From Micromonospora sp. Llam0 (GTDB lineage Bacteria; Actinomycetota; Actinomycetes; Mycobacteriales; Micromonosporaceae): a DNA stretch of 64,000 bases. The notes under the pieces are model-generated. The model made no database searches. It saw only the letters and a list, made by a program, of their open reading frames with translations, and had not been told where the DNA came from. Of this stretch, positions 1 through 64,000 are shown one piece after another; position 1 is the stretch's first letter; each line of letters begins with the position of its first letter. The stretch covers positions 372,001 to 436,000 of the forward strand of contig NZ_RJJY01000001.1 in the NCBI RefSeq assembly GCF_003751085.1, given 5' to 3'. A program made the translations under genes and the position numbers.

Positions 1-60
1 ATCAGCGACAAGAAACGCCGGGCGCAGACGAAGCGTCTGCGCCGCGGCGATCCCGACTGA
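1..60 (+). CDS. C-terminal tail of an unidentified gene (partial)
   Basis: Frame 1 is open from the first base and ends at TGA 58-60, giving 19 residues that start ISDKKRRAQTKR and end in RRGDPD. The very basic, Lys/Arg-rich tail resembles the tails of ribosome-associated proteins such as the rescue factor ArfB, but 19 residues are too few to identify the family. It converges on the S8 protease gene with only 16 bp between the two stops. Coding status is an inference from the clean open frame ending in a stop. Confidence 0.35.
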   Translation: MSDKKRRAQTKRLRRGDPD

Positions 61-76
61 TCCGGTACGGGCCCGG

Positions 77-1633
77 TCAGCACCAGCAGGCGTTGGCCCA
101 GCTGTCGGTGGACCAGAAGTGCGAGCCCCAGTCACCCGGGGTCCACGATCCGGTGGACCAGAAGTGGCTCGACCAGGCGGGGTCCACCCACGACCCGGAG
201 CCGTCCCAGGACGGTGCGGTCCAGGTCGCGCCACCCCAGGTGCGGCTGGCCCAGGAGGTGCCGGTCCAGCCGTCCGCGGCCATCCGGTGGCCCAGCCAGA
301 CACCGCCGGACCAGGCGGTCCGGGCCGCGGACTGGCTGGCCCAGGCCGGGCTGCTGAACGGGCCGAAAATGCTCTGCTCGCCCTGCAACGTCACGTTGTT
401 GCGGACCACTTTGCTGGTGCCCCGGGACGCCTCGATCGGGCCGCTGCCGTCGGACCGGGTCCACTGCTGCGGCTGCCACACCGGGGTGTAGGTCAGCGCC
501 GCGTGCAGGTTGATGCTGCGCAGGCCCAGGTTCGCGCCCCCACCGGTGGGCAGGAAGGTGCCGCTCTCCACCAGCACCTGCTTGACCTCGTCCGGGGTCA
601 GCCACGGCTTGGCCTGCAGCAGCAGCGCGGCGACGGCCGAGGTGACCGCGACCGCCTGCGAGGTGCCGGTGCCCCGGAACAGGGTGCTGCCGACCCGGGC
701 GCCGGGATAGTGGTTGTCGATGTTGGAGCCCGGGTTGCGCAACGACAGCACCGATTCGCCGGGGGCCAGCAGATCCAGTTGCCGGCCGGCGGTGGCGAGG
801 TTGGTGAACGGCGCGAGCTGGTCGTCGGCGGTGGTCAGGGTGCCCTTGGTCAGACTGGCGCCGACCGAGACGACGTACGGGTTGGTCGCCGGGTTGTCCA
901 GCCGGCCGAACCCGTTGCCGTCGTTGCCGGCGGCCGCCACGACCACGATCCCGGCGTGCCACGCCTGTTCGACGGCGAAGTGCAGCGGGTCGGTCCAGAA
1001 GGCCGGGTTGCCGGCGGAGCCGTACGCCAGGTTCAGCACCCGGATCGGATGGGTGGGGTCGTGGTCGCGGTTGGCGACGACCCAGTCGACCGCCGCGATG
1101 ACCTGTGAGACGTCGACCGCGCCGTTGGCCGTACCGACCTTGACCGAGGTCAGCTTCGCCTTCGGTGCCAGTCCGCGCGCGCCGCTGGTCGGATCGTCGC
1201 CGATCAGTACACCGGCGAGGTGGGTGCCGTGCCCGTAGGTGTCGAGCCAGCGCAGATTCGTCGCCTGCGACTCGAAGGACAGGTCCGGGCCGTTGACCAG
1301 CCGGTTCGCCGGCAGGCCGGGGACCGGTACCACCCCGGTGTCGATCATCGCGATGCCGATCCCGGTGCCGTCCAGTGCCGCCGTCGCCGAGGTGTCCGCA
1401 CCGACGACGCTGCGGACGTCGGCCAGCGAGGTGCCCTGGCCGATGCCGGGGGAGCCGTTCCACAGGCTGGCGAAGTCCCCGGCCGGTACGGTGCCCGGCC
1501 GGGTCGCCAGTACGGAATCCGGCCGGGTCGCCGGCCCGCCGGCCATGGCGGCGGCGAGCGCCACGACCGTCGACAGTGCAGCGATTTGTTTTCGGTATCT
1601 GCGCTGTTCGCGCGCAACGCTCATCGTCGGCAC
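77..1633 (-). CDS. Secreted subtilisin-like S8 serine peptidase with Trp-rich C-terminal repeats
   Basis: A 518-residue secreted serine protease. The N-terminus is basic, then hydrophobic (about residues 18-32, ending in AMAGG), as in a signal peptide. The S8 triad is visible: Asp98 in AMIDTG, His135 in YGHGTH and Ser325 in GTGTSQA, with the oxyanion Asn237 in AAAGND. The serine motif lacks the usual Met and Pro (GTSMAxP). From about residue 427 to the end there is a Trp-rich stretch of WxGxxW and HFWSTxSW units ending in CWC; such repeats occur behind actinobacterial S8 domains and may bind the wall or a partner (inference). The start chosen is GTG 1633 because GGAGG lies 9 nt upstream; ATG 1624 is the alternative. 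The neighbouring genes do not indicate a substrate. Confidence 0.9.
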   Translation of the reverse strand: MPTMSVAREQRRYRKQIAALSTVVALAAAMAGGPATRPDSVLATRPGTVPAGDFASLWNGSPGIGQGTSLADVRSVVGADTSATAALDGTGIGIAMIDTGVVPVPGLPANRLVNGPDLSFESQATNLRWLDTYGHGTHLAGVLIGDDPTSGARGLAPKAKLTSVKVGTANGAVDVSQVIAAVDWVVANRDHDPTHPIRVLNLAYGSAGNPAFWTDPLHFAVEQAWHAGIVVVAAAGNDGNGFGRLDNPATNPYVVSVGASLTKGTLTTADDQLAPFTNLATAGRQLDLLAPGESVLSLRNPGSNIDNHYPGARVGSTLFRGTGTSQAVAVTSAVAALLLQAKPWLTPDEVKQVLVESGTFLPTGGGANLGLRSINLHAALTYTPVWQPQQWTRSDGSGPIEASRGTSKVVRNNVTLQGEQSIFGPFSSPAWASQSAARTAWSGGVWLGHRMAADGWTGTSWASRTWGGATWTAPSWDGSGSWVDPAWSSHFWSTGSWTPGDWGSHFWSTDSWANACWC

Positions 1634-1908
1634 CGGTGCGATCCTCCTGACGAATAACAAGATCATGGCTACCGGTGGGTCCATCCGATAGGGACGCGTC
1701 CCCGGCACCACGGTGGACATGTTACGTAGCAGAAACCTCTCGGCTGAGAACGAACATCCCCCTATCGTGCAGGACGTGCGTCGGGCCGGTGGACTCCCAT
1801 GCCCGGTGACCGACGGATAGCATCCAGTTCGGTGGTGCCGTAAGTGGAGGGCGCCGTTAACCAAGCCGACACGCCCGTCGGCCCACCAGGTCGCGGCAGG
1901 CGGGTCCG

Positions 1909-4900
1909 GTGACCCGGCACGCCGGTGGTGACGAGGGCGGTGAGAAGTACGACGTGGCGGCGACCGATCCGGTCACGGGAGCCCGTCCGCGCGCGTCCCT
2001 TGATCCATTCCTCAGACGCCAGTTGAGTCGGGCGGGGCATCCCTGCGGGGTGTTCCTGTTCGATGTCGACTTCTTCAAGACGGTCAACGACGTCTACGGC
2101 CATCTGCGCGGCGACCGGGTGCTCCGCCAGCTCGCCGAGCGGGTACGCGCCACCTGCCGGCCACAGGATGTGCTGTTCCGCTACGGCGGCGACGAATTCG
2201 TCGTAGTACTACCGCAGACCGACCGCACCGAGGCGGTCCGGCTCGCCCTGCGGCTGACCGAACGGATCCGCAGCACCGAGTTTCCCGGGGATCCGCCGCT
2301 GCACCTGACAGTCAGCCTCGGGGTGGCGAGCGCACCAGCGGACGGCACCACCGCCGAGCACCTGCTGGACCACGCCGACCGGCGCAACTACCTCGCGAAA
2401 CGGCGAGGGCGGGACAGCGCCGTCGCCGACGACGTGGAGATCGCCGACGACAGCGGCTCCCGGCTGTGGGAGCGCGACGAGGCGCTGCGCCGTACCCACG
2501 AGTTCCTGACCCGGCTGCGGGTCACCGGCCGCGGCTCGGCCCGGGTGCACGGGCAGCGGGGTGCCGGGCACACCCGTTTTCTCGCCGAGACCGCCCGACT
2601 GGCGGCGCTGCGCGGGTTCGCCGTGGTCACGGTGCCGCCCGAACCGGAGCCCCTGCCGCTGCCGGTCTTCGCCGACCAGGTGCTGCTGATCGCCGACCTG
2701 GCCGCCGTCGACCGGGTCCCGCAGCTGCTGCGGGTCTGGTCCCGCCCACGGCTGCTGCCCGCCGTGCTCGGGCTGGTCCAGGCCAGCACCGAGACGGCCG
2801 GCCCGGTCCGGCCGTCCGGTCCCGCCGGTGCCGGCGAGCCGGTCTCGGTGACCGGCCCCGGACCGCTGCCCGGTGTCGGTCCGTCCGGGGTGCAGCTGCC
2901 GGAGCTGGAGCAGATCGAGCTCGCCCCGTGGTCGCCGACGACGACCCGGATCTGGTTGCGGACCGCGCTGCGCGGCGAACCCAGCCGGACCCTGGTGAAC
3001 TGGTTCGTCCGACAGACCGGTGGGCTGCCGGCCGCCGCCGACCGGGAACTCGACCGGGTGCGTAGCCGCCGTGGCCTGGTCGGTTCCGGCACCGGCGGCT
3101 GGACGTTGAGCCCGGACCTGCTCGGCCGGCCACGGCGGCGGGTACGGCTGCCGGCCCCGCTGACCCCGCTGATCGGCCGGGACCGCGACGTCGCCCGGAT
3201 CGACGCGCTGCTGGCGACCAGCCGGCTGGTCACGCTCGTCGGGGCCGGCGGGATCGGCAAGACCCGGCTGTCGCTGTCGGTGGCCGCCGGCGTCGCGGCC
3301 CGGTTCGACGACGGAGTGTGCTTCGTGGCGCTGGCGGCCTGCCGCACCGCGACGGAGGTGCTCACCGCGGTGGCCGCCGCGCTGGACATGTCGGTGCGCG
3401 CCGGGCAGTCGGTGCTGGACGCGGTGGTCGACCACCTCGCGGACAGCGAGCTGCTGCTGGTGCTGGACAATCTGGAGCAGGCGCTGGCCGCCGGCCCGCC
3501 GTTGGGCCAGCTGCTGGCTGCCGCCGGGCGCGTCCGGGTGCTGGCCACCAGCCGGGAGCCGTTGGGGATCTACGGCGAACAGGTCTACCGGGTGCCGCCG
3601 CTGCCGCTGCCCCGGCTCGACGACCTGCCGCGCGGGGCGTCGGCCGCCGCCCGCGCGGTGGCGCAGCATCCGGCGATCGCCCTGTTCGACCAGCTCGCCC
3701 GGGCGGCCGACGCGGACTTCCGGCTGACCGCCGACGCGCTGCCGGCGGTCGCCGAGCTGTGCCGGCGGCTGGACGGCCTGCCGCTGGCGATCGAGCTGGC
3801 CGCCGCGCGTACCGACCAGTTGAGCCCGGCGGCGCTGCTGGACCGGCTCGGCCCGCATCTGGACCCGCTGGGCCCCGGGCCACGTGACCGGCCGGCCCGC
3901 CAGCGGACCCTGCACGGCACCGTCGACTGGAGTTTCGGCCTGCTGGAGCCGGCGCACCGGGACGTCTTCACCGCAGCGGCCGTCTTCACCGCCGAGCCGA
4001 CGGCAGCTGCGGTGGCCGCCGTCGCCGGCCTGGGGTCGCCGGCCGGGGCCGGGCCGGTGGCCGTCGACGACGTCGCCGAAGCGTTGGAGGCGCTGGTCCG
4101 CAAGAGCCTGGTGGTGGCGGTGACCGGGCGGGGCGGGACCCGCCGGTACGCGATGCTGAACACCATCCAGGCCCGGGCCCGGCAGCTGTGCACCGCTGGG
4201 CAGCGGGCCCGGCAGCTGCGCAACCATCTGGCGTACTGCGCCGGGCTGGCGGATCGGGCGGCCGCCGGGATGGCCGGGCCGGAGCAGAGCCGCTGGGCCG
4301 ACGAGCTCGACCAGGAATACCCGGACCTGCGGGCCGCGCTGGAGCATGCGCTCGCCGCCGACGACCTGGTCACCGCGACCCGGCTGTGCCTCGGGCTGTG
4401 GCGGTACTGGCGCAACGGCAACCAGATCCGTGACGGCCGCCAGTGGCTCGACCGGCTGCTCTGCGCCCCTGCCGGGTTGGCCGTGGAGCACCGCCGCCAG
4501 CTGCTCTATCCGGCGGCGGTGCTGGCCGCCACCCAGGACGACACCGCCACCGCCGCCCGACTCGGCGGGGAGTGCCTGCGCCTCACCGAGCAGGCCGGCG
4601 ACGCCGAAGGCGTGGCGCAGGCCCGCAACATCCTCGGCGTCGCGGCGATGCTCGCCGGCCGGTACGACGAGGCCGGCGAACACTTCCGGTACGGCCTGGA
4701 GGTGTGGCGCGAGCTCGGGGCGAAGCCCGGCATGGCGATCGCGCTCGGCAACCTCGCCAAGGTCTGCCTGCGGGCCGGTGACATCGCCGACGCCGACTGG
4801 CACATCAACCAGTGCCTGGCGCTGGAGCGGGAGGCCGGCAACAGTCGCGGCGTACTGCTCGGGTTGACCTGTCTGGCCGAGATCCTGCTCGCCCGGCCGG

Positions 4901-5394
4901 ACCCGGCCGGTGCGGCCGCCGTGGCCCGGGAGGCGCTCGACCTGGCCACCGGGCTGGGGGACCTGTTCGGCGAGGCGGTCGCGCTGCACCATCTCGGCCA
5001 GTGCGAGCTGGCCGGCGGGGACCGGCCGGCCGCGCTGCGGTTGTTCGTCGCGGCCCTGGAACGGCGGTTCGAGCTGGGCGACCGGGCGGACCTGTCCACC
5101 TCGTTGGAGACGGTGGCCGAGGTGACCGTCGACGACGATCCGGCCCTGGCGGTACGGATCCTCGCCGCGGTCGACTCGCTGCGGTACCGGTTCGGTCTGG
5201 TCGCGCCGGTGGCGGTGCAGCGGCGGCGGGACGCCGCCCTGGCCGCCGCCCGGCGTGCGTTGAGCGCTGACTCGTTCGACGTCGCCTGGTACACGGGTGT
5301 GGCCACCCCGCTGGACCTGGTAGTCGACCAGGCACTGGACTGCGCACCGGAGGGACCCCGGGACCCGGCCACGGTGCTAGGGTCCCGGGGGTGA
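1909..5394 (+). CDS. GGDEF diguanylate cyclase fused to an NB-ARC-type ATPase and TPR region
   Basis: A predicted 1161-residue cytoplasmic signalling protein. Residues about 25-165 are a GGDEF domain: FDVDFFKTVND metal/substrate motif at 51-61, RYGGDEF active site at 91-97, and the inhibitory-site RxxD (RPQD, 84-87) five residues before GGDEF, so c-di-GMP synthesis with product inhibition is plausible. A degenerate P-loop-like stretch follows (GQRGAGHTR, Lys replaced). Residues from about 425 form an NB-ARC/AfsR-like ATPase with Walker A GAGGIGKT near 445, a Walker B-like LLLVLDN near 515 and a GLPLAIELAA motif. The rest is Ala/Leu-rich helical TPR-like sequence. No DNA-binding domain is visible. 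The start is uncertain: GTG 1909 gives the longest frame, GTG 1953 is possible, and neither has a clear ribosome-binding site. It overlaps the next gene by 4 bp (GTGA). Confidence 0.85.
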   Translation: MTRHAGGDEGGEKYDVAATDPVTGARPRASLDPFLRRQLSRAGHPCGVFLFDVDFFKTVNDVYGHLRGDRVLRQLAERVRATCRPQDVLFRYGGDEFVVVLPQTDRTEAVRLALRLTERIRSTEFPGDPPLHLTVSLGVASAPADGTTAEHLLDHADRRNYLAKRRGRDSAVADDVEIADDSGSRLWERDEALRRTHEFLTRLRVTGRGSARVHGQRGAGHTRFLAETARLAALRGFAVVTVPPEPEPLPLPVFADQVLLIADLAAVDRVPQLLRVWSRPRLLPAVLGLVQASTETAGPVRPSGPAGAGEPVSVTGPGPLPGVGPSGVQLPELEQIELAPWSPTTTRIWLRTALRGEPSRTLVNWFVRQTGGLPAAADRELDRVRSRRGLVGSGTGGWTLSPDLLGRPRRRVRLPAPLTPLIGRDRDVARIDALLATSRLVTLVGAGGIGKTRLSLSVAAGVAARFDDGVCFVALAACRTATEVLTAVAAALDMSVRAGQSVLDAVVDHLADSELLLVLDNLEQALAAGPPLGQLLAAAGRVRVLATSREPLGIYGEQVYRVPPLPLPRLDDLPRGASAAARAVAQHPAIALFDQLARAADADFRLTADALPAVAELCRRLDGLPLAIELAAARTDQLSPAALLDRLGPHLDPLGPGPRDRPARQRTLHGTVDWSFGLLEPAHRDVFTAAAVFTAEPTAAAVAAVAGLGSPAGAGPVAVDDVAEALEALVRKSLVVAVTGRGGTRRYAMLNTIQARARQLCTAGQRARQLRNHLAYCAGLADRAAAGMAGPEQSRWADELDQEYPDLRAALEHALAADDLVTATRLCLGLWRYWRNGNQIRDGRQWLDRLLCAPAGLAVEHRRQLLYPAAVLAATQDDTATAARLGGECLRLTEQAGDAEGVAQARNILGVAAMLAGRYDEAGEHFRYGLEVWRELGAKPGMAIALGNLAKVCLRAGDIADADWHINQCLALEREAGNSRGVLLGLTCLAEILLARPDPAGAAAVAREALDLATGLGDLFGEAVALHHLGQCELAGGDRPAALRLFVAALERRFELGDRADLSTSLETVAEVTVDDDPALAVRILAAVDSLRYRFGLVAPVAVQRRRDAALAAARRALSADSFDVAWYTGVATPLDLVVDQALDCAPEGPRDPATVLGSRG

Positions 5395-5900
5395 TCGAAG
5401 CAGCTGTCCACCTTGCCGCCCAACCCCGTCTCGACACCCTGGTCACCGAGTGGCGCTCCGAGACGCAGCGGCTGCGTACCGACTATGCCGGCACCGCGTG
5501 GCTGGGTGACCGCCCGGCGGACGACACCGGCCTGGCCGGCCCCGACTACACCCGCCGGGGCGTGGACGTGCAGCTGTTCCTGCCGGACACCCACTGGTAC
5601 GCCGTCGACGCCCTGGACGACGTGGAGATCCAGGTGACCGGCGGGCTGGTGCAGGTGGCCGCCACCGCCCGGCAGACTCAGGGGCTGGTCGGCGCGCTCG
5701 CCGCGCCGACGGTGGACTTCTTCGAGCACCCCGACGGCGAACCCGGCGTCGGGATCTGCCTGTCCCTGCGCGGTGAGATCTGGTCCAACCTGGGGCTGTC
5801 CTACCGGGTGAGCGTGCTCTGCCGGCCGGACGCGGTGCTGCGGTCCGGTGGGCGGGTCGACGACGAGCCGGCCGACGACGAGCCGGCCGCCGGGGACTGA
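5391..5900 (+). CDS. Conserved-looking protein of unknown function
   Basis: A 169-residue soluble protein without a signal peptide or membrane segment. The GTG start overlaps the stop of the GGDEF/NB-ARC/TPR gene (GTGA), so the two are likely translated together. The middle is a mix of strand-like segments (VDVQLFLPD, VEIQVTGGLVQVAA, SYRVSVLC), and the C-terminus ends in an acidic DDEPADDEPAAGD repeat. I recognise no family or catalytic motif. Tight coupling suggests a partner role for the upstream signalling protein, which is inference only. Confidence 0.7.
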   Translation: MIEAAVHLAAQPRLDTLVTEWRSETQRLRTDYAGTAWLGDRPADDTGLAGPDYTRRGVDVQLFLPDTHWYAVDALDDVEIQVTGGLVQVAATARQTQGLVGALAAPTVDFFEHPDGEPGVGICLSLRGEIWSNLGLSYRVSVLCRPDAVLRSGGRVDDEPADDEPAAGD

Positions 5901-5951
5901 CCGGGCCGGACCTGGCGGGTCGGCCTACCCGGGCCGGCCTACCCTGGTCGG

Positions 5952-6854
5952 GTGGTGACCGACACCCTGCTCGACCGGGCCACCTGGACCCGGCGCCGCG
6001 ACGCGCACGCCGAGCGCGTCGACCGGCTGGTGGGCGGGCACCTGGAGCGCCGCCGCAGGGGTGAGCCGCATCCGGTCGCGGACTTCCTGTTCACCTACTA
6101 CGCGTACCGGCCGGCGCAGTTGCGTCGCTGGCATCCGGGGGCGGGGGTGCGGCTCGCCGACACCGAGCCGACGCAGTGGGGCCGGGACTACCGGGCGGTC
6201 CCGATCGGCGACGGGGTGGCGGTCACAGTGGACACCGCCGGGCTGCTGGCCCGGCGCGGCGAGTTCGTCATCTGGGTACGGGATCTGCTGGCCCGCACCG
6301 CGGCCCGGCCGGCGCACCTGGGCTGCTTCGGCCTGCACGAGTGGGCGATGGTCTACCGGCAGCCCGCCGAGGAGGTTCGCCACCACCGGTGGCCGCTGCG
6401 GATGAGTCCGGCCGGTGTCGCCGAGTTCGTCGACAGCCAGCGGATCCGGTGCAGCCATTTCGACGCATACCGATTCTTCACGCCGACGGCGCGGCCGCTG
6501 AACCTGCTTTCCCCGCAGCGCTCCAACCAGGCCGACTTCGAACAACCGGGCTGTCTGCATGCCAACATGGATCTGTACAAGTGGTCCTTTCGGCTGAGTC
6601 CGCTGGTCCCCGGTGAGCTGGTGGTGGACTGCTTCGAGCTGGCTCGTGACATCCGGGACCTGGACATGCGGGCCAGTCCGTACGACCTGCGGGAGCTGGG
6701 CTACCCGCCGGTGCGGATCGAGACTGCGGCGGGTCGGGTCGAGTACGTGACGATGCAGCGGGATTTCGCCGAGCGGGCCGCAGGACTGCGGGACCGCCTG
6801 TTGCGGTGTATCGCCCGATTCGATGGGTTTGGTCAGTCGGATCAGCCGAACTGA
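5952..6854 (+). CDS. Putative 3-methyladenine DNA glycosylase (actinobacterial type)
   Basis: A 300-residue protein resembling the actinobacterial family usually annotated as 3-methyladenine DNA glycosylase, with the family-like TYYAYRPAQLRRWHPG segment near residues 36-52 and a conserved core around LGCFGLHEWAMVYR and GCLHANMDLYKW. It has no signal peptide and looks soluble. The biochemical function of this family is inferred by annotation tradition rather than by motifs I can point to, so the name should be held loosely. Starts GTG 5952 and GTG 5955 are both possible. The 190 bp downstream carry the thiopeptide promoter, so this gene is the boundary of that cluster. Confidence 0.65.
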   Translation: MVTDTLLDRATWTRRRDAHAERVDRLVGGHLERRRRGEPHPVADFLFTYYAYRPAQLRRWHPGAGVRLADTEPTQWGRDYRAVPIGDGVAVTVDTAGLLARRGEFVIWVRDLLARTAARPAHLGCFGLHEWAMVYRQPAEEVRHHRWPLRMSPAGVAEFVDSQRIRCSHFDAYRFFTPTARPLNLLSPQRSNQADFEQPGCLHANMDLYKWSFRLSPLVPGELVVDCFELARDIRDLDMRASPYDLRELGYPPVRIETAAGRVEYVTMQRDFAERAAGLRDRLLRCIARFDGFGQSDQPN

Positions 6855-6934
6855 CATTTCCGACCCTCCATCAGCTTTCTGTGCCAATCGTGGCCGGCTG
6901 CTGACCGCTGCCCTAATTCAGCCAACTCCAATGG

Positions 6935-6963
6935 TTGACCGGACCTAGACGTTCAACTAATCT
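6935..6963 (+). promoter_or_regulatory. Sigma-70-type promoter of the thiopeptide operon
   Basis: TTGACC (6935-6940) and TAATCT (6958-6963) are separated by exactly 17 bp, close to the housekeeping consensus, about 85 bp upstream of the first precursor gene. The spacer contains GACGTTCAA (6948-6956), which is also found upstream of the ArsR-type regulator at 22561, and an inverted copy GAACGTC lies at 6983-6989. These are candidate operator elements. Confidence 0.6.
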
Positions 6964-7047
6964 CAAGCGCAGCAACAAGCTAGAACGTCAGGTGGAAGTC
7001 AAGGAGCGGCCCAGCGAACGGCTCCCGGGCCGACAAGGAGGTGCGCG

Positions 7048-7236
7048 ATGTTGGCGGAACTGTCGACGACCTGGGATGCCACCCAGGACTACGACCTGGA
7101 CATCGACGTGGACGGGCTGGACCTCGGGCCACTCACCGTCACCGCGATGCGGGACTCGGTGGCACTGCCCGAGACCGGGGCGTCCTCGGCCGGCGACGGC
7201 GGTCGGGCCTCCTGCTCCTGCTGCTACGTCACCTGA
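7048..7236 (+). CDS. Thiopeptide precursor peptide 1 (lactazole-type leader)
   Basis: A 62-residue RiPP precursor. The leader is acidic (YDLDIDVDGLDL) and ends with LTVTAMRDSVALPETGA, closely matching my recollection of the lactazole precursor LazA leader (...RDTVALPENGA before the first core Ser). If cleavage follows that Ala, the core is 17 residues: SSAGDGGRASCSCCYVT. Ser46 would supply one dehydroalanine of the pyridine, and Ser55 (before Cys56) or Ser57 (before Cys58) the other. The core has only three Cys, all near the end, and contains Asp and Arg, unlike typical azole-dense thiopeptides. AAGGAG lies at 7035-7040, 7 nt before the ATG. It is the first gene of the operon. Confidence 0.88.
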   Translation: MLAELSTTWDATQDYDLDIDVDGLDLGPLTVTAMRDSVALPETGASSAGDGGRASCSCCYVT

Positions 7237-7239
7237 TCC

Positions 7240-7263
7240 ACCGGCGCCACCGTCGGCGCCGGT
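7240..7263 (+). other. Hairpin between the two precursor genes
   Basis: ACCGGCGCC (7240-7248) and GGCGCCGGT (7255-7263) form a perfect 9-bp stem with a 6-nt loop just after the stop of precursor gene 1. There is no T-tract, so it is more likely an RNA processing or stability element than a full terminator. Confidence 0.4.
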
Positions 7264-7316
7264 CACCGACGTCCTCGCCGACCGTGCGGGGCGAACCTCT
7301 CCGAAAGGTGCATCAC

Positions 7317-7505
7317 ATGTCCGACGAAATCATCGACGTCGAAGACCTCGAGCTGGACGAGCTGTCGGTCAGCTCCATCCGCGACTCGGCCGCGCTGCCC
7401 GAGACCGGTGCCTCCTCCGGCTCGTCGAGCTGCAGCTCCAGCTCCTGCTGCGGCGCCAGCTCCTGCTGCGCCTCCTGCGCCGAGGTCGAGCAGTCGGCGC
7501 TCTGA
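7317..7505 (+). CDS. Thiopeptide precursor peptide 2 (Ser/Cys-rich core)
   Basis: A 62-residue precursor paralogous to precursor 1. The leader is acidic (IIDVEDLELDELSVSSIRD) and ends SAALPETGA at residue 32. The remaining 30 residues are the presumed core: it starts SSGSSSC, contains 14 Ser and 6 Cys, and ends ASCAEVEQSAL. The Ser53-Cys54-Ala-Glu segment aligns with the Ser12-Cys13-Ala-Gln segment I recall at the pyridine position of lactazole. That pairing (core Ser1 with core Ser21) would give a very large macrocycle; Ser43-Cys44 (core Ser11) would give a conventional 29-membered ring. The ribosome-binding site GAAAGG lies at 7303-7308. Each precursor gene has its own ribosome-binding site. 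Confidence 0.9.
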   Translation: MSDEIIDVEDLELDELSVSSIRDSAALPETGASSGSSSCSSSSCCGASSCCASCAEVEQSAL

Positions 7506-7594
7506 CGCCAACCACCGCCCCGACCGAGGGCACCACCGGCAGTGTCAGGGATTGCCGGTAGCCGAGGCAGGGCGAATCACGTCAGTTCGATCGA

Positions 7595-7623
7595 GCGGAG
7601 GGGGCGCGGTGCGCCCCCTCCGC
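7595..7623 (+). terminator. Strong hairpin (attenuator) after the precursor genes
   Basis: GCGGAGGGGGCGC (7595-7607) pairs perfectly with GCGCCCCCTCCGC (7611-7623) around a 3-nt loop. It sits between precursor 2 and the exporter gene and lacks a T-tract. Such hairpins after RiPP precursor genes commonly limit read-through and protect the short precursor transcript, so precursor outnumbers enzymes; that role is inferred. Confidence 0.6.
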
Positions 7624-7647
7624 GCGTCACATGCCCAAGGAGTGCTC

Positions 7648-8577
7648 GTGGAAGTCTTCGCCCGTCTCGACAGCGTCACCAAGACGTACGGCAAGGTGGT
7701 CGCGCTCGACGCGGTCTCCCTCGTGGTGCCCGCCGGGGTCACCGCCGTGCTCGGCCCCAACGGTGCCGGCAAGTCCACCATGATCGAGATCCTCGCCGGT
7801 CTGCGCCGCCCCGGATCGGGCCGGGTCGAGGTGCTCGGCGGGGACCCCGCCGACGTACGGATCAAGGGCCGCCTCGGCCTCACCCCGCAACGGACCGCCC
7901 TGCCCTGGCGGCTCACCGTCGCCGAGACCCTCGCCCTGGTCGCCGCCCACTACCCGGACCCGGTGCCCCGCGCCGACCTGGTCGACCAGCTCGGCCTCGG
8001 CCCGTTCCTGACCAAACGGTGCGGCAGCCTCTCCGGCGGCCAGCGCCGCCGGGTCGCCCTGGCCACCGCCCTGGTCGGCCGCCCCGAACTGCTCTTCCTC
8101 GACGAGCCGACCACCGGCCTCGACGCCGACAGCCGCGACGGACTGTGGACCGCGATCGCCGACGTCGCCGCCACCGGCAGCGCGGTGCTGCTCACCACCC
8201 ACGACATGGCCGAGGCCGAACACCTCGCCGAACAGGTCGTGGTGGTCACCGGCGGGCAGATCGCCCGCACCGGTGCGGTGACCGAGGTGGTCGCCGAGGT
8301 CGGGCTGCACCTGGTCGACATCGAAGTAGCCGGCGCGCTGCCGCCGATCGCCGTCTCCGGTCCCGCCGACCGGGTGGAGACCGTCGGCAACCGGACCCAC
8401 ATCTACACCGCCGACCCGGACGCCACCGTCCGGGCACTGGTCCGCGCCGAGGTGCCGTTCACCGGCATCCGGGTCGAACGGGTCGGCCTGGAGGAAGCGA
8501 TCCGCACGATCAGCAGGTCCACCGACCCGGGTGCCGTCACCCGGCCCGGGATCCGCGTTGCCGAGAAGGTGGCCTGA
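7648..8577 (+). CDS. ABC transporter ATP-binding protein (RiPP exporter/immunity)
   Basis: A 309-residue ATPase. Walker A GPNGAGKST, signature LSGGQRRRVALA, Walker B LLFLDEPTTGLD and H-loop TTHD are all intact. The C-terminal 80 residues resemble the regulatory tail of drug/bacteriocin exporter ATPases. GTG 7648 is chosen because AAGGAG (7637-7642) lies 5 nt upstream. The permease gene starts 1 bp after the stop, so the two form a two-component exporter. Its position directly behind the precursors suggests export of, or self-protection from, the mature thiopeptide; the lactazole cluster as I recall it has no dedicated exporter. Confidence 0.92.
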   Translation: MEVFARLDSVTKTYGKVVALDAVSLVVPAGVTAVLGPNGAGKSTMIEILAGLRRPGSGRVEVLGGDPADVRIKGRLGLTPQRTALPWRLTVAETLALVAAHYPDPVPRADLVDQLGLGPFLTKRCGSLSGGQRRRVALATALVGRPELLFLDEPTTGLDADSRDGLWTAIADVAATGSAVLLTTHDMAEAEHLAEQVVVVTGGQIARTGAVTEVVAEVGLHLVDIEVAGALPPIAVSGPADRVETVGNRTHIYTADPDATVRALVRAEVPFTGIRVERVGLEEAIRTISRSTDPGAVTRPGIRVAEKVA

Positions 8578-8578
8578 C

Positions 8579-9334
8579 ATGCGCTACGTCCTGCTGCACG
8601 CCCGCGCGCACGCCCTCGACACGCTGCGGATGCCCGCCTACTGGGCCCCGGCGCTGGGCTTCCCGCTGGTCTTCTTCCTGCTGTTCGGGCTGGTCAACGC
8701 CAACCGCTTCGCCGACCTCGGGTTGGGCAGCGAATACGCGATCACCCCGTTCCTGCTCTACACCACGCTCAACGTCACGGTCGCCTCGCTCGCCGCCGGC
8801 GTCGCCGCCGACCGGGAGAACCCGTGGGAACAGCGGCTGCGGCTGCTGCCACTGTCCCCGCTGACCCGGTTCGCCGGCCGGCTGGTCTACGTCCTCGGCT
8901 TCAACGTGGTCAGCTGGATTCCGCTGCTGGTCGTCGCCGCGTTCACCACCGACCTGCGGCTGCCGCTGGTGGCCTGGCCGGTCTGGCTCGGCGCGGTGGT
9001 GCTCGGCGCCGTCCCGTTCGGCCTGCTCGGGATGGCGATCGGCTACCGGTTCGCCCCGCAGCCGGCGATGATGCTGGCCAACCTGCTGTTCATGCTGCTG
9101 GCGTTCTTCGGCGGGCTGTTCGTGCCGATCGACTTCCTGCCATCGGCGCTGCACGCCGTGGTGCCGTACGTGCCGACCTACCAGTACCAGTACTTCGTGC
9201 TGGCGCTGATCGACCGGGCCGACCACCTGATCGGGCCGAGCTGGATCGCTTTCCTGCTGCTGGGCTGGACGGCCCTGTTCGCCCTGCTCGCCCGCGCCGC
9301 GTTCCGGCGCGACGAGGGGGTGCGGTACGGATGA
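8579..9334 (+). CDS. ABC-2 type transporter permease
   Basis: A 251-residue integral membrane protein with about six hydrophobic segments (for example YWAPALGFPLVFFLLFGLV, FLLYTTLNVTVASLAAGVAA, AMMLANLLFMLLAFFGGLFV), as expected for an ABC-2 permease. It follows the ATPase gene by 1 bp and overlaps the glutamyltransferase gene by 4 bp (ATGA). It likely forms the membrane half of the thiopeptide exporter. Confidence 0.9.
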   Translation: MRYVLLHARAHALDTLRMPAYWAPALGFPLVFFLLFGLVNANRFADLGLGSEYAITPFLLYTTLNVTVASLAAGVAADRENPWEQRLRLLPLSPLTRFAGRLVYVLGFNVVSWIPLLVVAAFTTDLRLPLVAWPVWLGAVVLGAVPFGLLGMAIGYRFAPQPAMMLANLLFMLLAFFGGLFVPIDFLPSALHAVVPYVPTYQYQYFVLALIDRADHLIGPSWIAFLLLGWTALFALLARAAFRRDEGVRYG

Positions 9335-12006
9335 GCGAGGCCGCCGTCGTCCCGGCCACCGCCGACCGGCGGCCGGCGACCGACCCCACCCTGGCGCCGT
9401 ACGCGCTGGTCCGGCTGGCCGCGCTGCCGTACCCGCCGACCCCGGACGGTGCCCGTGAGTTCCGTGCCGCGCTGCGCCGGCTGGTCGAGCTACGGTCGCG
9501 GATCACCGAGCTGGCCCCCCGGCTCGCCGACGCGCTCTACGCCAGCGCCGACGGACACCCGGCCGACTTCCACCGCAAGGCGGTGCTGCCGCTGCGCCGC
9601 GACGTGCACAACGGACGGCTGCCCCGGCCGGACCGGGTCGCCGAACTCGGCGGCCTGCTCGACCGGGTGCCCGACCTGCCGGCCTGGCTGGCCGTCATGC
9701 GCGAGGCCGCGCAGGTGCGCGCCGAACTCGGTGAGCTGGCCACCGGCGCGCTCGGCGCGGAACGCGCCGCGCTCGCCGAGGTCTGCGCCGCCGAACCACT
9801 GCGCCGCGCGGTCACCCTCACCGGCGCCGACCTGCTACGCGGGATCGACCGGGCGGCCGCCAGCGGGGCCAACCCGGACAGCCGGGCCCGCAAGTCCGAA
9901 CCCAACGCGCTGCGCTACGCGCTGCGGGCCACCGCGAAGACCAGCCCGCTGTCCTGGTTCACCTACGTCGCCTGGGGCACCTGGACCGGGGCGTCAGAAT
10001 CGGCCGGCGGTGCCGTACCGGCCGACGACGCGGCCTCGGTCGGCGGGCAGCCGGTGGCCGTCGCCCAGGCCAACCGGACCCTGCTGGCCCGGCTGCTCGC
10101 CGCGGTGATCGCGGACCCCGGGCTGCGGGACACGGTGCCGCACCGGCTGGCCGCCGCGATCACCGTCACCGGTGACCAGTTGACGTTCCGTCGGGACCGC
10201 CCGGTGCAGGGCGTCGACCGGGTCATCTCGGTGCTGGAGGAGGAGGTGCAGCTCGCCTGCACCGGACCGCTGCGGCTGCTGCTCGACCGGACCCGGGCCG
10301 CCGGGCCGGCCGGCGTCACCCCCGGCGACCTGGTCGCCGAACTGGCCCGCCGGCTGCCCGGCGGTCCGCCGCGGACCACCGCCGCCGCGACCCGCTACGT
10401 CGGGCAGGTGCTCGACGCCGGGCTGCTGCTCGCCGTCGAACCCGTCGACCCGCAGGACCCGCAGGCGGTACGGCACCTCGCCGACTGGCTGGACCGGCAC
10501 CACCGCGGCGACCTGGCCGACCTGCTCGTCGCGATCGACGAGCAGACCAGCGGCTTCGGAGCCGTCGCGGCCGGTGACCGGGCCGCCGCCCTGGGCCGGC
10601 TGCGCGACACCTGGCGCTCGGCGTACCAGGCGGTGGGCCTGCCCTGGTACGACGCGCCGGTACTGGCCGAGGACGTGGCGCTGCCCGAACCGGTCCGGTT
10701 GGGCCGTTCCTACGGACGTGCCGCCGCCGACCGGCTGCCCCGGCTGGCCGGGCTGGTCGAACTGTTCGACCAGTACCTGCCGCTGCGTCGGCTGGTCCGG
10801 GACCGCTTCGTCGCCCGGTACGGCGTCGGTGGACGCTGCGAGCGCGCCGCCGACTTCTCCACCGAGATGAGCCAGGTGTGGCGGGCGTACAACCTGGTCT
10901 CGCCGTCCGGGGTGATCAACCCCGACCCCGAGTTCGCCGACCTGGTCACCCCGGCGCTACGGGAGCTGGCCGACATCCGGGCCCGACTGCTGGCCCGGAT
11001 CCGGGCGGCGGCGCCGACCGACGCGGTCGAGTTCAGCCTGCCCGAGGAGATCGTCCGGGACGCGTCTGCGGCGCTGCCGGCCTGGGTCACCGCCCGGCCC
11101 GCCTCGTACGCGTTCTTCGTCCAGCCGGCCCGCCGCGACTACGACGACCTGCTGGTGCTCAACCACGTGTACGCCGGCTGGGGCCGGTTCACCAGCCGGT
11201 TCCTGGACCTGGTGGCACCGCAGGCGAAGACGCAGCTGGCCGCGCAGATCCGGGCCACCGCCGGGCGGCACGCCCAGGTGGCGCAGTTCCGCCCGGTCAC
11301 CGGGTTCAACGCCAACCTGCACCCGTTGCTGGTCGACCACGAGGTGGGCGAGGACGGCCGGTGGGCCGACCTGCTCGCCGACCGGGTCGGGCTGCGCCAC
11401 GACCCGGTCACCGACCAGGTGCGGCTGGTCCGCGACGACACCGGCGCCGACCTGGACGTGCTCTACCTCGGGTTCCTCGTCCCGTTCGTGATGCCGGACC
11501 GGACCGTACCGCTGCACTTCGACCTCAGCAGCGGACTGGTCGGCCCCGGCCTGCTGGCCCCGACCGGCGAACTGGCCGGTGCCCGGCACCGGACCCGGCT
11601 GCGATACCACGACCTGGTACTCAGCCGGCGGTCCTGGACGTTGCCGACCGACGCCGCCCAGCGGCTGCGCGCCGACCTGGACGCCGACGGCGACGTGCCG
11701 TTCGACGCGGTCAGCAGCTGGCGGGCCCGGCTCGGCCTGCCCGCCGAGGTGTTCGTCGCCGCCGCCGGCGTCGACGTACGCGGCGGCCCGGACGACTACC
11801 AGCGTTACCTGTCGCTGCCGAAACCGCAGTACGTCGACCTGGACAACGCCCTGCACCTGCGGAACCTGCCCCGGCTGCTGGGCCGCCACGACGGTCCGGT
11901 GCGGATCGAGGAGGCGCTGCCGGTGCCGGGGAGCGGCAGCCCGCACGGGCGGGTCGTCGAGCTGGTCGCCGAAACCTATCGGAAGGGGTGGGGCGGCCAT
12001 GACTGA
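9331..12006 (+). CDS. Lantibiotic dehydratase N-terminal family, tRNA-Glu-dependent glutamyltransferase (LazB/TbtB type)
   Basis: An 891-residue LanB N-terminal-domain protein. In thiopeptide pathways this stand-alone form transfers Glu from glutamyl-tRNA to core Ser/Thr side chains, and a separate small domain then eliminates glutamate to give Dha/Dhb. Visible family features include the basic segment SRARKSEPNALRYALRAT followed by KTSPLSWFTYVAWG (about residues 189-219), and the C-terminal FNANLHPLLVD and LHFDLSSGL motifs. The elimination (SpaB_C) domain is absent, as expected for split thiopeptide dehydratases. The ATG overlaps the permease stop, and the stop region overlaps the next gene, so it is translationally coupled. 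Confidence 0.92.
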   Translation: MSEAAVVPATADRRPATDPTLAPYALVRLAALPYPPTPDGAREFRAALRRLVELRSRITELAPRLADALYASADGHPADFHRKAVLPLRRDVHNGRLPRPDRVAELGGLLDRVPDLPAWLAVMREAAQVRAELGELATGALGAERAALAEVCAAEPLRRAVTLTGADLLRGIDRAAASGANPDSRARKSEPNALRYALRATAKTSPLSWFTYVAWGTWTGASESAGGAVPADDAASVGGQPVAVAQANRTLLARLLAAVIADPGLRDTVPHRLAAAITVTGDQLTFRRDRPVQGVDRVISVLEEEVQLACTGPLRLLLDRTRAAGPAGVTPGDLVAELARRLPGGPPRTTAAATRYVGQVLDAGLLLAVEPVDPQDPQAVRHLADWLDRHHRGDLADLLVAIDEQTSGFGAVAAGDRAAALGRLRDTWRSAYQAVGLPWYDAPVLAEDVALPEPVRLGRSYGRAAADRLPRLAGLVELFDQYLPLRRLVRDRFVARYGVGGRCERAADFSTEMSQVWRAYNLVSPSGVINPDPEFADLVTPALRELADIRARLLARIRAAAPTDAVEFSLPEEIVRDASAALPAWVTARPASYAFFVQPARRDYDDLLVLNHVYAGWGRFTSRFLDLVAPQAKTQLAAQIRATAGRHAQVAQFRPVTGFNANLHPLLVDHEVGEDGRWADLLADRVGLRHDPVTDQVRLVRDDTGADLDVLYLGFLVPFVMPDRTVPLHFDLSSGLVGPGLLAPTGELAGARHRTRLRYHDLVLSRRSWTLPTDAAQRLRADLDADGDVPFDAVSSWRARLGLPAEVFVAAAGVDVRGGPDDYQRYLSLPKPQYVDLDNALHLRNLPRLLGRHDGPVRIEEALPVPGSGSPHGRVVELVAETYRKGWGGHD

Positions 12007-13183
12007 CGCCCTCGACATCGTCAGCTACTACTATTCGCCGACCAAGCTGCCGCTGCTGCGCTCGGCGGTGCTGCCGGCCGCCCGGTGGGCCGCCGGGCAG
12101 GGGGTCGCCGTACACCTGGAACGGCACTGGCTGCACGGCCCGCACCTGCGGATCCGGCTGGCCCGCCGGGACCAGGGCGACCCGGCGGACCTGGCGGTGG
12201 TCGCCGCCGCGGTCGCCCACCGGCTGCGCGGGCACCTCGCCGAGCGGCCCAGCACCGAGCAGATCAGCGTCGCCGACCTGCTGGCACAGGCCGAACAGGC
12301 CGGCCGGATCGAACTGGTGCCGCCGCCGTACCAGCCGATCCACCCGGACAACACGGTCCGCGTCGAGCCGGTGGACGACAGCGCGATGGCCACCCTGTTC
12401 GGCTCCGCTGAGGCCGTCGAGTGCCGCGCCGAGCTGCTGCGCCTCGGGGTGCCGGCGGTCAGCGCCGCCGCCGACCGGTTGGCCGCCGCCGGTGACAGCG
12501 CCGCCGCCCGGGTACGGACCTGCCTGACCGCGATGGCGCTGCACGCCAGCCGCTATCCGCTCGGGCTCGGCAACGGTCACCAGTCGTTCCTGTCGCACCT
12601 GGAGGAGTTCCTGGTGCTCAACGACCCGGACGGCCGGGCACGGGCGGCGTTCGACGCCCAGTGGCGGCGCTCCGCCGACTCGGCGACCGCCCTGGTCGCC
12701 CGGCTGGCCGCCCCGACGGACGCGGCAGGCTCGGGGCCGGAGTCGGGTCCGGGCCTGGACCCGGCCGAACGCGGGTGGGAACAGTGGACGGTGTCCGCCG
12801 CCGAGGTGACCGGGGCCGCGTACCAGCGGGGTGAGCTGCCCCGGGTGCCGGCGTTCAGCTACCTCGACCGGGCCGAGCAGATCGGCGACCCGGACACGGT
12901 ACGGCGCTGGCATCCGGACCGGACCGAGTACAGCGAGTACCACCAGCTGCTGCGGCAGATCGACTTCGACCGGGTCCCGTACGAGCGGGAGTTCGTCACC
13001 TACCGGTTCGCCACCAACGTGCTCTACCTGCTGCTCGGCCTGCTGGACGTCCGGCCGACCGAGCGCTATCTGGCCGCCTACCTGCTGAGCCGGGCGGCGG
13101 AGCGGATCACCGGGATCACCTGGCAGGAACGGATCAACGGCTACCTGACCAGGCTGGCCGCGACCGCGCAGGAGGTGGCGTGA
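11999..13183 (+). CDS. SpaB_C-domain protein, probable thiopeptide pyridine synthase (LazC/TbtD type)
   Basis: A 394-residue thiopeptide-type bacteriocin biosynthesis domain protein. It begins DIVSYYYSPTK and has the family motif WLHGPHLRIRL near residues 41-51; near the C-terminus is YHQLLRQIDFDRVPYEREFVTY. In lactazole and thiomuracin pathways a stand-alone SpaB_C protein carries out the formal [4+2] cycloaddition of two dehydroalanines and releases the leader. The second SpaB_C domain of this operon is fused to the dehydrogenase (18380-20167), so by analogy this one is the pyridine synthase and the fused one the glutamate eliminase. The assignment rests on architecture, not on diagnostic residues. 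Confidence 0.82.
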   Translation: MTDALDIVSYYYSPTKLPLLRSAVLPAARWAAGQGVAVHLERHWLHGPHLRIRLARRDQGDPADLAVVAAAVAHRLRGHLAERPSTEQISVADLLAQAEQAGRIELVPPPYQPIHPDNTVRVEPVDDSAMATLFGSAEAVECRAELLRLGVPAVSAAADRLAAAGDSAAARVRTCLTAMALHASRYPLGLGNGHQSFLSHLEEFLVLNDPDGRARAAFDAQWRRSADSATALVARLAAPTDAAGSGPESGPGLDPAERGWEQWTVSAAEVTGAAYQRGELPRVPAFSYLDRAEQIGDPDTVRRWHPDRTEYSEYHQLLRQIDFDRVPYEREFVTYRFATNVLYLLLGLLDVRPTERYLAAYLLSRAAERITGITWQERINGYLTRLAATAQEVA

Positions 13184-15141
13184 TGAGCCCTCGGCCCTCG
13201 ACCGCCGAAGCCGGTCCCGCCGACCTCACCGTGACCCACCCCGCCGTGGCCGAACGCGCCGTGCCGTCGGCGGCGGAGATCGTCGTGCGGCTGCGGCCGG
13301 TGGTGTTCGCCACCCCGACCGTCACCGGAGTGCACGTACGCGGCTGGTCGTCGAGCTTCACCGTCAGCGGCGGCGCCGGGGTGTGGAAGGTGTGGCAGGT
13401 CCTCGCCCGACACCTGGCCGGCGGGCTGACCCCGCAGCGGCTGGCACAGCCGGCCGGACGGCCCGAGGTGGACCGGGTCATCCGACTGCTCCTCGACCAA
13501 CTGCGGGAACACGACATGCTGGTCGAGGTGCCGGCCGGCTGGGGCGACCGGGAGGAACCGGATCTGCCGCCGGCCGACCTGGCCCGCTGGCTGGAGTCGG
13601 TGGCAGCCGACCCGGCGGCGGCCTGGCAGCGGCTGCGGTCGACCACCGTCACCGTTGCCGGCACCGGTGCGGTGGCGACGTCTGCGGCCCGCACGCTGAC
13701 CGGCGCCGGCCTGGCCGTCGACCCGGTCGGCGACGCGACCACCCAGGACACCGTGGTACGGGCCGGCGAGGCGGCGGTCGCGGCCCGCTGCCTGCCGGAG
13801 ATCGGGTACGTGACCCCGGTCGACCGGCCGGACCAGGCGCTGACCCACGGCGCGGCGGTCGCGGCCCGACTGTCCCGCGAGACCGGCCCGGCGCTGGCGG
13901 ACGGGCCGGTGGCACCGGCCCTGGCCGCGCTGATCGGGGCCGCCGCGGCGCACCGCATCGTCTGCGCCGTCGCCGGCCTGCCCGACCCGGCCGAGGAGGC
14001 GGCCACCCTGCCCGGCGGCGAACCGGCCGCCCCCGGGCCGCACTACCCGTCGGTCCTGGTCGCCCGACTCGACCCGGTCCGGGCCACATACCACCCGTGG
14101 CTGCCGGCCGCCCGCGTGCCGCTGCCCGGCGGGCCGGCCGACATCGACGCGGTCGGGCTGCGGCTGGCAGCGTTGAGCGACCCGGAGCTCGGCGTACTGC
14201 CGCCGGCGGTCCCCGGCGACCTGCCGCAACTGCCGGCGATGCTGGCCCTGGCCGGCCCGGCGCTGGGGGTCGCGGCCACCGCCGACGCCGCCCGGGTCGA
14301 CGCCACCCTGCGGTACGCCGAGACCGTCCTCGGTCTCGGCGCACCGCGCGGCGACGGCGACGCGCGGGACGCCGGTGCCGGGGACGGTGCCGGGTCAGCG
14401 GTCCGCTGGACGGAGACGGCCGCGATCGGCGTCGACGCCCGGCACGCCAGCGGGGCGGCGCTGCGCCGACTGGTGCACGCCGTACACAGCCGACTCGACA
14501 CCGACCCGGTGCCGGAGGCCGAGTGGGCCGGCGAACCGGCGGCGCGCCGCTGGTGGAAGGCGCTCACCCTGCGGTTCGCCGTACCGGCGCGGGCGGTGGC
14601 CCGCCGGCTGCCGGCCGGCGCGGTACACGCCGAGATCGTCACCGACGCCGGGCCGCTGGCCTGGGCGGTGGAGGCCACCGCCGCCGACGCGGTGGCGATG
14701 GCGGCGCTGGCCGCCACCGGCGTCGCACAGGCCCGCGCCGCCGGGGTCGAGGTGCCGGCCGGGCCGGCGAGCCTGACCGGCGCGGCACCGACCTGGCGGC
14801 CGGCCGACCAGCACCTGGCACCGTGGACGGACGACAGCTGGTACTGGCCGGCCGGGGTGATCGACAACGAGGAGCGGTTGCAGGCGGCGCTGCGGTCCGC
14901 GCTCACCGCCGACGGCGCGACCCTGACCGGGCGGCCGGTGGTGCCGGTCACCGCCGGCACCGGTCCCGCCGACGCGCACCCCGACGCCGACTCGGTCGTC
15001 CACGCGCTGGCCGTCACCGGTTTCGTGGCGCAGGGCCTCCGGTGGATCGCGACCACCGTCACTGCCGACTCCGTCACTGCCGACTCCGTCACTGCCGACT
15101 CCGTCACTGCCGACTCCGCCACCGCGAGCCGAGGAGCCTGA
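13183..15141 (+). CDS. RRE / E1-like (Ocin-ThiF-like) cyclodehydratase partner protein (LazD/TbtF type)
   Basis: A 652-residue partner protein of YcaO. The N-terminal ~90 residues (VVRLRPVVFATPTVTGVHVRGWSS region, then a helical segment) fit a RiPP recognition element that binds the leader. Around residues 145-170 a Rossmann-like TVTVAGTGAVATSAA marks the ThiF/E1-like fold, without an obvious adenylation active site. The C-terminus is a low-complexity tail encoded by four tandem 15-bp repeats (TADSV units). ATG 13183 overlaps the upstream stop (TGATG) and has AGGAGG at 13170-13175; GTG 13180 is an alternative. It is expected to deliver the precursor to the YcaO enzyme encoded 3 bp downstream. 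Confidence 0.82.
   Translation: MSPRPSTAEAGPADLTVTHPAVAERAVPSAAEIVVRLRPVVFATPTVTGVHVRGWSSSFTVSGGAGVWKVWQVLARHLAGGLTPQRLAQPAGRPEVDRVIRLLLDQLREHDMLVEVPAGWGDREEPDLPPADLARWLESVAADPAAAWQRLRSTTVTVAGTGAVATSAARTLTGAGLAVDPVGDATTQDTVVRAGEAAVAARCLPEIGYVTPVDRPDQALTHGAAVAARLSRETGPALADGPVAPALAALIGAAAAHRIVCAVAGLPDPAEEAATLPGGEPAAPGPHYPSVLVARLDPVRATYHPWLPAARVPLPGGPADIDAVGLRLAALSDPELGVLPPAVPGDLPQLPAMLALAGPALGVAATADAARVDATLRYAETVLGLGAPRGDGDARDAGAGDGAGSAVRWTETAAIGVDARHASGAALRRLVHAVHSRLDTDPVPEAEWAGEPAARRWWKALTLRFAVPARAVARRLPAGAVHAEIVTDAGPLAWAVEATAADAVAMAALAATGVAQARAAGVEVPAGPASLTGAAPTWRPADQHLAPWTDDSWYWPAGVIDNEERLQAALRSALTADGATLTGRPVVPVTAGTGPADAHPDADSVVHALAVTGFVAQGLRWIATTVTADSVTADSVTADSVTADSATASRGA
15061..15120 (+). 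repeat. Four tandem 15-bp repeats at the 3' end of the E1-like gene
   Basis: The unit ACTGCCGACTCCGTC occurs four times in direct succession; the last copy has GCC instead of GTC. The repeats are in frame and encode TADSV x4, a low-complexity tail that is probably variable in copy number between strains. Confidence 0.9.
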
Positions 15142-15144
15142 ACC

Positions 15145-17094
15145 ATGTCGACCCGTACCGTTGCGACCCCGACCGACGATCTCGCGGCGGCGCTGGCCGC
15201 CGCCGGTCACCCGACCGTCCCGGTGCTGGACGCCGCGACGGCGCTGGACGCGGTGGCGGCGCCAGGCGGCACCGGCGGCCGGACCGCGGTCGTCCTGCTG
15301 GACCACTGGACCCCGGCACTGGCCGCACAGCTGAGCCGCCGGGCCTGGGAGACCGCCGCGACGGTCGTCCCGGTCCGTCTCGACGGCGGCCTGGTGCTGG
15401 TCGGCCCGGTGCTGCGGCCGAGAGCCGGCACCTGCCTGGCCTGCGCCGAGCAGGCCCGGCTGCGGGTGTTCGGGCCGGGCGTGCCGAGCCGGGACCCGCA
15501 GCTGCGGCAGGGCGGAGTCATCCCGCCGAGCCTGCTGCCGATGGTGGCCGGCACGGTCGGCGACGCGCTGACCGACCCGGGCCGGTTGGACGCGACGGTG
15601 GTGGCGATCCGCACCGACCACGCCACTGTCAGCAGCCACCGGGTCCGGCCCCGACGGCAGGGCTGCCGGATCTGCCGGCCGGTGCCGTTGGACACCCCGC
15701 ACGGTGCCGAGGTGCCGCTGACCGCCGCCCCGACCAGCGACCCGTACTCGCTGCGCGGCGACAACCCACGGACCAGCCGGGCCGCGTTGCGCGCCGAACT
15801 GTTCGACTGGCGGCACGGGCCGGTCGCCCACATGATCCGCACCGAGCGGTCGCCGATGGCGCTGAGCACCAGCGAACTGTCCAGCGACACGGCGGTCCGC
15901 GAGGCCGGCTACGGCCGGGCCCGCAGCTTCGCCGAGTCGGAGCGGATCGCCCTGTTCGAGGCGGTCGAGCGGGCCACCGGGATGCGGCCGCACCGGCGGC
16001 GTACCGCCGTCGAAGCGGCCTTCGTCGACCTCGGCCCGGACCGGGCGGTCGACCCGGCCCGGCTCGGCCTGCACGACCCGGCGCACTACGACCACCCGGC
16101 GTTCCGGATGGTGCCGTACACGCCGCAGACCCGGGTGCGCTGGGTGCACGGCTGGTCGCTGGGCCGCCGCCGCCCGCTGCTGGTACCCGAGCACGTCGCC
16201 TACTGGGGACTGCACCGCAGCGACGGCCCCCGGTTCCTCTACGAGAGCTCCAACGGCTGCGGGCTGGGCAACAGCGCCGTCGAAGCCGCGCTGTACGGCA
16301 TGTACGAGGTCGCCGAACGGGACGCGTTCCTGATGGCCTGGTACGCGCGGACCCCGCTGCGGCCGGTCGCCGTACCCGACGACGACCCGGTGCTGCCGCA
16401 CCTGGTCGACCGGCTCGACACGGTCGGCTACGACCTGCTGTTCTTCGACGCCACCAACGACCTCGGGGTGCCGACCGTGCTGGCCCTGGTGCTGCACCGC
16501 GACCCGACCAGCGGCGCCCCGCAGGCGTTCTTCGCCGCCGGTGCCCATCCGGACCCCCGGTCGGCGCTGCGATCGGCGGCGGCCGAGGCGGTGGTCGACG
16601 TGTTCAGCCTGCCCGAGGTGGCCCGCAACAAACCCGGCCATCTGGACCCGGATCGGCTGCAGGCCATGTTCGACGACCCCCGGCTGGTCACCGGCCTGGA
16701 GGAACACGTCGCGGTGAACACCCTGCCGCAGGCCCGGCAGCGGTACGAGTTCCTGCTCACCGGCGACGCACCGGCGCACTGGCGGGACGTCTGGCCGGGC
16801 CGCCCGGCCCCGGTGACCGACCTCGCGGCGCTGCTCGGCGAGACCGTCGAGCGGTGGGCGGCGGACGGCCTGGAGGTGATCGTGGTGGACCAGACCGACC
16901 CGGCGAGCCGGGACCGGCTGGGACTGCACTCGGCGAAGGTGATCGTCCCCGGCACGTTGCCGATGACGTTCGGCCACGTGCACCACCGCACCCGGGGCCT
17001 GGACCGGCTGCTGCGGGTCCCGGCCCAGCTGGGCCGGCTGCCGTCCCCACTCGACTACTCCGACCTGCCCCTCTATCCGCACCCGTTCCCGTGA
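15145..17094 (+). CDS. YcaO-domain azoline cyclodehydratase (LazE/TbtG type)
   Basis: A 649-residue enzyme that uses ATP to cyclise core Cys (and perhaps Ser) to azolines. The first ~200 residues are E1-like with a CxxC pair (CLACAEQ near 92-95) and a second pair (CRIC near 174-177), probably a structural zinc site. The YcaO domain follows, with the ATP/Mg motifs SFAESERIALFEAVERATGM (about 253-272) and GNSAVEAALYGMYEVAERDA. The protein ends in PLYPHPFP, the Pro-rich PxPxP-like C-terminus typical of RiPP YcaO cyclodehydratases. It starts 3 bp after the E1-like partner gene and is the azole-forming core of the pathway. Confidence 0.93.
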   Translation: MSTRTVATPTDDLAAALAAAGHPTVPVLDAATALDAVAAPGGTGGRTAVVLLDHWTPALAAQLSRRAWETAATVVPVRLDGGLVLVGPVLRPRAGTCLACAEQARLRVFGPGVPSRDPQLRQGGVIPPSLLPMVAGTVGDALTDPGRLDATVVAIRTDHATVSSHRVRPRRQGCRICRPVPLDTPHGAEVPLTAAPTSDPYSLRGDNPRTSRAALRAELFDWRHGPVAHMIRTERSPMALSTSELSSDTAVREAGYGRARSFAESERIALFEAVERATGMRPHRRRTAVEAAFVDLGPDRAVDPARLGLHDPAHYDHPAFRMVPYTPQTRVRWVHGWSLGRRRPLLVPEHVAYWGLHRSDGPRFLYESSNGCGLGNSAVEAALYGMYEVAERDAFLMAWYARTPLRPVAVPDDDPVLPHLVDRLDTVGYDLLFFDATNDLGVPTVLALVLHRDPTSGAPQAFFAAGAHPDPRSALRSAAAEAVVDVFSLPEVARNKPGHLDPDRLQAMFDDPRLVTGLEEHVAVNTLPQARQRYEFLLTGDAPAHWRDVWPGRPAPVTDLAALLGETVERWAADGLEVIVVDQTDPASRDRLGLHSAKVIVPGTLPMTFGHVHHRTRGLDRLLRVPAQLGRLPSPLDYSDLPLYPHPFP

Positions 17095-17102
17095 GGTCGG
17101 CC

Positions 17103-18383
17103 ATGTCGTCCAGTCAGCTCACCGCCAGTCAGGTCAGCGCCGATCAGCCCAGCGCTACGCAGCTCACCACCAGTCAGCTCACCGCCACGCTCGCCGAGGT
17201 GTACGCGCACGGCCCCGGCAAGGACGTCCGGCCCGCGTCGGCGCGGCCGTACCGTCGCCGGCCCACCGGCCCGGCCGTGTCGTTCGGCGAGCTGGCCGCC
17301 GTCGCCGGGCCGACCGGTGCCCGGCTGGTCCGGACACTCGGTACAGCGCTGGCGCCGCGCCGGTTCGAACCGTGGAACGGCTTCAACGAGCACCGGGCGT
17401 ACCCGTCGCCCCGGGCGGCGCACCTGGTCGACGTGCTGCTGCGGCACGACGGCGTCGACTGGCTGGTCGACCCGGTCCGCGAACTGCTGTATCCGACGTC
17501 CGCTGAGTCGCCCGTCGCAGCGCCGGACGGGGCGGTCGAGCTGGTGCTGCGGGAGCAGCCGACGCGGATGCCGGCCGGCTACGGCCGGCTCGCCGAGGCG
17601 CTGGCCGCGCTGGAGGCCGGTCACGTCGCCGGCGCGCTCGCCGAGGCCGCCGCCGGCCACGGACTGCGGTACGCCGCCGGCACCACCGCCAGCGCCACCG
17701 CCACCGCCACCTGCGGGCCCTGGCTCACCGTCACCCTCGGACCGTCGACCGCCCCCACCTGGTCACGGCACCGGCTGCGGGCGGTACGCAGCTCCGGGCT
17801 GAGCCCACGCGGGTTCGGCGCGGACCCCCGGCCGCTGCCGGCGGAGGCGTTCGAGCGGCTGGTCGCCGCCGCGTACCGGCCGCCGGCCGGGTCACCGGTG
17901 ACCGGGGTGCGCCTGCGGCACACCCTCGCGGTCGGCAACGTCGCCGACCGGGCGGCCGGCTGGTACCGCCTCGACCCGGCCGCGACCGGCCGAGGCGGGG
18001 CTGCTGCGCCGCAGCCGACCCGGCCGGGCGACGCGACCGGGCAGGTGCAGCGGGCGTACAGCTATCCGCGTACCGAGGTCGACGTCGCCGGCATGCCGCT
18101 GGCCTGGCTGGTCAGCGCCGACGTGCCGGCCGCGGTCCGCGTCGGCGGCCCGGCGGCGTACCGGCGGCTGCTGCACGCGGCCGGTGCCGCCGCCCAGCAC
18201 GTCGGCACCGCCGCCGCCGAGGTCGGCCTGTTCTGCCGGCCGGTACGCGCGGTGCGGGAGGCCGCCGCCGAGGCGGCCGCGGGTCTGCCCGCCGGGCACG
18301 ACCTGATCTACCTGTTGTTGATCGGCCGGTCACGGGTGCGTGACTTCGCCTACGACCTGAGCAACCCGGAGGTGTCGCCGTGA
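17103..18383 (+). CDS. SagB/nitroreductase-like protein of the thiopeptide operon
   Basis: A 426-residue protein with a divergent nitroreductase (SagB/McbC) fold signature. An N-terminal half contains RAYPSPRAAHLVDVLL and VDWLVDPVRELLYP, like the YPS-gg-LHP region of SagB. A second unit contains LRAVRSSGLSPRGFGADPRPLP and ends AAAQHVGTAAAEVGLFCRPV...DLIYLLLIGRSR, like the FMN-binding C-terminal part. The first 30 residues are a Ser/Gln/Thr-rich repeat (SQLTASQ). The six-gene lactazole pathway has no counterpart as I recall it. It could be a second azoline dehydrogenase, a scaffold, or an oxidoreductase acting on one of the precursors. It overlaps the next gene by 4 bp. Confidence 0.6.
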   Translation: MSSSQLTASQVSADQPSATQLTTSQLTATLAEVYAHGPGKDVRPASARPYRRRPTGPAVSFGELAAVAGPTGARLVRTLGTALAPRRFEPWNGFNEHRAYPSPRAAHLVDVLLRHDGVDWLVDPVRELLYPTSAESPVAAPDGAVELVLREQPTRMPAGYGRLAEALAALEAGHVAGALAEAAAGHGLRYAAGTTASATATATCGPWLTVTLGPSTAPTWSRHRLRAVRSSGLSPRGFGADPRPLPAEAFERLVAAAYRPPAGSPVTGVRLRHTLAVGNVADRAAGWYRLDPAATGRGGAAAPQPTRPGDATGQVQRAYSYPRTEVDVAGMPLAWLVSADVPAAVRVGGPAAYRRLLHAAGAAAQHVGTAAAEVGLFCRPVRAVREAAAEAAAGLPAGHDLIYLLLIGRSRVRDFAYDLSNPEVSP

Positions 18384-20167
18384 CCGCCCCGACCATCACC
18401 GCCACCACCACCCGCACCTGGGTGGGCCTGCACTGTTTCGCCTACTGGTCGCCGGCCGACCTGGACACTTTCCTGGCGGTGACCGTGGCGCCGCTGCTGG
18501 CCCGGCTGCGCGCCGACGGCGCGATCGCCGACTGGTTCTACATCCGCTACTGGGAGGGCGGGCCGCATCTGCGGATCCGAGTTCGGGACCCGCTGCCGGG
18601 CGTCGGCGACCGGTTGCGGGCGGAGCTGGCCGAACTCGCCGGCCAGGCGCCGTACGAGGTGTTCACCATGGACAGCGGCAACTACTACCGGCGGTTGGGT
18701 GGCAGCGCCGCCCGGTCGGCCGCCGGCTGGCACGACCACGGCGACGTCCGGGAGATCCCGTACCGGCCGGAGACCGCCCGGTACGGCGGACCGCAGGCAC
18801 TGCTGGTCGCCGAGGACGTCTTCTGCCGGTCCAGCGAGATCGCCGCCCGGATCGTCGGCGCGGTCCCGCCCGGCCCGGCCCGGTTGTCCGTCGCCGCCGA
18901 GCTGGCCACCGCGACCGCCGCCGCGTTGGGCCTGGACGAGTTGGGTGCCGCCCGGTGGCTGCGTGGCCACGCAGCCGGTTGGCGGTGGCAGAACGAGGTG
19001 GCGATGCTGCCGGCCGCGGCGGTGCAGGGGCAGGCGGCCCGGGTACTGGCCAGCCAGGGTGCCGCGCTGCGCCGCCGGTGGGACCGGACGGTGGCCCGGG
19101 TCGACGCGCAGCGTACCGACGCCGCCGCCGACCTGGCGGGGGAGCGGTCGCCGGCCGGGTACTGGGCGCAGGTCGTCCGGGCCGCCCGGGACGCGTTGGA
19201 GGGGCCGGCCGCCGCCGGCCCGGCCGACCAGCGGTGGCGTTGGGTGTGGGGCTCCCAGCTGCACATGCTGTTCAACCGGCTGGGCATCCTGCCGGACGAG
19301 GAGCGGTCGGTGTGCTGGCTGGTCGCCGGGACCGCGCTGGCGCCGGGCGGGCCGGCGGACTTCTTCGCCGACGGGGCGGCGGCCGCCGACCGCCGCTACC
19401 ACGAGGCGAGCAAGTTCCTGCCGGGAATGTTGCAGACGCAGAGGCCGCGCGAGGCCGTCTCGGAACGGAGCGGGACCCCGTTCCGGTTCGGCGGCCGGCC
19501 GGTTCCTCTGCCCGCCGGGGACCCGCCGCGTGCCGCGCTCGCTGATGTGCTGCGCCGGCGGGTCTCCGGTCGGGGGCGGCTGACCGGGCCGGTCACCGCC
19601 GAGCAGCTGGGCACCCTGGTGTGGAGCGCGCACGGGGTGACCCACCGCAGCCAGGTGCCGCTGTCCAACGGGGACCTGTACGACTACGCCCACCGCCCGT
19701 ACCCGAGCGCCGGTGCGGCGTACGCGGCGCGGATGCGGCTGATCGTGCGCGACGTCGACGGCGTCGCCCCCGGCGCGTACCACGTCGACGACCTCGACCG
19801 GCAGCTGTGGCGGCTCGGGCCGGCCCCGTCGGTGCCGGAGCTGGAGGCGTCGTCGATGTGGTTCGGGGCGGACGCCCTCGACGTCGGCGGGATCGAACTG
19901 GCCGAGGTGCCGGCCCTGCTCGGGCTCTACGTGCAGCTGGGTGAGCTGCGGGAACGCTACGGGATGCGGGCGCTGCGGTTCGCGGTGGCGGAGGCGGGTC
20001 ACCTGGCGCAGGCGCTGTCGATGGTGGCGGCGGCGAGCGGGCTGGCGCTCGGCATGATCGGCGGCTTCTACGACGACGTCGCCCACGAACTGCTCGGCCT
20101 GGACGGCATCGACGACGTGCTGGTCTACCTGCTGCCGGTGGGTCGTTTCCCGGGAGGTGCGCGGTGA
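18380..20167 (+). CDS. Fused SpaB_C glutamate eliminase and SagB-type azoline dehydrogenase (LazF type)
   Basis: A 595-residue bifunctional protein. Residues 1 to about 335 are a SpaB_C/thiopeptide-type domain (WVGLHCFAYWSPADLDTF; YIRYWEGGPHLRIRV), expected to remove glutamate from glutamylated Ser/Thr. Residues about 345-595 are an FMN-dependent SagB-type nitroreductase domain (RRRVSGRGRL, RPYPSAGAAYAARM, GGFYDD and LVYLLPVGR), expected to oxidise azolines to azoles. The same fusion is characteristic of LazF in the lactazole pathway. It starts at GTG 18380 overlapping the upstream stop, and its own stop overlaps the regulator frame (GTGA). Confidence 0.9.
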   Translation: MTAPTITATTTRTWVGLHCFAYWSPADLDTFLAVTVAPLLARLRADGAIADWFYIRYWEGGPHLRIRVRDPLPGVGDRLRAELAELAGQAPYEVFTMDSGNYYRRLGGSAARSAAGWHDHGDVREIPYRPETARYGGPQALLVAEDVFCRSSEIAARIVGAVPPGPARLSVAAELATATAAALGLDELGAARWLRGHAAGWRWQNEVAMLPAAAVQGQAARVLASQGAALRRRWDRTVARVDAQRTDAAADLAGERSPAGYWAQVVRAARDALEGPAAAGPADQRWRWVWGSQLHMLFNRLGILPDEERSVCWLVAGTALAPGGPADFFADGAAAADRRYHEASKFLPGMLQTQRPREAVSERSGTPFRFGGRPVPLPAGDPPRAALADVLRRRVSGRGRLTGPVTAEQLGTLVWSAHGVTHRSQVPLSNGDLYDYAHRPYPSAGAAYAARMRLIVRDVDGVAPGAYHVDDLDRQLWRLGPAPSVPELEASSMWFGADALDVGGIELAEVPALLGLYVQLGELRERYGMRALRFAVAEAGHLAQALSMVAAASGLALGMIGGFYDDVAHELLGLDGIDDVLVYLLPVGRFPGGAR

Positions 20168-20676
20168 GCCCGCGACCGGCCGACGGTGCCAGGTTCACAG
20201 ACGGTGCCAGTTTTACAGACGGTGCAGCCCCCGACCGTCAGGGAACGTCGGGGGCTGTGTCCAGTGTGCCACGGCAACCCGGGTCCGCGCGACCGCCCGG
20301 CGGCACCGATCCGCCGACCCCGGCGGTACGGGTGCTCGACGGCGTCAATCAGCTGCGCGCCGTCGCCGATCCGATCCGGTTGCGGGTGCTCGCGGTGCTC
20401 ACCGCCGAGCCGGACCGGGCGCTGTCCGCCCGCCAACTGGCCCACCAGCTGGGCATCACGTTCAGCCTGATGCACTACCACCTGCGGGTGTTGTCCGAGG
20501 AGGGGATGATCCGGGTGGTCAACCAGCGGACCGATCAGGGCCGGGCGGAGCGGTACTTCCAGGCCGCGCAGTTGGCGCTGCGGTGGGACTTCCCGCCGGC
20601 CGACCGGGCCGGCGACGACGTGGCGCCAGCGGACCGGGCCGGCGACGACGGGTCAGACGGGAAGCAGGCCGGATGA
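20164..20676 (+). CDS. ArsR-type winged-helix regulator at the end of the thiopeptide operon
   Basis: A protein of up to 170 residues. The HTH core is VNQLRAVADPIRLRVLAVL...ARQLAHQLGITFSLMHYHLRVLSEEGMIRV, an ArsR-like winged helix without an obvious metal site. GTG 20164 overlaps the dehydrogenase stop, but the first 30 codons consist of an 18-bp repeat and an 11-bp hairpin, so the real start may be GTG 20257 or 20266. The C-terminal region has a duplicated PADRAGDD segment. It is similar in its HTH to the regulator at 22561 and overlaps the convergent radical SAM gene by 24 bp. It probably regulates this cluster. Confidence 0.8.
   Translation: MSPRPADGARFTDGASFTDGAAPDRQGTSGAVSSVPRQPGSARPPGGTDPPTPAVRVLDGVNQLRAVADPIRLRVLAVLTAEPDRALSARQLAHQLGITFSLMHYHLRVLSEEGMIRVVNQRTDQGRAERYFQAAQLALRWDFPPADRAGDDVAPADRAGDDGSDGKQAG
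20182..20226 (+). repeat. 18-bp direct repeats, candidate operator
   Basis: GACGGTGCCAGGTTCACA (20182-20199), GACGGTGCCAGTTTTACA (20200-20217) and a partial third copy GACGGTGCA (20218-20226) run in direct succession just after the dehydrogenase stop. Spacing of 18 bp and the position ahead of the regulator fit an autoregulatory operator, but the repeats could simply be coding. Confidence 0.45.
20225..20257 (+). terminator. Hairpin downstream of the dehydrogenase gene
   Basis: CAGCCCCCGAC (20225-20235) pairs perfectly with GTCGGGGGCTG (20247-20257) around an 11-nt loop, with no long T-tract. It may end the thiopeptide operon or attenuate read-through into the regulator, which would support a regulator start at or after 20257. 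Confidence 0.45.
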
Positions 20677-22014
20677 GCGGACGAACAGGTCGATCCGGCC
20701 GGCCAGGTTCTCCTTCATCGGTGGGCACGGTGCGGTGCCCTCCCGCCACAGTTTCGGGCAGGCGCCGCCGCACACCGGCAGGATCGGGCAGCCCTGGCAG
20801 CCGGTCTCGCCGGCGCGCAGCCCGGTGTACCAGTCGTCGAACTGGCCGGTCGGCCGCAGCTGGTCGACCGGTGCCCGGTCCACGGTGTCCAGATGCTGTT
20901 CGGTGAAGCCGGGCACCAGCGGCTGTTCGGTGCAGGAGTAGATCCGCCCGTCCGGGGCGATCACCTCGCTGTGCCGGGAGACGGCGGTGCACACCACCCG
21001 TACCGGGTGGGTGGGCAGCAGCCGGCAGTGCAGTCCGGCGGCGAGGTAGGCGGCGTACCAGCGCAGTTCGGTCTCGGCGGCCTGCTGCTGGCGCAGCCGT
21101 ACCTCGCTGACGTCGTTGCCCCACGAGTGCACCGGCGCCGGGTAGAACCGGATCCGGGGGTCGGCGAGGCCGGCGTCGCGCATCGCCGCAGCGAACTCGT
21201 CGGCCCGGTCGGCGTTGTGCCGGCCGATGTTGGTCCGTACGGTCACCTGCAGCCCGGCCAGCTCCGGATCGGTGAGCACGGTACGCAGCGCCGTGGTGAT
21301 CCGGTGGAAGGAACTCTGTCCACTGTTCAACGGCCGGGCGGCGTCGTGCACCTCCGCCGGCCCGTCGATGGTGATCTCCATCCGGTCGACCCGGCAGTCC
21401 AGATGCAGGGTACGCAGCTTGCGGGCGTCGAGCAGGGCACCGTTGGTGACCAGCATCGCCGAGTAGCCGACCCGGTGCCGGTCGGCGGCGGCCACGAACC
21501 GGGCGGACAGCGAGCGGAGTACCGCGTACCCCATCAGGGGTTCGCCGCCGAACCACCGCACCACCACGGTGTCGTGCTCGCCGCTGGCCATGGCGTGTTC
21601 GACCCGGGCGGCGATGGCGTCGCGGTGCCGGGTCGGCCGGGTGGCCGGGGTGTCCCGCCGGTGCTCCTGCCCGCAGTAGTCGCAGCCCATGTTGCAGTAG
21701 CCGGTCGGCATCAGTACGAACTGCCGGTGCCGGGCGTCGTCGGCCGCCTGCGCGCCGGCGTCGATCGTCGCGGCGGTCTCGTCGGCGTCGGCGGGCACCA
21801 GCAGGCCGAGTTCGGCGAGCCGGGCCTGTTCGTCGGCGGGCAGGCCGGCCGGGCCGGGGCCGTCCAGGAGGGCCCGCGTGGTGTCGGTGTCGAGCAGGAG
21901 GGTACGGGCCCGTCCGGTGTGGAACACGGCGCGCAGTTGCCGGCCGGACGGGTGCCGGTAGGTGGTCGGACTGAACACGAGGTAGCGGCTGAGCACGAGG
22001 TCGGGCTGGGCCAT
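20653..22014 (-). CDS. Radical SAM/SPASM peptide maturase
   Basis: A 453-residue radical SAM enzyme. The N-terminal ~95 residues (SRYLVFSP; TLLLDTDTTRALLDG) resemble the leader-binding front part of peptide maturases. The CxxxCxxC cluster motif is Cys107, Cys111, Cys114 (YCNMGCDYC), followed by RWFGGEPLM. The C-terminus has SPASM-like Cys clusters (VVCTAVSRHS, YSCTEQP, then GCQGCPILPVCGGACPKLW), enough for auxiliary Fe-S clusters. A 63-residue peptide gene lies directly upstream on the same strand and is the probable substrate. The modification cannot be read from sequence (C-C, C-O, thioether or epimerisation are all possible). ATG 22014 has GAAAGG 6 nt upstream. Confidence 0.9.
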   Translation of the reverse strand: MAQPDLVLSRYLVFSPTTYRHPSGRQLRAVFHTGRARTLLLDTDTTRALLDGPGPAGLPADEQARLAELGLLVPADADETAATIDAGAQAADDARHRQFVLMPTGYCNMGCDYCGQEHRRDTPATRPTRHRDAIAARVEHAMASGEHDTVVVRWFGGEPLMGYAVLRSLSARFVAAADRHRVGYSAMLVTNGALLDARKLRTLHLDCRVDRMEITIDGPAEVHDAARPLNSGQSSFHRITTALRTVLTDPELAGLQVTVRTNIGRHNADRADEFAAAMRDAGLADPRIRFYPAPVHSWGNDVSEVRLRQQQAAETELRWYAAYLAAGLHCRLLPTHPVRVVCTAVSRHSEVIAPDGRIYSCTEQPLVPGFTEQHLDTVDRAPVDQLRPTGQFDDWYTGLRAGETGCQGCPILPVCGGACPKLWREGTAPCPPMKENLAGRIDLFVRSSGLLPV

Positions 22015-22101
22015 GACGGGCCTTTCGGAGGTCTCGACGAGTGGCTACTGGGGGCTACCGGGGTGACGGAGTGGGCGGCGGTCGACCGTGGGGTGCAACG
22101 T

Positions 22102-22135
22102 CACCGGACCCGGAGCGGTCGCTCCGGGTCCGGTG
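22102..22135 (-). terminator. Hairpin between the peptide gene and the radical SAM gene
   Basis: CACCGGACCCGGAGCG (22102-22117) and CGCTCCGGGTCCGGTG (22120-22135) are perfect complements, a near-continuous 16-bp palindrome lying 18 bp past the peptide stop. There is no T-tract. It parallels the hairpin behind the thiopeptide precursors and probably limits read-through from peptide gene to maturase. Confidence 0.6.
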
Positions 22136-22152
22136 CTGGTGAGAGCCGCGGC

Positions 22153-22344
22153 TCAGTTGAAGGCACAGGCGAAGTTGACGCTGGAGCTGTCGTCGTGCAT
22201 GCCGGTGCTCTCGGTGGGCAGCTCGAAGACGACCATGCTCTGGCTGGTTGTCTCGTCCGGCTGCTGGGCTTCGACGGCGGCCTGGGTGGCCGGGGCGGCG
22301 ATGGCGATCGCGGCGACGACGGCGAAGAAGGGGTTGGTGGGCAC
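22153..22344 (-). CDS. Candidate radical-SAM RiPP precursor peptide
   Basis: A 63-residue peptide. GTG 22344 has a strong GGAGG 6 nt upstream. Residues 6-23 are hydrophobic and Ala-rich (FFAVVAAIAIAAPATQAA). The middle is acidic/polar (EAQQPDETTSQ), followed by MVVFELPTESTGMHDD and the C-terminus SSSVNFACAFN with a single Cys60 and aromatic Phe58 and Phe62. I recognise no published precursor family. Position ahead of a radical SAM/SPASM gene, short length, good ribosome-binding site and following hairpin all point to a precursor, with the C-terminal part as the likely core (inference). Confidence 0.75.
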   Translation of the reverse strand: MPTNPFFAVVAAIAIAAPATQAAVEAQQPDETTSQSMVVFELPTESTGMHDDSSSVNFACAFN

Positions 22345-22474
22345 GGTCGACCTCCGGAAAAGGGCAGGGGGTGGCGAAGGAAGTGGCGGCGCAGGTGGGG
22401 TGACGCGGGCAGGTGGGGGTGGTGCCGGCCCGCGCGGGTGAGTCGGTGGAAATCGGGGGTGATACGATCTTGCT

Positions 22475-22547
22475 GACGTTCAAAATAAGCTGAGCGACGG
22501 ATGGAAGTCAATCGTCGGGGTAGAATCAACCGTGGAACGTTGGTTGA
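22475..22547 (+). promoter_or_regulatory. Candidate operator region of the divergent regulator/peptide promoters
   Basis: GACGTTCAA (22475-22483) is followed by AATAAGCT, resembling the -10 part of the thiopeptide promoter. TGGAAGTCAA (22502-22511) also occurs there (6993-7002). TCAACC (22526-22531) and GGTTGA (22542-22547) form an inverted repeat just before the regulator's ribosome-binding site. Shared elements suggest common control of the two RiPP loci. Confidence 0.5.
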
Positions 22548-22560
22548 ACGGAGGTCTGCG

Positions 22561-23154
22561 GTGACTGAGCTGATGGCCAGCCGGGTGATCGAGGACGTGG
22601 CTACCCTCAAGGCGCTCGCCGACCCCATCCGGATGCGGGTCCTGGAGCTCGCGATGTCCGAGCCCGAGCGGACCTGGACCGCCAAGGAGCTGGCGAAGAT
22701 CGTGGGCGTCGCGCCCACCAAGATCTACTACCACATCAACCAGCTGGAACAGCACCAGCTGCTGCACATCCGGGACACCCGGGTGGTCAACGGCATCATC
22801 GAGAAGCAGTACGGTGCCGGCCAGCTCAATCTGACCTTCCACCGGCGCTCCGGCGAGGAACCCAGCTCGGTGCACGAGGTGGTGGCCACCCTGCTGGACC
22901 AGATCAAGGACGAGATCGAGGCCGGACTCAACGCCGGCACCATCTCCGGCAGCAGCGAGGCGCCCGACCCGGTCCGGATGATGCTCAGCCGGGGAGTCGC
23001 CGAGATCCCGGTGGACCGGATCGCCGAGTTCCGCCACGAGCTGCAGGCCCTGATGCGGCGGTTCGAGCAGGCCGGTGTCGCCCGTGACGGCACCGCCACC
23101 GGTGGGCACCGGTTCGCGATGCTGGTCGGCATGCACCCGCTCGGGCTGTCCTGA
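22561..23154 (+). CDS. ArsR-type winged-helix regulator, divergent from the radical SAM RiPP locus
   Basis: A 197-residue regulator. HTH core: VATLKALADPIRMRVLELAM...TAKELAKIVGVAPTKIYYHINQLEQHQLLHI; the C-terminal ~100 residues are helical and may form the dimer or effector domain. GTG 22561 is chosen because GGAGG (22550-22554) lies 6 nt upstream. The frame extends upstream to 22501 but that part contains operator-like sequence. It is divergent from the peptide gene with 216 bp between starts, the usual layout for a local regulator. It shares the ADPIRxRVL signature with the regulator at 20164. Confidence 0.85.
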   Translation: MTELMASRVIEDVATLKALADPIRMRVLELAMSEPERTWTAKELAKIVGVAPTKIYYHINQLEQHQLLHIRDTRVVNGIIEKQYGAGQLNLTFHRRSGEEPSSVHEVVATLLDQIKDEIEAGLNAGTISGSSEAPDPVRMMLSRGVAEIPVDRIAEFRHELQALMRRFEQAGVARDGTATGGHRFAMLVGMHPLGLS

Positions 23155-23212
23155 ACCCGCCTGCCGGGTCCAGCCCGTCAGCCCGTCAGCCCGGGCTGCC
23201 GGGGTCGAGCCG

Positions 23213-24403
23213 TCAGGTCCATCCGACGGCGACCCCGGCGGAGAACGCGCCGCTACGCAGCTCCAACCGGACCGGGATCAGTTCGCCGCTGACCGTGAAG
23301 GCCAGCGGGACCAGCATCCGGCCGCCGGGCGGCACCGGCTCGGCGAAGACGTCCCGGCTGCCGTTCTCCTGCCGGGTCGCCGCCTCGTCCACCCCGACCC
23401 AGTCACCGGTCGGCAGGTACGCCCGCTGCAACGGCCCGTACCAGAACTGTTCGGTGTCGCTGCGGTTGCGCAACCCGACCGTGGCGACACACCGCCGGTC
23501 CTGCCCACCAGCCGGCGCGCAGGCCATCCGGAAGACGGTGAACTCGAAGGCGGCCTCGGTCAGCAGCACTCCGAACCCGCCGGCCGGTGGCGCGCCGATC
23601 CACCCGCTGGCCGGCTGGTTGGCCCGGTCCAGCACCTCGGTGCCGTAGCTCACCGCGCGTACCGCCGCCACCGCCAGCCCGGTCAGCATCGCCAGCAGCA
23701 GGCCGAACACCAGCGGCGTCGCCGGGCGCCAGCGGCGCTTCGGCACGGCCGCCGCCGCCGGCAACCGCACCCGCCGCCCGGCCGGGGTGACCACCCGGCG
23801 TCGGTCGACCCGACGTTCCCGCAGTCGGCGCCGCCACCCGTACCCGATCATCGCCACCACGACGAGTGCGGACAGCCCACCGATCAGCGGCACCGACGGG
23901 CGCTGCCACCAGGCCGGGTCCGCCGCCTCGATGCCGGCCGTCGGGGTCCACCGGGCGCTCGCGCAGTCGTACGGCCGTGCGGTGTCCCGCTGGTACGCGC
24001 AGACCGGGAAGGTCTGCGCGGTGCCGGCGCCGCCCGGCCGGAACGACGCGGTGACCGTCTGCCCGCTGTTCGCCGGCAGGCTCAACTGCCAGGTGATCTC
24101 CGAGGCGTCGACCCGGCCGCCGGCGCCGACCGTGGCCACCGAGGTGGTGCTCGGTACGGCCATCCGCAGGGTGACGTCGACCGGGGACACCGTACGGTTG
24201 ACCGCCTCGACCCGGTAGGTCGCCGCGCTCTGCCCGATCTCGTTGATCGTCACCGCGACCAGTTCCTGCCCCTCGGCCCGTGCCGAAGCAGCCCACTCGG
24301 CCCGCGCCGGGGCCGCACCCGGTGCCAGGATCCCCCCGCCGACCACCAGAGCGGCGCCGAACAGCCCGGCCCGCAGCGCGTGTCGCCACCATGACATCAC
24401 CAT
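23213..24403 (-). CDS. Membrane-anchored secreted protein of unknown function
   Basis: A 396-residue exported protein. The N-terminus (MSWWRHALRAG, then LFGAALVVGGGILAPGAAPARA) is a signal peptide. An extracellular Ig-like/beta-rich stretch follows (YRVEAVNRTVSPVDVTLRMAVP). Two transmembrane segments are visible near residues 180-200 (LIGGLSALVVVAMIGYGW) and 235-260 (PLVFGLLLAMLTGLAVAAVRAV), separated by a basic linker. The last ~120 residues (TVFRMACAP, CVATVGLRNRSDTEQFWYG) look like another beta domain. ATG 24403 is chosen; ATG 24397 is possible. I do not recognise the family. It converges on the regulator gene at 23154. Confidence 0.75.
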   Translation of the reverse strand: MVMSWWRHALRAGLFGAALVVGGGILAPGAAPARAEWAASARAEGQELVAVTINEIGQSAATYRVEAVNRTVSPVDVTLRMAVPSTTSVATVGAGGRVDASEITWQLSLPANSGQTVTASFRPGGAGTAQTFPVCAYQRDTARPYDCASARWTPTAGIEAADPAWWQRPSVPLIGGLSALVVVAMIGYGWRRRLRERRVDRRRVVTPAGRRVRLPAAAAVPKRRWRPATPLVFGLLLAMLTGLAVAAVRAVSYGTEVLDRANQPASGWIGAPPAGGFGVLLTEAAFEFTVFRMACAPAGGQDRRCVATVGLRNRSDTEQFWYGPLQRAYLPTGDWVGVDEAATRQENGSRDVFAEPVPPGGRMLVPLAFTVSGELIPVRLELRSGAFSAGVAVGWT

Positions 24404-24512
24404 CTCGTTTCCGCCCCCGACCCGAACGGTAGGCCGGCACCGGCCGTCCGGCCGGTAAAGCGCGGTTCCGCCACCTGATCCGGTGACCGGTGCTAAATTC
24501 CCGGTCCTCGCG

Positions 24513-24563
24513 GTGACCGTTGTCGCCCTCGCCGTGACGGTTGTCGCCCTTTGCCGTGACCGG
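24513..24563 (+). repeat. Short imperfect tandem repeat upstream of the FAH-family gene
   Basis: GTGACCGTTGTCGCCCTCGCC (24513-24533), GTGACGGTTGTCGCCCTTTGCC (24534-24555) and GTGACCGG (24556-24563) form about two and a half imperfect copies of a ~21-bp unit in the upstream region. Confidence 0.5.
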
Positions 24564-24599
24564 CGGGGCGGCGCAGGCGCGGGACGATACATTGACCGG

Positions 24600-25403
24600 G
24601 TGCGTATCGCTCGTTTCGCCCATGGCAAGGGAATGTCGTTCGGGGTCGTCGAGGGGGAGCCGGGAGCCGGCCCCGAGGCGTTGACCGTCGCCGAGGTCGA
24701 CGGCCACCCGTTCGGCAAGCTGACCTTCACGTCGCAGCGCTGGGCGCTGGCCGACGTCCGGCTGCTGTCGCCGATCCTGCCCAGCAAGGTGGTGTGCGTC
24801 GGGCGCAACTACGCCGACCACGCCGCCGAGCACGGTGCCGAGGTGCCGGCCGAGCCGTTGCTGTTCCTCAAGCCGTCGACGTCGGTGATCGGTCCACGGG
24901 ACGCGATCCGGCTGCCCGCCCAGTCCCGGCAGGTGGAGCACGAGGCGGAGCTCGCCGTGGTGATCGGACCGCCCGGTGCCCGGCGCGCCGACCGGGCCGC
25001 CGCCGAGCGGGCGATCTTCGGCTACACCTGCGCCAACGATGTCACCGCCCGGGACCTGCAGCGGTCGGACGGCCAGTGGACCAGGGCGAAGGGCTTCGAC
25101 TCGTTCTGCCCGATCGGCCCGTGGATCGTCACCGGGCTGGACGTCACCGACCTGGAGGTCCGCTGCGAGGTGGGTCCGAAGCCGGACGAGATGGACGTAC
25201 GCCAGCTGGGCCGGACCAAGCAGATGGTCTTCGACGTGCCGACCCTGGTGTCGTACGTGTCACACGTGATGACGCTGCTGCCCGGTGACGTGATCCTGAC
25301 CGGGACGCCGGCCGGGGTGAGCGAGCTGACCGCCGGCGACACGGTGTCGGTCCGGATCGAGGGCATCGGTGAGCTGGCCAACCCGGTGGTCGCGGCGGAC
25401 TGA
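24600..25403 (+). CDS. Fumarylacetoacetate hydrolase family protein
   Basis: A 267-residue FAH-superfamily enzyme, a metal-dependent hydrolase or decarboxylase of dicarbonyl compounds. Family motifs are clear: VCVGRNYADHAAEHG, LLFLKPSTSVIGPRDAI, EHEAELAVVIG (metal-binding acids), GYTCANDVTARDLQ, and the C-terminal LLPGDVILTGTPAGV. The exact substrate of the actinobacterial protein at this position is not evident. GTG 24600 follows a purine-poor leader; start confidence is moderate. It precedes tRNA-Gln by about 80 bp. Confidence 0.88.
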   Translation: MRIARFAHGKGMSFGVVEGEPGAGPEALTVAEVDGHPFGKLTFTSQRWALADVRLLSPILPSKVVCVGRNYADHAAEHGAEVPAEPLLFLKPSTSVIGPRDAIRLPAQSRQVEHEAELAVVIGPPGARRADRAAAERAIFGYTCANDVTARDLQRSDGQWTRAKGFDSFCPIGPWIVTGLDVTDLEVRCEVGPKPDEMDVRQLGRTKQMVFDVPTLVSYVSHVMTLLPGDVILTGTPAGVSELTAGDTVSVRIEGIGELANPVVAAD

Positions 25404-25427
25404 GGCAAACCGCTGCGGTATCCCGAT

Positions 25428-25456
25428 TTGGCGCGCACCATGGGGTCAGGTAGAGT
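25428..25456 (+). promoter_or_regulatory. Promoter of the tRNA-Gln gene
   Basis: TTGGCG (25428-25433) and TAGAGT (25451-25456) lie 17 bp apart, 25 bp ahead of the tRNA-Gln 5' end, a typical arrangement for a housekeeping promoter of a stable RNA gene. Confidence 0.5.
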
Positions 25457-25481
25457 TCTGTCCCGGTGCAGCGAGCACCGA

Positions 25482-25556
25482 TGGGGTATGGGGTAATTGG
25501 CAGCCCGACTGATTCTGGTTCAGTTAGTCTAGGTTCGAGTCCTGGTACCCCAGCCA
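25482..25556 (+). tRNA. tRNA-Gln (CTG anticodon)
   Basis: A complete cloverleaf: acceptor TGGGGTA pairs with TACCCCA, anticodon stem ACTGA/TCAGT with loop TTCTGGT (anticodon CTG), T arm with GGTTCGAGTCC. Discriminator G and CCA are encoded (25553-25556). Confidence 0.95.
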
Positions 25557-25668
25557 CCGACGCCGGAAGGCTCCAGATGGCGTCGGGGTGCTGGTCTCTG
25601 TTAGAGTTCGGCACCGTGTCCAACAGGACACAGCAGCACGAAACGGTAGTTTGCACCAGGAAAGTTCT

Positions 25669-25741
25669 GGCCCCGTCGTCTAGCGGCCCAGGACGCCGCC
25701 CTCTCAAGGCGGTAGCGCCGGTTCGAATCCGGTCGGGGCTA
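25669..25741 (+). tRNA. tRNA-Glu (CTC anticodon)
   Basis: Acceptor GGCCCCG pairs with CGGGGCT (first pair G-T). The anticodon stem CCGCC/GGCGG has loop CTCTCAA (anticodon CTC), and the T arm has GGTTCGAATCC. Discriminator A is at 25741; CCA is not fully encoded (ACA). Charged tRNA-Glu is the cosubstrate expected for the thiopeptide glutamyltransferase in this window, but this tRNA's position is the normal chromosomal one. Confidence 0.93.
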
Positions 25742-25749
25742 CAGCGCTC

Positions 25750-25780
25750 AAGGCGCCCTCCTCCGCGAGGGCGCCTTTTT
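25750..25780 (+). terminator. Rho-independent terminator after tRNA-Glu
   Basis: AGGCGCCCTC (25751-25760) pairs with GAGGGCGCCT (25767-25776) around a 6-nt loop and is followed by a run of T (25776-25780), a textbook intrinsic terminator. Confidence 0.92.
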
Positions 25781-25922
25781 CGTCGGCACCGGTCCGGTCA
25801 CCTGCCGCCCGGTCACCTGCCGTCGCCGCTGACCATCATGCCGGACATGGCCCGGCCTGCGTCGGGTATTCGCGAACTTGCCGGGATCCGGAAACGCGGG
25901 GGCTCAGAAACTCCGGAGCGGC

Positions 25923-26609
25923 TCAGAGCCCGGAGAGTCGTTGCCCGGCGCGGACCACGGCCATGGCGTGCCGCTCACCCGGCCGGCGGCCGAGCCGCTC
26001 GATCGGCCCGGAGACACTGACCGAGGCGATCACCCGACCGGTGCGGTCCCGGATCGGCGCGGAGACGCTGGCCACCCCGGCCTCCCGCTCGGCGACGCTC
26101 TGCGCCCAGCCACGCCGGCGCACCTCGGCGAGCGTACGGCCGGTGAACTTGCAACGGGGCAGCAGCGGCATGACGGCCTCGGGCGGCTCCCAGGCCAGCA
26201 GGATCTGGGCGGCGGACCCGGCGGTCATCGGCAGCACCGAGCCCACCGGCACGGTGTCGCGCAGGCCACTGGCCCGCTCGGCGGCGGCGACGCAGATCCG
26301 CTCATCGGCCCGGCGCAGGTAGAGTTGTGCGCTCTCGCCGGTGGCGTCGCGCAGCGCGGCCAGCAGCGGCTCGGCGGCGGTCAGCAGCACGTCGGGCGCG
26401 GCGTTGGCCAGCTCACCCAGCCGGGGGCCGGGCCGCCACCGCCCCTGGGTGTCCCGGACCAGCATCCGGTGGATCTCCAGGGCCTGCGCCAACCGGTGCG
26501 CGGTGGCCCGGGGCAGCTTGGTCCGGTCGACGAGTTCGGCCAGGCTGGCGCCGTCCACGCAGGCCGCGAGGATCACCACCGCCTTGTCGAGAACGCCGAC
26601 ACCGCTCAT
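25923..26609 (-). CDS. ndgR: IclR-family regulator NdgR
   Basis: A 228-residue IclR-type repressor/activator of leucine and other amino acid biosynthesis. The N-terminus MSGVGVLDKAVVIL...RTKLPRATAHRLAQALE is the winged HTH, nearly identical to the NdgR signature; the C-terminal effector domain contains ERASGLRDTVPVGS, MTAGSAAQILLAW and the SVSVSGP ending. ATG 26609 is chosen because MSGVGVLDKA is the family start. It is divergent from leuC with only 49 bp between starts, so it most likely acts on the shared promoter region, as known for NdgR and leuCD in Streptomyces. Confidence 0.94.
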   Translation of the reverse strand: MSGVGVLDKAVVILAACVDGASLAELVDRTKLPRATAHRLAQALEIHRMLVRDTQGRWRPGPRLGELANAAPDVLLTAAEPLLAALRDATGESAQLYLRRADERICVAAAERASGLRDTVPVGSVLPMTAGSAAQILLAWEPPEAVMPLLPRCKFTGRTLAEVRRRGWAQSVAEREAGVASVSAPIRDRTGRVIASVSVSGPIERLGRRPGERHAMAVVRAGQRLSGL

Positions 26610-26658
26610 ACTGTGTCCCACAAGCCGAAACATACCTCCCAGAATTTAGGATGTCCAG

Positions 26659-28116
26659 ATGGTGGGAGCCACTTCGAAGCCGACATCGCCCAGGACCCTG
26701 GCCGAGAAGGTCTGGGACGCGCACGTGGTGCGATCCGCCGCGGGCGAGCCGGACCTGCTCTACATCGACCTGCACCTGCTGCACGAGGTCACCAGTCCGC
26801 AGGCCTTCGACGGGCTGCGGATGGCCGGCCGGCCGGTGCGCCGGACCGACCTGACCCTCGCCACCGAGGACCACAACACCCCGACCGGGTACGCCGACCC
26901 CGCGTTCAACAGCCGGCGCGGCGACCTGCTCACCATCAGCGACCCGACGTCGCGTACCCAGATCGAGACGCTGCGCCGCAACTGCGCCGAGTTCGGCATC
27001 AAGCTGCACGCCCTGGGCGACGACAACCAGGGCATCGTGCACGTCATCGGCCCGCAGCTGGGCCTGACCCAGCCCGGCATGACGATCGTCTGCGGCGACT
27101 CGCACACCGCGACCCACGGTGCGTTCGGCGCGCTCGCCTTCGGCATCGGCACCAGTGAGGTCGAGCACGTGCTGGCCACCCAGACGCTGCCGCAGTCCCG
27201 GCCGAAGACGATGGCGGTCACCGTCACCGGCGAACTCGGCCCGGGGGTCACCGCCAAGGACCTGGTGCTGGCGCTGATCACCAAGGTCGGCACCGGCGGT
27301 GGTCGCGGCTACGTGGTCGAGTACCGGGGCGAGGCGATCCGCCGGCTCTCCATGGAAGGCCGGATGACGGTGGCGAACATGTCCATCGAGTGGGGTGCCA
27401 AGGCGGGCATGGTGGCGCCGGACGAGACCACGTTCGCGTACCTCAAGGGCCGGCCGAACGCGCCGCAGGGTGCCGACTGGGACGCCGCCGTGGCGTACTG
27501 GTCCAGTCTGGCCGCCGACGAGGGGGCGACGTTCGACGCCGAGGTGATCCTGGACGCCAGCGAGATCACGCCGTTCGTGACCTGGGGCACCAACCCCGGA
27601 CAGGGTGCCGCGCTGAGCGCCGTCGTGCCCGACCCGGAGCAGTTCGACACCGACGCGGAGCGGGTCGCCGCCCACCGGGCGCTGGAGTACATGGACCTGC
27701 GGCCGGGCACCGCGCTGCGTGACGTGCCGGTCGACGTGGTCTTCGTCGGCTCCTGCACCAACGGCCGGCTGGAGGACCTGCGGGCCGCGGCCGACGTGCT
27801 GCGCGGGCGCAAGGTCGCCGACGGGGTACGGATGCTCGTGGTGCCCGGGTCGGCCAAGGTCCGGGAGGCGGCCGAGAACGAAGGGCTGGACAAGGTCTTC
27901 GCCGACGCCGGTGCCGAGTGGCGGTTCGCCGGCTGCTCGATGTGCCTGGGCATGAACCCGGACACGCTCAAGCCGGGGGAGCGCTCCGCCTCCACCTCCA
28001 ACCGCAACTTCGAGGGCCGGCAGGGCCGGGGCGGGCGTACCCACCTGGTGTCGCCGCCGGTGGCCGCCGCCACCGCCGTGGTGGGCCGGCTGGCCGCGCC
28101 GGCGGACCTCAACTGA
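26659..28116 (+). CDS. leuC: 3-isopropylmalate dehydratase large subunit
   Basis: A 485-residue aconitase-family subunit that, with LeuD, isomerises 2- and 3-isopropylmalate in leucine biosynthesis. Visible motifs include [31 protein letters not shown], and the 4Fe-4S ligands in VGSCTNGR and [11 protein letters not shown], followed by [22 protein letters not shown]. The length is normal for the family. It lies 37 bp upstream of leuD in the same operon and faces ndgR, its likely regulator. Confidence 0.97.
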
Positions 28117-28153
28117 CCGCCGCTGGACACGCACCACGAGACGGGATCACGAC

Positions 28154-28741
28154 ATGGACAAGTTCACCGTGCACACCGGGACCGCCGTCCCGCTGCGCCG
28201 ATCTAATGTAGATACCGATCAGATCATCCCGGCGGTGTACCTCAAGCGGGTGACCCGGACCGGCTTCGCCGACGGTCTGTTCAATGCCTGGCGCGAGGAT
28301 CCGGGATTCGTTCTGAACAATCCTTCGTATTCCGGAGCATCCATTCTCGTCGCTGGCCCCGAGTTCGGCACCGGGTCATCGCGTGAACACGCGGTGTGGG
28401 CGCTACGGGACTGGGGCTTCCGGGCCGTGCTGTCCCCCCGCTTCGGCGACATCTTCCGCGGCAACGCGCTCAAGGAAGGGCTGCTGCCGGTCGAGTTGGA
28501 AATGCCCGCCATTGAGGAATTGTGGTCGCTGGTCGAGGCCGACCCGGCCGCCGAGGTGACCGTCGACCTGGCCAGCCGGGAGGTCAGGGCCGGTGCCTCC
28601 GGCTGGTCGTTCCCGATCGACGACTTCAGCCGGTGGCGGCTGATGGAGGGATTGGATGACATTGGACTGACCCTGCGTCACGAGTCGGCCATCACCGAGT
28701 ACGAGCGCGGGCGGTTGTCGTTCAAGCCCGTCGTGGCATAG
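28154..28741 (+). CDS. leuD: 3-isopropylmalate dehydratase small subunit
   Basis: A 195-residue swivelling-domain subunit. Features: [16 protein letters not shown] near the N-terminus, [29 protein letters not shown] and [20 protein letters not shown]. It pairs with LeuC, encoded 37 bp upstream. Base composition in the middle (ATTGAGGAATTG) is slightly less GC-rich than in the neighbours. Confidence 0.97.
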
Positions 28742-28978
28742 CGCACAACCGTCGAGCCGGCCCCTTCCCAACGGGTTCCCGACGCCGATTCCGCCCCCAT
28801 CCGGTGGCCTGCCAACCGTCCGGCTATACCAACCGGCCGACCCGGGCCACCGGTTGGGGGCGAATCCGTTACGACACAAGGACTTTTTTCCGGCAGATGT
28901 TTGTGTCCTGCCGGTACAGGGCATACCGTGCGCGCAGAATGGCTCGTTGAGTCCAGTTGCACATACGGGAGGGAACTC

Positions 28979-29638
28979 GTGAACAAGGCAGAGCTCATCG
29001 ATGCGCTCGCTGCTCGCCTGGGAGACCGCAAGACGGCGACGACGGCGCTCGACGCCGTCTTGGCCGAGGTTCAATCGGCGGTCACCAAGGGCGACCGGGT
29101 GGGTATCACCGGTTTCGGGGTGTTCGAGAAGCGCGTCCGCGCGGCTCGAACAGCGCGCAACCCGCGTACCGGCGAGTCGGTGAAGGTCAAGAAGACCTCG
29201 GTGCCGGTCTTCCGGCCCGGCGCGGGCTTCAAGGACATGGTGGCAAGCGGCAAGGCGCCGAAGGCCACCGCGGCCAAGTCGACCGCGGCCAAGTCCACGG
29301 CGACGAAGGCCACCGCGGCCAAGTCCACGGCGGCCAAGAGCACCGCCCGTGGCGCGGCGAAGTCCACCGGTACGGCCGCCAAGGCGACCGCCACCAAGGC
29401 GCCGGCGAAGCGGGCGGCCGGCGGTACGGCGAAGAAGACCGCCGCCGCCAAGACCACCCGGTCCGCGGCGGCCGCGCCGGCCAAGAAGTCCGCGGCCAAG
29501 AAGACCACCGCGACGCGGTCCACCGCGGCCAAGTCGACGGCGGCGAAGTCGACCGGGGCCAAGTCGGCGGCGGCGAAGAAGTCGACGGCGAAGAAGGCCC
29601 CGGCGCGCAAGTCCACCGCCCGTAAAACCACCCGCTGA
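28979..29638 (+). CDS. hupS: HU-type nucleoid protein with a histone H1-like Lys/Ala tail
   Basis: A 219-residue DNA-binding protein. Residues 1-95 are a complete HU domain ([50 protein letters not shown]). Residues about 96-219 are a tail of [16 protein letters not shown] and ARKTTR repeats, as in actinobacterial HupS and mycobacterial HupB, which binds DNA non-specifically and is often modified. GTG 28979 follows the ribosome-binding sequence GGGAGGGAA. It converges on the Nudix gene through a shared terminator. Confidence 0.95.
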
Positions 29639-29673
29639 GCCGTCCGGCCACACCGGCCGGACAGCAGCAGCGC

Positions 29674-29710
29674 GAAGGCGCCCACCGCCGTACCGGCGGT
29701 GGGCGCCTTC
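29674..29710. terminator. Bidirectional terminator between hupS and the Nudix gene
   Basis: GAAGGCGCCCACCGCCG (29674-29690) pairs perfectly over 17 bp with CGGCGGTGGGCGCCTTC (29694-29710) around a TAC loop. It lies between two convergent genes and can stop transcription from both sides. Confidence 0.88.
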
Positions 29711-29726
29711 GTATCGGACAGGACTG

Positions 29727-30614
29727 CTAGAGCCGGTCCGCGCCGACCAGCCGCTCCCCGGCGAACGACAACAACCAGCCGCCGCCCTTGGCGGTACGGT
29801 GATCCGCCGCCGCCCGCCGGGTCAGCACCGTCAACGCGGCCGGGATCACCTTGCCCTGACTGCACACCGCTGCCGGCGTACCGGCCGCCGCCAACTCGGT
29901 CAGTCGGCCCGCCGCCGCCAACGCGTTCTCGTCCGGCTGCTGGCCGGCGGCCGGCTCGTCGAACACCGACTCCACTTCGACCGGCAGATCCAGCGCCTGC
30001 GCCAGCGGGGCGACCGTCTGCACACACCGCCGGGGCGACGCCGACAGCACCCGACACGGCCCGGTCAGCACCAGCAACGCCGCCAACGCCTGCGCCTGCC
30101 GCAGCCCGGCGGTGTCCAACGGGCGGGCACTGTCCGGACCCGGCCAGGTGTCCCGACTGCCGGCATGCGCGTGCCGCACCAGGGTGAGCGTCGCGGTCAC
30201 CGGCGGCAACTGCGCGAACCCGTGCAGCACCCCCACGTCGTGCCGGTACGTCAACCGCTGCCGCGCCTGCGCCAACGGCAGCCAGCACAGCTCGTCGACC
30301 TCGTCGGCGGCGTCGACCGGCACCGGCCCGGACGACGCTTCGACCGCCCGCATCGACCAGTAGTCGACCACCTTCAGGTTGCCGTCCGGCATGGTGTAGC
30401 GGATCGACGGCAGCCGCACCTGCGGCACCGCCCGGATCCCGGTCTCCTCACCGACCTCCCGCACCGCCGCCGCCAACGGATGCTCCGCCGGCTCCAGTTT
30501 GCCCTTCGGCAGCGACCAGTCGTCGTGCCGGGGCCGGTGCACCAGACACACCTGCACCGCTCCGCTGTCGTCGGTCCGCCACACCACCCCGCCGGCGGCC
30601 CGGACCTCGGTCAC
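29727..30614 (-). CDS. Nudix hydrolase fused to a histidine phosphatase domain (MutT1 type)
   Basis: A 295-residue two-domain protein. Residues 1 to ~135 are a Nudix domain with the box GKLEPAEHPLAAAVREVGEETGI (about residues 37-59). Residues ~140-295 are a histidine phosphatase domain with LTLVRHAHAG containing the catalytic RHA motif; the usual RHG has Ala here. Mycobacterial MutT1 has the same layout and degrades 8-oxo-dGTP and diadenosine polyphosphates. GTG 30614 overlaps the stop of the CYTH/CHAD gene (GTGA), linking it to polyphosphate genes. Confidence 0.92.
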   Translation of the reverse strand: MTEVRAAGGVVWRTDDSGAVQVCLVHRPRHDDWSLPKGKLEPAEHPLAAAVREVGEETGIRAVPQVRLPSIRYTMPDGNLKVVDYWSMRAVEASSGPVPVDAADEVDELCWLPLAQARQRLTYRHDVGVLHGFAQLPPVTATLTLVRHAHAGSRDTWPGPDSARPLDTAGLRQAQALAALLVLTGPCRVLSASPRRCVQTVAPLAQALDLPVEVESVFDEPAAGQQPDENALAAAGRLTELAAAGTPAAVCSQGKVIPAALTVLTRRAAADHRTAKGGGWLLSFAGERLVGADRL

Positions 30615-32140
30615 GGCAGCCACTTCGTCCGCTGCCCCGCTGACGCCCGCTCCCAGGCGGCGGCGAACTCCGCCCGCGCCGCCCGGATCGCGGCCCGCTC
30701 CCGCTCGACCAGCCGGCCGACGGTCATCGCCAACTCGTGGTCGTCTGGATGCTCGGCCAGCACCCCCTGCCAGGTCTCGGCGGCCACCGCCGCGTCCTGA
30801 TGCTCGCCGAGCAGGTTCTGCACCTTCGACAACGCCTTCGCCAGCTTCGCCGCGCCACCGCCGATCACCGGCGCCACCGCGTCCACCGCGTACCGGGCCT
30901 TCTTGCCGTTGATCCGCACCGCGTGCCAGCGCTCGTCGGAAGCGTCCAGGGTCAGGTCGGCGGCACCGTCCACGCCGCTGCCGCCGAACGCCAACCGGCG
31001 CCACGGCTTGGCCACCAGCCGAGGCAGCACCTCGGCAGCCGGGCCGGCCGCCGCCTCGGTCAGTCGCGGCTCCCGGGCCGCCTGCACCAGCATCTCCACC
31101 AGGGCAACGTACCGGTCGGAGCGCAGCGCGGCGTCCACCTCGGCCAGTGCCGCCGCCTGCCGGTCGGCGAGCGTCGCGTCGATCAGCTCGACCGCCGCCG
31201 ACGGCAGCGGCGCCAACGGGTCCGCCCCGGCGGTACGCCGCAACCGGTCCCGCAGCACCTCGGCGTCGCGGGCACCACCGAGCACCCCGGCGACCCACTT
31301 CAGCTCGTCGCGCAGCGCACCCGCCCACTCGCGGTCCACCAACGCCCGGAAGGTCCGCAGGTCGCTGCGCAGCCGCCGGCACCCCACCCGCATCTGGTGC
31401 ACGGCGGTGTCGTCGTCGCCGACCGGGGCGTGCAGCCGCACCAGCGGATCGTGCGCCACGATCCGGGCGACGCCGTCGCGGACCGCCCGGGTGACCACGT
31501 CGGCGGCGGTCGGCTTGGCCGGCAGGTCCTCGACCGCCGGCAGGTCCGCCGGCCCGGCGGCGGCCGCGCCCAACGCCCGTACATGCTTCGGAGTGAACCC
31601 GCCGGCGGTCGCCCCCGCCGCGACCAGGTCGGCCTCGACCCGGTCCAGCAGCGACCGCTTGGCGGCCTTCAGCTCGACCTCCACCTCGCGGAACCGCGAC
31701 CGGACCGTCTTGCCGTCCAACACCGACACCGCGTCGTCGGCCAGCTCCACCAGCAGCGCGTCGTCGGCGTCGCGCAACTCCAGCACCGTGCGTACCGTGC
31801 GCACCGTCGCGGCCGGCGTCAGCTCCACCCCCCGCGAGTACGCGGTGACCAGCCACACCAGCTCCGTCGGCGGCTTGCCGCGCTTGCCGGACCGGCTGAT
31901 CTCATGCCGTACGCCGGGCGCGTCGGCGGGCAGCTTCACCGTCCACGGCTTCGAGTCGCCCACCCGGTGGCGCAGCGACACCCCGGCGCGGGCCAGCCGC
32001 AGATCCGGGGTGTCGTAGTAGGTGGCGGTCAGCTTCACCGCCGGCTGCTGCACCAGCCGGCCACCGTCCGGCAGACAGCCGGACAGGTCCGGCACGGTGA
32101 AACCCGGCTCGACCTCGTACTTGCGTTCCTCCTCCACCAT
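30611..32140 (-). CDS. CYTH and CHAD domain-containing protein
   Basis: A 509-residue protein. The N-terminal CYTH domain starts MVEEERKYEVEP (the ExExK phosphate-binding motif as EEERK) and continues with TYYDTPDLRLARAGVSLRHR. From about residue 215 there is a helical CHAD domain with conserved His/Arg (VHQMRVGCRRLRSDLRTF). CYTH domains hydrolyse triphosphates and CHAD domains bind polyphosphate. Its location between ppk and the Nudix gene fits a role in polyphosphate turnover or granule association. Confidence 0.93.
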   Translation of the reverse strand: MVEEERKYEVEPGFTVPDLSGCLPDGGRLVQQPAVKLTATYYDTPDLRLARAGVSLRHRVGDSKPWTVKLPADAPGVRHEISRSGKRGKPPTELVWLVTAYSRGVELTPAATVRTVRTVLELRDADDALLVELADDAVSVLDGKTVRSRFREVEVELKAAKRSLLDRVEADLVAAGATAGGFTPKHVRALGAAAAGPADLPAVEDLPAKPTAADVVTRAVRDGVARIVAHDPLVRLHAPVGDDDTAVHQMRVGCRRLRSDLRTFRALVDREWAGALRDELKWVAGVLGGARDAEVLRDRLRRTAGADPLAPLPSAAVELIDATLADRQAAALAEVDAALRSDRYVALVEMLVQAAREPRLTEAAAGPAAEVLPRLVAKPWRRLAFGGSGVDGAADLTLDASDERWHAVRINGKKARYAVDAVAPVIGGGAAKLAKALSKVQNLLGEHQDAAVAAETWQGVLAEHPDDHELAMTVGRLVERERAAIRAARAEFAAAWERASAGQRTKWLP

Positions 32141-32223
32141 CGGGCCAGCCTAGCGCCGCCGACCAGGGGCCGCCGCTGTCGACAGGGCGTCGCCGGCCCG
32201 CCGACCGCCGGCGGCAGCAGGAG

Positions 32224-34785
32224 CTATTTGCCGGTGCCGATGAATCGTCGGAGCAGCCGCTCCTGCAGATGCACCAGCGGCCGTTCGTCGGTCGACCGGT
32301 GCCGGCTCCAGGTGCCGTCGGGGTGCAGCTCGAACGACTCGCAGTCCGGGCTGAACGCGTCGCTCATCAGCTGGTCCAGCTCGGCGCGGGCCACCGGGTC
32401 GGTCACCTGCACCAGCGCCTCCACCCGGCGGTCCAGGTTGCGGTGCATCAGGTCGGAGGACCCGATCCAGAACTCGACGTCGCCGTCGTTGCCGAACCGG
32501 AACACCCGGGAATGCTCCAGGAACCGGCCGAGGATCGACCGGACCCGGATGTTGTCCGACAGCCCCGGCACCCCGGGCCGCAGCGTGCACATCCCCCGGA
32601 TCAGCAGATCCACCTGTACGCCGGCCTGCGACGCCCGGTACAGCGCGTCCACCAGCTCCTCGTCGACCAGCGAGTTCACCTTGATCTGGACCAGCCCGCC
32701 CCGGCCGTCGCGGACATGGGCGACCTCCCGCCCGATCCGCTCGATCAGCCCGCTGCGCACCCCGTGCGGGGCGACCAGCAGCCGCCGGTACGCGGTCTGC
32801 CGGCTGTAGCCGGTCAACACGTTGAACAGGTCGGTCAGGTCGGCGCCGACCTCCGGGTCGGCGGTCAGCATGCCGAAGTCCTCGTACAGCCTGGCCGTCT
32901 TCGGGTGGTAGTTGCCGGTGCCGATGTGGCAGTAGCGGCGGATCTGGTTGCCTTCCTGGCGTACCACCAGGGCGGTCTTGCAGTGGGTCTTCAGCCCGAC
33001 CAGGCCGTACACGACGTGACAGCCGGCCCGTTCCAGCATCCGCGCCCAGCCGATGTTGGCCTGCTCGTCGAACCGGGCCTTCACCTCGACCAGCACCACC
33101 ACCTGCTTGCCGGCGGCGGCCGCCTCGATCAGCGCGTCGACGATCGGCGAGTCACCGCTGGTGCGGTACAGCGTCTGCTTGATCGCCAGGACGAGTGGGT
33201 CGGCCGCCGCCTGCTCGATGAACCGCTGCACGCTGGTGGAGAACGAGTGGTACGGGTGGTGCACCAGGATGTCGCCGTCGCGCAACGTGGCGAAGACGCT
33301 GCGCGGCACCTCGCCCTCGACCAGCCGCGGGTGGGTGGCCGGCACGAACGGTCGGTCCTTCAGGTCCGGCCGGTCGGAGCTCTCGTAAACCTGCCACAGC
33401 GCGGACAGGTCCAGCAGCCCCGGCACCCGCAGCACGTCGTGGCTGTCCATGTCGAGCTCGCGGACCAGCAGGTCGAGCATGTGGTCGGAGATGGAGGCGG
33501 CCACCTCCAGCCGCACCGGCGGGCCGAACCGGCGCTGGGCGAGCTCCCGCTCCAGCGACTGCAGCAGATCCTCGTCGCGGTCCTCGTCGACTTCGAAGTC
33601 GGCGTTGCGGGTCACGCGGAACAGGTGGCACTCCACCACCTGCATGCCGGAGAACAGCTGACCGAGCTGGGCGGCGATCAGATCCTCGACCGGCAGGAAC
33701 CGGGCACCCAGCCCTTCCTGGCTGACCACCACGAACCGGGGCACGTTGTTCGGCACCTTGATCCGGGCGAACAGCTCCGGACCGCCGTCCGGGTCACGGA
33801 CCGCGACGGCCAGGTTCAACGACCGGCTGGAGATGTACGGGAACGGGTGCGCCGGGTCGACGGCCAGCGGGGTCAGCACCGGGAAGATGTGCTCCCGGAA
33901 GTAGGTGCGCAGCCCTTCCCGCTCACCGGTGCTCAGATCGCTCCACCGGATCAGGTGGATGCCCTCGGCGGCCAGCCGAGGCCGGACCTCCTCGGTGAAG
34001 CACCGGGCGTGCCGGGCGACCAGGCCGGCGGTCTTCGCCCCGATCAGCTCCAACTGGGTACGCAGCGGCAGCCGGTCACCGCCGCGTACCGGCAGCCCGG
34101 CCTGCAGCCGGCGCTTCAGCCCGGCGATGCGGACCATGAAGAACTCGTCGAGGTTGCTGGCGAAGATGGCCAGGAACTTGGCCCGCTCCAGCAGCGGCGT
34201 CTGCGGGTCCTCGGCCAGCTCGATCACCCGGGCGTTGAAGTCGAGCCAGGACAGCTCCCGGTTGAGGAAGCGGTCGTCGGGCAGCGGCTGACGGGCCAGG
34301 GTGGCCGGCTCGTCCGGCTCGGCCGGTTCGGCGGTGTCCGACACCGGGTTGGCCGGGTCGGGGGCCTGCACCGGCAGCGGCGCGGCTGGCGCGTTGGTTG
34401 CGGACTCGGCCACCGCCTGCGGCGCCGGCTCGGTGGTCTCCGGCGCGGCCACCGCCTCCGGTTCCGCGCTCTCGGGTGCCGGTTGGGGCGCCGCCTCCGG
34501 TGCCGCCTTGGTCCGTCGGCGGGCGGTACCGCCCGCGGACTTGCGGGCGCTGCCGGCCGTGGATCTGCGGGCGGTGCCGGCCGTCGACTTGCGGGCGGTG
34601 CCGCCTGCCGATTTGCGGGCGGCGCCGGTCGACGACTGACGGCGGGCCGGCCGGGGCGTCGCGGTCGCGCCGCCGTCGGGCTGGTCGGCGGCAGACTGGT
34701 CGGTGCCGGCGGGCTGGTCAGCGGTGGGCTGGTCGGCTGCGCGGCGCGGACGGGCGGCGGCGCGCCTGGAGGGGGCGGGCGTCAC
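32224..34785 (-). CDS. ppk1: Polyphosphate kinase with a long basic N-terminal extension
   Basis: An 853-residue PPK1 that reversibly makes polyphosphate from ATP. The catalytic body starts near residue 168 ([24 protein letters not shown]) and includes [15 protein letters not shown], the [14 protein letters not shown] segment, the phosphorylated-His region [19 protein letters not shown] and [11 protein letters not shown] near the end. The first ~165 residues are extra: Ala/Gln/Asp-rich, then five RKSxxGTARR-like repeats (about residues 57-90), then a Pro/Glu/Ala-rich linker. The repeats resemble the tail of HU, encoded nearby. GTG 34785 is the longest start; a shorter start inside the extension cannot be excluded. 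Confidence 0.94.
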
Positions 34786-34839
34786 CCGGTAATCATGACC
34801 TGATCACGGTGAACTTGACATGAATTCGCCCGGCTCCAG

Positions 34840-35037
34840 CTAGCCGAATGTGGGCAACGTGACGCGGTTAACGTGCCCGGACTCGTCACGCTCGATGCGT
34901 ACCCGCTGACCCAGCCGCAGCAGCCGCAACCCGGAAGCATCGAACGCGGCCGCCGGGAACGCCAGCTCCGCCCCGTCGTCGAGCAGCACCGTGCCGCTGC
35001 GGGTCGCCGGATCGAAGGTCGCCACCGTGCCCTGCAT
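34840..35037 (-). CDS. Cold-shock-domain-like small protein
   Basis: A 65-residue protein with the pattern of an OB-fold cold shock domain: QGTVATFDPATRSGTVLLDDGAELAFPAAAFD and GQRVRIERDESGHVNRVTLP. The aromatic RNP residues of classical CspA (FGF, VFVH) are mostly missing. It lies between ppk and cofC on the same strand, 1 bp from the cofC stop, so it probably belongs to the same transcript. Confidence 0.75.
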   Translation of the reverse strand: MQGTVATFDPATRSGTVLLDDGAELAFPAAAFDASGLRLLRLGQRVRIERDESGHVNRVTLPTFG

Positions 35038-35038
35038 C

Positions 35039-35770
35039 TCAGCTCACCGACCTGTGTCGCATGCCAGCACGGTACCCGCTGGGGCACAGGGCGGCGGTGT
35101 GCCGGCCCAGGCCGAGCCGGGCCGCGTCGGCGAGGTCGGCGGCGGTGTCCACGTCCCGGCGCAGCGTCGGCCAGTCCCCGCCGCACCGGACGGCACCCGA
35201 CCGTTGATGCCGTACCGCCGATCCGGCGCCGAAACCCGGCCGCAGCGCGGTGCCGACGGCGGCCGCCAGCAGCACCGTGCCGGTGCCGGCGGCGTCCGGC
35301 ACGAACCAGCGGTCCACGCCTGCCCCGGCGGCGGTGTCGAGGGCGCTGACGGTGCCGAGGACAGCGCCGGTGCCGGTGTCGAGGGCGGCGGCCAGCTCCG
35401 CCGGGCGCAACGCCGGCAGGTCAGCGGTCAACGCGGCGACCGGCCGGCCAGCGTCGACCGTCGCGGCCCCGTGCGTCACCGCCGCGTTCAGCCCGCTCAC
35501 CTCCGGTGCGCCGAGCTCCGGCCCGGTGAGCTCCGGGTCGGCGACGGTACGGGCACCGAGCCCACCCAACGCGGCGGTGGCCGCCGGATCCGAGGTGACC
35601 ACCAGCACCTCGGCGACCAGCGGGCAGGCCAGCGCGGCGGCGACGGTGTCGCGGGCCAGGGCCAGCGCCAGCTCCTCATGCGGTACGCCGTCGAGCGCAC
35701 CCCGCAGCCGGCTCTTCGCCACCGCGAGCCGCTTGACCGGCAGCACCACCGACCAGGTCGCGTTCCGCAC
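35039..35770 (-). CDS. cofC: 2-phospho-L-lactate (phosphoenolpyruvate) guanylyltransferase
   Basis: A 243-residue nucleotidyltransferase of coenzyme F420 biosynthesis (CofC/FbiD); in Actinobacteria it activates PEP with GTP. Motifs: VVLPVKRLAVAKSRL (nucleotide-binding N-terminus), VVTSDPAATAAL, GLNAAVTHG, ALTADLPALRPAELAAAL and the C-terminal RRDVDTAADLADAARLGLG. GTG 35770 is the family-typical start. It is divergent from plsC. Confidence 0.93.
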   Translation of the reverse strand: MRNATWSVVLPVKRLAVAKSRLRGALDGVPHEELALALARDTVAAALACPLVAEVLVVTSDPAATAALGGLGARTVADPELTGPELGAPEVSGLNAAVTHGAATVDAGRPVAALTADLPALRPAELAAALDTGTGAVLGTVSALDTAAGAGVDRWFVPDAAGTGTVLLAAAVGTALRPGFGAGSAVRHQRSGAVRCGGDWPTLRRDVDTAADLADAARLGLGRHTAALCPSGYRAGMRHRSVS

Positions 35771-35919
35771 CGCTCCATCCTGCCGGCTGGGCTCGCATTG
35801 GCTCTGGCCGGGTCGGACAGGGCATGATTCGCTGCGTCGGTCGGCAAGACGGCGGTCGGGGTGTGGTGACCCGGTGGTGGCCAGGGTGGTGGCCAGGGTG
35901 TGGTGACGAGGAGGATCGG

Positions 35920-36660
35920 GTGGCGCGGCGGAAACTGGGCTTCTGGCGACGCTTCATCGTGATGGTGGTCAAACCGACCCTGCTCGTATGGACGAAGCGG
36001 ACCTGGTCCGGGATGCAGCACATTCCCGGCACCGGTGGGGTGATCGTCGTCGCCAACCACATGTCGCACGCCGACCCGATGGTCATCGGTCACTACCTCT
36101 ACGAGGCCGGCCGCTGGCCCCGGTTCCTCGGCAAGGCCAGCCTGTTCACCATCCCGGTCATCGGGCGCTGGCTGCTCAAGGTGAAGCAGATCCCGGTGCA
36201 CCGGGGCAGCGTCGACGCGATCAAGTCGCTGGAGGCGGCGATCGTCGGCGTCGACGAAGGCGGCGCGTTGGTGATCTACCCCGAGGGGACGACCACCCGT
36301 GAGCCGGACCTGTGGCCGATGCGTGGCAAGACCGGCGCGGCCCGGCTGGCGTTGACCACCGGCGCCCCGGTCGTGCCGGTGGCGATGTGGGGTCCGCAGC
36401 AGATGTACGACCCGCGGACCCGGAAACTGAACCTGCTGCCCGGCCGGAAGGTGACCGTCATCGCCGGCGAACCTTTCGACCTGAGCAGATGGGCCGGGGC
36501 CGAGCCGACCCGGGCGGTGCTGGAGGAGATCACCGAGACCATGATGCTGCGGCTGCGGGACATGGTCGCCGAGATCCGGGGCGGCGAGGCGCCGCCGCTG
36601 TACACCCCGAGCGCCCGCCGCAACAACCGGTCCACCGGCACCCCGGAGCCGGGACAGTGA
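35920..36660 (+). CDS. plsC: 1-acyl-sn-glycerol-3-phosphate acyltransferase family protein
   Basis: A 246-residue PlsC-type acyltransferase for phosphatidic acid synthesis. It has the catalytic NHMSHAD (NHxxxxD) near residue 47, FLGKASLF, the YPEGTTTRE block near 126 and PVVPVAMWG. The N-terminus [17 protein letters not shown] is a membrane-associating segment. GTG 35920 is preceded by GAGGAGGA. The stop overlaps the gpsA start (GTGA), so both glycerophospholipid enzymes are co-translated. Confidence 0.94.
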
Positions 36661-37661
36661 CCGGGACCGGCCGGGCCGTCGTCCTGGGTGCCGGCTCGTG
36701 GGGGACCGCGTACGCCAAGGTGCTCGCCGACGCTGGCGCCGACGTGGTCCTCTGGGCCCGGCGCGAGCAGGTCGCCGCCGCGATCCGCGAGTACGGCACC
36801 AACCCCGACTACCTGCCGGCGGTGCGGCTGCCCGACCGGGTCACCGCCACCAGCGACGCCGCCGAGGCGATCAAGGGCGCGGGGCTGGTCGTGCTCGCCG
36901 TACCGTCGCAGACGCTGCGCGGCAACCTGGGTGACTGGGCCGCGCACATCGGCCCCGACGCGACCCTGGTCAGCCTGATGAAAGGGATCGAACTCGGCAC
37001 CACCAAACGGATGAGCGAGGTGATCGTCGAGACCACCGGGGTCGGCCCGGACCGGGTGGTGGTGGTCTCCGGCCCCAACCTGGCCGCCGAGATCGCCGCC
37101 GAGCAGCCGGCCGCCAGCGTCGTCGCCGGCACCGACGCTGGCCGGACCGCCGCCGTGCAGCAGGCGATGCTCACCGGCTACCTGCGGCCGTACACCAACG
37201 ACGACGTGATCGGCTGCGAGCTGGGCGGGGCGGTGAAGAACGTGATCGCCCTGGCGTACGGCATCGCCACCGCGATGCGCCTCGGTGACAACACCAAGGC
37301 CACCCTGATCACCCGAGGGCTGGCCGAGACGGCCCGGCTGGGGGTGGCGCTCGGTGCCGACCCGCTGACCTTCTCCGGCCTGGCCGGCCTCGGTGACCTG
37401 GTCGCCACCTGCTCGTCGCCGCTGTCGCGCAACCGGACGTTCGGCGAGCACCTGGGCCGGGGGGAGACCCTGGAACAGGCGCAGGCCGCCACCCGGCAGA
37501 CCGCCGAAGGGGTGAAAAGCTGCCTGTCGATCCGGGACCTGGCTCGCGCGCACGGGGTGGAGATGCCGATCACCGAGCAGGTGGAACGGATCTGCCACGA
37601 GGGCCTGGACCCGCGTACCGCGTTGACGCTGCTGATGACGCGGGCCACGAAACCGGAATAG
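36657..37661 (+). CDS. gpsA: Glycerol-3-phosphate dehydrogenase [NAD(P)+]
   Basis: A 334-residue enzyme that reduces dihydroxyacetone phosphate to sn-glycerol 3-phosphate. The Rossmann motif [17 protein letters not shown] is at the N-terminus; [20 protein letters not shown], the catalytic Lys in [12 protein letters not shown] and [20 protein letters not shown] follow. The GTG start overlaps the plsC stop. Confidence 0.97.
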
Positions 37662-37701
37662 GCTCTGCCGCCAGCCGGCGACGTCGGTGAGGATGAACGT
37701 C

Positions 37702-38832
37702 ATGACCGCCACTTCCCGCGACCCGGGGTACGGCGACGGCACCCGGTGTGTCGCCGCGGGGCTGCCCGAGCCGACGCCCGGCCAGCCGTTCCTGCCCGGC
37801 CCGGTGTTCGCCGCCCCGTACCACCTGGACCCGGTGACCGGGCCGTCGCCGGACCGCGACGGCTACGCCCGGGAGGACAACCCGACCCGGCGGGCGCTCG
37901 AATCGGCCATCGGTGACCTGGAAGGCGGCGACACGCTCGTCTTCGCCAGCGGCCAGGCGGCGATCACCGCGCTGCTGCTGACCGCGCTGCGGCCCGGCGA
38001 CACGGTGCTGCTGCCCGCCGACGGCTACTACACGGTGCGGGCGTTGGCCGCCACGGTGCTGGAGCCGATCGGCGTGACCGTGCGGCTGATGGCGACCGCC
38101 GGACCGTACCCGGATTTCGCCGGGGTGCGGCTGGTGCTGCTGGAAACCCCGGCCAACCCGGGGCTGGACGTCTGCGACGTCGCCGCGCTCGCGGCGGCGG
38201 CGCACGACGCCGGCGCGCTGGTCGCTGTCGACAACACCGCGCCGACCCCGCTCGGGCAGCGGCCGCTGGACCTGGGTGCGGACATCGTGGTCGCCTCCGG
38301 CACCAAGGCACTGACCGGTCACTCGGATCTGCTGCTCGGCTACCTGGCCACCCGCTCGGCGGCGGCGCTGGCCGATGCGAAGCGGTGGCGCAAGCTGACC
38401 GGGTCGGTGCCGGGGCCGTTCGACTGCTGGCTCGCCCACCGGTCACTGGCCACCCTGGACCTGCGGCTGGCCCGCCAGTCAGCCAACGCGGAAGCGGTCG
38501 CTGCCGCGCTGGCCGGGCGCCGTGACGTCACCGGCGTACGCTGGCCCGGCCTGCCGATCGATCCGTCGTACGCGGTCGCGGCAGCCCAGATGCGGCGCAT
38601 CCCAGGAATCGTGTCGTTCGACCTGGGCGACGCCGACCGGGTGGGCCGCTTCCTGACCGCGTCGAAACTGGTGTCGGCGGCCACGTCGTTCGGTGGTCTG
38701 CACACGGCCGCCGACCGGCGGGCCCAGTGGGGCGACGACACGTCACCGGGCTTCGTCCGGCTCTCCTGCGGCGTCGAGGACACCATGGACCTGGTACGCG
38801 ACATCACCGCCACCCTGGACGCCACCAACTGA
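37702..38832 (+). CDS. Cystathionine gamma-lyase/synthase-like PLP enzyme
   Basis: A 376-residue Cys/Met-metabolism PLP-dependent enzyme. The PLP Lys lies in VASGTKALTGHSDLLLG (about residues 197-213), with YAREDNPTRRALE and FASGQAAITALLL upstream and VAVDNTAPTPL before the Lys. The sequence is at the short end of the family, so it could be cystathionine gamma-lyase or a homologue. ATG 37702 has GAGGA about 8 nt upstream; ATG 37693 and GTG 37687 are alternatives. It is the last backbone gene before the accessory island. Confidence 0.88.
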   Translation: MTATSRDPGYGDGTRCVAAGLPEPTPGQPFLPGPVFAAPYHLDPVTGPSPDRDGYAREDNPTRRALESAIGDLEGGDTLVFASGQAAITALLLTALRPGDTVLLPADGYYTVRALAATVLEPIGVTVRLMATAGPYPDFAGVRLVLLETPANPGLDVCDVAALAAAAHDAGALVAVDNTAPTPLGQRPLDLGADIVVASGTKALTGHSDLLLGYLATRSAAALADAKRWRKLTGSVPGPFDCWLAHRSLATLDLRLARQSANAEAVAAALAGRRDVTGVRWPGLPIDPSYAVAAAQMRRIPGIVSFDLGDADRVGRFLTASKLVSAATSFGGLHTAADRRAQWGDDTSPGFVRLSCGVEDTMDLVRDITATLDATN

Positions 38833-38868
38833 TCCGCTACGGCAGATGTTGTGTCGGGCCCTGGCGGC

Positions 38869-38910
38869 CTACTGGTAGACGTCCTTTCGGTGCCCGACGG
38901 CGACCTTCAC
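38869..38910 (-). pseudogene. RelE-like toxin C-terminal remnant
   Basis: Directly overlapping the antitoxin stop (GTGA), a 13-codon frame encodes VKVAVGHRKDVYQ and a stop. This resembles only the last strand of RelE-family toxins (RVGHRREVY). The rest of the toxin is absent, which suggests an internal deletion. The call depends on a short motif. Confidence 0.4.
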
Positions 38911-39206
38911 GCTGCCGCACCATCGGTGCGGTCGGCCAGCAACGCTTCGACCTCCCGAGGATCGACCCCGAGCGACTCCAGGGCCGCCGACAACGGCACG
39001 AACTGCCCCTCGGCACGGGATCGGGCGATCGCCGCAGCATCCCGGCGATCCCGGAACGCCTCGATCTCCTCCCACTCGTCGATGCCGACCAGGACAGCAA
39101 CGGGCCGCTCGTACTTGGTGATGACGACCGGTTCCCCGGTGCGCTCCACCCCGTCCAGCACCCGGCCCGCACCGTCTCGGAACTCCCGCAGGGTAATCCT
39201 TGTCAT
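38907..39206 (-). CDS. Phd/YefM-family antitoxin (orphan)
   Basis: A 99-residue antitoxin. The N-terminal MTRITLREFRDGAGRVLDGVERTGEPVVITKYERPVAVLVGIDEWE is a complete Phd/YefM DNA-binding domain. The C-terminal half, which normally neutralises a toxin, is present and acidic/helical. No full toxin gene follows; only a 13-codon RelE-like end. Its promoter-proximal side faces the small membrane genes at 39295. Confidence 0.88.
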   Translation of the reverse strand: MTRITLREFRDGAGRVLDGVERTGEPVVITKYERPVAVLVGIDEWEEIEAFRDRRDAAAIARSRAEGQFVPLSAALESLGVDPREVEALLADRTDGAAA

Positions 39207-39294
39207 GTGCCGAACTGTACCGTGCGGTACCGTTCTGGATGTCGGTTGGCAGACTTGGCCACGTGACGGCCAGCGGGTGGAAGGTGGGGTCCGG

Positions 39295-39561
39295 GTGACG
39301 GGGCCGGGTGGCAGTCCGCCGTCCGGCTACCGGCGACTGGCGGTGTACCGGCTGAGCGCCTGGTTTCTGCGCTTGGCGGCCGTGGCGTTGCCCTGCTTCT
39401 TCATCTGGCCGCAGGTCTGGTTCGTGTTGCCAATCGTCATCGTTTTCGGGCTGATCGTGACGTTGCCGCTGCGCTACCTGGCCCACTTCGAATGGAGGAT
39501 GCCGATGCTCGACCTCGATGCGTCAGTGCTCAAGGACGCGTTGGACGTACGGTACTGGTGA
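39295..39561 (+). CDS. Small membrane protein
   Basis: An 88-residue protein with two hydrophobic segments (WFLRLAAVALPCFFIWP and VWFVLPIVIVFGLIVTLPL) and a short soluble tail ending ALDVRYW. GTG 39295 is preceded by AAGGTGGGG. It overlaps the next gene by 4 bp (GTGA), so the two are probably co-translated and may act together. Family not recognised. Confidence 0.6.
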   Translation: MTGPGGSPPSGYRRLAVYRLSAWFLRLAAVALPCFFIWPQVWFVLPIVIVFGLIVTLPLRYLAHFEWRMPMLDLDASVLKDALDVRYW

Positions 39562-39905
39562 GAGCTGCCGACGATCCGGTGCGGCGTGTCCGGGAGGCCC
39601 AGGCCTACTGGCGGGCGATCCGTTCCCTGAGGATCGCCTTGCTCGCGTTCCTGATCGTCGGTGTCTCGGTCCTGGCGATCCTGCTGGGTGGGCCGGTGGC
39701 AGTGTTCAGGACGGCGATCGAATTCATTTTCGTGGTGGTCTTTGCTGCGATTATTACGCACTCGCTCTCTGTCCTTTCGTTGTACCGTCACATCCATCAG
39801 ATCCCCGAACTGGCCGCCATGAACCCCTTCGAACGTGGACCGAAGTTGTTCGGCCTGGTGGCGAGAGACCTGTTCGACCTGCGCAGGTGGTGTCCGCCAC
39901 GATGA
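39558..39905 (+). CDS. Small membrane protein, partner of the preceding gene
   Basis: A 115-residue protein with two transmembrane segments (IALLAFLIVGVSVLAILLGG and AIEFIFVVVFAAIITHSLSVLSL) and a basic cytosolic C-terminus (RDLFDLRRWCPPR). The GTG start overlaps the stop of the 88-residue gene. No family recognised. Confidence 0.6.
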   Translation: MRAADDPVRRVREAQAYWRAIRSLRIALLAFLIVGVSVLAILLGGPVAVFRTAIEFIFVVVFAAIITHSLSVLSLYRHIHQIPELAAMNPFERGPKLFGLVARDLFDLRRWCPPR

Positions 39906-40064
39906 TCCGAGATCCGAGTACGGTGAGGCGGGTGACGGACCGGTGCTGAGTGGTGCCCTCAGCGTTCAAAGGACGCGGTGGAGGTTCGAGACTGGTGAGA
40001 TCTGTGACAGGGGTGCGGTCATGTCGAATCCTTTGGTGGTAGCCATACTGCTCCTGGGTCAGGC

Positions 40065-40655
40065 GTGTGCGTGATGATTGTTGGTCCTGTTCGTTGCTGC
40101 GTGCTGAAGTATCCAGCCAGGGCTTTCCGTGGAGCTCTGCGTAAATCATCTTTATCGGCTGCGGTGACAATCGTCCTTGCTGCCCTGACGTTGGCTGGTT
40201 GTAGTTCGATCGACGAGTTCACTGTCTCGAAGGACGGAAGATCTTATCCGGGTAGTCGATCGGCTAGTTCGCTAGAGGAGTCGCTGAAGGACTACGACTT
40301 GAAATTACCCCATTGCGCTTTATCTGATGTTCGATTCTGGGATGCTCCCGAGGAAGATGACTGGGGTCGAAATCTGATACTGCGAATTTCAACGTCAGTC
40401 GATTGTCTGGATAGTTTCCTCGATGCGCTTGGGATGACATCAGATGATTTGACAGAAGGTTTTCTCCCTCCGCCATACTGGGCTTACGACGCTAGCGGTC
40501 ATCCGTACGGGGTTGGGAATTATGTCAATCTAGTGAACAGTGGTGGCGTAGTTCTTCCTGCGACGAAAAGGCGGGGCATGAAAGACATGCAGGTTTACGT
40601 GGCAGTGGAGGACGGTTCTCCCCTTATCGTGCACGTTCGAGCGATATTCCCATGA
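40065..40655 (+). CDS. Lipoprotein of unknown function, AT-richer than neighbours
   Basis: A protein of up to 196 residues with a lipobox: SAAVTIVLAALTLAGCSS, Cys at about residue 45, so it is probably exported and lipid-anchored. The mature part (SLEESLKDYDLKLPHCALSDVRFWDAPEEDDWGRN) is acidic and has a Cys pair. Local base composition is clearly less GC-rich than the chromosome average, a sign of horizontal acquisition. It resembles, in size and style, immunity proteins of polymorphic toxins, but no toxin lies next to it. The start is uncertain (GTG 40065, ATG 40074 or later). Confidence 0.65.
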   Translation: MCVMIVGPVRCCVLKYPARAFRGALRKSSLSAAVTIVLAALTLAGCSSIDEFTVSKDGRSYPGSRSASSLEESLKDYDLKLPHCALSDVRFWDAPEEDDWGRNLILRISTSVDCLDSFLDALGMTSDDLTEGFLPPPYWAYDASGHPYGVGNYVNLVNSGGVVLPATKRRGMKDMQVYVAVEDGSPLIVHVRAIFP

Positions 40656-40760
40656 GGCGTTGAACAGCGACCCGGCAGGGCTATTGCATAGTCGGGTTAC
40701 CCATGGTCTGGCCGAGTTTCCTCTGGTTACGGCATCGACAAGGTCGCATCGGGAGGTGTC

Positions 40761-40945
40761 GTGACCCGCCGCCGTGACTACTACCGCGACCCGGCCGCGC
40801 CGAGGGCGAACAGGATCGTTCCGGTGGTGCGGCGATCGTCACCGACGGTCGCGGTCGGGGGCTCCTGCACCGACGCGCCGACTCCGGCAACTGGTCGCTG
40901 CCCGGCGGGACGATTCTGGTCGGCGACGAGTCCACCGAGGTGCGG
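40761..40945 (+). pseudogene. Nudix hydrolase pseudogene (frameshifted, truncated)
   Basis: The reading frame from GTG 40761 gives TRRRDYYRDPAAPRANRIVP, the usual start of an actinobacterial Nudix protein. The continuation is in another frame: GGAAIVTDGRGRGLLHRR, then SGNWSLPGGTILVGDEST, the beginning of the Nudix box. The gene then breaks off at a hairpin. One frameshift near 40829 plus a lost 3' half mark it as a pseudogene. Confidence 0.7.
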
Positions 40946-40950
40946 TTTGG

Positions 40951-40974
40951 ACCCCGCCAGCGCGCTGGCGGGGT
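40951..40974 (-). terminator. Hairpin terminator of the DUF397 operon
   Basis: ACCCCGCCAGC (40951-40961) and GCTGGCGGGGT (40964-40974) are perfect complements 5 bp beyond the DUF397 stop, fitting the end of the minus-strand XRE/DUF397 transcript. Confidence 0.65.
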
Positions 40975-40978
40975 GCGG

Positions 40979-41179
40979 TCAGGCGGTGAGGGTGCCGGTC
41001 TTGGTGGCGGTGAGGAAGGCCGACCAGTTGGCGGAGGAGATGGTCAGGACCGGGCCGGTGGGGTCCTTGGAGTCGCGTACGCCGATCACGCCGGCCAGCC
41101 CGTCGGCGACCTCGACACAGTCGCCCTGGCTGTTCGATCGGCTGCTCTTGCGCCAGGTGGCAGCGGTCAGGTCGGTCAT
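40979..41179 (-). CDS. DUF397 domain-containing small protein
   Basis: A 66-residue DUF397 protein: TAATWRKSSRSNSQGDCVEVADG and VRDSKDPTGPVLTISSANWSAFL are the family signature. Such proteins are encoded next to XRE/DUF5753 regulators in Streptomyces and relatives (the WhiJ/BldB-type systems) and modulate them. The ATG overlaps the regulator stop by 4 bp. Confidence 0.93.
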   Translation of the reverse strand: MTDLTAATWRKSSRSNSQGDCVEVADGLAGVIGVRDSKDPTGPVLTISSANWSAFLTATKTGTLTA

Positions 41180-42051
41180 GGCTCGTACTCCTTCGCCGTG
41201 TCCAGCAGCAGCGCCCGTGACTCGGCCTCGCTCAACGCGGCCGACCGGATGTCGTGGTAGACCCAAGCGTACCGGTCGCACTCGGCCTGCTTGTCGAGGA
41301 AGAGCGCGCCGGTGATCGACTCCTGGTAGACGGTGGTGGGTTCGTACTGCTCGGGAAAGTCCAGGATGGTGAACAGTCCGCCGGTCAGCACCCCGGCGTG
41401 CAGGTCGGACGAGAACGGCAGGACCCGGACGGAGACGTTCGGCAGCCGGCCGGCATCGGCGAGCCGACGCACCTGTGTCGCCATGACCTGGCGCGACCCG
41501 ACCACGCGACGCAGCACCGCCTCGTCGACGACGATGTCGAACTCCGGCGACTGCGGCTCCAGCCGGGTCAGTAGTCGGGCCCGGCCCAGCCGCACCGCGA
41601 CCCGGTCGGCGATCTGGTGACGGGGCACGCCGTCGACGTCCTTCGTGAAGACTGCGGTGGCGTACTCCCGGGTCTGCAGCACGCCCGGGATGAGCTGGCT
41701 CTGATAGACGCGGATCCGGCTGGCGGCCTCTTCCAGGCCCACGTACAGCTCGAACCAGGAGGGCAGACTGGCGTAGTCGTGCCACCAGCCCTTCTCCCTG
41801 GTCTTGGTCGCCAACGCGGCAAGGATCTCGGTGGTCTCCTCGTCGACGCCGTACAACTCGCAGAGCAGCACGACGTCGCCGGAGCGGACCGGGACCTCGC
41901 CGCGCTCCATCCGCCACAGCTTCGTCGCCGACCACTCCAGCTCGCTGGCGACCGACGTCTGCGGCAGTTGGGTCAGCCGCTCGCGCAGCTGACGCAGCTC
42001 CCGGCCCAGTCGTCGGCGCGGTACGGACGAGTTCAGCACGGACGGGGACAT
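41176..42051 (-). CDS. XRE-family regulator with DUF5753 C-terminal domain
   Basis: A 291-residue transcription regulator. The HTH is near residues 15-70 (RRLGRELRQLRERLTQLPQTSVASELEWSATKLWRMERGE), and the DUF5753 domain runs from about residue 90 to the end (YVGLEEAASRIRVYQSQLIPGVLQTREYA; RVLPFSSDLHAG). It forms an operon with the DUF397 gene. These pairs are abundant in filamentous Actinobacteria and often control development or secondary metabolism; a target is not evident here. ATG 42051 chosen over 42060. Confidence 0.93.
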   Translation of the reverse strand: MSPSVLNSSVPRRRLGRELRQLRERLTQLPQTSVASELEWSATKLWRMERGEVPVRSGDVVLLCELYGVDEETTEILAALATKTREKGWWHDYASLPSWFELYVGLEEAASRIRVYQSQLIPGVLQTREYATAVFTKDVDGVPRHQIADRVAVRLGRARLLTRLEPQSPEFDIVVDEAVLRRVVGSRQVMATQVRRLADAGRLPNVSVRVLPFSSDLHAGVLTGGLFTILDFPEQYEPTTVYQESITGALFLDKQAECDRYAWVYHDIRSAALSEAESRALLLDTAKEYEP

Positions 42052-42581
42052 GGCTACCACCTCCTGGGATGCTCGACCCGACCCATCCTGCCGTCACTAG
42101 TGGACTTATGAACTCCGTCGATCGGTGGACGGGTGGCTCGGCTCAACGTCGACGGGATTTCGTCAGAGTTGTACGCCTGGCCGGTCGTACCCGACTGATA
42201 ACCCTGTGTTGCTCGATGTCCGGTGAGGGAGGTTTGTGGTAGCGGATCGTGATGCCCCCTTTACAGATACGGACATGGATATCTAGGGTCGGACGTACAT
42301 GACGCATAGCCACGGGGGTCCCTAGTGGATGCTGCCCAGACGCCGCCGACCCGTCCGAGCCGCCCACGACATCGCTGGCCACAGAGCCTGGCCACCACCA
42401 CCGCAGCAGCCACAGCCGCCGCACTGACGCTGAGCCGAATCGAAGCCGACTCAGGGCCCCGTCCCGGCCTGGTTGACACCGAACCGCATCCACTGACGTA
42501 GCCCGCTTCGGCGCATCAGCGGTAGCGATGCTGCCTCGATCAGAACTTGCCCAAGACCGCGATCAAGTCACGGGAGTCTTA
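42052..42581. other. 530-bp intergenic region
   Basis: It separates the divergent XRE regulator and LamG genes. It contains a possible 58-codon frame (42325-42501, listed separately). Otherwise I see no gene, tRNA or strong hairpin. It must hold both promoters. Confidence 0.6.
42325..42501 (+). CDS. Possible small peptide gene (58 aa)
   Basis: GTG 42325 to TAG 42499-42501 encodes a Thr/Ala/Pro-rich peptide containing RHRWPQSLATTTAAATAAALTL and ending EPHPLT. The start region (GGGGGTCCCTAGTGGATG) closely resembles that of the LamG gene (GGGAGTCTTAGTGGATG, around 42572-42588), which suggests a duplicated translation start. No family recognised; it could be chance. Confidence 0.3.
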   Translation: MDAAQTPPTRPSRPRHRWPQSLATTTAAATAAALTLSRIEADSGPRPGLVDTEPHPLT

Positions 42582-45500
42582 GTGGATGTCAGCGTGACAC
42601 CGCCTGTCCTGACCCGTTCGAGTACCCCGCACCGACGTTGGGTGCGGACCCTGGCGGCTATCGTGCTGATGCTGGCTGGTGTGGTTGTGCTCTCGTCTAC
42701 GCCTGCGGAAGCCGAACCGCCTCAGCCCCAGTGCGTGGACCAGGTCGCCACGTCGGCTGAGGCCGAGCGGATCGCGCGTGCTTGTGCCGCCCGTGTCGAG
42801 GCCCTCGATGAGCGTGACGAGTATTCCCAGGTCTACGTGGAACCTGACGGCACCCGCACGCTGGAGTCGGCCGTCGTGCCTCAGCGGATCCGGACCGGGA
42901 CCGACTCGTGGGTGCCGGTATCGACCGATTTGGCGGCGCAGCCGGATGGCCGGCTCGCCCCGGCGGCGACGACTGCCGACGTGACATTCAGCGGTGGCGG
43001 AACGGCCCCGCTGGTAACCCTGCAGGTCGACGGAGAAGACCTCACCCTGTCGTGGCCTGATACGCTTCCTACGCCGACCGTGCAAGCTGACACGGCTGTG
43101 TACGCCTCGGTTCTACCGGACGTCGACCTGCATGTGATGGCCACGGCGACAGGCTTCAAGCACGTCCTGGAGGTCAAGACCGCTCAAGCGGCAGCCCACC
43201 CGGACTTGGCCCGAGTGCGTTACATCCTCGGTGGTGACATTGCTCCGGAGCCGCTGCCCGATGGCGGGCTCCGACTTGCCAACTCCCAAGGGCGGACGGT
43301 CGGGGTCACCCCGACCGCGTCGATGTGGGACTCGTCGGTCGACCCGGCAAACGGCGGCGAGGTAACCGACGGCGGACGCGGCGCCGTTACTGCTGCTGCA
43401 GAACCTCCGGAGCCGTCGACCGCTGCCGGCCCCGGTCCAGCCGCCGCCAAGGCGGCGATCGACGTGGACGTTGTCGCTGGCGACCTGGAAGTCCTGCCGG
43501 ACCCGGCGGTGCTGAACGGCCCGGAGACGACCTACCCGGTGTTCATCGATCCGGCATTCGACAACAAGAGCACCTCATGGGCGTACGCGAACAACAGCAA
43601 CAACAACTGGGATGTGGAAAACCAGGCGTGGGTTGGGCGGAATCCGTACGACGACGTCCTTTACCGGTCCTACTTCCGCTTCAACATCTGGCCAGTTCGT
43701 AGCAAGCAGATCCTCTCCGCCGAGGTGCGTATGCGCCTCGACCACTCCTGGTCCTGCTCGCCAACCTGGGTGCATCTCTTCCGGACAGCAGGGATCAACA
43801 ACACACCGCGGATGTCCTGGGGCGCACGTCCACTTCCAACGTCGGCCTACCTCGGGGCGCAGGACGCGAACGCGAACGAGGCCGGCGGGTGCGGCGTGAT
43901 CCAGGACGACGTCAACGTCGAGTTCGGCGGTTCCGCCGTGACCAACGACGTGCAGTACTCGGTCAACCAGCAGTGGAGCGGCTACACCGTCGGGCTGTGC
44001 GCCTGTAACCCCTCTGGGCAGTATGAGTGGAACCAGGACAGGTGGAAGAGGTTCTACGTCGACCAGAGCTGGTTGATCGTCAACTACAACTCCCGACCGG
44101 GTACCCCGACCGAACTGACCACGTCGGCGGTCGCCTGCAACGGTATCGTCGGCACGACGTCGCCGACGCTGCGTGCCCGGTATCGCGACTCGGACGGATC
44201 GGACACCCTGGTCGGCACGTTCGAGTGGAGACAAGTGGGTGGCGGAGCCACCCTAGTCACCGGCCCGTCGCGTCCAGCCAACAATTTCGGCGAGGTCACC
44301 CTCAATCTCGGGGCGGGGGCCGAAGGCAAAACGTACGCCTGGCGAGTGCGTGCCAACGACAGTCATGCCGATTCCGACTGGTCCACGAGCTGCCAGTTCA
44401 CCGTCAACGCCAGCGCGCCGCCAGCCCCGGGGATCAGCTCCACCACCTACCCGTCCGGGCCGACAGCGCACGGCGGTCCCGGAGAATCCGGCACATTCAC
44501 CTTCACCGCCGGCGCCACAGACGTGACCACCTATGTCTATGGCTGGAGTAACCCACCTGGGACAACTGTCTCAGTTTCCCCGGGTGCCTCCCACACACTC
44601 ACGCTCACGCCACCCCGGTACGGCTACAACGCCCTACACGTCTACAGCAAGGACAGCGCCGGCACGCCGAGCCCGACCAGCGTTTACTCCTTCCTAGTCG
44701 GGGCACCATCGACGCCTATCGGGCACTGGCCGATGGATACCATCAACAACCGGGGTCTCAGCAACATCACGGGAAGTTCCGGCGATCTTGTCGCTGCGGG
44801 TGACGTTACATGGCCGAGCGACACCCGACTGATCGGCGAGAGTGTTCCGTTCTTCGACAGCGTGACCGAGTCGCCCACCAACATATATGGCACCGCGACG
44901 GCGAACGTGCCGGAGTTGGATACCGCTGAGTCGTTCAGTGTCACGGCATGGGTACGAGCGTCGGCACTCACCACCGGAAACCGCACGGCGGTCAGTCAGG
45001 ACGACAGTGACTTCAGCGGCTTCTATCTCGGCATCCGTTATCTCGGTAGTCCGCCGGTGCCATACTGGTCGTTCATGATGGGCGATTCGCCCGCCACCGG
45101 CTCCAACCATCGAGCGGACTCGGTAGTGCCGATAACCGCTGCGGACGTCGGGAAATGGACGCATCTTGCCGCCGTCCACGACGCTGAGCTCGGCATCATG
45201 CGTCTCTATGTAAACGGTGAACTGGCGGCGGAGACCAGCCGAGCCGCGACACCGTGGACGGCTGTAGGTTCACTCGTGGTAGGTCGGGCGCTGTGGTACG
45301 GAGCGCCGACCGACACCTGGCGTGGCGAGGTCACAGATCTGCGGATCTGGGACCGAGTAGTGGTTCCGGACGATCTATACGGCACGAACGAGGATCCGAC
45401 TGCGGGCGTCCCGTTCAGCAACGGCGTACTGTCCCCGCCCAGGGTCGGGTTCTGGGATTTTTCCGGCACTGCGGACTGCTGGTGTGACCAGGCGCTTGAC

Positions 45501-45659
45501 CTGGAATACTGGGGCCGCAACATCTATTTGCGCGGATGGGACGCTGCTCCACCATCATCGGCGTTCACTACTGACGGTCAGGATCAGGACGACGCCGCCT
45601 GGTTCGACGGCGATTCCGGGTATGCGACCACGGCCGACCCCTACACCCCACTGACCTAA
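42582..45659 (+). pseudogene. LamG/DNRLRE-type secreted protein, 5' part, interrupted by an IS4 element
   Basis: The 5' part of a large exported protein. A signal segment (WVRTLAAIVLMLAGVVVLSSTPAEAE) is followed by a DNRLRE-like region (YPVFIDPAFDNKSTSWAY...YRSYFRFNI), Fibronectin-like stretches and a LamG/concanavalin-like domain (FSVTAWVRASALTTGNRTAVSQ; WTHLAAVHDAELGIMRLYVNGEL). GTG 42582 with GGGAG 5 nt upstream is chosen; ATG 42528 is possible. The frame runs into the IS at 45649 and stops at TAA 45657-45659. Joining 42582-45648 to 47296-47804 restores one 1191-codon frame. Such proteins precede RHS/teneurin-type toxins in Actinobacteria. Confidence 0.88.
45638..45648 (+). repeat. Left copy of the 11-bp target duplication of the IS4 element
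   Basis: CCCCTACACCC directly precedes the left inverted repeat; the identical copy follows the right end at 47285-47295. Confidence 0.95.
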
Positions 45660-45726
45660 ACTTTGGTCGTTTTGTGGGTAATAGCGCCGGTTTCGGGGTG
45701 GGTGTGGGTCGGGTGCGGGACGTGAA

Positions 45727-45782
45727 GAAGCTCCTGGTAGGACATGGATTGACTAGATCAACATGTTCCAACCAGGAGCTTC
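45727..45782 (+). promoter_or_regulatory. Inverted repeat burying the IS4 transposase ribosome-binding site
   Basis: GAAGCTCCTGGT (45727-45738) is perfectly complementary to ACCAGGAGCTTC (45771-45782); the right arm contains the AGGAG ahead of GTG 45784. Transcripts entering from outside would fold and hide the site, whereas a transcript starting between the arms would not. Confidence 0.6.
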
Positions 45783-45783
45783 G

Positions 45784-47277
45784 GTGTCGAATTCTGCCAT
45801 GCTGTCCGCCAGCGCGGTGCGACAGGCCGCCGATCAGCGGGAGACGCTGCGGGCAGCGGTGATCGCCGGGCCCGCCGGTGTCGGGACCCTCGACGAGCAG
45901 GTGACCGGCCGGTTGTGGCCACTCCTGGCCGATGCCGCACTGATCGAACGGGCGCGGGCCACGGTCGGGCACGTCGACGCCCGGCGGCGGGTGCTGACCG
46001 GAGCGGTCACGGTGATGATCGTGCTCGGGCTGTGCCTGTTCCGGCGGGAGAGCACATCGGTGGTGACCGCACGGGTGACCTCACGGCTCCCCCGGACCCG
46101 GGTGGAGGGCGCACCGACCGCCGCGGCGGTGTCGAAAGCCCGGGGCAGACTCCCCGCAGCGGTGCACCAGCGGGTGTTCACCGACGCCGCCCGGTCCACA
46201 CCGACGTTCGGGCCCGAGTCGTACGCGTTCGGTCTGCTGGTCACCGCGATCGACGGCACCGTGTTCGACCTGGCCGACACGACACGGACACGGGCCGGGT
46301 TCACCACCCCGACCGGCGGCCGGTTCCCCCAGGCCCGGATGGTCGCCCTGGTCGCCTGCGGCACCCGCTGGATCCTCGCCGCCCGCATCGCCTCCTCCGG
46401 GACCAGCGAACAGGCCCTCGCCGACGACCTGATCGGCGAACTCCAACCCGGCACCATCAACCTCGCCGACCGGGGCTTCTTCTCCATGGACCGCTGGACG
46501 CGGGCGGCCGCCACCGGGGCGCACCTGCTGTGGCGGGTCAAGAACGGCGCCCGGAGCCTGCCCGCCCGACTGGTCGAGGTCCTCCCCGACGGCTCCGCGC
46601 TCGTGCAACTCGCCGAGTCCGACGCGATGCTGTCCCGCCGCCGCACCACCCGCGCCGACCGCACCCTGCCCCGACTCCGTCCGACACTCGCCCGTCTGGT
46701 CGAGTTCACCGTCACCACCCGCGACCGCGCCGGCCGCACCACCCACAGCCGCTACCGCGTCCTGACCACCCTGCTCGACCACCACCGTCACCCCGCCACC
46801 ACACTCGCCGCGCTCTACGCCGAACGATGGCAGATCGAACTCACCTACGGACGACTGAAGACCACCCTGCGGGGACCCCGCACCCGACCACGCGGACACA
46901 CCCCCGAACTCGCCTACCAGGAACTCTGGGCGCTACTGACCGTCTACAACGCCCTCGTCCGACTCGCCGTGACCACCGCCGTCGACCTGAACATCGACCC
47001 CGACGCGGTCAGCTTCGCCACCGTCCTCGCCCTGACCCGCGCACACCTCGCAAGCCAGGACCCCGCACCCTGCGTCAACTGCGGACACGACGACCCCGAC
47101 CCCACCACCACCCTGCTCACCGCGATCGCCGCCCAACCCCACAACCGACACACCCGCACCCGCACCGGCCCCCGCACCAAACGACAACGACGAACACAAC
47201 GCACCCGCGACGTCACCTACGAGATAACCATCACCCAGACCGACCTACCCAAAGCCAGCAAAACGGCCAAAGTTTAG
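45784..47277 (+). CDS. IS4-family DDE transposase
   Basis: A 497-residue transposase. The DDE residues are in TAIDGTVFDL, NLADRGFFSMD and YAERWQIELTYGRLK; the last shows the exact Y-(2)-R-(3)-E-(6)-K signature of the IS4 family. The start is GTG 45784, with AGGAG 5 nt upstream; ATG 45763 is an alternative. The stop lies inside the right inverted repeat. Intact, so the element may be active. Confidence 0.94.
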   Translation: MSNSAMLSASAVRQAADQRETLRAAVIAGPAGVGTLDEQVTGRLWPLLADAALIERARATVGHVDARRRVLTGAVTVMIVLGLCLFRRESTSVVTARVTSRLPRTRVEGAPTAAAVSKARGRLPAAVHQRVFTDAARSTPTFGPESYAFGLLVTAIDGTVFDLADTTRTRAGFTTPTGGRFPQARMVALVACGTRWILAARIASSGTSEQALADDLIGELQPGTINLADRGFFSMDRWTRAAATGAHLLWRVKNGARSLPARLVEVLPDGSALVQLAESDAMLSRRRTTRADRTLPRLRPTLARLVEFTVTTRDRAGRTTHSRYRVLTTLLDHHRHPATTLAALYAERWQIELTYGRLKTTLRGPRTRPRGHTPELAYQELWALLTVYNALVRLAVTTAVDLNIDPDAVSFATVLALTRAHLASQDPAPCVNCGHDDPDPTTTLLTAIAAQPHNRHTRTRTGPRTKRQRRTQRTRDVTYEITITQTDLPKASKTAKV

Positions 47278-47284
47278 GTCAGTG

Positions 47285-47295
47285 CCCCTACACCC
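47285..47295 (+). repeat. Right copy of the 11-bp target duplication of the IS4 element
   Basis: CCCCTACACCC directly follows the right inverted repeat and matches 45638-45648. Confidence 0.95.
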
Positions 47296-47804
47296 TGATC
47301 GAGCAACCGGTCGTCCGGACCGATCAGTCGTTCACTGTTTCGGCATGGGTGCAACTCGACGGCGATCCGTCCGATCCGCTGCCGACAGAGAACGCGGCTG
47401 CGGTTGCCCAGGGCGGGGCACAGGTAGAAGCGTTCGTGCTCGGCTATGACGCGGGTGACCAGCAATGGGGCTTCTGGATGCGGGGCAGCGACGCCGCCGA
47501 CAGCCCGGCCTTGGCGTTGGCGACCTCGCCGGTGACGCCAGTGCCGGGTGAGTGGGTCCATCTGGTGGGCGTCTACGACGCAGGCACCAGTGCCATCAGC
47601 CTCTATGTCAATGGGCAGACCACCGGACCAGTTCAGCTCAGCGCGCCGATGACGTGGTCTGCCACCGGTGCCCTCACGCTTGCCAGGGAACGCTGGAACG
47701 GGGCCCTGAGCAACTTCTTCCCCGGAAGCATCGACCAGGTGTCGGTCTACGCAGGCAGCGTGAGTGCCCGCGAGGTCGGCAATCTGTACGGCGCCACCTC
47801 ATGA
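47296..47804 (+). pseudogene. LamG-type protein, 3' part (after the IS4 element)
   Basis: The continuation of the interrupted gene: LIEQPVVRTDQSFTVSAWVQ begins a second LamG domain (VAQGGAQVEAFVLGYD; WVHLVGVYDAGTSAISLYVNG; SIDQVSVYAGSVSAREVGNLYG). It has no start of its own and would be silent in the present arrangement. Its stop overlaps the possible ATG 47801 of the RHS gene (ATGA). Confidence 0.88.
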
Positions 47805-47848
47805 TCCGACTCCCCTCCTTCCGACATCGGCTTGTATCGGAGGTCGTA

Positions 47849-50800
47849 GTGTCAACCACCCTGCCTCGCCCAGCGACACGCCGGCATCGGGCGCGCCAGA
47901 CGGGAATGGCGCTTCTCGCAGTGGCTGTAGCTGTTTCACTGGTCGCCGTCGCACCCCCGGCGCGCGACGCGGCTGCAGCTGCGTCGGTAAATCTGCAACC
48001 GGATCAGCTGTCGGTGGTGGACACATTCGCCGTTCCGGCCCGCCAGGACGGCGAGGACCGATCCAGCAACGAACGCTACGAGCCAACGCCAGTAGTTTGG
48101 CCAAAGCCAGGCGTACGCGAGGTCGACCTGGCCGGTGCGATGATGACCCGGGAACAGGCTCGGCGGCTGGGCCAGCCGGTGAGGCCGACCCAGGTGCGGG
48201 TGCCCGAAGCCCCAGTCTGGCTTACTCCTGTCCCGGCGTCAGGCAGCCAGACTGCCGAGCCGGGGCCGATTCGAGTCGATCTGCTCGACCGGGCAACAAC
48301 CCGGCGAGACTGGCATCGGGCCGGCGTCCTGATGCGACTCAGCCAGATCGACGGGACGGCTGGGTCGAGTCGAGTGGTCGTCTCGGTGGACTACTCCGGA
48401 TTCGCCAGCGCTTTCGGCGCGGACTGGTCGACCCGGCTACGGTTGGTCGAGCTACCAGCCTGCGCGCTGACCGATCCGGCTGCGGCCAATTGCGGTGCAC
48501 GCCCGCTGGCCTCCCGCAACCACGTCGGTGATCAGCGGGTGACCGCGGAGATCACCATCGGCGAGGGCGGTTCCGGCCGAGCCGGCCGTCCGGGGTCCTC
48601 CACCGTCGTCGCGCTGCTGGCTGACTCGTCGTCCGCCGCCGGTGACTATGGCGCTACTCAGCTGCAGGCATCGTCGACCTGGGCGTCTGGCGGAGGATCG
48701 GGCGACTTCTCCTGGTCGTATCCGATGCGTGTGCCGCCGTCGCTTGGCGGTCCGGCACCCAGCACGGCCCTTGCGTACTCCTCTTCCGCTGTTGACGGGC
48801 GTAGCGAAGCGACCAACAACCAGCCGTCCTGGATCGGTGAGGGCTTCGAGTATTCACCAGGGTTCATCGAGCGGCGCTATCGTCCGTGCGCGCAGGACAT
48901 GGACGGCGGGGCGAACAACACCGTGGCCACGGGGGACCTGTGCTGGGCTCGAGACAACGCGGTACTGTCGCTCAACGGCAGCTCGGTCGAGTTGATCCGC
49001 GACGGTAGTAGCGGTGTCTGGAAGCCGAAGCAGGACGACGGCTCCAAGGTCGAGCGACTCACCAACACCACCAACGACGACAACAGCAACGAGTACTGGA
49101 AGGTCACCGCTGCGGACGGCGTGCAGTACTTTTTTGGCCTGAACCGGCTTTCCGGCTGGACGACCGGCAAGCCAACGACCCGCTCGGTCTGGACGGTGCC
49201 GGTCGCCGGCAATCACTCCGGTGACCCGTGCCACGCGTCGTCGTTCGGCGGGTCCTTCTGCAACCAGGCATGGCGGTGGAACCTCGACTACGTGGTCGAC
49301 CCGCACGGCAACACCATGTCCCTGTGGTATGACCCGCAGACGAACAAGTATGGTCGGAACTTCACCGCCGCCAGCGCCGTGACCTACACCCGCGCCGGAG
49401 TGCTCGCTCGGATCGATTACGGCACCCACAATCGAGGCGGCACGGACACGGTGTACAGCAGCACGGCTTCGCCCACGCGGGTGGTCTTCGACAGCGACGA
49501 CCGGTGCGTGACCTCGTCGTGCGCCACGCACGACGAGAACAACTGGCCGGACACGCCGTGGGACCAGCAGTGCACCGGATCCACCTGCGCCGGATTGTAC
49601 ACCCCGACCTTCTGGTCAACGAGCCGGCTCGCGTCCGTGACGACCCAGGTGTGGGACTCTGGCAGCAGCAGCTATCGCGCAGTCGACTCGTGGACGTTGA
49701 CCCACGACTTCCCGCCGACCGGAGATGGCACCCGGCGCGGGCTGTGGCTCGACTCAATCGTGCATACCGGTCACGCCGCCAGCCCGTCGATAAGTCTGCC
49801 CGAGGTCAGCTTCGACTGGCTGCAGCTGCCCAACCGGGTCGACTCCTCCGGTGATGGGAAGCCAGCGATGAACTGGCAGCGAATCAGTGACATCTGGACC
49901 GAAGCCGGTGGTCGGATCTCGATCGCCTATACCTCACCGCAGTGCCAGCCCGGTGGCCCGATGCCCTCGGCCGCGCACACCAACACGCTGCGCTGCTACC
50001 CAGTCATCAGCGACGCGGCAGGTGGGGGCACCGAGACCGACTATTTCCACAAATATCTGGTCACGATGGTGACCGAATCCGATCAGACCGGCGGCGGCGT
50101 GGACGTGGTCACCGCCTACGAGTACCTCGGCAACCCGGCTTGGCGCTACACCAAGGATGACGGGCTCAGCAAGGACGGTTACCGCACCTGGTCGGATTAT
50201 CGCGGCTACTCGACTGTCCGTGCGCGAACCGGTGCTCCGGGGCAGCAAACCTTGACCGAGACGACCTACCTGCGCGGTCTGCACGGTGACCGGTCGTCGC
50301 CGTCGGGCGGTACGCGTAGCGTGCAGGTGCCGGCTTCGATCGGCGGTTCGGTCAACGACGAGGACGTCTGGGCTGGGCTGGTGCGCGAACAGGTGATCTA
50401 CAACGGGGTGACGACCGCCCCGCTCTCGAAGACGGTGAACGTGCCCTGGCAGTCCAGCGCGACCGCCACCCGGACCATCGGTGATTCGACCGTTGACGCC
50501 CGCTACACGGGCGTCGCTACCGCCTACGCCTCGACCATGCTTGATCAGGGCCGTGGCTGGCGGACCACCAAGGTGGAGAACACCTTTGACGGCTATGGAA
50601 TGGTCACCCAGGTGAACGACCTGGGTGAGGTCACGGCAAACGGCGCGACCGACGTGCCAGGCGACGAACGTTGCCAGAAGGTCACCTACAACCGGAACAC
50701 TGCAGCGAACATCCTCGACCTGGTCGGGCGTAACCAGAGCTTCGCGGTGGCGTGCGGCCAGCCGGTGACAACCACCGCGCACGTCATCGGCGATACGCGG

Positions 50801-51925
50801 ACCAGCTACGACGGCCAGACGTACGGGGCCGCGCCGACCAAGGGCGACATCACCCGGACCGAGGTGCTCAAGGACTGGGCGCCTACCGGTGGCGGCACGA
50901 CGACGTGGCTGACGTCCGGCCGCGCGGAGCATGACGCATATGGCCGAGTGATCGAGAGCTGGGACGTGCGCGACAACAAGACGACAACGGGGTACACGCC
51001 GTCCACCGGCGGTCCCCTGACCCACGTCACCACCACCGGTCCGCTCGGCTGGATCTCGACCGAGGAGATCGATCCGGCGTGGGGCGCCAAGGTGGCCGCG
51101 GTGGATGTGAACAACCGCCGTACCGAGCTTGCGTACGACGCGTTGGGGCGGCTGACCAAGGTCTGGCTGCCGAACCAGGACCGAGACGACGGGGACGACC
51201 CGCACATCGAGTACTCCTACCTGTTGCGGCGGACCGGCGGGGTCAACGCGGTCACCACCCACAAGCTGAACGCTGCGGGCAACTACATCACGAGCTACGA
51301 GCTCTTCGACGGACTGCTCCGGCCCCGGCAGACGCAGGCGCCGGCGAAGTCCGGTACCGGTACGATGTTCACCGAGATGGTCTACGACGCGGCGGGCAGG
51401 TCACGGATCAACAACGCCTTCTACTACGACGATTCGGTCAACCCCGGAACTACTCTGCGGTCGGTGTACGACTGGGAGGCGAAAAGCCAGACGGTGACCG
51501 AGTACGACCGGGCCGGGCGGACCACCGCCGTCATCCTCAAGTCCAGCGGTGTCGAGAAGTGGCGTACTACCACCTCGTACGGCGGCGACCGCGTCTACAC
51601 CGATCCGCCGGCCGGCGGCACACCGACCACCATGATCTCTGATGCCCGTGGAAACACGGTTGAGAATCGTCAGCACAAAGGATCCACAACCGCAGCTGCC
51701 TTCGCTGCTACCAGCTACGAGTACGATGCGAAGGGTCAGTTGGTGGAGGTGACTGATCCAGCGGGGAACAGCTGGACCTACGGTTACGATGTCCGAGGTC
51801 GTCAAGAAACCGCTGTGGACCCGGACGCTGGCACCACTACGCATGTCTACAACGACTACAGTGATGTGACCAGCACGACGAACGGCAACGGCGACGGGTG
51901 CGGCTCTTCTGGAGTGAGGCGGTGA
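47849..51925 (+). pseudogene. RHS-repeat polymorphic toxin, 5' part, interrupted by an ISKra4 element
   Basis: The N-terminal two thirds of a very large secreted RHS protein. A signal segment (GMALLAVAVAVSLVAVAPPARDAAAAA) is followed by an SpvB/TcdB-like beta region (YPMRVPPSLGGPAPSTALAYSS) and YD/RHS repeats (YDALGRLTKVWLPNQD, YDAAGRSRINNAFYYD, YDAKGQLVEVTDPAGNSWTYGYDVRGR). GTG 47849 has GGAGG 5 nt upstream; ATG 47801 overlaps the LamG stop and is possible. The frame hits the IS at 51896 and stops at 51925. Joining 47849-51895 to 53590-55908 gives one 2121-residue protein. Confidence 0.9.
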
Positions 51926-51993
51926 TTGCCTATGGTCGCGGAGTGGTTGCGGGGAGTGGTCGCGGGGGTGTTTGGGTCGGTTGGAAGGTTGAA

Positions 51994-52049
51994 GGGCTCC
52001 TTCTCGTAGGTTGATGGGTGGTCTAGATCCACAACCGAAGAAGGAGCCC
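51994..52049 (+). promoter_or_regulatory. Inverted repeat burying the ISKra4 transposase ribosome-binding site
   Basis: GGGCTCCTTCT (51994-52004) is perfectly complementary to AGAAGGAGCCC (52039-52049). The right arm contains the AAGGAG that serves GTG 52052. The geometry is nearly the same as in the IS4 element of this window. Confidence 0.6.
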
Positions 52050-52051
52050 GG

Positions 52052-53551
52052 GTGTCAGGGTACGTGGTGGCGGGGGCGTTCGACCGGTCGCGGGAGTGTT
52101 TCGAGGAGTTGGTGGAGGGGTTGGCCGGCTCGGACAGTGACGGGTTGACGCACGCCGAGTTGGAGGACCGCCTCGCGGTGCGGGGTCGTGAGCTGCTGCG
52201 GTTGTTGTTGCAGGACCATGTGGATCTGCGGGCGGCGCGGGAGGTGCGCCGGGAACGGGTGGTCGGTGCCGATGAGGTGGTCCGTTCCCGGGTGGAGGTG
52301 GGGCATGGTCGGGGGCTGGGCACGGTGTTCGGTGCGGTGACGGTGACCAGGATGGCGTACCGGGCGTCGGGAGTGGCCAACCTGTATCCGGCGGACGCGG
52401 TGTTGAACCTGCCGGTGGAGAGGCATTCGCACGGGCTGCGCCGGTTGGCGGCGGTGGAGTCGGTACGGGGATCGTTCGACGACGCGGTCGCCGCGATCGA
52501 CCGGTCGTGCGGGGTGGGTGTGGGGAAACGGCAGGTGCAGGAGTTGGCGGTGGCCGCCGCTGTGGACGTGGCCGCGTTCTACGACACCCGATCGCACCGG
52601 CCGGTCGGCGATGGCTGGCTGCTGGTGCTGTCGTTCGACGGTAAGGGTGTCGTGATGATCCCGTCCGCGTTACGGGACGCCACCGCGAAGGCCGCCGCCC
52701 GGACAGGCCGTAGGTTGACCACCCGGCTGTCGCCGGGAGAGAAACGTGGCCGTAAACGGATGGCGGAGTTGGCGGTGGTCTACGACGCGGCGCCGGTGCC
52801 GCGTACCCCGTCCGAGATCATCACCGGTGACGACGGCCGGCGTCGGCGGGGTCCGGTCGCCCAGGCCAGGTGGTTGACGGCGTCCGTGGTCGACGACATC
52901 GCCCCGGTCGTCGCCGCCGGGTTCGACGAGGCGTGTCGCCGTGACCCGCGGCAGGCGCGGACCTGGGTCGTGCTCGTTGACGGTAACCGTGCCCAGATCG
53001 ACGCGGTCCGGGCCGAGGCGGACCGCCGCCAGGTGAAGGTCCACATCGTGCTGGACTTCGTCCACGTGCTCGAGTACGTGTGGAAAGCGGCGTGGGCGTT
53101 CTTCTACACCGGTGACCCCGCCGCCGAGGCGTGGGTCGGCGAGCAGGCGGTCAAGATCCTGTCCGGCAAGGCCGGGCAGGTCGCGGCCGGGATCCGTCGG
53201 CGGGCCACCCGGTACGGATACTCGGCCAGGGAACGCGCCGGCGCCGACGAGTGCGCCGACTACCTGACCCGCCACCAGCCCTACCTGGACTACCACACCG
53301 CGTTGGCTGCGGGGTGGCCGATCGCCACCGGCGTGATCGAGGGCGCCTGCCGGCATCTGGTCAAGGACCGCATGGACATCACCGGCGCCCGCTGGGGACT
53401 GGACACCGCCGAAGCCATCCTCAAGCTACGCGCCGTATCCGCCAACGGCGACTTCAACGCCTACTGGGCCTTCCACCTGCAACAAGAACACCAACGCATA
53501 CACCAGAACAGATACCAGCAACAACGGGAGGGCTACACCCTCGCCGGATGA
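52052..53551 (+). CDS. ISKra4-family transposase
   Basis: A 499-residue transposase of the ISKra4 type: an N-terminal helical region (LRLLLQDHVDLRAARE), the GTVFGAVTVTRMAYR segment, the catalytic-looking VLSFDGKGVVM and VVLVDGNRAQID aspartates, and the C-terminal GVIEGACRHLVKDRMDITGARWGL block containing a conserved Glu. GTG 52052 has AAGGAG 5 nt upstream. Intact and full-length for the family. Confidence 0.9.
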   Translation: MSGYVVAGAFDRSRECFEELVEGLAGSDSDGLTHAELEDRLAVRGRELLRLLLQDHVDLRAAREVRRERVVGADEVVRSRVEVGHGRGLGTVFGAVTVTRMAYRASGVANLYPADAVLNLPVERHSHGLRRLAAVESVRGSFDDAVAAIDRSCGVGVGKRQVQELAVAAAVDVAAFYDTRSHRPVGDGWLLVLSFDGKGVVMIPSALRDATAKAAARTGRRLTTRLSPGEKRGRKRMAELAVVYDAAPVPRTPSEIITGDDGRRRRGPVAQARWLTASVVDDIAPVVAAGFDEACRRDPRQARTWVVLVDGNRAQIDAVRAEADRRQVKVHIVLDFVHVLEYVWKAAWAFFYTGDPAAEAWVGEQAVKILSGKAGQVAAGIRRRATRYGYSARERAGADECADYLTRHQPYLDYHTALAAGWPIATGVIEGACRHLVKDRMDITGARWGLDTAEAILKLRAVSANGDFNAYWAFHLQQEHQRIHQNRYQQQREGYTLAG

Positions 53552-53589
53552 CCAGCCATCACTCCAAAAGAGCCGCACCCAACGGCGAC

Positions 53590-55908
53590 GTGCTGGCATA
53601 CAGCTACGATGTGCTCGGCCGAAAGACCGGTGTGTACGACGACGTCGTTTCGACCGCCACCCGTAGGGCCACCTGGACCTATGACACGGTGGGTGGGGGC
53701 AAGGGTCGGTTGCATACCGCGAACCGGTGGGTCGACGGGTCGGCCTACATTATGCGGGTTCGTGGCTACAACGAGCTGTACCAGCCGCATGGTGAGGACT
53801 ACATCGTGCCGGCCGCGGAGACGGGGCTCGCTGGGATTTACACGTTCCTGCACTCCTACAAGGTCGACGGCAGTCCGGCGTCGGACACCTACCCCGGCGG
53901 AAGTGGAACTGGTCTGGGTAACGAGAATCTGGGGTACGTGTACGATGCGGTGACCGGCCTCGTCGAGCGGCTCACGACCGCCGGCAACGACATGTATGTA
54001 CAGGAGACGACGTATACGGCGCTGGGTGAGCCGACTCTGATCCGGTACCGGCAGAACAGCACGGGGTGGGTGGAGCGGGGGTACGACTACGATGATGCGA
54101 CTCGGCGGTTGACGCAGTCGGTTACTGTCCGGGAGACGTCGCCGCAGTACGTGTCTGATGTGCGGTATAGCTATGATCCGGCTGGTAACGTCACGAGGGT
54201 TGCTGACGTGCCGGACGGTGGGACCTCGGACATTCAGTGTTTTGAGTACGACGAGTTGCGTCGTCTGGTGGAGGCATGGACGCCCGCCGCCGATGACTGC
54301 GCTGCCGCTGCGAGTACAGGGTCGTTGGGCGGGCCGGCACCATATTGGCTCTCGTGGACTTTTGACGACATCGGCAACCGGCTGACGGAAGTGTCGCACG
54401 CCGGTGGTGGTGACACGACTCGGACATATTCGTATCCCGCCCCTGGTGGCGTGCGTCCGCACGCGTTGCAGTCGGTCACCTCATCGGGTCCGGGCGGGAG
54501 TAGCGTCAGTTCGTACGGCTACGATGATGTCGGCAACACGGTGTCTCGGCCTAGTCCTACCTCTGGGACTCAGAGTCTTGACTGGGACACCGAAGGCCGC
54601 TTGGCGGAGTTGGTTGACGGCAGCGAACAGCATGAGTTCGTGTACGGCGCCGACGGTGATCGGATCATCCGGCGTGATGGGTCCGGGAAGACTTTGTATC
54701 TGCCCGGAATGGAGATCCGGTACACGACTTCAACGGGAGCGAAGTCGGCAACCCGCTACTACAGTTACGTCGATGGCGTTTTCGCGATGCGTGATGCCTT
54801 TGGTCTCAAGTGGCTGGTTACCGATCACCAGTCGACGCAGTCGATTTCCATTTCCCCGACCGGTGGTCAAGCCGTTACGCATCGCCGCCAGACGCCGTAT
54901 GGCGTGCCTCGTGGCAGTGTGTCGGGTTGGCCGAACCTGAAGGGCTTCGTCGGTGGGGACATCGATCCGACCGGCTTGACGCATATCGGTGCACGAGAGT
55001 ATGAGCCGGAAAACGGCCGGTTCATCTCTGTCGATCCGATCATGGATCTGACTGACCCGCAGCAAATGCACGGGTATTCCTACTCGAACGGTAATCCCAT
55101 CACCTGGTCGGATCCAAGCGGTTTACGTGTCTGTGGTGATCTTGGCTGCAATCAGCTAGCGACGCCAAATGCGGGCGGTGGCTACACCATTGATGGCGAT
55201 CCAAGAGATGAAACCTGCTACAGCGGCTGCGGTGCCCATGACTCTTCCAGTGCAGCTGATCAGCAACCCAAGGTGCCGACGCGGTATGCTGATTCGTGCA
55301 TGACTGTTAAACAGTGTGAGAAGCGTGCAGATCTAGGGTCTAGGGATCCGTGTGTGCGGGATCGGAACGGAAATCTTTGCTCGGCACTCCAGTTGACGTT
55401 GAGTGAGATTCAGACAAACTCTGCCAGTGCGGATGTCCAGCAAATCAGCTGGTGGATGGGGGAGGGCTGCAACCTTCTCCATCGGCTGTTCGATTTGTGT
55501 GGCAATACCTCTAGTGCACTGCAGGCACTAGAGCTTTGGTATCGGCTGGTGCGCGCCGGGGCCGAATGGGACCATAAGGCGGAGATTCGGGAAATGTGGG
55601 CTCCGAGTGAGTACGCCCAAGATGTTGGAACGGGCGCGATGTTCTATCTAGATATATTTTCGAACGTTCATTATGGATATGTTGGCCGTATGGCATCTAT
55701 TGATACTGATCTACTTTTGTCTGTCAACAATCTGCCCACTAATCCTTGGACTGGGAGATCTGATCAGTCTGACCTGATATCTATGCAGATTGGTATAGAC
55801 CTTTTTGATAGTCATGATCCGTCCGAGCTGAGCACACTCGTTATCTACGATGCGATCATGGCACGACGAGAAGATTATCTACGTGCCGGTGATGGTACGA
55901 TGAGGTAA
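53590..55908 (+). pseudogene. RHS protein, 3' part, with a type-44-like toxin tip
   Basis: The continuation of the interrupted RHS gene: more YD repeats, then the RHS core end (THIGAREYEPENGRFISVDPIMD...GYSYSNGNPITWSDPSGLR). After this the sequence changes to a variable C-terminal tip of about 260 residues that is less GC-rich. Its last third contains AEWDHKAEIREMW, DIFSNVHYGYVGR and SDLISMQIGIDLFD, matching my recollection of the polymorphic toxin type 44 family (His/Asp-rich, predicted nuclease). A free start here is possible only by internal initiation, so the toxin is probably not delivered. Confidence 0.85.
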
Positions 55909-55926
55909 GGGAATCTGGGGTGCAAT

Positions 55927-56514
55927 ATGAATGTCAAGTTAACTTCTGGTCGATTTGTGGGCTGGCGTGGGAGGTTGTTGCTGTTATCTCTAGTCGTGCT
56001 TGCAGTTGTGACTGCTGGGGTCTTGGAACTCTTTGTCTCCGTGGGGCCTGTTGATGCACCCAAGCTAACCGTTTCGCCTGTAACGTTGCCGGGCCTGAAA
56101 AAACTTCACTGGGAGGTTGCTACCGAAGGTGTTGGTAGCTCATCTTTCGTGTCTGTGTGGCAGGCCAGTGGTGTCGATGAGGGGGGGCAGTATTATCTTC
56201 AAGAAGTGGAGCGATACCCTAGCTCGATTGTTGCAAGATGGTATTATTGGTCATCAATTAGGATTAACTTCGAATCTGATTTTCCGAACAAGGTAATAGG
56301 TGTGTCTGCGCTGCGTGACCTGGGTGCAGACTCGTTCGATCTGTTTTGCGTGGACATTGATTCGACGCATGCATCTTCAGGACAATGTGCGATCTGGGCT
56401 TATTGGGCGCGATACGGGGAATTTATTGTGTATATTAATATTACGGGAAGTGATCTTAATGTTAATGGATTCCTTGACATTGTGGTAAGTGCTGATAAGA
56501 GACTTGGGATTTGA
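55927..56514 (+). CDS. Candidate immunity protein for the RHS toxin
   Basis: A 195-residue protein starting 18 bp after the RHS stop, with a single N-terminal membrane segment (RLLLLSLVVLAVVTAGVLELFV) and an exported mature part (YYLQEVERYPSSIVARWYYWSSIRINFESD). The gene is much AT-richer than the chromosome, like the toxin tip, so the two were probably acquired together. Position immediately downstream of a polymorphic toxin is the main evidence for an immunity role; the family is not recognised. Confidence 0.65.
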   Translation: MNVKLTSGRFVGWRGRLLLLSLVVLAVVTAGVLELFVSVGPVDAPKLTVSPVTLPGLKKLHWEVATEGVGSSSFVSVWQASGVDEGGQYYLQEVERYPSSIVARWYYWSSIRINFESDFPNKVIGVSALRDLGADSFDLFCVDIDSTHASSGQCAIWAYWARYGEFIVYINITGSDLNVNGFLDIVVSADKRLGI

Positions 56515-57167
56515 AGAGTCGGCGAATTCACGTCCGGTCGGGGTGATGCTGTAGTCGGGTCACCCGGAGTTGGTTGCGGGACTGCCCCTGTGCCCAATGT
56601 TGTGTAGCCTAAGTTTATATTGGTGGGGCTGGGCCCGGTGGATCTGGAAGCTGGTGGCGGATGCAGACCGTTTCGCCGGGCTTCTTGACCCGGTGCGGGT
56701 TGCGGCGGGCGCGTTTGACCGGGCGGGGCAGGTGCATTCGCGTCGGGTGGGGATCAGGAGAGCGGCGATCTGGGCAAGGTGGGTCGGTAGCTGGTCAGAC
56801 CAGTCTTGACTGGATGCCGTGAGGGTGAGCGAAGCTGCTTGCATTACGTCTCTGCCTGCGTCCCCGCGCGGAACGGACCGCCCCGTCCGGGCTTGCCAAC
56901 AGGTGCGGCGACGGTGGGCTCGGTGCAACTGTCAGCAGAGGCGCTCCGAGTCGATCCCGCCGGAGCCGATCGTCGCTGCTAAACGGTGTGAGCTACCCGG
57001 CCGTTACTCCTTGCATCATCAGGAGGATCCCGGGCCGGTCAGGGCACGGTGGGCGGGTACGCAGAGTAGGGTCAGCCGCGTGAGCGCGAAGACGTGAACC
57101 GCGTACCGCCGGGCTCCCCCGACCATGCCCGGCGGGCGCGTGCAGGCCGCGAACGAAAGGCACCCCT
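56515..57167. other. 653-bp region without an intact gene
   Basis: It lies between the candidate immunity gene and ddl and holds the frameshifted transposase remnant at about 56640-56815. The last ~100 bp are GC-rich and should hold the ddl promoter. I see no RNA gene or strong terminator. Confidence 0.6.
56640..56815 (-). pseudogene. Transposase C-terminal remnant (frameshifted)
   Basis: On the minus strand one frame reads THLAQIAALLIPTR and an overlapping frame continues PRPVKRARRNPHRVKKPGE. The KRARRNxxRVKKPG pattern is typical of the C-terminal end of some IS4-like transposases. Two frames are needed and both ends are missing, so it is a decayed fragment. Identification rests on this short motif. 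Confidence 0.4.
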
Positions 57168-58271
57168 GTGACCAGCCCAGCCAAGACCCGCGTCGCCATC
57201 GTCTTCGGCGGCCGCAGCACCGAGCACGCGATCTCCTGCGTCAGCGCCGGCAGCATCCTGGCCGCCCTGGACACCGACGAGTACGAGATCGTCCCGGTCG
57301 GTATCACCCGCGCCGGGCGGTGGGTGCTCACCACCGGCGACGGCAGCCAGCTGGCCATCACCGACCGGCAACTGCCGGAAATCACCGACCGGTCCGGCTC
57401 GGCCGTGGTGCTGCCCGCCGACCCGACCGGCAACGGGATCATGGTGCTGGACCCGGCGGACGGCCCGGCCGCCGCCCTGGCCGGCGTCGACGTCGTCTTC
57501 CCGGCGCTGCACGGCGCGTACGGCGAGGACGGCACCATCCAGGGGCTGCTGGAGATGGCCGGAATCCCGTACGTCGGGGCCGGGGTGTTCGCCTCGGCCG
57601 CCGCGATGGACAAGGAGTTTACCAAGAAGCTGGCCACCGTCGAGGGCATCCCGACCGGCCCGTACGCGGTGCTGCGCCCCGGGGTGAGCCTCAGCGACGC
57701 CGACAAGGAGCGCCTCGGCCTGCCGGTGTTCGTCAAGCCGTCGCGCGCCGGTTCGTCGTACGGCATCACCAAGGTCTCCGACTGGGCCGACCTGGACGCG
57801 GCCGTCGCCACCGCCCGGGAGATCGACCCGAAGGTGCTGGTCGAGGCGGCGATCGTCGGCCGTGAGGTCGAGTGCGGGGTGATCGAGGGCGAGGCCGGCG
57901 GCGGCCCCGAGGCGTCCCTGCTGGCCGAGGTCCGGGTGGTCACCGACCACGAGTTCTACGACTTCGAGGCCAAGTATCTCGACAACTCCTGCGAGTACGA
58001 CATCCCGGCCGGGTTGTCGGAGCAGGTGACCCGGCAGGTGCAGGACTACGCCTGCCGCACGTTCACCGCGCTGGACTGCGCCGGGCTGGCCCGGGTCGAC
58101 TTCTTCGTCACCGACGACGACCAGATCTACCTGAACGAGATCAACACGATGCCCGGGTTCACCCCGACGTCGATGTTCCCGCGGATGTGGGCGGCCGCCG
58201 GTTTGGAGTACCCGAAGCTGGTGGACCGGCTGATCCGTACCGCCCTCAGCCGGGGCACCGGGCTGCGCTGA
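57168..58271 (+). CDS. ddl: D-alanine--D-alanine ligase
   Basis: A 367-residue ATP-grasp ligase making D-Ala-D-Ala for peptidoglycan. Motifs: [75 protein letters not shown] and the C-terminal [21 protein letters not shown]. In the Dpn/vancomycin-type distinction, the VLHG...YGEDG region is the ordinary ligase form. GTG 57168 has GAAAGG 7 nt upstream. Confidence 0.96.
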
Positions 58272-58335
58272 CCGACCGCCGGGACCCCAGACCGGACCCG
58301 ACCAGACCGGACCAGAGCGGGGACCGGACCCAGAG

Positions 58336-58935
58336 TCAGGCGCGGCAGCCGCGCGGGGCGGCGTCCGCGTCGCTGGGCACCGTCTCGATCAGCGGGTCGG
58401 CGAACGCGGTCACCCACTGGCCCGGTTCGTCGTAGGAGCCGGGCACGCTCACCCGCACCGGGATCTCCCGGTCGACGGTGGTCCAGACGGTGGCGTCGGC
58501 CTGCTCGGCGGCGTGCCAGCAGACCCCGTCCAGCGCGTACACCAGGTCGGTCGGTGGGAACTGCGCCGCCGGCACCCCGCAGGCGACGGTGATCGGCGGT
58601 TCGCCGTACGCCGCGTTCTGCTCGGCGCCGTCGGTGACCCGCCGCTGCGGCAGATCGCGCAGCGTACCCGGCAGTTGGGAGATCAGCGCCCGGCAGACGA
58701 TCTCGGCGCGTTCGTCCAACGTCGCGGCGGCGATCTGCACCGGCGTGGTCGGCGCCGGCGCGACAGCGGCGGACGCCGACGTCGACGGGTCCGCCGCGGC
58801 CCCCGGGTCGTCGTCGGACCCGGTCGGGGCGAGCCGGCTGAACGCGGCGAGCGCCACGATCACGGTCAACGGCAACGCCACCACGGTCGCCCAGATCGCC
58901 GCCTGCCGGGTGGTCCGGTCCGGCCCACCTGTCAC
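58336..58935 (-). CDS. DUF3515 domain-containing membrane protein
   Basis: A 199-residue protein with one N-terminal membrane segment (IWATVVALPLTVIVALAAFSRLA) and an exported domain (CRALISQLPGTLRDLPQRRV; ITVACGVP; VCWHAAEQADATVWTTVDREIPVRVSVP) that is the DUF3515 signature. This family sits between ddl and thiL in most Actinobacteria. Function unknown. GTG 58935 overlaps the stop of the Lrp-type gene (GTGA). Confidence 0.9.
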   Translation of the reverse strand: MTGGPDRTTRQAAIWATVVALPLTVIVALAAFSRLAPTGSDDDPGAAADPSTSASAAVAPAPTTPVQIAAATLDERAEIVCRALISQLPGTLRDLPQRRVTDGAEQNAAYGEPPITVACGVPAAQFPPTDLVYALDGVCWHAAEQADATVWTTVDREIPVRVSVPGSYDEPGQWVTAFADPLIETVPSDADAAPRGCRA

Positions 58936-59165
58936 AGTCGTACCACCGAACACGTCAGGGTCCGGGTGATGCCCGGCACCATCTGGACCCGGCTGACTAT
59001 CATCGTCCCGAGTTCGTCCACGGTGTGCGCCTCGGTGAGCACGACCACGTCGTACGGCCCGGTCACCGCGTCCACCCGGACCACGCCGGAGATGTCCGCG
59101 ATCGCGTCGGCGACGTCGCGTGCCTTTCCGACTTCGGTCTGGATGAGGATGTATGCCTGGACCAC
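58932..59165 (-). CDS. Lrp/AsnC ligand-binding (RAM) domain protein
   Basis: A 77-residue stand-alone RAM domain: VQAYILIQTEVGKARDVADAIADISGVVRVDAVTGPYDVVVLTEA is characteristic of the short Lrp-like proteins encoded beside thiL. It has no HTH, so it probably binds a small ligand or partners with another regulator. GTG 59165 is the family-typical start. Confidence 0.92.
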   Translation of the reverse strand: MVQAYILIQTEVGKARDVADAIADISGVVRVDAVTGPYDVVVLTEAHTVDELGTMIVSRVQMVPGITRTLTCSVVRL

Positions 59166-59277
59166 GACCCGACTCCTATCCGCCGCCCGGGAGCGGCTCG
59201 AACGTGAAACTACCGTACGGAGCAGGCCGGATTCATGACGGTGCCCGAGTGGAGACGACAATGATCGAGGTGGACCG

Positions 59278-60216
59278 GTGAATGTGGCACAGGCCGGTGA
59301 ATTCGGGCTCATCTCCCGGGTCACCGCGCGGCTGCACCCGGGGGCCGCCACCCTGCTCGGCCCCGGCGACGACGCGGCCGTGGTGGCCGCCTCGGACGGC
59401 CGGGTGGTCGCCTCCACCGACGTGCTCGTCGAGGGCCGGCACTTCCGGCGGGACTGGTCCAGCGCCGTCGACGTCGGGCACCGCGCGGCCGCCGCGAACC
59501 TCGCCGACATCGTGGCGATGGGGGCGGTGCCGACCGCGTTGCTGGTGGCGCTCTGCGCCCCGCCCGAGACCGACGCCGGCTGGGCCGAGGACCTGGCGGT
59601 CGGCCTGTCCGACGAGGCGGCCAAGGTCGGCGCGAGCGTGGTCGGCGGCGACATGTCGGCCAGCCCGACCCTGACCATCGCGGTGACCGCCCTCGGCGAC
59701 CTGCACGGCGCCGCCCCGGTGCTGCGCAGCGGAGCGCACGCCGGTGACGTGCTGGCCATCGCGGGCCGGCTCGGCTACGCCGCCGCCGGCTACACGGTGC
59801 TGTCCCGCGGCTTCCGGTCACCGAAGCTGCTCGTGGAGGCGTACCGACGCCCCGAGGTGCCGTACGCCGCCGGCCCGGCCGCCGCGAACGTCGGCGCCAG
59901 CGCCATGATCGACATCTCGGACGGGCTGATCGCCGACCTGGGTCACGTCGCCACCGCCAGCCGGGTCGGTATCGACCTGCGCCGGGCCGCCTTCGAGGTG
60001 CCGCCGCAGATGCGCGACACCGCCAACGCGCTCGGCGTCGACCCGTACCAGTGGATCTTCGGCGGTGGTGACGACCACGCCCTGGCCGCGACGTTCCCCG
60101 AGGATCTGCCGCTACCGAAGGGCTGGCGGCGGGTCGGCCACGTGGTCAAGGGCGCCGGGGTCACCGTCGACGGCCAGCCCTACCAGGGCGTCGCCGGCTG
60201 GGAACACTTCCAGTGA
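59278..60216 (+). CDS. thiL: Thiamine-monophosphate kinase
   Basis: A 312-residue kinase converting thiamine monophosphate to thiamine diphosphate. Motifs: GEFGLISRVTARL, GPGDDAAVVAASDGRVVASTDVLVEGRHFRRDW, ANLADIVAMGAVPTALLVAL, VGGDMSAS and MIDISDGLIADLGHVA, with GGGDDHALAATFP near the end. GTG 59278 is the likely start. Divergent from the Lrp-type gene. Confidence 0.95.
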   Translation: MNVAQAGEFGLISRVTARLHPGAATLLGPGDDAAVVAASDGRVVASTDVLVEGRHFRRDWSSAVDVGHRAAAANLADIVAMGAVPTALLVALCAPPETDAGWAEDLAVGLSDEAAKVGASVVGGDMSASPTLTIAVTALGDLHGAAPVLRSGAHAGDVLAIAGRLGYAAAGYTVLSRGFRSPKLLVEAYRRPEVPYAAGPAAANVGASAMIDISDGLIADLGHVATASRVGIDLRRAAFEVPPQMRDTANALGVDPYQWIFGGGDDHALAATFPEDLPLPKGWRRVGHVVKGAGVTVDGQPYQGVAGWEHFQ

Positions 60217-60224
60217 GGCCGCGC

Positions 60225-60254
60225 CGGTCACCGCTGAGCCACCGCCGGTGACCG
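60225..60254 (+). other. Hairpin between thiL and the GNAT gene
   Basis: CGGTCACCG (60225-60233) pairs with CGGTGACCG (60246-60254) around a 12-nt loop, no T-tract; possibly a weak terminator of thiL. Confidence 0.3.
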
Positions 60255-60270
60255 CACTACGCTTTACCGC

Positions 60271-60765
60271 GTGACTGATCTGCTTCAGGCCGGCGTCGAG
60301 ATCCGCCGGGTCCGCTACACCGACGCGGTGGCGCAACGCCTGGTGGCCGCCGCCATGGCCGATCTGGGTGCCCGCTACGGCGGCACCGGCGACGACACCC
60401 CGGTCGACCCGGCCCACTTCGACCCGCCCGGCGGTGCCTTCCTGATCGCCCACCTGGACGGGGCGCCGGCCGGCTGCGCCGGCTGGCGCAGCCACGGCAC
60501 CTCCGGCGAGGACGCCGAGCTGAAGCGGATGTACGTCGCCGACGCCGCCCGCGGGCGCGGGGTGGCCCGCGCGCTGCTCGCCGCCGTCGAACGCTCCGCC
60601 GCCGGCCAGGGCCGCCGCCGGGTCATCCTGGAGTGCGGCGACAAGCAGCCCGAGGCGATCGCGCTCTACAGCAGCAGCGGGTACGCCCGGATCCCGAACT
60701 TCGGCTACTACCGGGACTCGCCGGGCTGCCTGTCCTTCGGCCGGGTGCTCAGCGCCGACTGGTGA
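60271..60765 (+). CDS. GNAT-family N-acetyltransferase
   Basis: A 164-residue acetyltransferase. The acetyl-CoA-binding motif A is AELKRMYVADAARGRGVARALLAAVE (about residues 87-112), preceded by FLIAHLDGAPAGCAGWR and followed by CGDKQPEAIALYSSSGYARIPNFGYY. The substrate is not predictable. It is part of the conserved thiL-rpmB neighbourhood. Confidence 0.93.
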   Translation: MTDLLQAGVEIRRVRYTDAVAQRLVAAAMADLGARYGGTGDDTPVDPAHFDPPGGAFLIAHLDGAPAGCAGWRSHGTSGEDAELKRMYVADAARGRGVARALLAAVERSAAGQGRRRVILECGDKQPEAIALYSSSGYARIPNFGYYRDSPGCLSFGRVLSADW

Positions 60766-60801
60766 CGGGCGCTCACCGCCCGACTGGTGACCGTACGCAG
60801 T

Positions 60802-60833
60802 CAGCCGCCGGACCCGATCGGGTCCGGCGGCTG
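60802..60833. terminator. Bidirectional terminator between the GNAT gene and rpmB
   Basis: CAGCCGCCGGACCC (60802-60815) pairs perfectly over 14 bp with GGGTCCGGCGGCTG (60820-60833) around a GATC loop, between two convergent genes. Confidence 0.8.
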
Positions 60834-60862
60834 CTGAAACGTCGAGGTCGTGGGCGGCGCGG

Positions 60863-61057
60863 TCAGGCGCCCCGGACCACCTTGCCGGCCTTGAGGCAGG
60901 AGGTGCAGGCGTTCACCTTGCGGGTGTTGCCGCCACCGGCCGGGGTGCGAACGGTCTGGATGTTCGGGTTCCAACGGCGGTTGGTCTTCTTCTTCGACCA
61001 CGGCACGTTGTGACCGAAGCCCGGCCCTTTGCCACAGACGTCGCACACGCTAGCCAC
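60863..61057 (-). CDS. rpmB: 50S ribosomal protein L28
   Basis: A 64-residue L28 with the zinc-ribbon form typical of one actinobacterial paralogue: CDVCG near the N-terminus and CTSCLKAGKVVRGA at the end, with RRWNPNIQTVRTP between. Both CxxC pairs are intact, so this is the zinc-binding (C+) type rather than a zinc-independent paralogue. Convergent with the GNAT gene and divergent from the DAK2 gene. Confidence 0.96.
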   Translation of the reverse strand: MASVCDVCGKGPGFGHNVPWSKKKTNRRWNPNIQTVRTPAGGGNTRKVNACTSCLKAGKVVRGA

Positions 61058-61254
61058 GGGATACTCCTGGGGATTTGTCGTTCATCAGGTCGCCGGTCGC
61101 CGGGACACACCACGCCCAGACAACCTGGCCAGGCTACCCGATCGACCACCCGGGCGGCCAATCGCCCTGCCCCGACCGGTCCGCTGCCGGCGGCCCGGCC
61201 GCACCCGGGTCGTCTTCACGGCGGCTGTCGGCGTGCGCCAGTAGGCTCATCGCC

Positions 61255-62964
61255 GTGCTGGACACCCTTGACGCCGCCGCCGTGCGCCGGTGGTGTTCGG
61301 GTGCGCTGGCCGCGCTGCGTCGCCACCAGGGCGAGATCGACGCGCTCAACGTCTACCCGGTGCCGGACGGCGACACCGGCACCAACCTGGTCCTCACCCT
61401 CACCTCGGCCCAGCATGCCCTGGCGCTCGACCTGGACAACTCCTCCGAGGGGGAGCAGACCTCGCATGGGCGGGTGCTGCGGCTGATGGCCCGGGGCGCG
61501 CTGCTCGGTGCCCGGGGCAACTCCGGGGTGATCGTCTCGCAGATCCTGCGTGCGCTGGCCGACGCGCTCACCGACATCGCCGTGGTGCGCGGCCGGGCCC
61601 TCGCGTCGGCGTTGACCGCCGCCACCGACGCGGCGTACGCGGCGGTCGCCCGCCCGGTCGAGGGGACGGTGCTGACCGTGGTCGCCGCCGCCGCGCGGGC
61701 CGCCGACCGGACCGGCTCCGACGACCTCGCGACCGTGGTACGGGCCGCCGCCTCGGCCGCCCGCGACGCCCTCGCCGCGACCCCCGGCCAGCTGCCGGTG
61801 CTGGCCCGCGCCGGGGTGGTCGACGCCGGTGGTCGCGGCCTGTGCCTGCTGCTCGACGCGCTGGCCGCCGTGGTCGGCACCCCGGTCACCGACAGCACCG
61901 ACCGCACCGGCGATCCTGCGGCCGACACCGGCGATCCCGCCTACCGGGTACCCGGTGACCCCGGCGGTGCCGGGCCCGCCGCCGACCCCCACAGTGGGGC
62001 CGGCTCCGAGGGGTACGCCTACGAGGTGCAGTTCCTGCTCGAAGCGCCGGCCGGGGCGGTCGACCGGATGCGGGCCGCACTCGCCGAGATCGGCGACTCG
62101 CTGGTCGTCGTCGGCTCCGACGCAGGAGGCGATGACGACGGGGGCTCCGACGCAGGGGACGGCGACGGGGACGATGACGACAGGGACGATCCGGTGTGGA
62201 ACGTGCACGTGCACGTCGACGACATCGGCGCCGCCATCGAGGCCGGCATCGCCGCTGGTCGCCCGTACCAGATCTCGGTCACCCGGTTCGCCGACCAGCC
62301 GGCGCCGCCGCTCGCCGGCCGGGCCGCCGTGGTGGTCGCCGCCGGCACCGGCCTCGCCGCCCTGTTCACCGGTGAGGGTGCCGGCGTGGTCGGCGGCTCC
62401 CCGTCCACCGCCGAGCTGCTCGACGCCATCCGCCGCACCGGCGCCGCCGAAGTGGTGGTGCTGCCCAACGACCCGGACACCCAGGCCGTCGCCGGCCTCG
62501 CCGCCCGGGAGGCCGAGGCCGGCGGCGTCACCGTCGCCGTCGTGCCGACCCGGTCACCGGTGCAGGCCCTCGCCGCGCTCGCCGTCCGCGACCCGCGACG
62601 CCGCTTCGACGACGACGTGATCGCGATGGCCGAGGCGGCCGGAGCCTGCCGGTACGCCGAGGTCTGCCACGCCGCCCGGGAAGCGCTCACCGTCGCCGGC
62701 CGCTGCCGCCCCGGCGACGTGCTCGCCCTGGTCGAGGGGGAGGTGCTGCTGATCGGCACCGACCTGGCCGGCACCTGCCGCAACCTGCTGGACCAGCTGC
62801 TCGGCGGCGGCGGTGAACTGGTCACCCTGATCGTCGGCCAGCAGGCACCGGACGGACTGGGCGAAGCGGTGGCGGCGCACGTCGCCCGCTGCTGGCCGTT
62901 CGTCGAGGTGCACACCTTCGTCGGCGGGCAGCCGCACTACCCGCTGCTGGTAGGGATCGAATGA
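61255..62964 (+). CDS. DAK2 domain-containing protein (fatty acid kinase-like)
   Basis: A 569-residue YloV/FakA-like protein. The N-terminal DAK2 domain has LNVYPVPDGDTGTNLVLTL, RGALLGARGNSGVIVSQILR and RPVEGTVLTVVAAAA; the C-terminal DegV-like half ends FVEVHTFVGGQPHYPLLVGIE. FakA homologues phosphorylate fatty acids bound to FakB. An acidic insert of GDDDGGSDAGDGDGDDDDRD (about residues 290-310) is unusual. GTG 61255 is the start in the family's usual position. recG follows. Confidence 0.92.
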   Translation: MLDTLDAAAVRRWCSGALAALRRHQGEIDALNVYPVPDGDTGTNLVLTLTSAQHALALDLDNSSEGEQTSHGRVLRLMARGALLGARGNSGVIVSQILRALADALTDIAVVRGRALASALTAATDAAYAAVARPVEGTVLTVVAAAARAADRTGSDDLATVVRAAASAARDALAATPGQLPVLARAGVVDAGGRGLCLLLDALAAVVGTPVTDSTDRTGDPAADTGDPAYRVPGDPGGAGPAADPHSGAGSEGYAYEVQFLLEAPAGAVDRMRAALAEIGDSLVVVGSDAGGDDDGGSDAGDGDGDDDDRDDPVWNVHVHVDDIGAAIEAGIAAGRPYQISVTRFADQPAPPLAGRAAVVVAAGTGLAALFTGEGAGVVGGSPSTAELLDAIRRTGAAEVVVLPNDPDTQAVAGLAAREAEAGGVTVAVVPTRSPVQALAALAVRDPRRRFDDDVIAMAEAAGACRYAEVCHAAREALTVAGRCRPGDVLALVEGEVLLIGTDLAGTCRNLLDQLLGGGGELVTLIVGQQAPDGLGEAVAAHVARCWPFVEVHTFVGGQPHYPLLVGIE

Positions 62965-62986
62965 CGCAGCCGTTGTTGGAGGCCGG

Positions 62987-64000
62987 ATGACGCAGCCGTG
63001 CACGATGGACACTCCGCTGAAGGTCAACCTGGGCGCGAAGACCGCCAAGGCGATGGCCGACCACCTCGACCTGCACACCGTCGGGGACCTGCTCTACCAC
63101 TTCCCGCGCCGCTACGACCAGCGCGGCGAACACACCGACATCCGCTCGCTGGAGGTGGGGGAGCAGGTCACCGTCCTGGGCCAGGTGCGGCGGACCACCG
63201 TACGGCCGATGCGCCAACGGCGCGGCAAGCTGCTCGAAGTGGTCGTCGAGGACGGCACCGGCGGCACCCTGACGTTGACCTTCTTCGGCAACCAGGCGTG
63301 GCGGGAACGGGACCTGAAACCGGGCCGCTGGGGGCTGTTCGCCGGCAAGGTGACCGAGTTCCGGGGCGTGCGCCAGCTCAACGGACCCGAGTACGTGCTG
63401 CTCGGCGACGGCGCCGCCGACGGCGAGGTGGCCGCCGAGGACCCGGTGGAGGAGTTCGCCGGGGCGCTGATCCCGGTCTACCCGGCCGCCGCCGCCGTAC
63501 CGACCTGGGTGATTGCCCGCTGCGTACGGACCGTGCTGGACGTGCTCACCCCACCGGAGGATCCGATGCCGGCGGCGGTACGGGCCAGCCGCAACCTGCT
63601 CGGCCTGCACCCGGCGCTGCGGCAGATCCACCGCCCGGCCGACGAACCCGAGCTGTTCCAGGCCCGGCGGCGGCTCAAGTGGGACGAGGCGTTCGCCGTA
63701 CAGCTGACGTTGGTGCAGCGCAAGCTGCGCGCCGCCGACTGGCCGGCGCGGCCCCGGCCCCGCGCGGACGCCGGCCTGCTGGCCGTGTTCGACGCGCGCC
63801 TGCCGTACGAGCTGACCGACGGTCAGCGGCGCATCGGTGAGGAGATCGCCGCTGACCTGGCCACCGCACATCCGATGCACCGGCTGCTGCAGGGCGAGGT
63901 CGGCTCCGGTAAGACGGTGTGCGCGCTGCGGGCGATGCTGCAGGTCGTCGACGCCGGCGGGCAGGCGGCGCTGCTCGCCCCGACCGAGGTGCTCGCCGCC
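62987..64000 (+). CDS. recG: ATP-dependent DNA helicase RecG (5' part, cut by window end)
   Basis: The first 338 codons of RecG, a branch-migrating helicase for stalled forks. The N-terminal wedge/OB domain is visible (LYHFPRRYDQRGEHTDI; VTVLGQVRRTTVRPMRQRRGKLLEVVVEDGTG; FFGNQAW), then PYELTDGQRRIGEEIAADL and the Walker A LLQGEVGSGKTVCALRAML, then LLAPTEVLA as the window ends. ATG 62987 has GGAGG 4 nt upstream; ATG 63005 is an alternative and starts the usual MDTPLKVNLGAKTAKAM. Confidence 0.95.
   Translation, partial: MTQPCTMDTPLKVNLGAKTAKAMADHLDLHTVGDLLYHFPRRYDQRGEHTDIRSLEVGEQVTVLGQVRRTTVRPMRQRRGKLLEVVVEDGTGGTLTLTFFGNQAWRERDLKPGRWGLFAGKVTEFRGVRQLNGPEYVLLGDGAADGEVAAEDPVEEFAGALIPVYPAAAAVPTWVIARCVRTVLDVLTPPEDPMPAAVRASRNLLGLHPALRQIHRPADEPELFQARRRLKWDEAFAVQLTLVQRKLRAADWPARPRPRADAGLLAVFDARLPYELTDGQRRIGEEIAADLATAHPMHRLLQGEVGSGKTVCALRAMLQVVDAGGQAALLAPTEVLAA

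Follow-up and report, generated by a model that had tools for sequence, protein, structure and literature searches.

The question raised by this locus of Micromonospora sp. Llam0 is whether one set of enzymes matures two different precursors into lactazole-like thiopeptides, and what an extra nitroreductase-like protein would do there.

Extent of the cluster

The cluster spanned positions 7048-20676 of the window (the whole stretch analysed, 64 kb), with all members on the + strand. A preliminary description had named a lactazole-type thiopeptide cluster at 6935..20167, and every part that it listed was located in the sequence on the + strand. The thiopeptide genes lay inside these bounds, but neither end held. 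The open reading frame that begins at 6935 runs in a different frame across the precursor genes, and was rejected as the start. At the other end, the gene for an ArsR-like winged-helix regulator (20164..20676, +; PF12840) overlaps the stop of the F gene by 4 bases and extends the cluster to 20676.

The gene order was kept in six of the seven genus genomes (this one included), and core A was identical across those six. Such conservation puts the cluster far beyond chance. The five enzyme genes B to F also stood in unchanged order in loci of Streptomyces whose cores, SWGSCSCQxSSSC, are of the lactazole type.

The predicted ABC exporter pair was recovered as a DrrA-like ATPase (7648..8577, +; PF00005; start chosen by its ribosome-binding site), which scored 189 bits against the drrA model, under the cut-off of 312, and a DrrB-like ABC-2 permease (8579..9334, +; PF01061 and PF12698).

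Downstream on the opposite strand lie a radical SAM/SPASM peptide maturase (20653..22014, -; PF04055; TIGR04463 at 176.7 bits, under the cut-off of 525) and a 63-aa peptide (22153..22344, -) that ends in NFACAFN and is its likely substrate. The peptide gene has a ribosome-binding site, and its position and ending are conserved in the genus. Judging by co-occurrence in family genomes, we rejected the idea that the radical SAM protein always belongs to the cluster. Relatives (E 1e-50) were found in 23 family genomes, in 13 of which a pyridine synthase search at E 1e-15 came up empty, and the closest relatives among these 13 were 55-57% identical. A Micromonospora pisi-like genome (G016) has the thiopeptide cluster without the radical SAM protein. 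PADLOC found no defence genes among five proteins of the 41-54 kb region. A second cluster presumably resembles that of nosiheptide/nocathiacin.

Precursors and core enzymes

Precursors A (7048..7236, +) and B (7317..7505, +) are each 62 aa long, with cores SSAGDGGRASCSCCYVT and SSGSSSCSSSSCCGASSCCASCAEVEQSAL, and carry RDSVALPETGAS and RDSAALPETGAS. Both matched Pfam Thiopep_pre PF19409 (49.1 and 48.5 bits; cut-off 23.5) and NCBIfam thiazolyl_B (31.5 and 48.6 bits; cut-off 30). In all 122 precursors scanned, the leader motif was directly followed by Ser, a pattern that incorporation of Ser1 into the pyridine would predict. The strings SSGSSSC, GSSSCC, SCSCCYVT and ALPETGAS did not occur in the open-access literature searched as text. 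Both core peptides and the extra oxidase-like enzyme appear unstudied, within a family that is itself known.

The enzyme set was of the lactazole type, as had been proposed. Protein B (9331..12006, +; PF04738) is a LazB-type Ser glutamylation protein (Lant_dehydr_N), matched by PDB 6ec7, which we take to be TbtB, over residues 15-872 of its 891. Protein E (15145..17094, +; PF02624) is a YcaO cyclodehydratase in the LazE position, with TIGR03604 and TIGR03882 above cut-off. Protein F (18380..20167, +) is a LazF-like fusion of a LanB_C elimination domain to a SagB dehydrogenase; PF14028 and PF00881 fell on one chain, and TIGR03891 and TIGR03605 were above cut-off.

Protein D (13183..15141, +), in the LazD position, was matched by neither NCBIfam (E 0.01) nor Pfam (E 0.1), and its sequence profile drew weak ribosomal-protein matches alone from the PDB. 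Its predicted structure showed RRE-, E1/ThiF- and YcaO-like folds (VIA-align table). The earlier label of an E1-like RRE partner was therefore borne out by predicted structure, and the YcaO-like part is an addition to it.

Protein C (11999..13183, +; PF14028) is a LazC/TbtD-like pyridine synthase. Among its 226 homologues, 120 were listed and 28 sequences were aligned. The best PDB matches of the C family profile were TbtD and PbtD (5wa3 and 5w98; E 8e-24 and 4e-23). TbtD aligned over profile positions 13-368 of 378 at 87.8 bits, with an RHWxxGPHL stretch in common. The stand-alone SpaB_C protein is thus a pyridine synthase relative, and the SpaB_C proteins do not fall outside the thiopeptide clades, an outcome that would have spoken against the preliminary description.

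As a single sequence, on the other hand, C scored 164.3 bits against TbtD_PbtD_pyrid (the TbtD/PbtD equivalog model, NF045556), under the cut-off of 325, and is a relative, not an equivalog. This score (164 against 325) counts against a lactazole-like reading.

Proposed pathway

We interpreted the cluster, with high confidence, as a lactazole-like thiopeptide pathway whose single set of enzymes acts on both precursors. This confidence came from the precursor family match, the homologies of B to F, the gene order, Ser1 and the spacing of core A. The gene set and homologies were read from the locus; from lactazole we infer each chemical step that follows. The RRE of D would hold the leader shared by both precursors, and E would close Cys and some Ser into azolines. 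The SagB domain of F, together with the extra protein (X), would oxidise these to azoles. C would then join Dha1 to an azole-flanked Dha to form the pyridine, expelling the leader, and the ABC pair would export the product. The partner of Dha1 would be Ser12 in core A and most likely Ser17, less so Ser11, in core B.

Linear azole/dehydroalanine peptides are also made in nature, goadsporin being an example, and here C could do another job with no pyridine ring formed. The low equivalog score of C and the long, Ser-rich core B would suit such products. The near end-to-end alignment of the C family profile with TbtD, including the common stretch, the invariant Ser after the leader and the thiopeptide precursor family matched by both precursors make them very improbable.

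The lactazole A pathway (laz, Streptomyces lactacystinaeus) was compared through its description in the excerpts of PMC7210931 and through relatives. Both have the five-enzyme set of glutamylation protein, pyridine synthase, RRE protein, YcaO protein and elimination-dehydrogenase fusion. The residues given there as essential in lactazole are Ser1, Ser10, Ser11, Ser12 and Cys13. Core A has Ser1, Ser10, Cys11, Ser12 and Cys13, with Cys11 in place of Ser11, and so keeps the critical Ser1/Ser10/azole11/Ser12/Cys13 spacing. Ser12 is the sole Ser of core A between azole-capable residues. A 32-membered ring through Ser12, as in lactazole, was predicted from this spacing.

Against the laz of these excerpts (PMC7210931), X, the ABC exporter pair and the ArsR-like regulator are extras, both cores contain adjacent cysteines, and core B is much longer. 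With exporter pair, X and regulator present, this is not a minimal gene set without ancillary genes, a laz trait that is not family-wide.

A tandem nitroreductase-fold protein

The preliminary description had also counted two non-identical precursors as a departure from lactazole-type pathways. This did not survive comparison: of the 77 related loci whose core could be read, 38 had at least two precursors, including 21 of the 42 loci without X. Its extra nitroreductase-like gene was confirmed as X (17103..18383, +), by PF00881 at 37.8 bits and by the nitroreductase fold in the predicted model and its fold matches. X is a tandem nitroreductase-fold protein missing from classic lactazole-like loci. 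On sequence comparison it is X, rather than precursor number, that is the real difference from lactazole relatives. X occurred in 2 of 246 genomes of the class-wide sample (its own included) and in 13 of 200 of the family sample.

The predicted model of X came nearest to the fold of 3eo7, and then to nitroreductases that include McbC and BmdC, oxidases of azole pathways; these enzymes are the closest known systems for X. Its N-terminal half has invariant Tyr160, Glu171, Gly173 and His174, which were matched to F by eye only. In the C-terminal half, no counterparts of the SagB Tyr and Glu-x-Gly-His positions are present.

Among 71 related loci scorable for both traits, every one of the 27 that carry X had a core with adjacent cysteines (CC), against none of the 44 that do not. 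The comparison was restricted to pyridine synthase profile scores of 200 bits upwards, a bound set after failures had been seen. Left out were seven loci without a readable core and eight where X was undecidable for want of F (L013, L019 and L025 with CC; L036, L044, L072, L073 and L154 without). L025 counts against the pairing in that X was absent from its 21 kb, but so were the other enzymes, and the locus was scored unknown. L082 was only apparently an exception: a profile search picked up in it a weak X-like open reading frame of 79 bits; the X cut of 70 bits was chosen after this score was seen. A prediction of the pairing set beforehand was right in three regions, wrong in four and undecided in one. 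The four failures were distant loci (138-159 bits), and on their account the pairing was rejected as a general thiopeptide rule.

These observations bear on what X does. X would most likely be required at contiguous azoles, acting either as a second azoline oxidase or as partner to an oxidase; we hold this reading tentatively and place it somewhat short of an even chance. X and the adjacent cysteines may instead be co-inherited without a functional tie, with X serving another redox step or as a structural partner, which we consider close to an even chance. On the locus tree, built in quick mode and subject to long-branch warnings, X and CC changed independently just 3-4 times (sign test p 0.5), and only three independent pairs fell on starred branches, one without a CC change. 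The break of the rule in distant classes and the motif positions missing from the C-terminal half of X also favour co-inheritance. So does the SagB motif of F, by which F could oxidise alone: all 70 sequences retained it (68 loci, since L012/L116 and L014/L118 are the same loci taken twice). A functional tie is favoured by the lack of any discordant locus among the 71, by the joint absence of X and CC in nine Lentzea loci nested within an X-bearing clade, and, from the predicted model, by the placing of McbC and BmdC among the folds nearest to X.

Core B and ring size

At E up to 1, core B had 69 homologues among database precursors; 66 of them fell below 1e-4, and at least six named genera outside actinomycetes were represented. 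The SSGSSSC-type thiazolylpeptide pattern was common to core B and these 69 precursors. By this sequence pattern, core B is a member of a cross-phylum SSGSSSC-type precursor family. It had no match in plasmid records. The comparison comprised 72 cores, 66 from database precursors (hits P0254-P0256 left out) and six from loci; 69 of the 72 start with SSG and have at least 19 residues, giving 34 distinct cores across the first 19.

Two candidate pyridine sites, Ser11 and Ser17, were equally invariant. The ring of core B would most likely be 47-membered, through Ser17, which had azole-capable flanks in 34 of 34 distinct cores (one with an insertion that shifts the numbering). Its GSSSC context recurs in the second Streptomyces precursors and is near the ASSSC of lactazole. 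The alternative, closure at Ser11 to give 29 members and a long tail rich in azoles, is possible though doubtful. Ser11 was also invariant in 34 of 34, with azole-capable flanks in 31, and 29 members would fall within the natural range of 26-35 given in 2020 in the excerpts of PMC7210931, which 47 members would exceed.

Significance

By 2020, lactazole-like clusters made up about half (251 of 508) of predicted thiopeptide clusters, and laz was the sole characterised member, with no known function, according to the excerpts of PMC7210931. That X marks an undescribed lactazole-like branch, in which a tandem-domain flavoprotein enables contiguous oligothiazoles, and that the cross-phylum-family precursor gives a 47-membered thiopeptide here, is together rather unlikely.

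Mass arithmetic on the 16-residue lactazole core gave the published m/z of lactazole A and two variants (701.20, 692.20 and 710.20, the last computed as 710.21). The masses of both core products are predictable. Product A would give [M+H]+ 1474.47 with three thiazoles, Dha10 and the pyridine, or 1456.46 and 1438.45 after one and two more dehydrations; product B, with its tail untrimmed, would fall between about 2373.6 and 2573.8, according to its numbers of azoles and dehydrations. The in vitro lactazole system of PMC7210931, as described in its excerpts, suits the questions of X and of ring size. X is an unexplained enzyme, and its link to adjacent cysteines gives an easy genetic way to approach it. 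Should core B indeed close a 47-membered ring, ring sizes that were reached in the same excerpts solely with engineered substrates would already exist in nature.

Organization of the cluster

The cluster spanned 7048-20676 of the window on the plus strand (G000:C1:379048-392676 in the 8.9-Mb, two-contig genome of the strain), and was very probably a lactazole-like thiopeptide pathway. Two 62-aa precursors (A and B) were followed by an ABC ATPase, a permease, a LazB-type glutamylation protein (B), the pyridine synthase (C), an RRE/E1-like chain (D), a YcaO cyclodehydratase (E), a putative flavoprotein with a tandem nitroreductase fold (X, 17103-18383), a LanB_C-SagB fusion (F) and an ArsR-like regulator. 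All seven junctions from the permease through the regulator were overlaps of 1-8 bases or gaps of 3-8 bases. The gene list of the preliminary description was correct, except that it began about 110 bases early and overlooked the regulator. Among the matches listed, the nearest named protein relatives were from Solwaraspora and Micromonospora.

The predicted model of the D protein (13183-15141) united RRE, E1-like and YcaO-like folds in a single chain, and no YcaO family model matched this protein.

Neighboring genes and a second cluster

A radical SAM/SPASM maturase and its likely 63-aa substrate peptide (20653-22344, minus strand) adjoined the cluster. Besides the window, five other genomes of the genus, two of Catellatospora and one of Hamadaea had the pair close to the cluster, in varying orientation. 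The peptide ended in NFACAFN in the window, in NFACAFS, NFGCAFS, NFGCGVC or NSGCGFLV in relatives adjoining a thiopeptide cluster, and the candidate peptides of relatives without one ended in NGGCQES, NAGCQER or DGGCHEPGS. Obligatory membership of the maturase in the cluster was rejected: 13 of the 23 family genomes with a maturase relative had no pyridine synthase match, and a Micromonospora pisi-like genome had the cluster without the maturase. We treated the maturase and peptide as a separate peptide system.

Upstream of the cluster, a 1161-aa protein (1909-5394) with a GGDEF domain, an AAA/STAND-like part and TPR repeats was conserved within the genus. About 5 kb downstream lay genes for tRNA-Gln(CTG) and tRNA-Glu(CTC) (25482-25742). 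Glutamylation draws on Glu-tRNA; the proximity may be accidental. Farther on, an IS4-type transposase gene (45763-47277) lay between a Laminin_G_3 ORF (42528-45659) and an RHS-repeat ORF (47552-51925). This lower-GC stretch (42528-51925) looks like an interrupted Rhs-like locus.

A second thiopeptide-like cluster in the same genome (L123, G000:C1:5978000-5997999) contained a YcaO gene; its precursor ended in SCTTCECSCSCSS, which we take to resemble nosiheptide/nocathiacin.

Conservation and precursor number

The pyridine synthase gene was present in six of the seven genus genomes, including this one (each E < 1e-200). These six had an identical gene order and a letter-identical core A. The Catellatospora and Hamadaea loci had SWINTSGNASCSCCYVT or SWVNTSGNASCSCCYVT where core A would stand.

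A single scan of genome contigs gave 74 related loci. An automated plus-strand search covered these loci together with the window, the genomes of the genus and a few others. A core was present in 77 loci, and 38 of the 77 had two or more; among loci without X, the latter figure was 21 of 42. Many Streptomyces loci paired a lactazole-like SWGSCSCQxSSSC core with a second, SNGGSSCSCGSSSC-type core, and L023 (Saccharothrix obliqua) had five lactazole-like precursors in tandem (6470-7258), followed by one enzyme set. Two precursors, earlier regarded as a departure from lactazole-type pathways, are therefore ordinary among the relatives.

Precursor B had 69 homologues with E values no higher than 1 (below 1e-4 for 66), and the named ones include members of Idiomarina, Teredinibacter, Pseudorhodoferax, Chitinimonas, Staphylospora and Deinococcus. 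The core B pattern SSGSSSC..S[TC]CGSSSCC (P0188-P0256) extends across actinomycetes, proteobacteria, Staphylospora and Deinococcus. Strings from both cores had no match in the collection of open-access papers searched.

Predicted ring sizes

According to PMC7210931, the essential lactazole residues are Ser1, Ser10, Ser11, Ser12 and Cys13, oxazole11-Dha12 is a possible minimal unit for the pyridine synthase, and rings range from 26 to 35 atoms in nature and from 14 to 62 in engineered substrates. Core A has the same Ser1, Ser10, Ser12 and Cys13, with Cys11 in place of Ser11. Of its Ser residues, Ser12 alone has azole-capable neighbors on both sides; with the lactazole-like spacing, a 32-atom ring is therefore predicted.

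In 34 distinct B-type cores, Ser1, Ser11, Ser17 and Cys19 were invariant (an insertion shifts the numbering of one). Azole-capable residues flanked Ser17 in all 34 and Ser11 in 31. For core B, ring closure at Ser17 (47 atoms) is favored over Ser11 (29 atoms). The mass arithmetic for the predicted products reproduced the published lactazole m/z values 701.20, 692.20 and 710.20 within 0.01.

X and adjacent cysteines

The first table had 26 loci with both X and adjacent cysteines in the core (CC), 42 with neither, and one with CC alone (L082), in which a profile search later found a weak X-like ORF (79 bits). When every locus was scored by the same profiles and 200 bits or more was required of the pyridine synthase, the final table had 27 loci with both, 44 with neither and none discordant, leaving out eight unscored for X and seven without a readable core. 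One of the eight, L025 (Saccharothrix sp. NRRL B-16348), had a CC precursor and pyridine synthase without other laz-type enzymes in its 21 kb; its genome had full clusters elsewhere (L021, L030) and X at two other places.

The association may reflect plain descent. Only three independent pairs lay on starred branches of the pyridine synthase tree, with CC concordant in two and not differing in one (sign test, p 0.5). In the same tree, nine Lentzea loci lacking both X and CC were nested in X-bearing Pseudonocardiaceae (forks 98, 99, starred). Two whole genomes with X-less loci, those of the Lentzea locus L056 and of L032 from S. tateyamensis, had no X at E 1e-6.

The pairing was also predicted in advance for eight regions not yet examined. 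The prediction was correct in three (G027, G125, G065:C10) and wrong in four; the eighth region, G114, had no precursor. Three failures (G061, G177, G079) had Cys-rich cores and no X, and G137 had an X-like protein (120 bits) and no CC. All four were distant loci (pyridine synthase, 138-159 bits). The association holds within the lactazole-like clade and not for thiopeptides at large.

The cluster is not categorically new. What merits follow-up is X, together with the B-type precursor and its predicted unusual ring.
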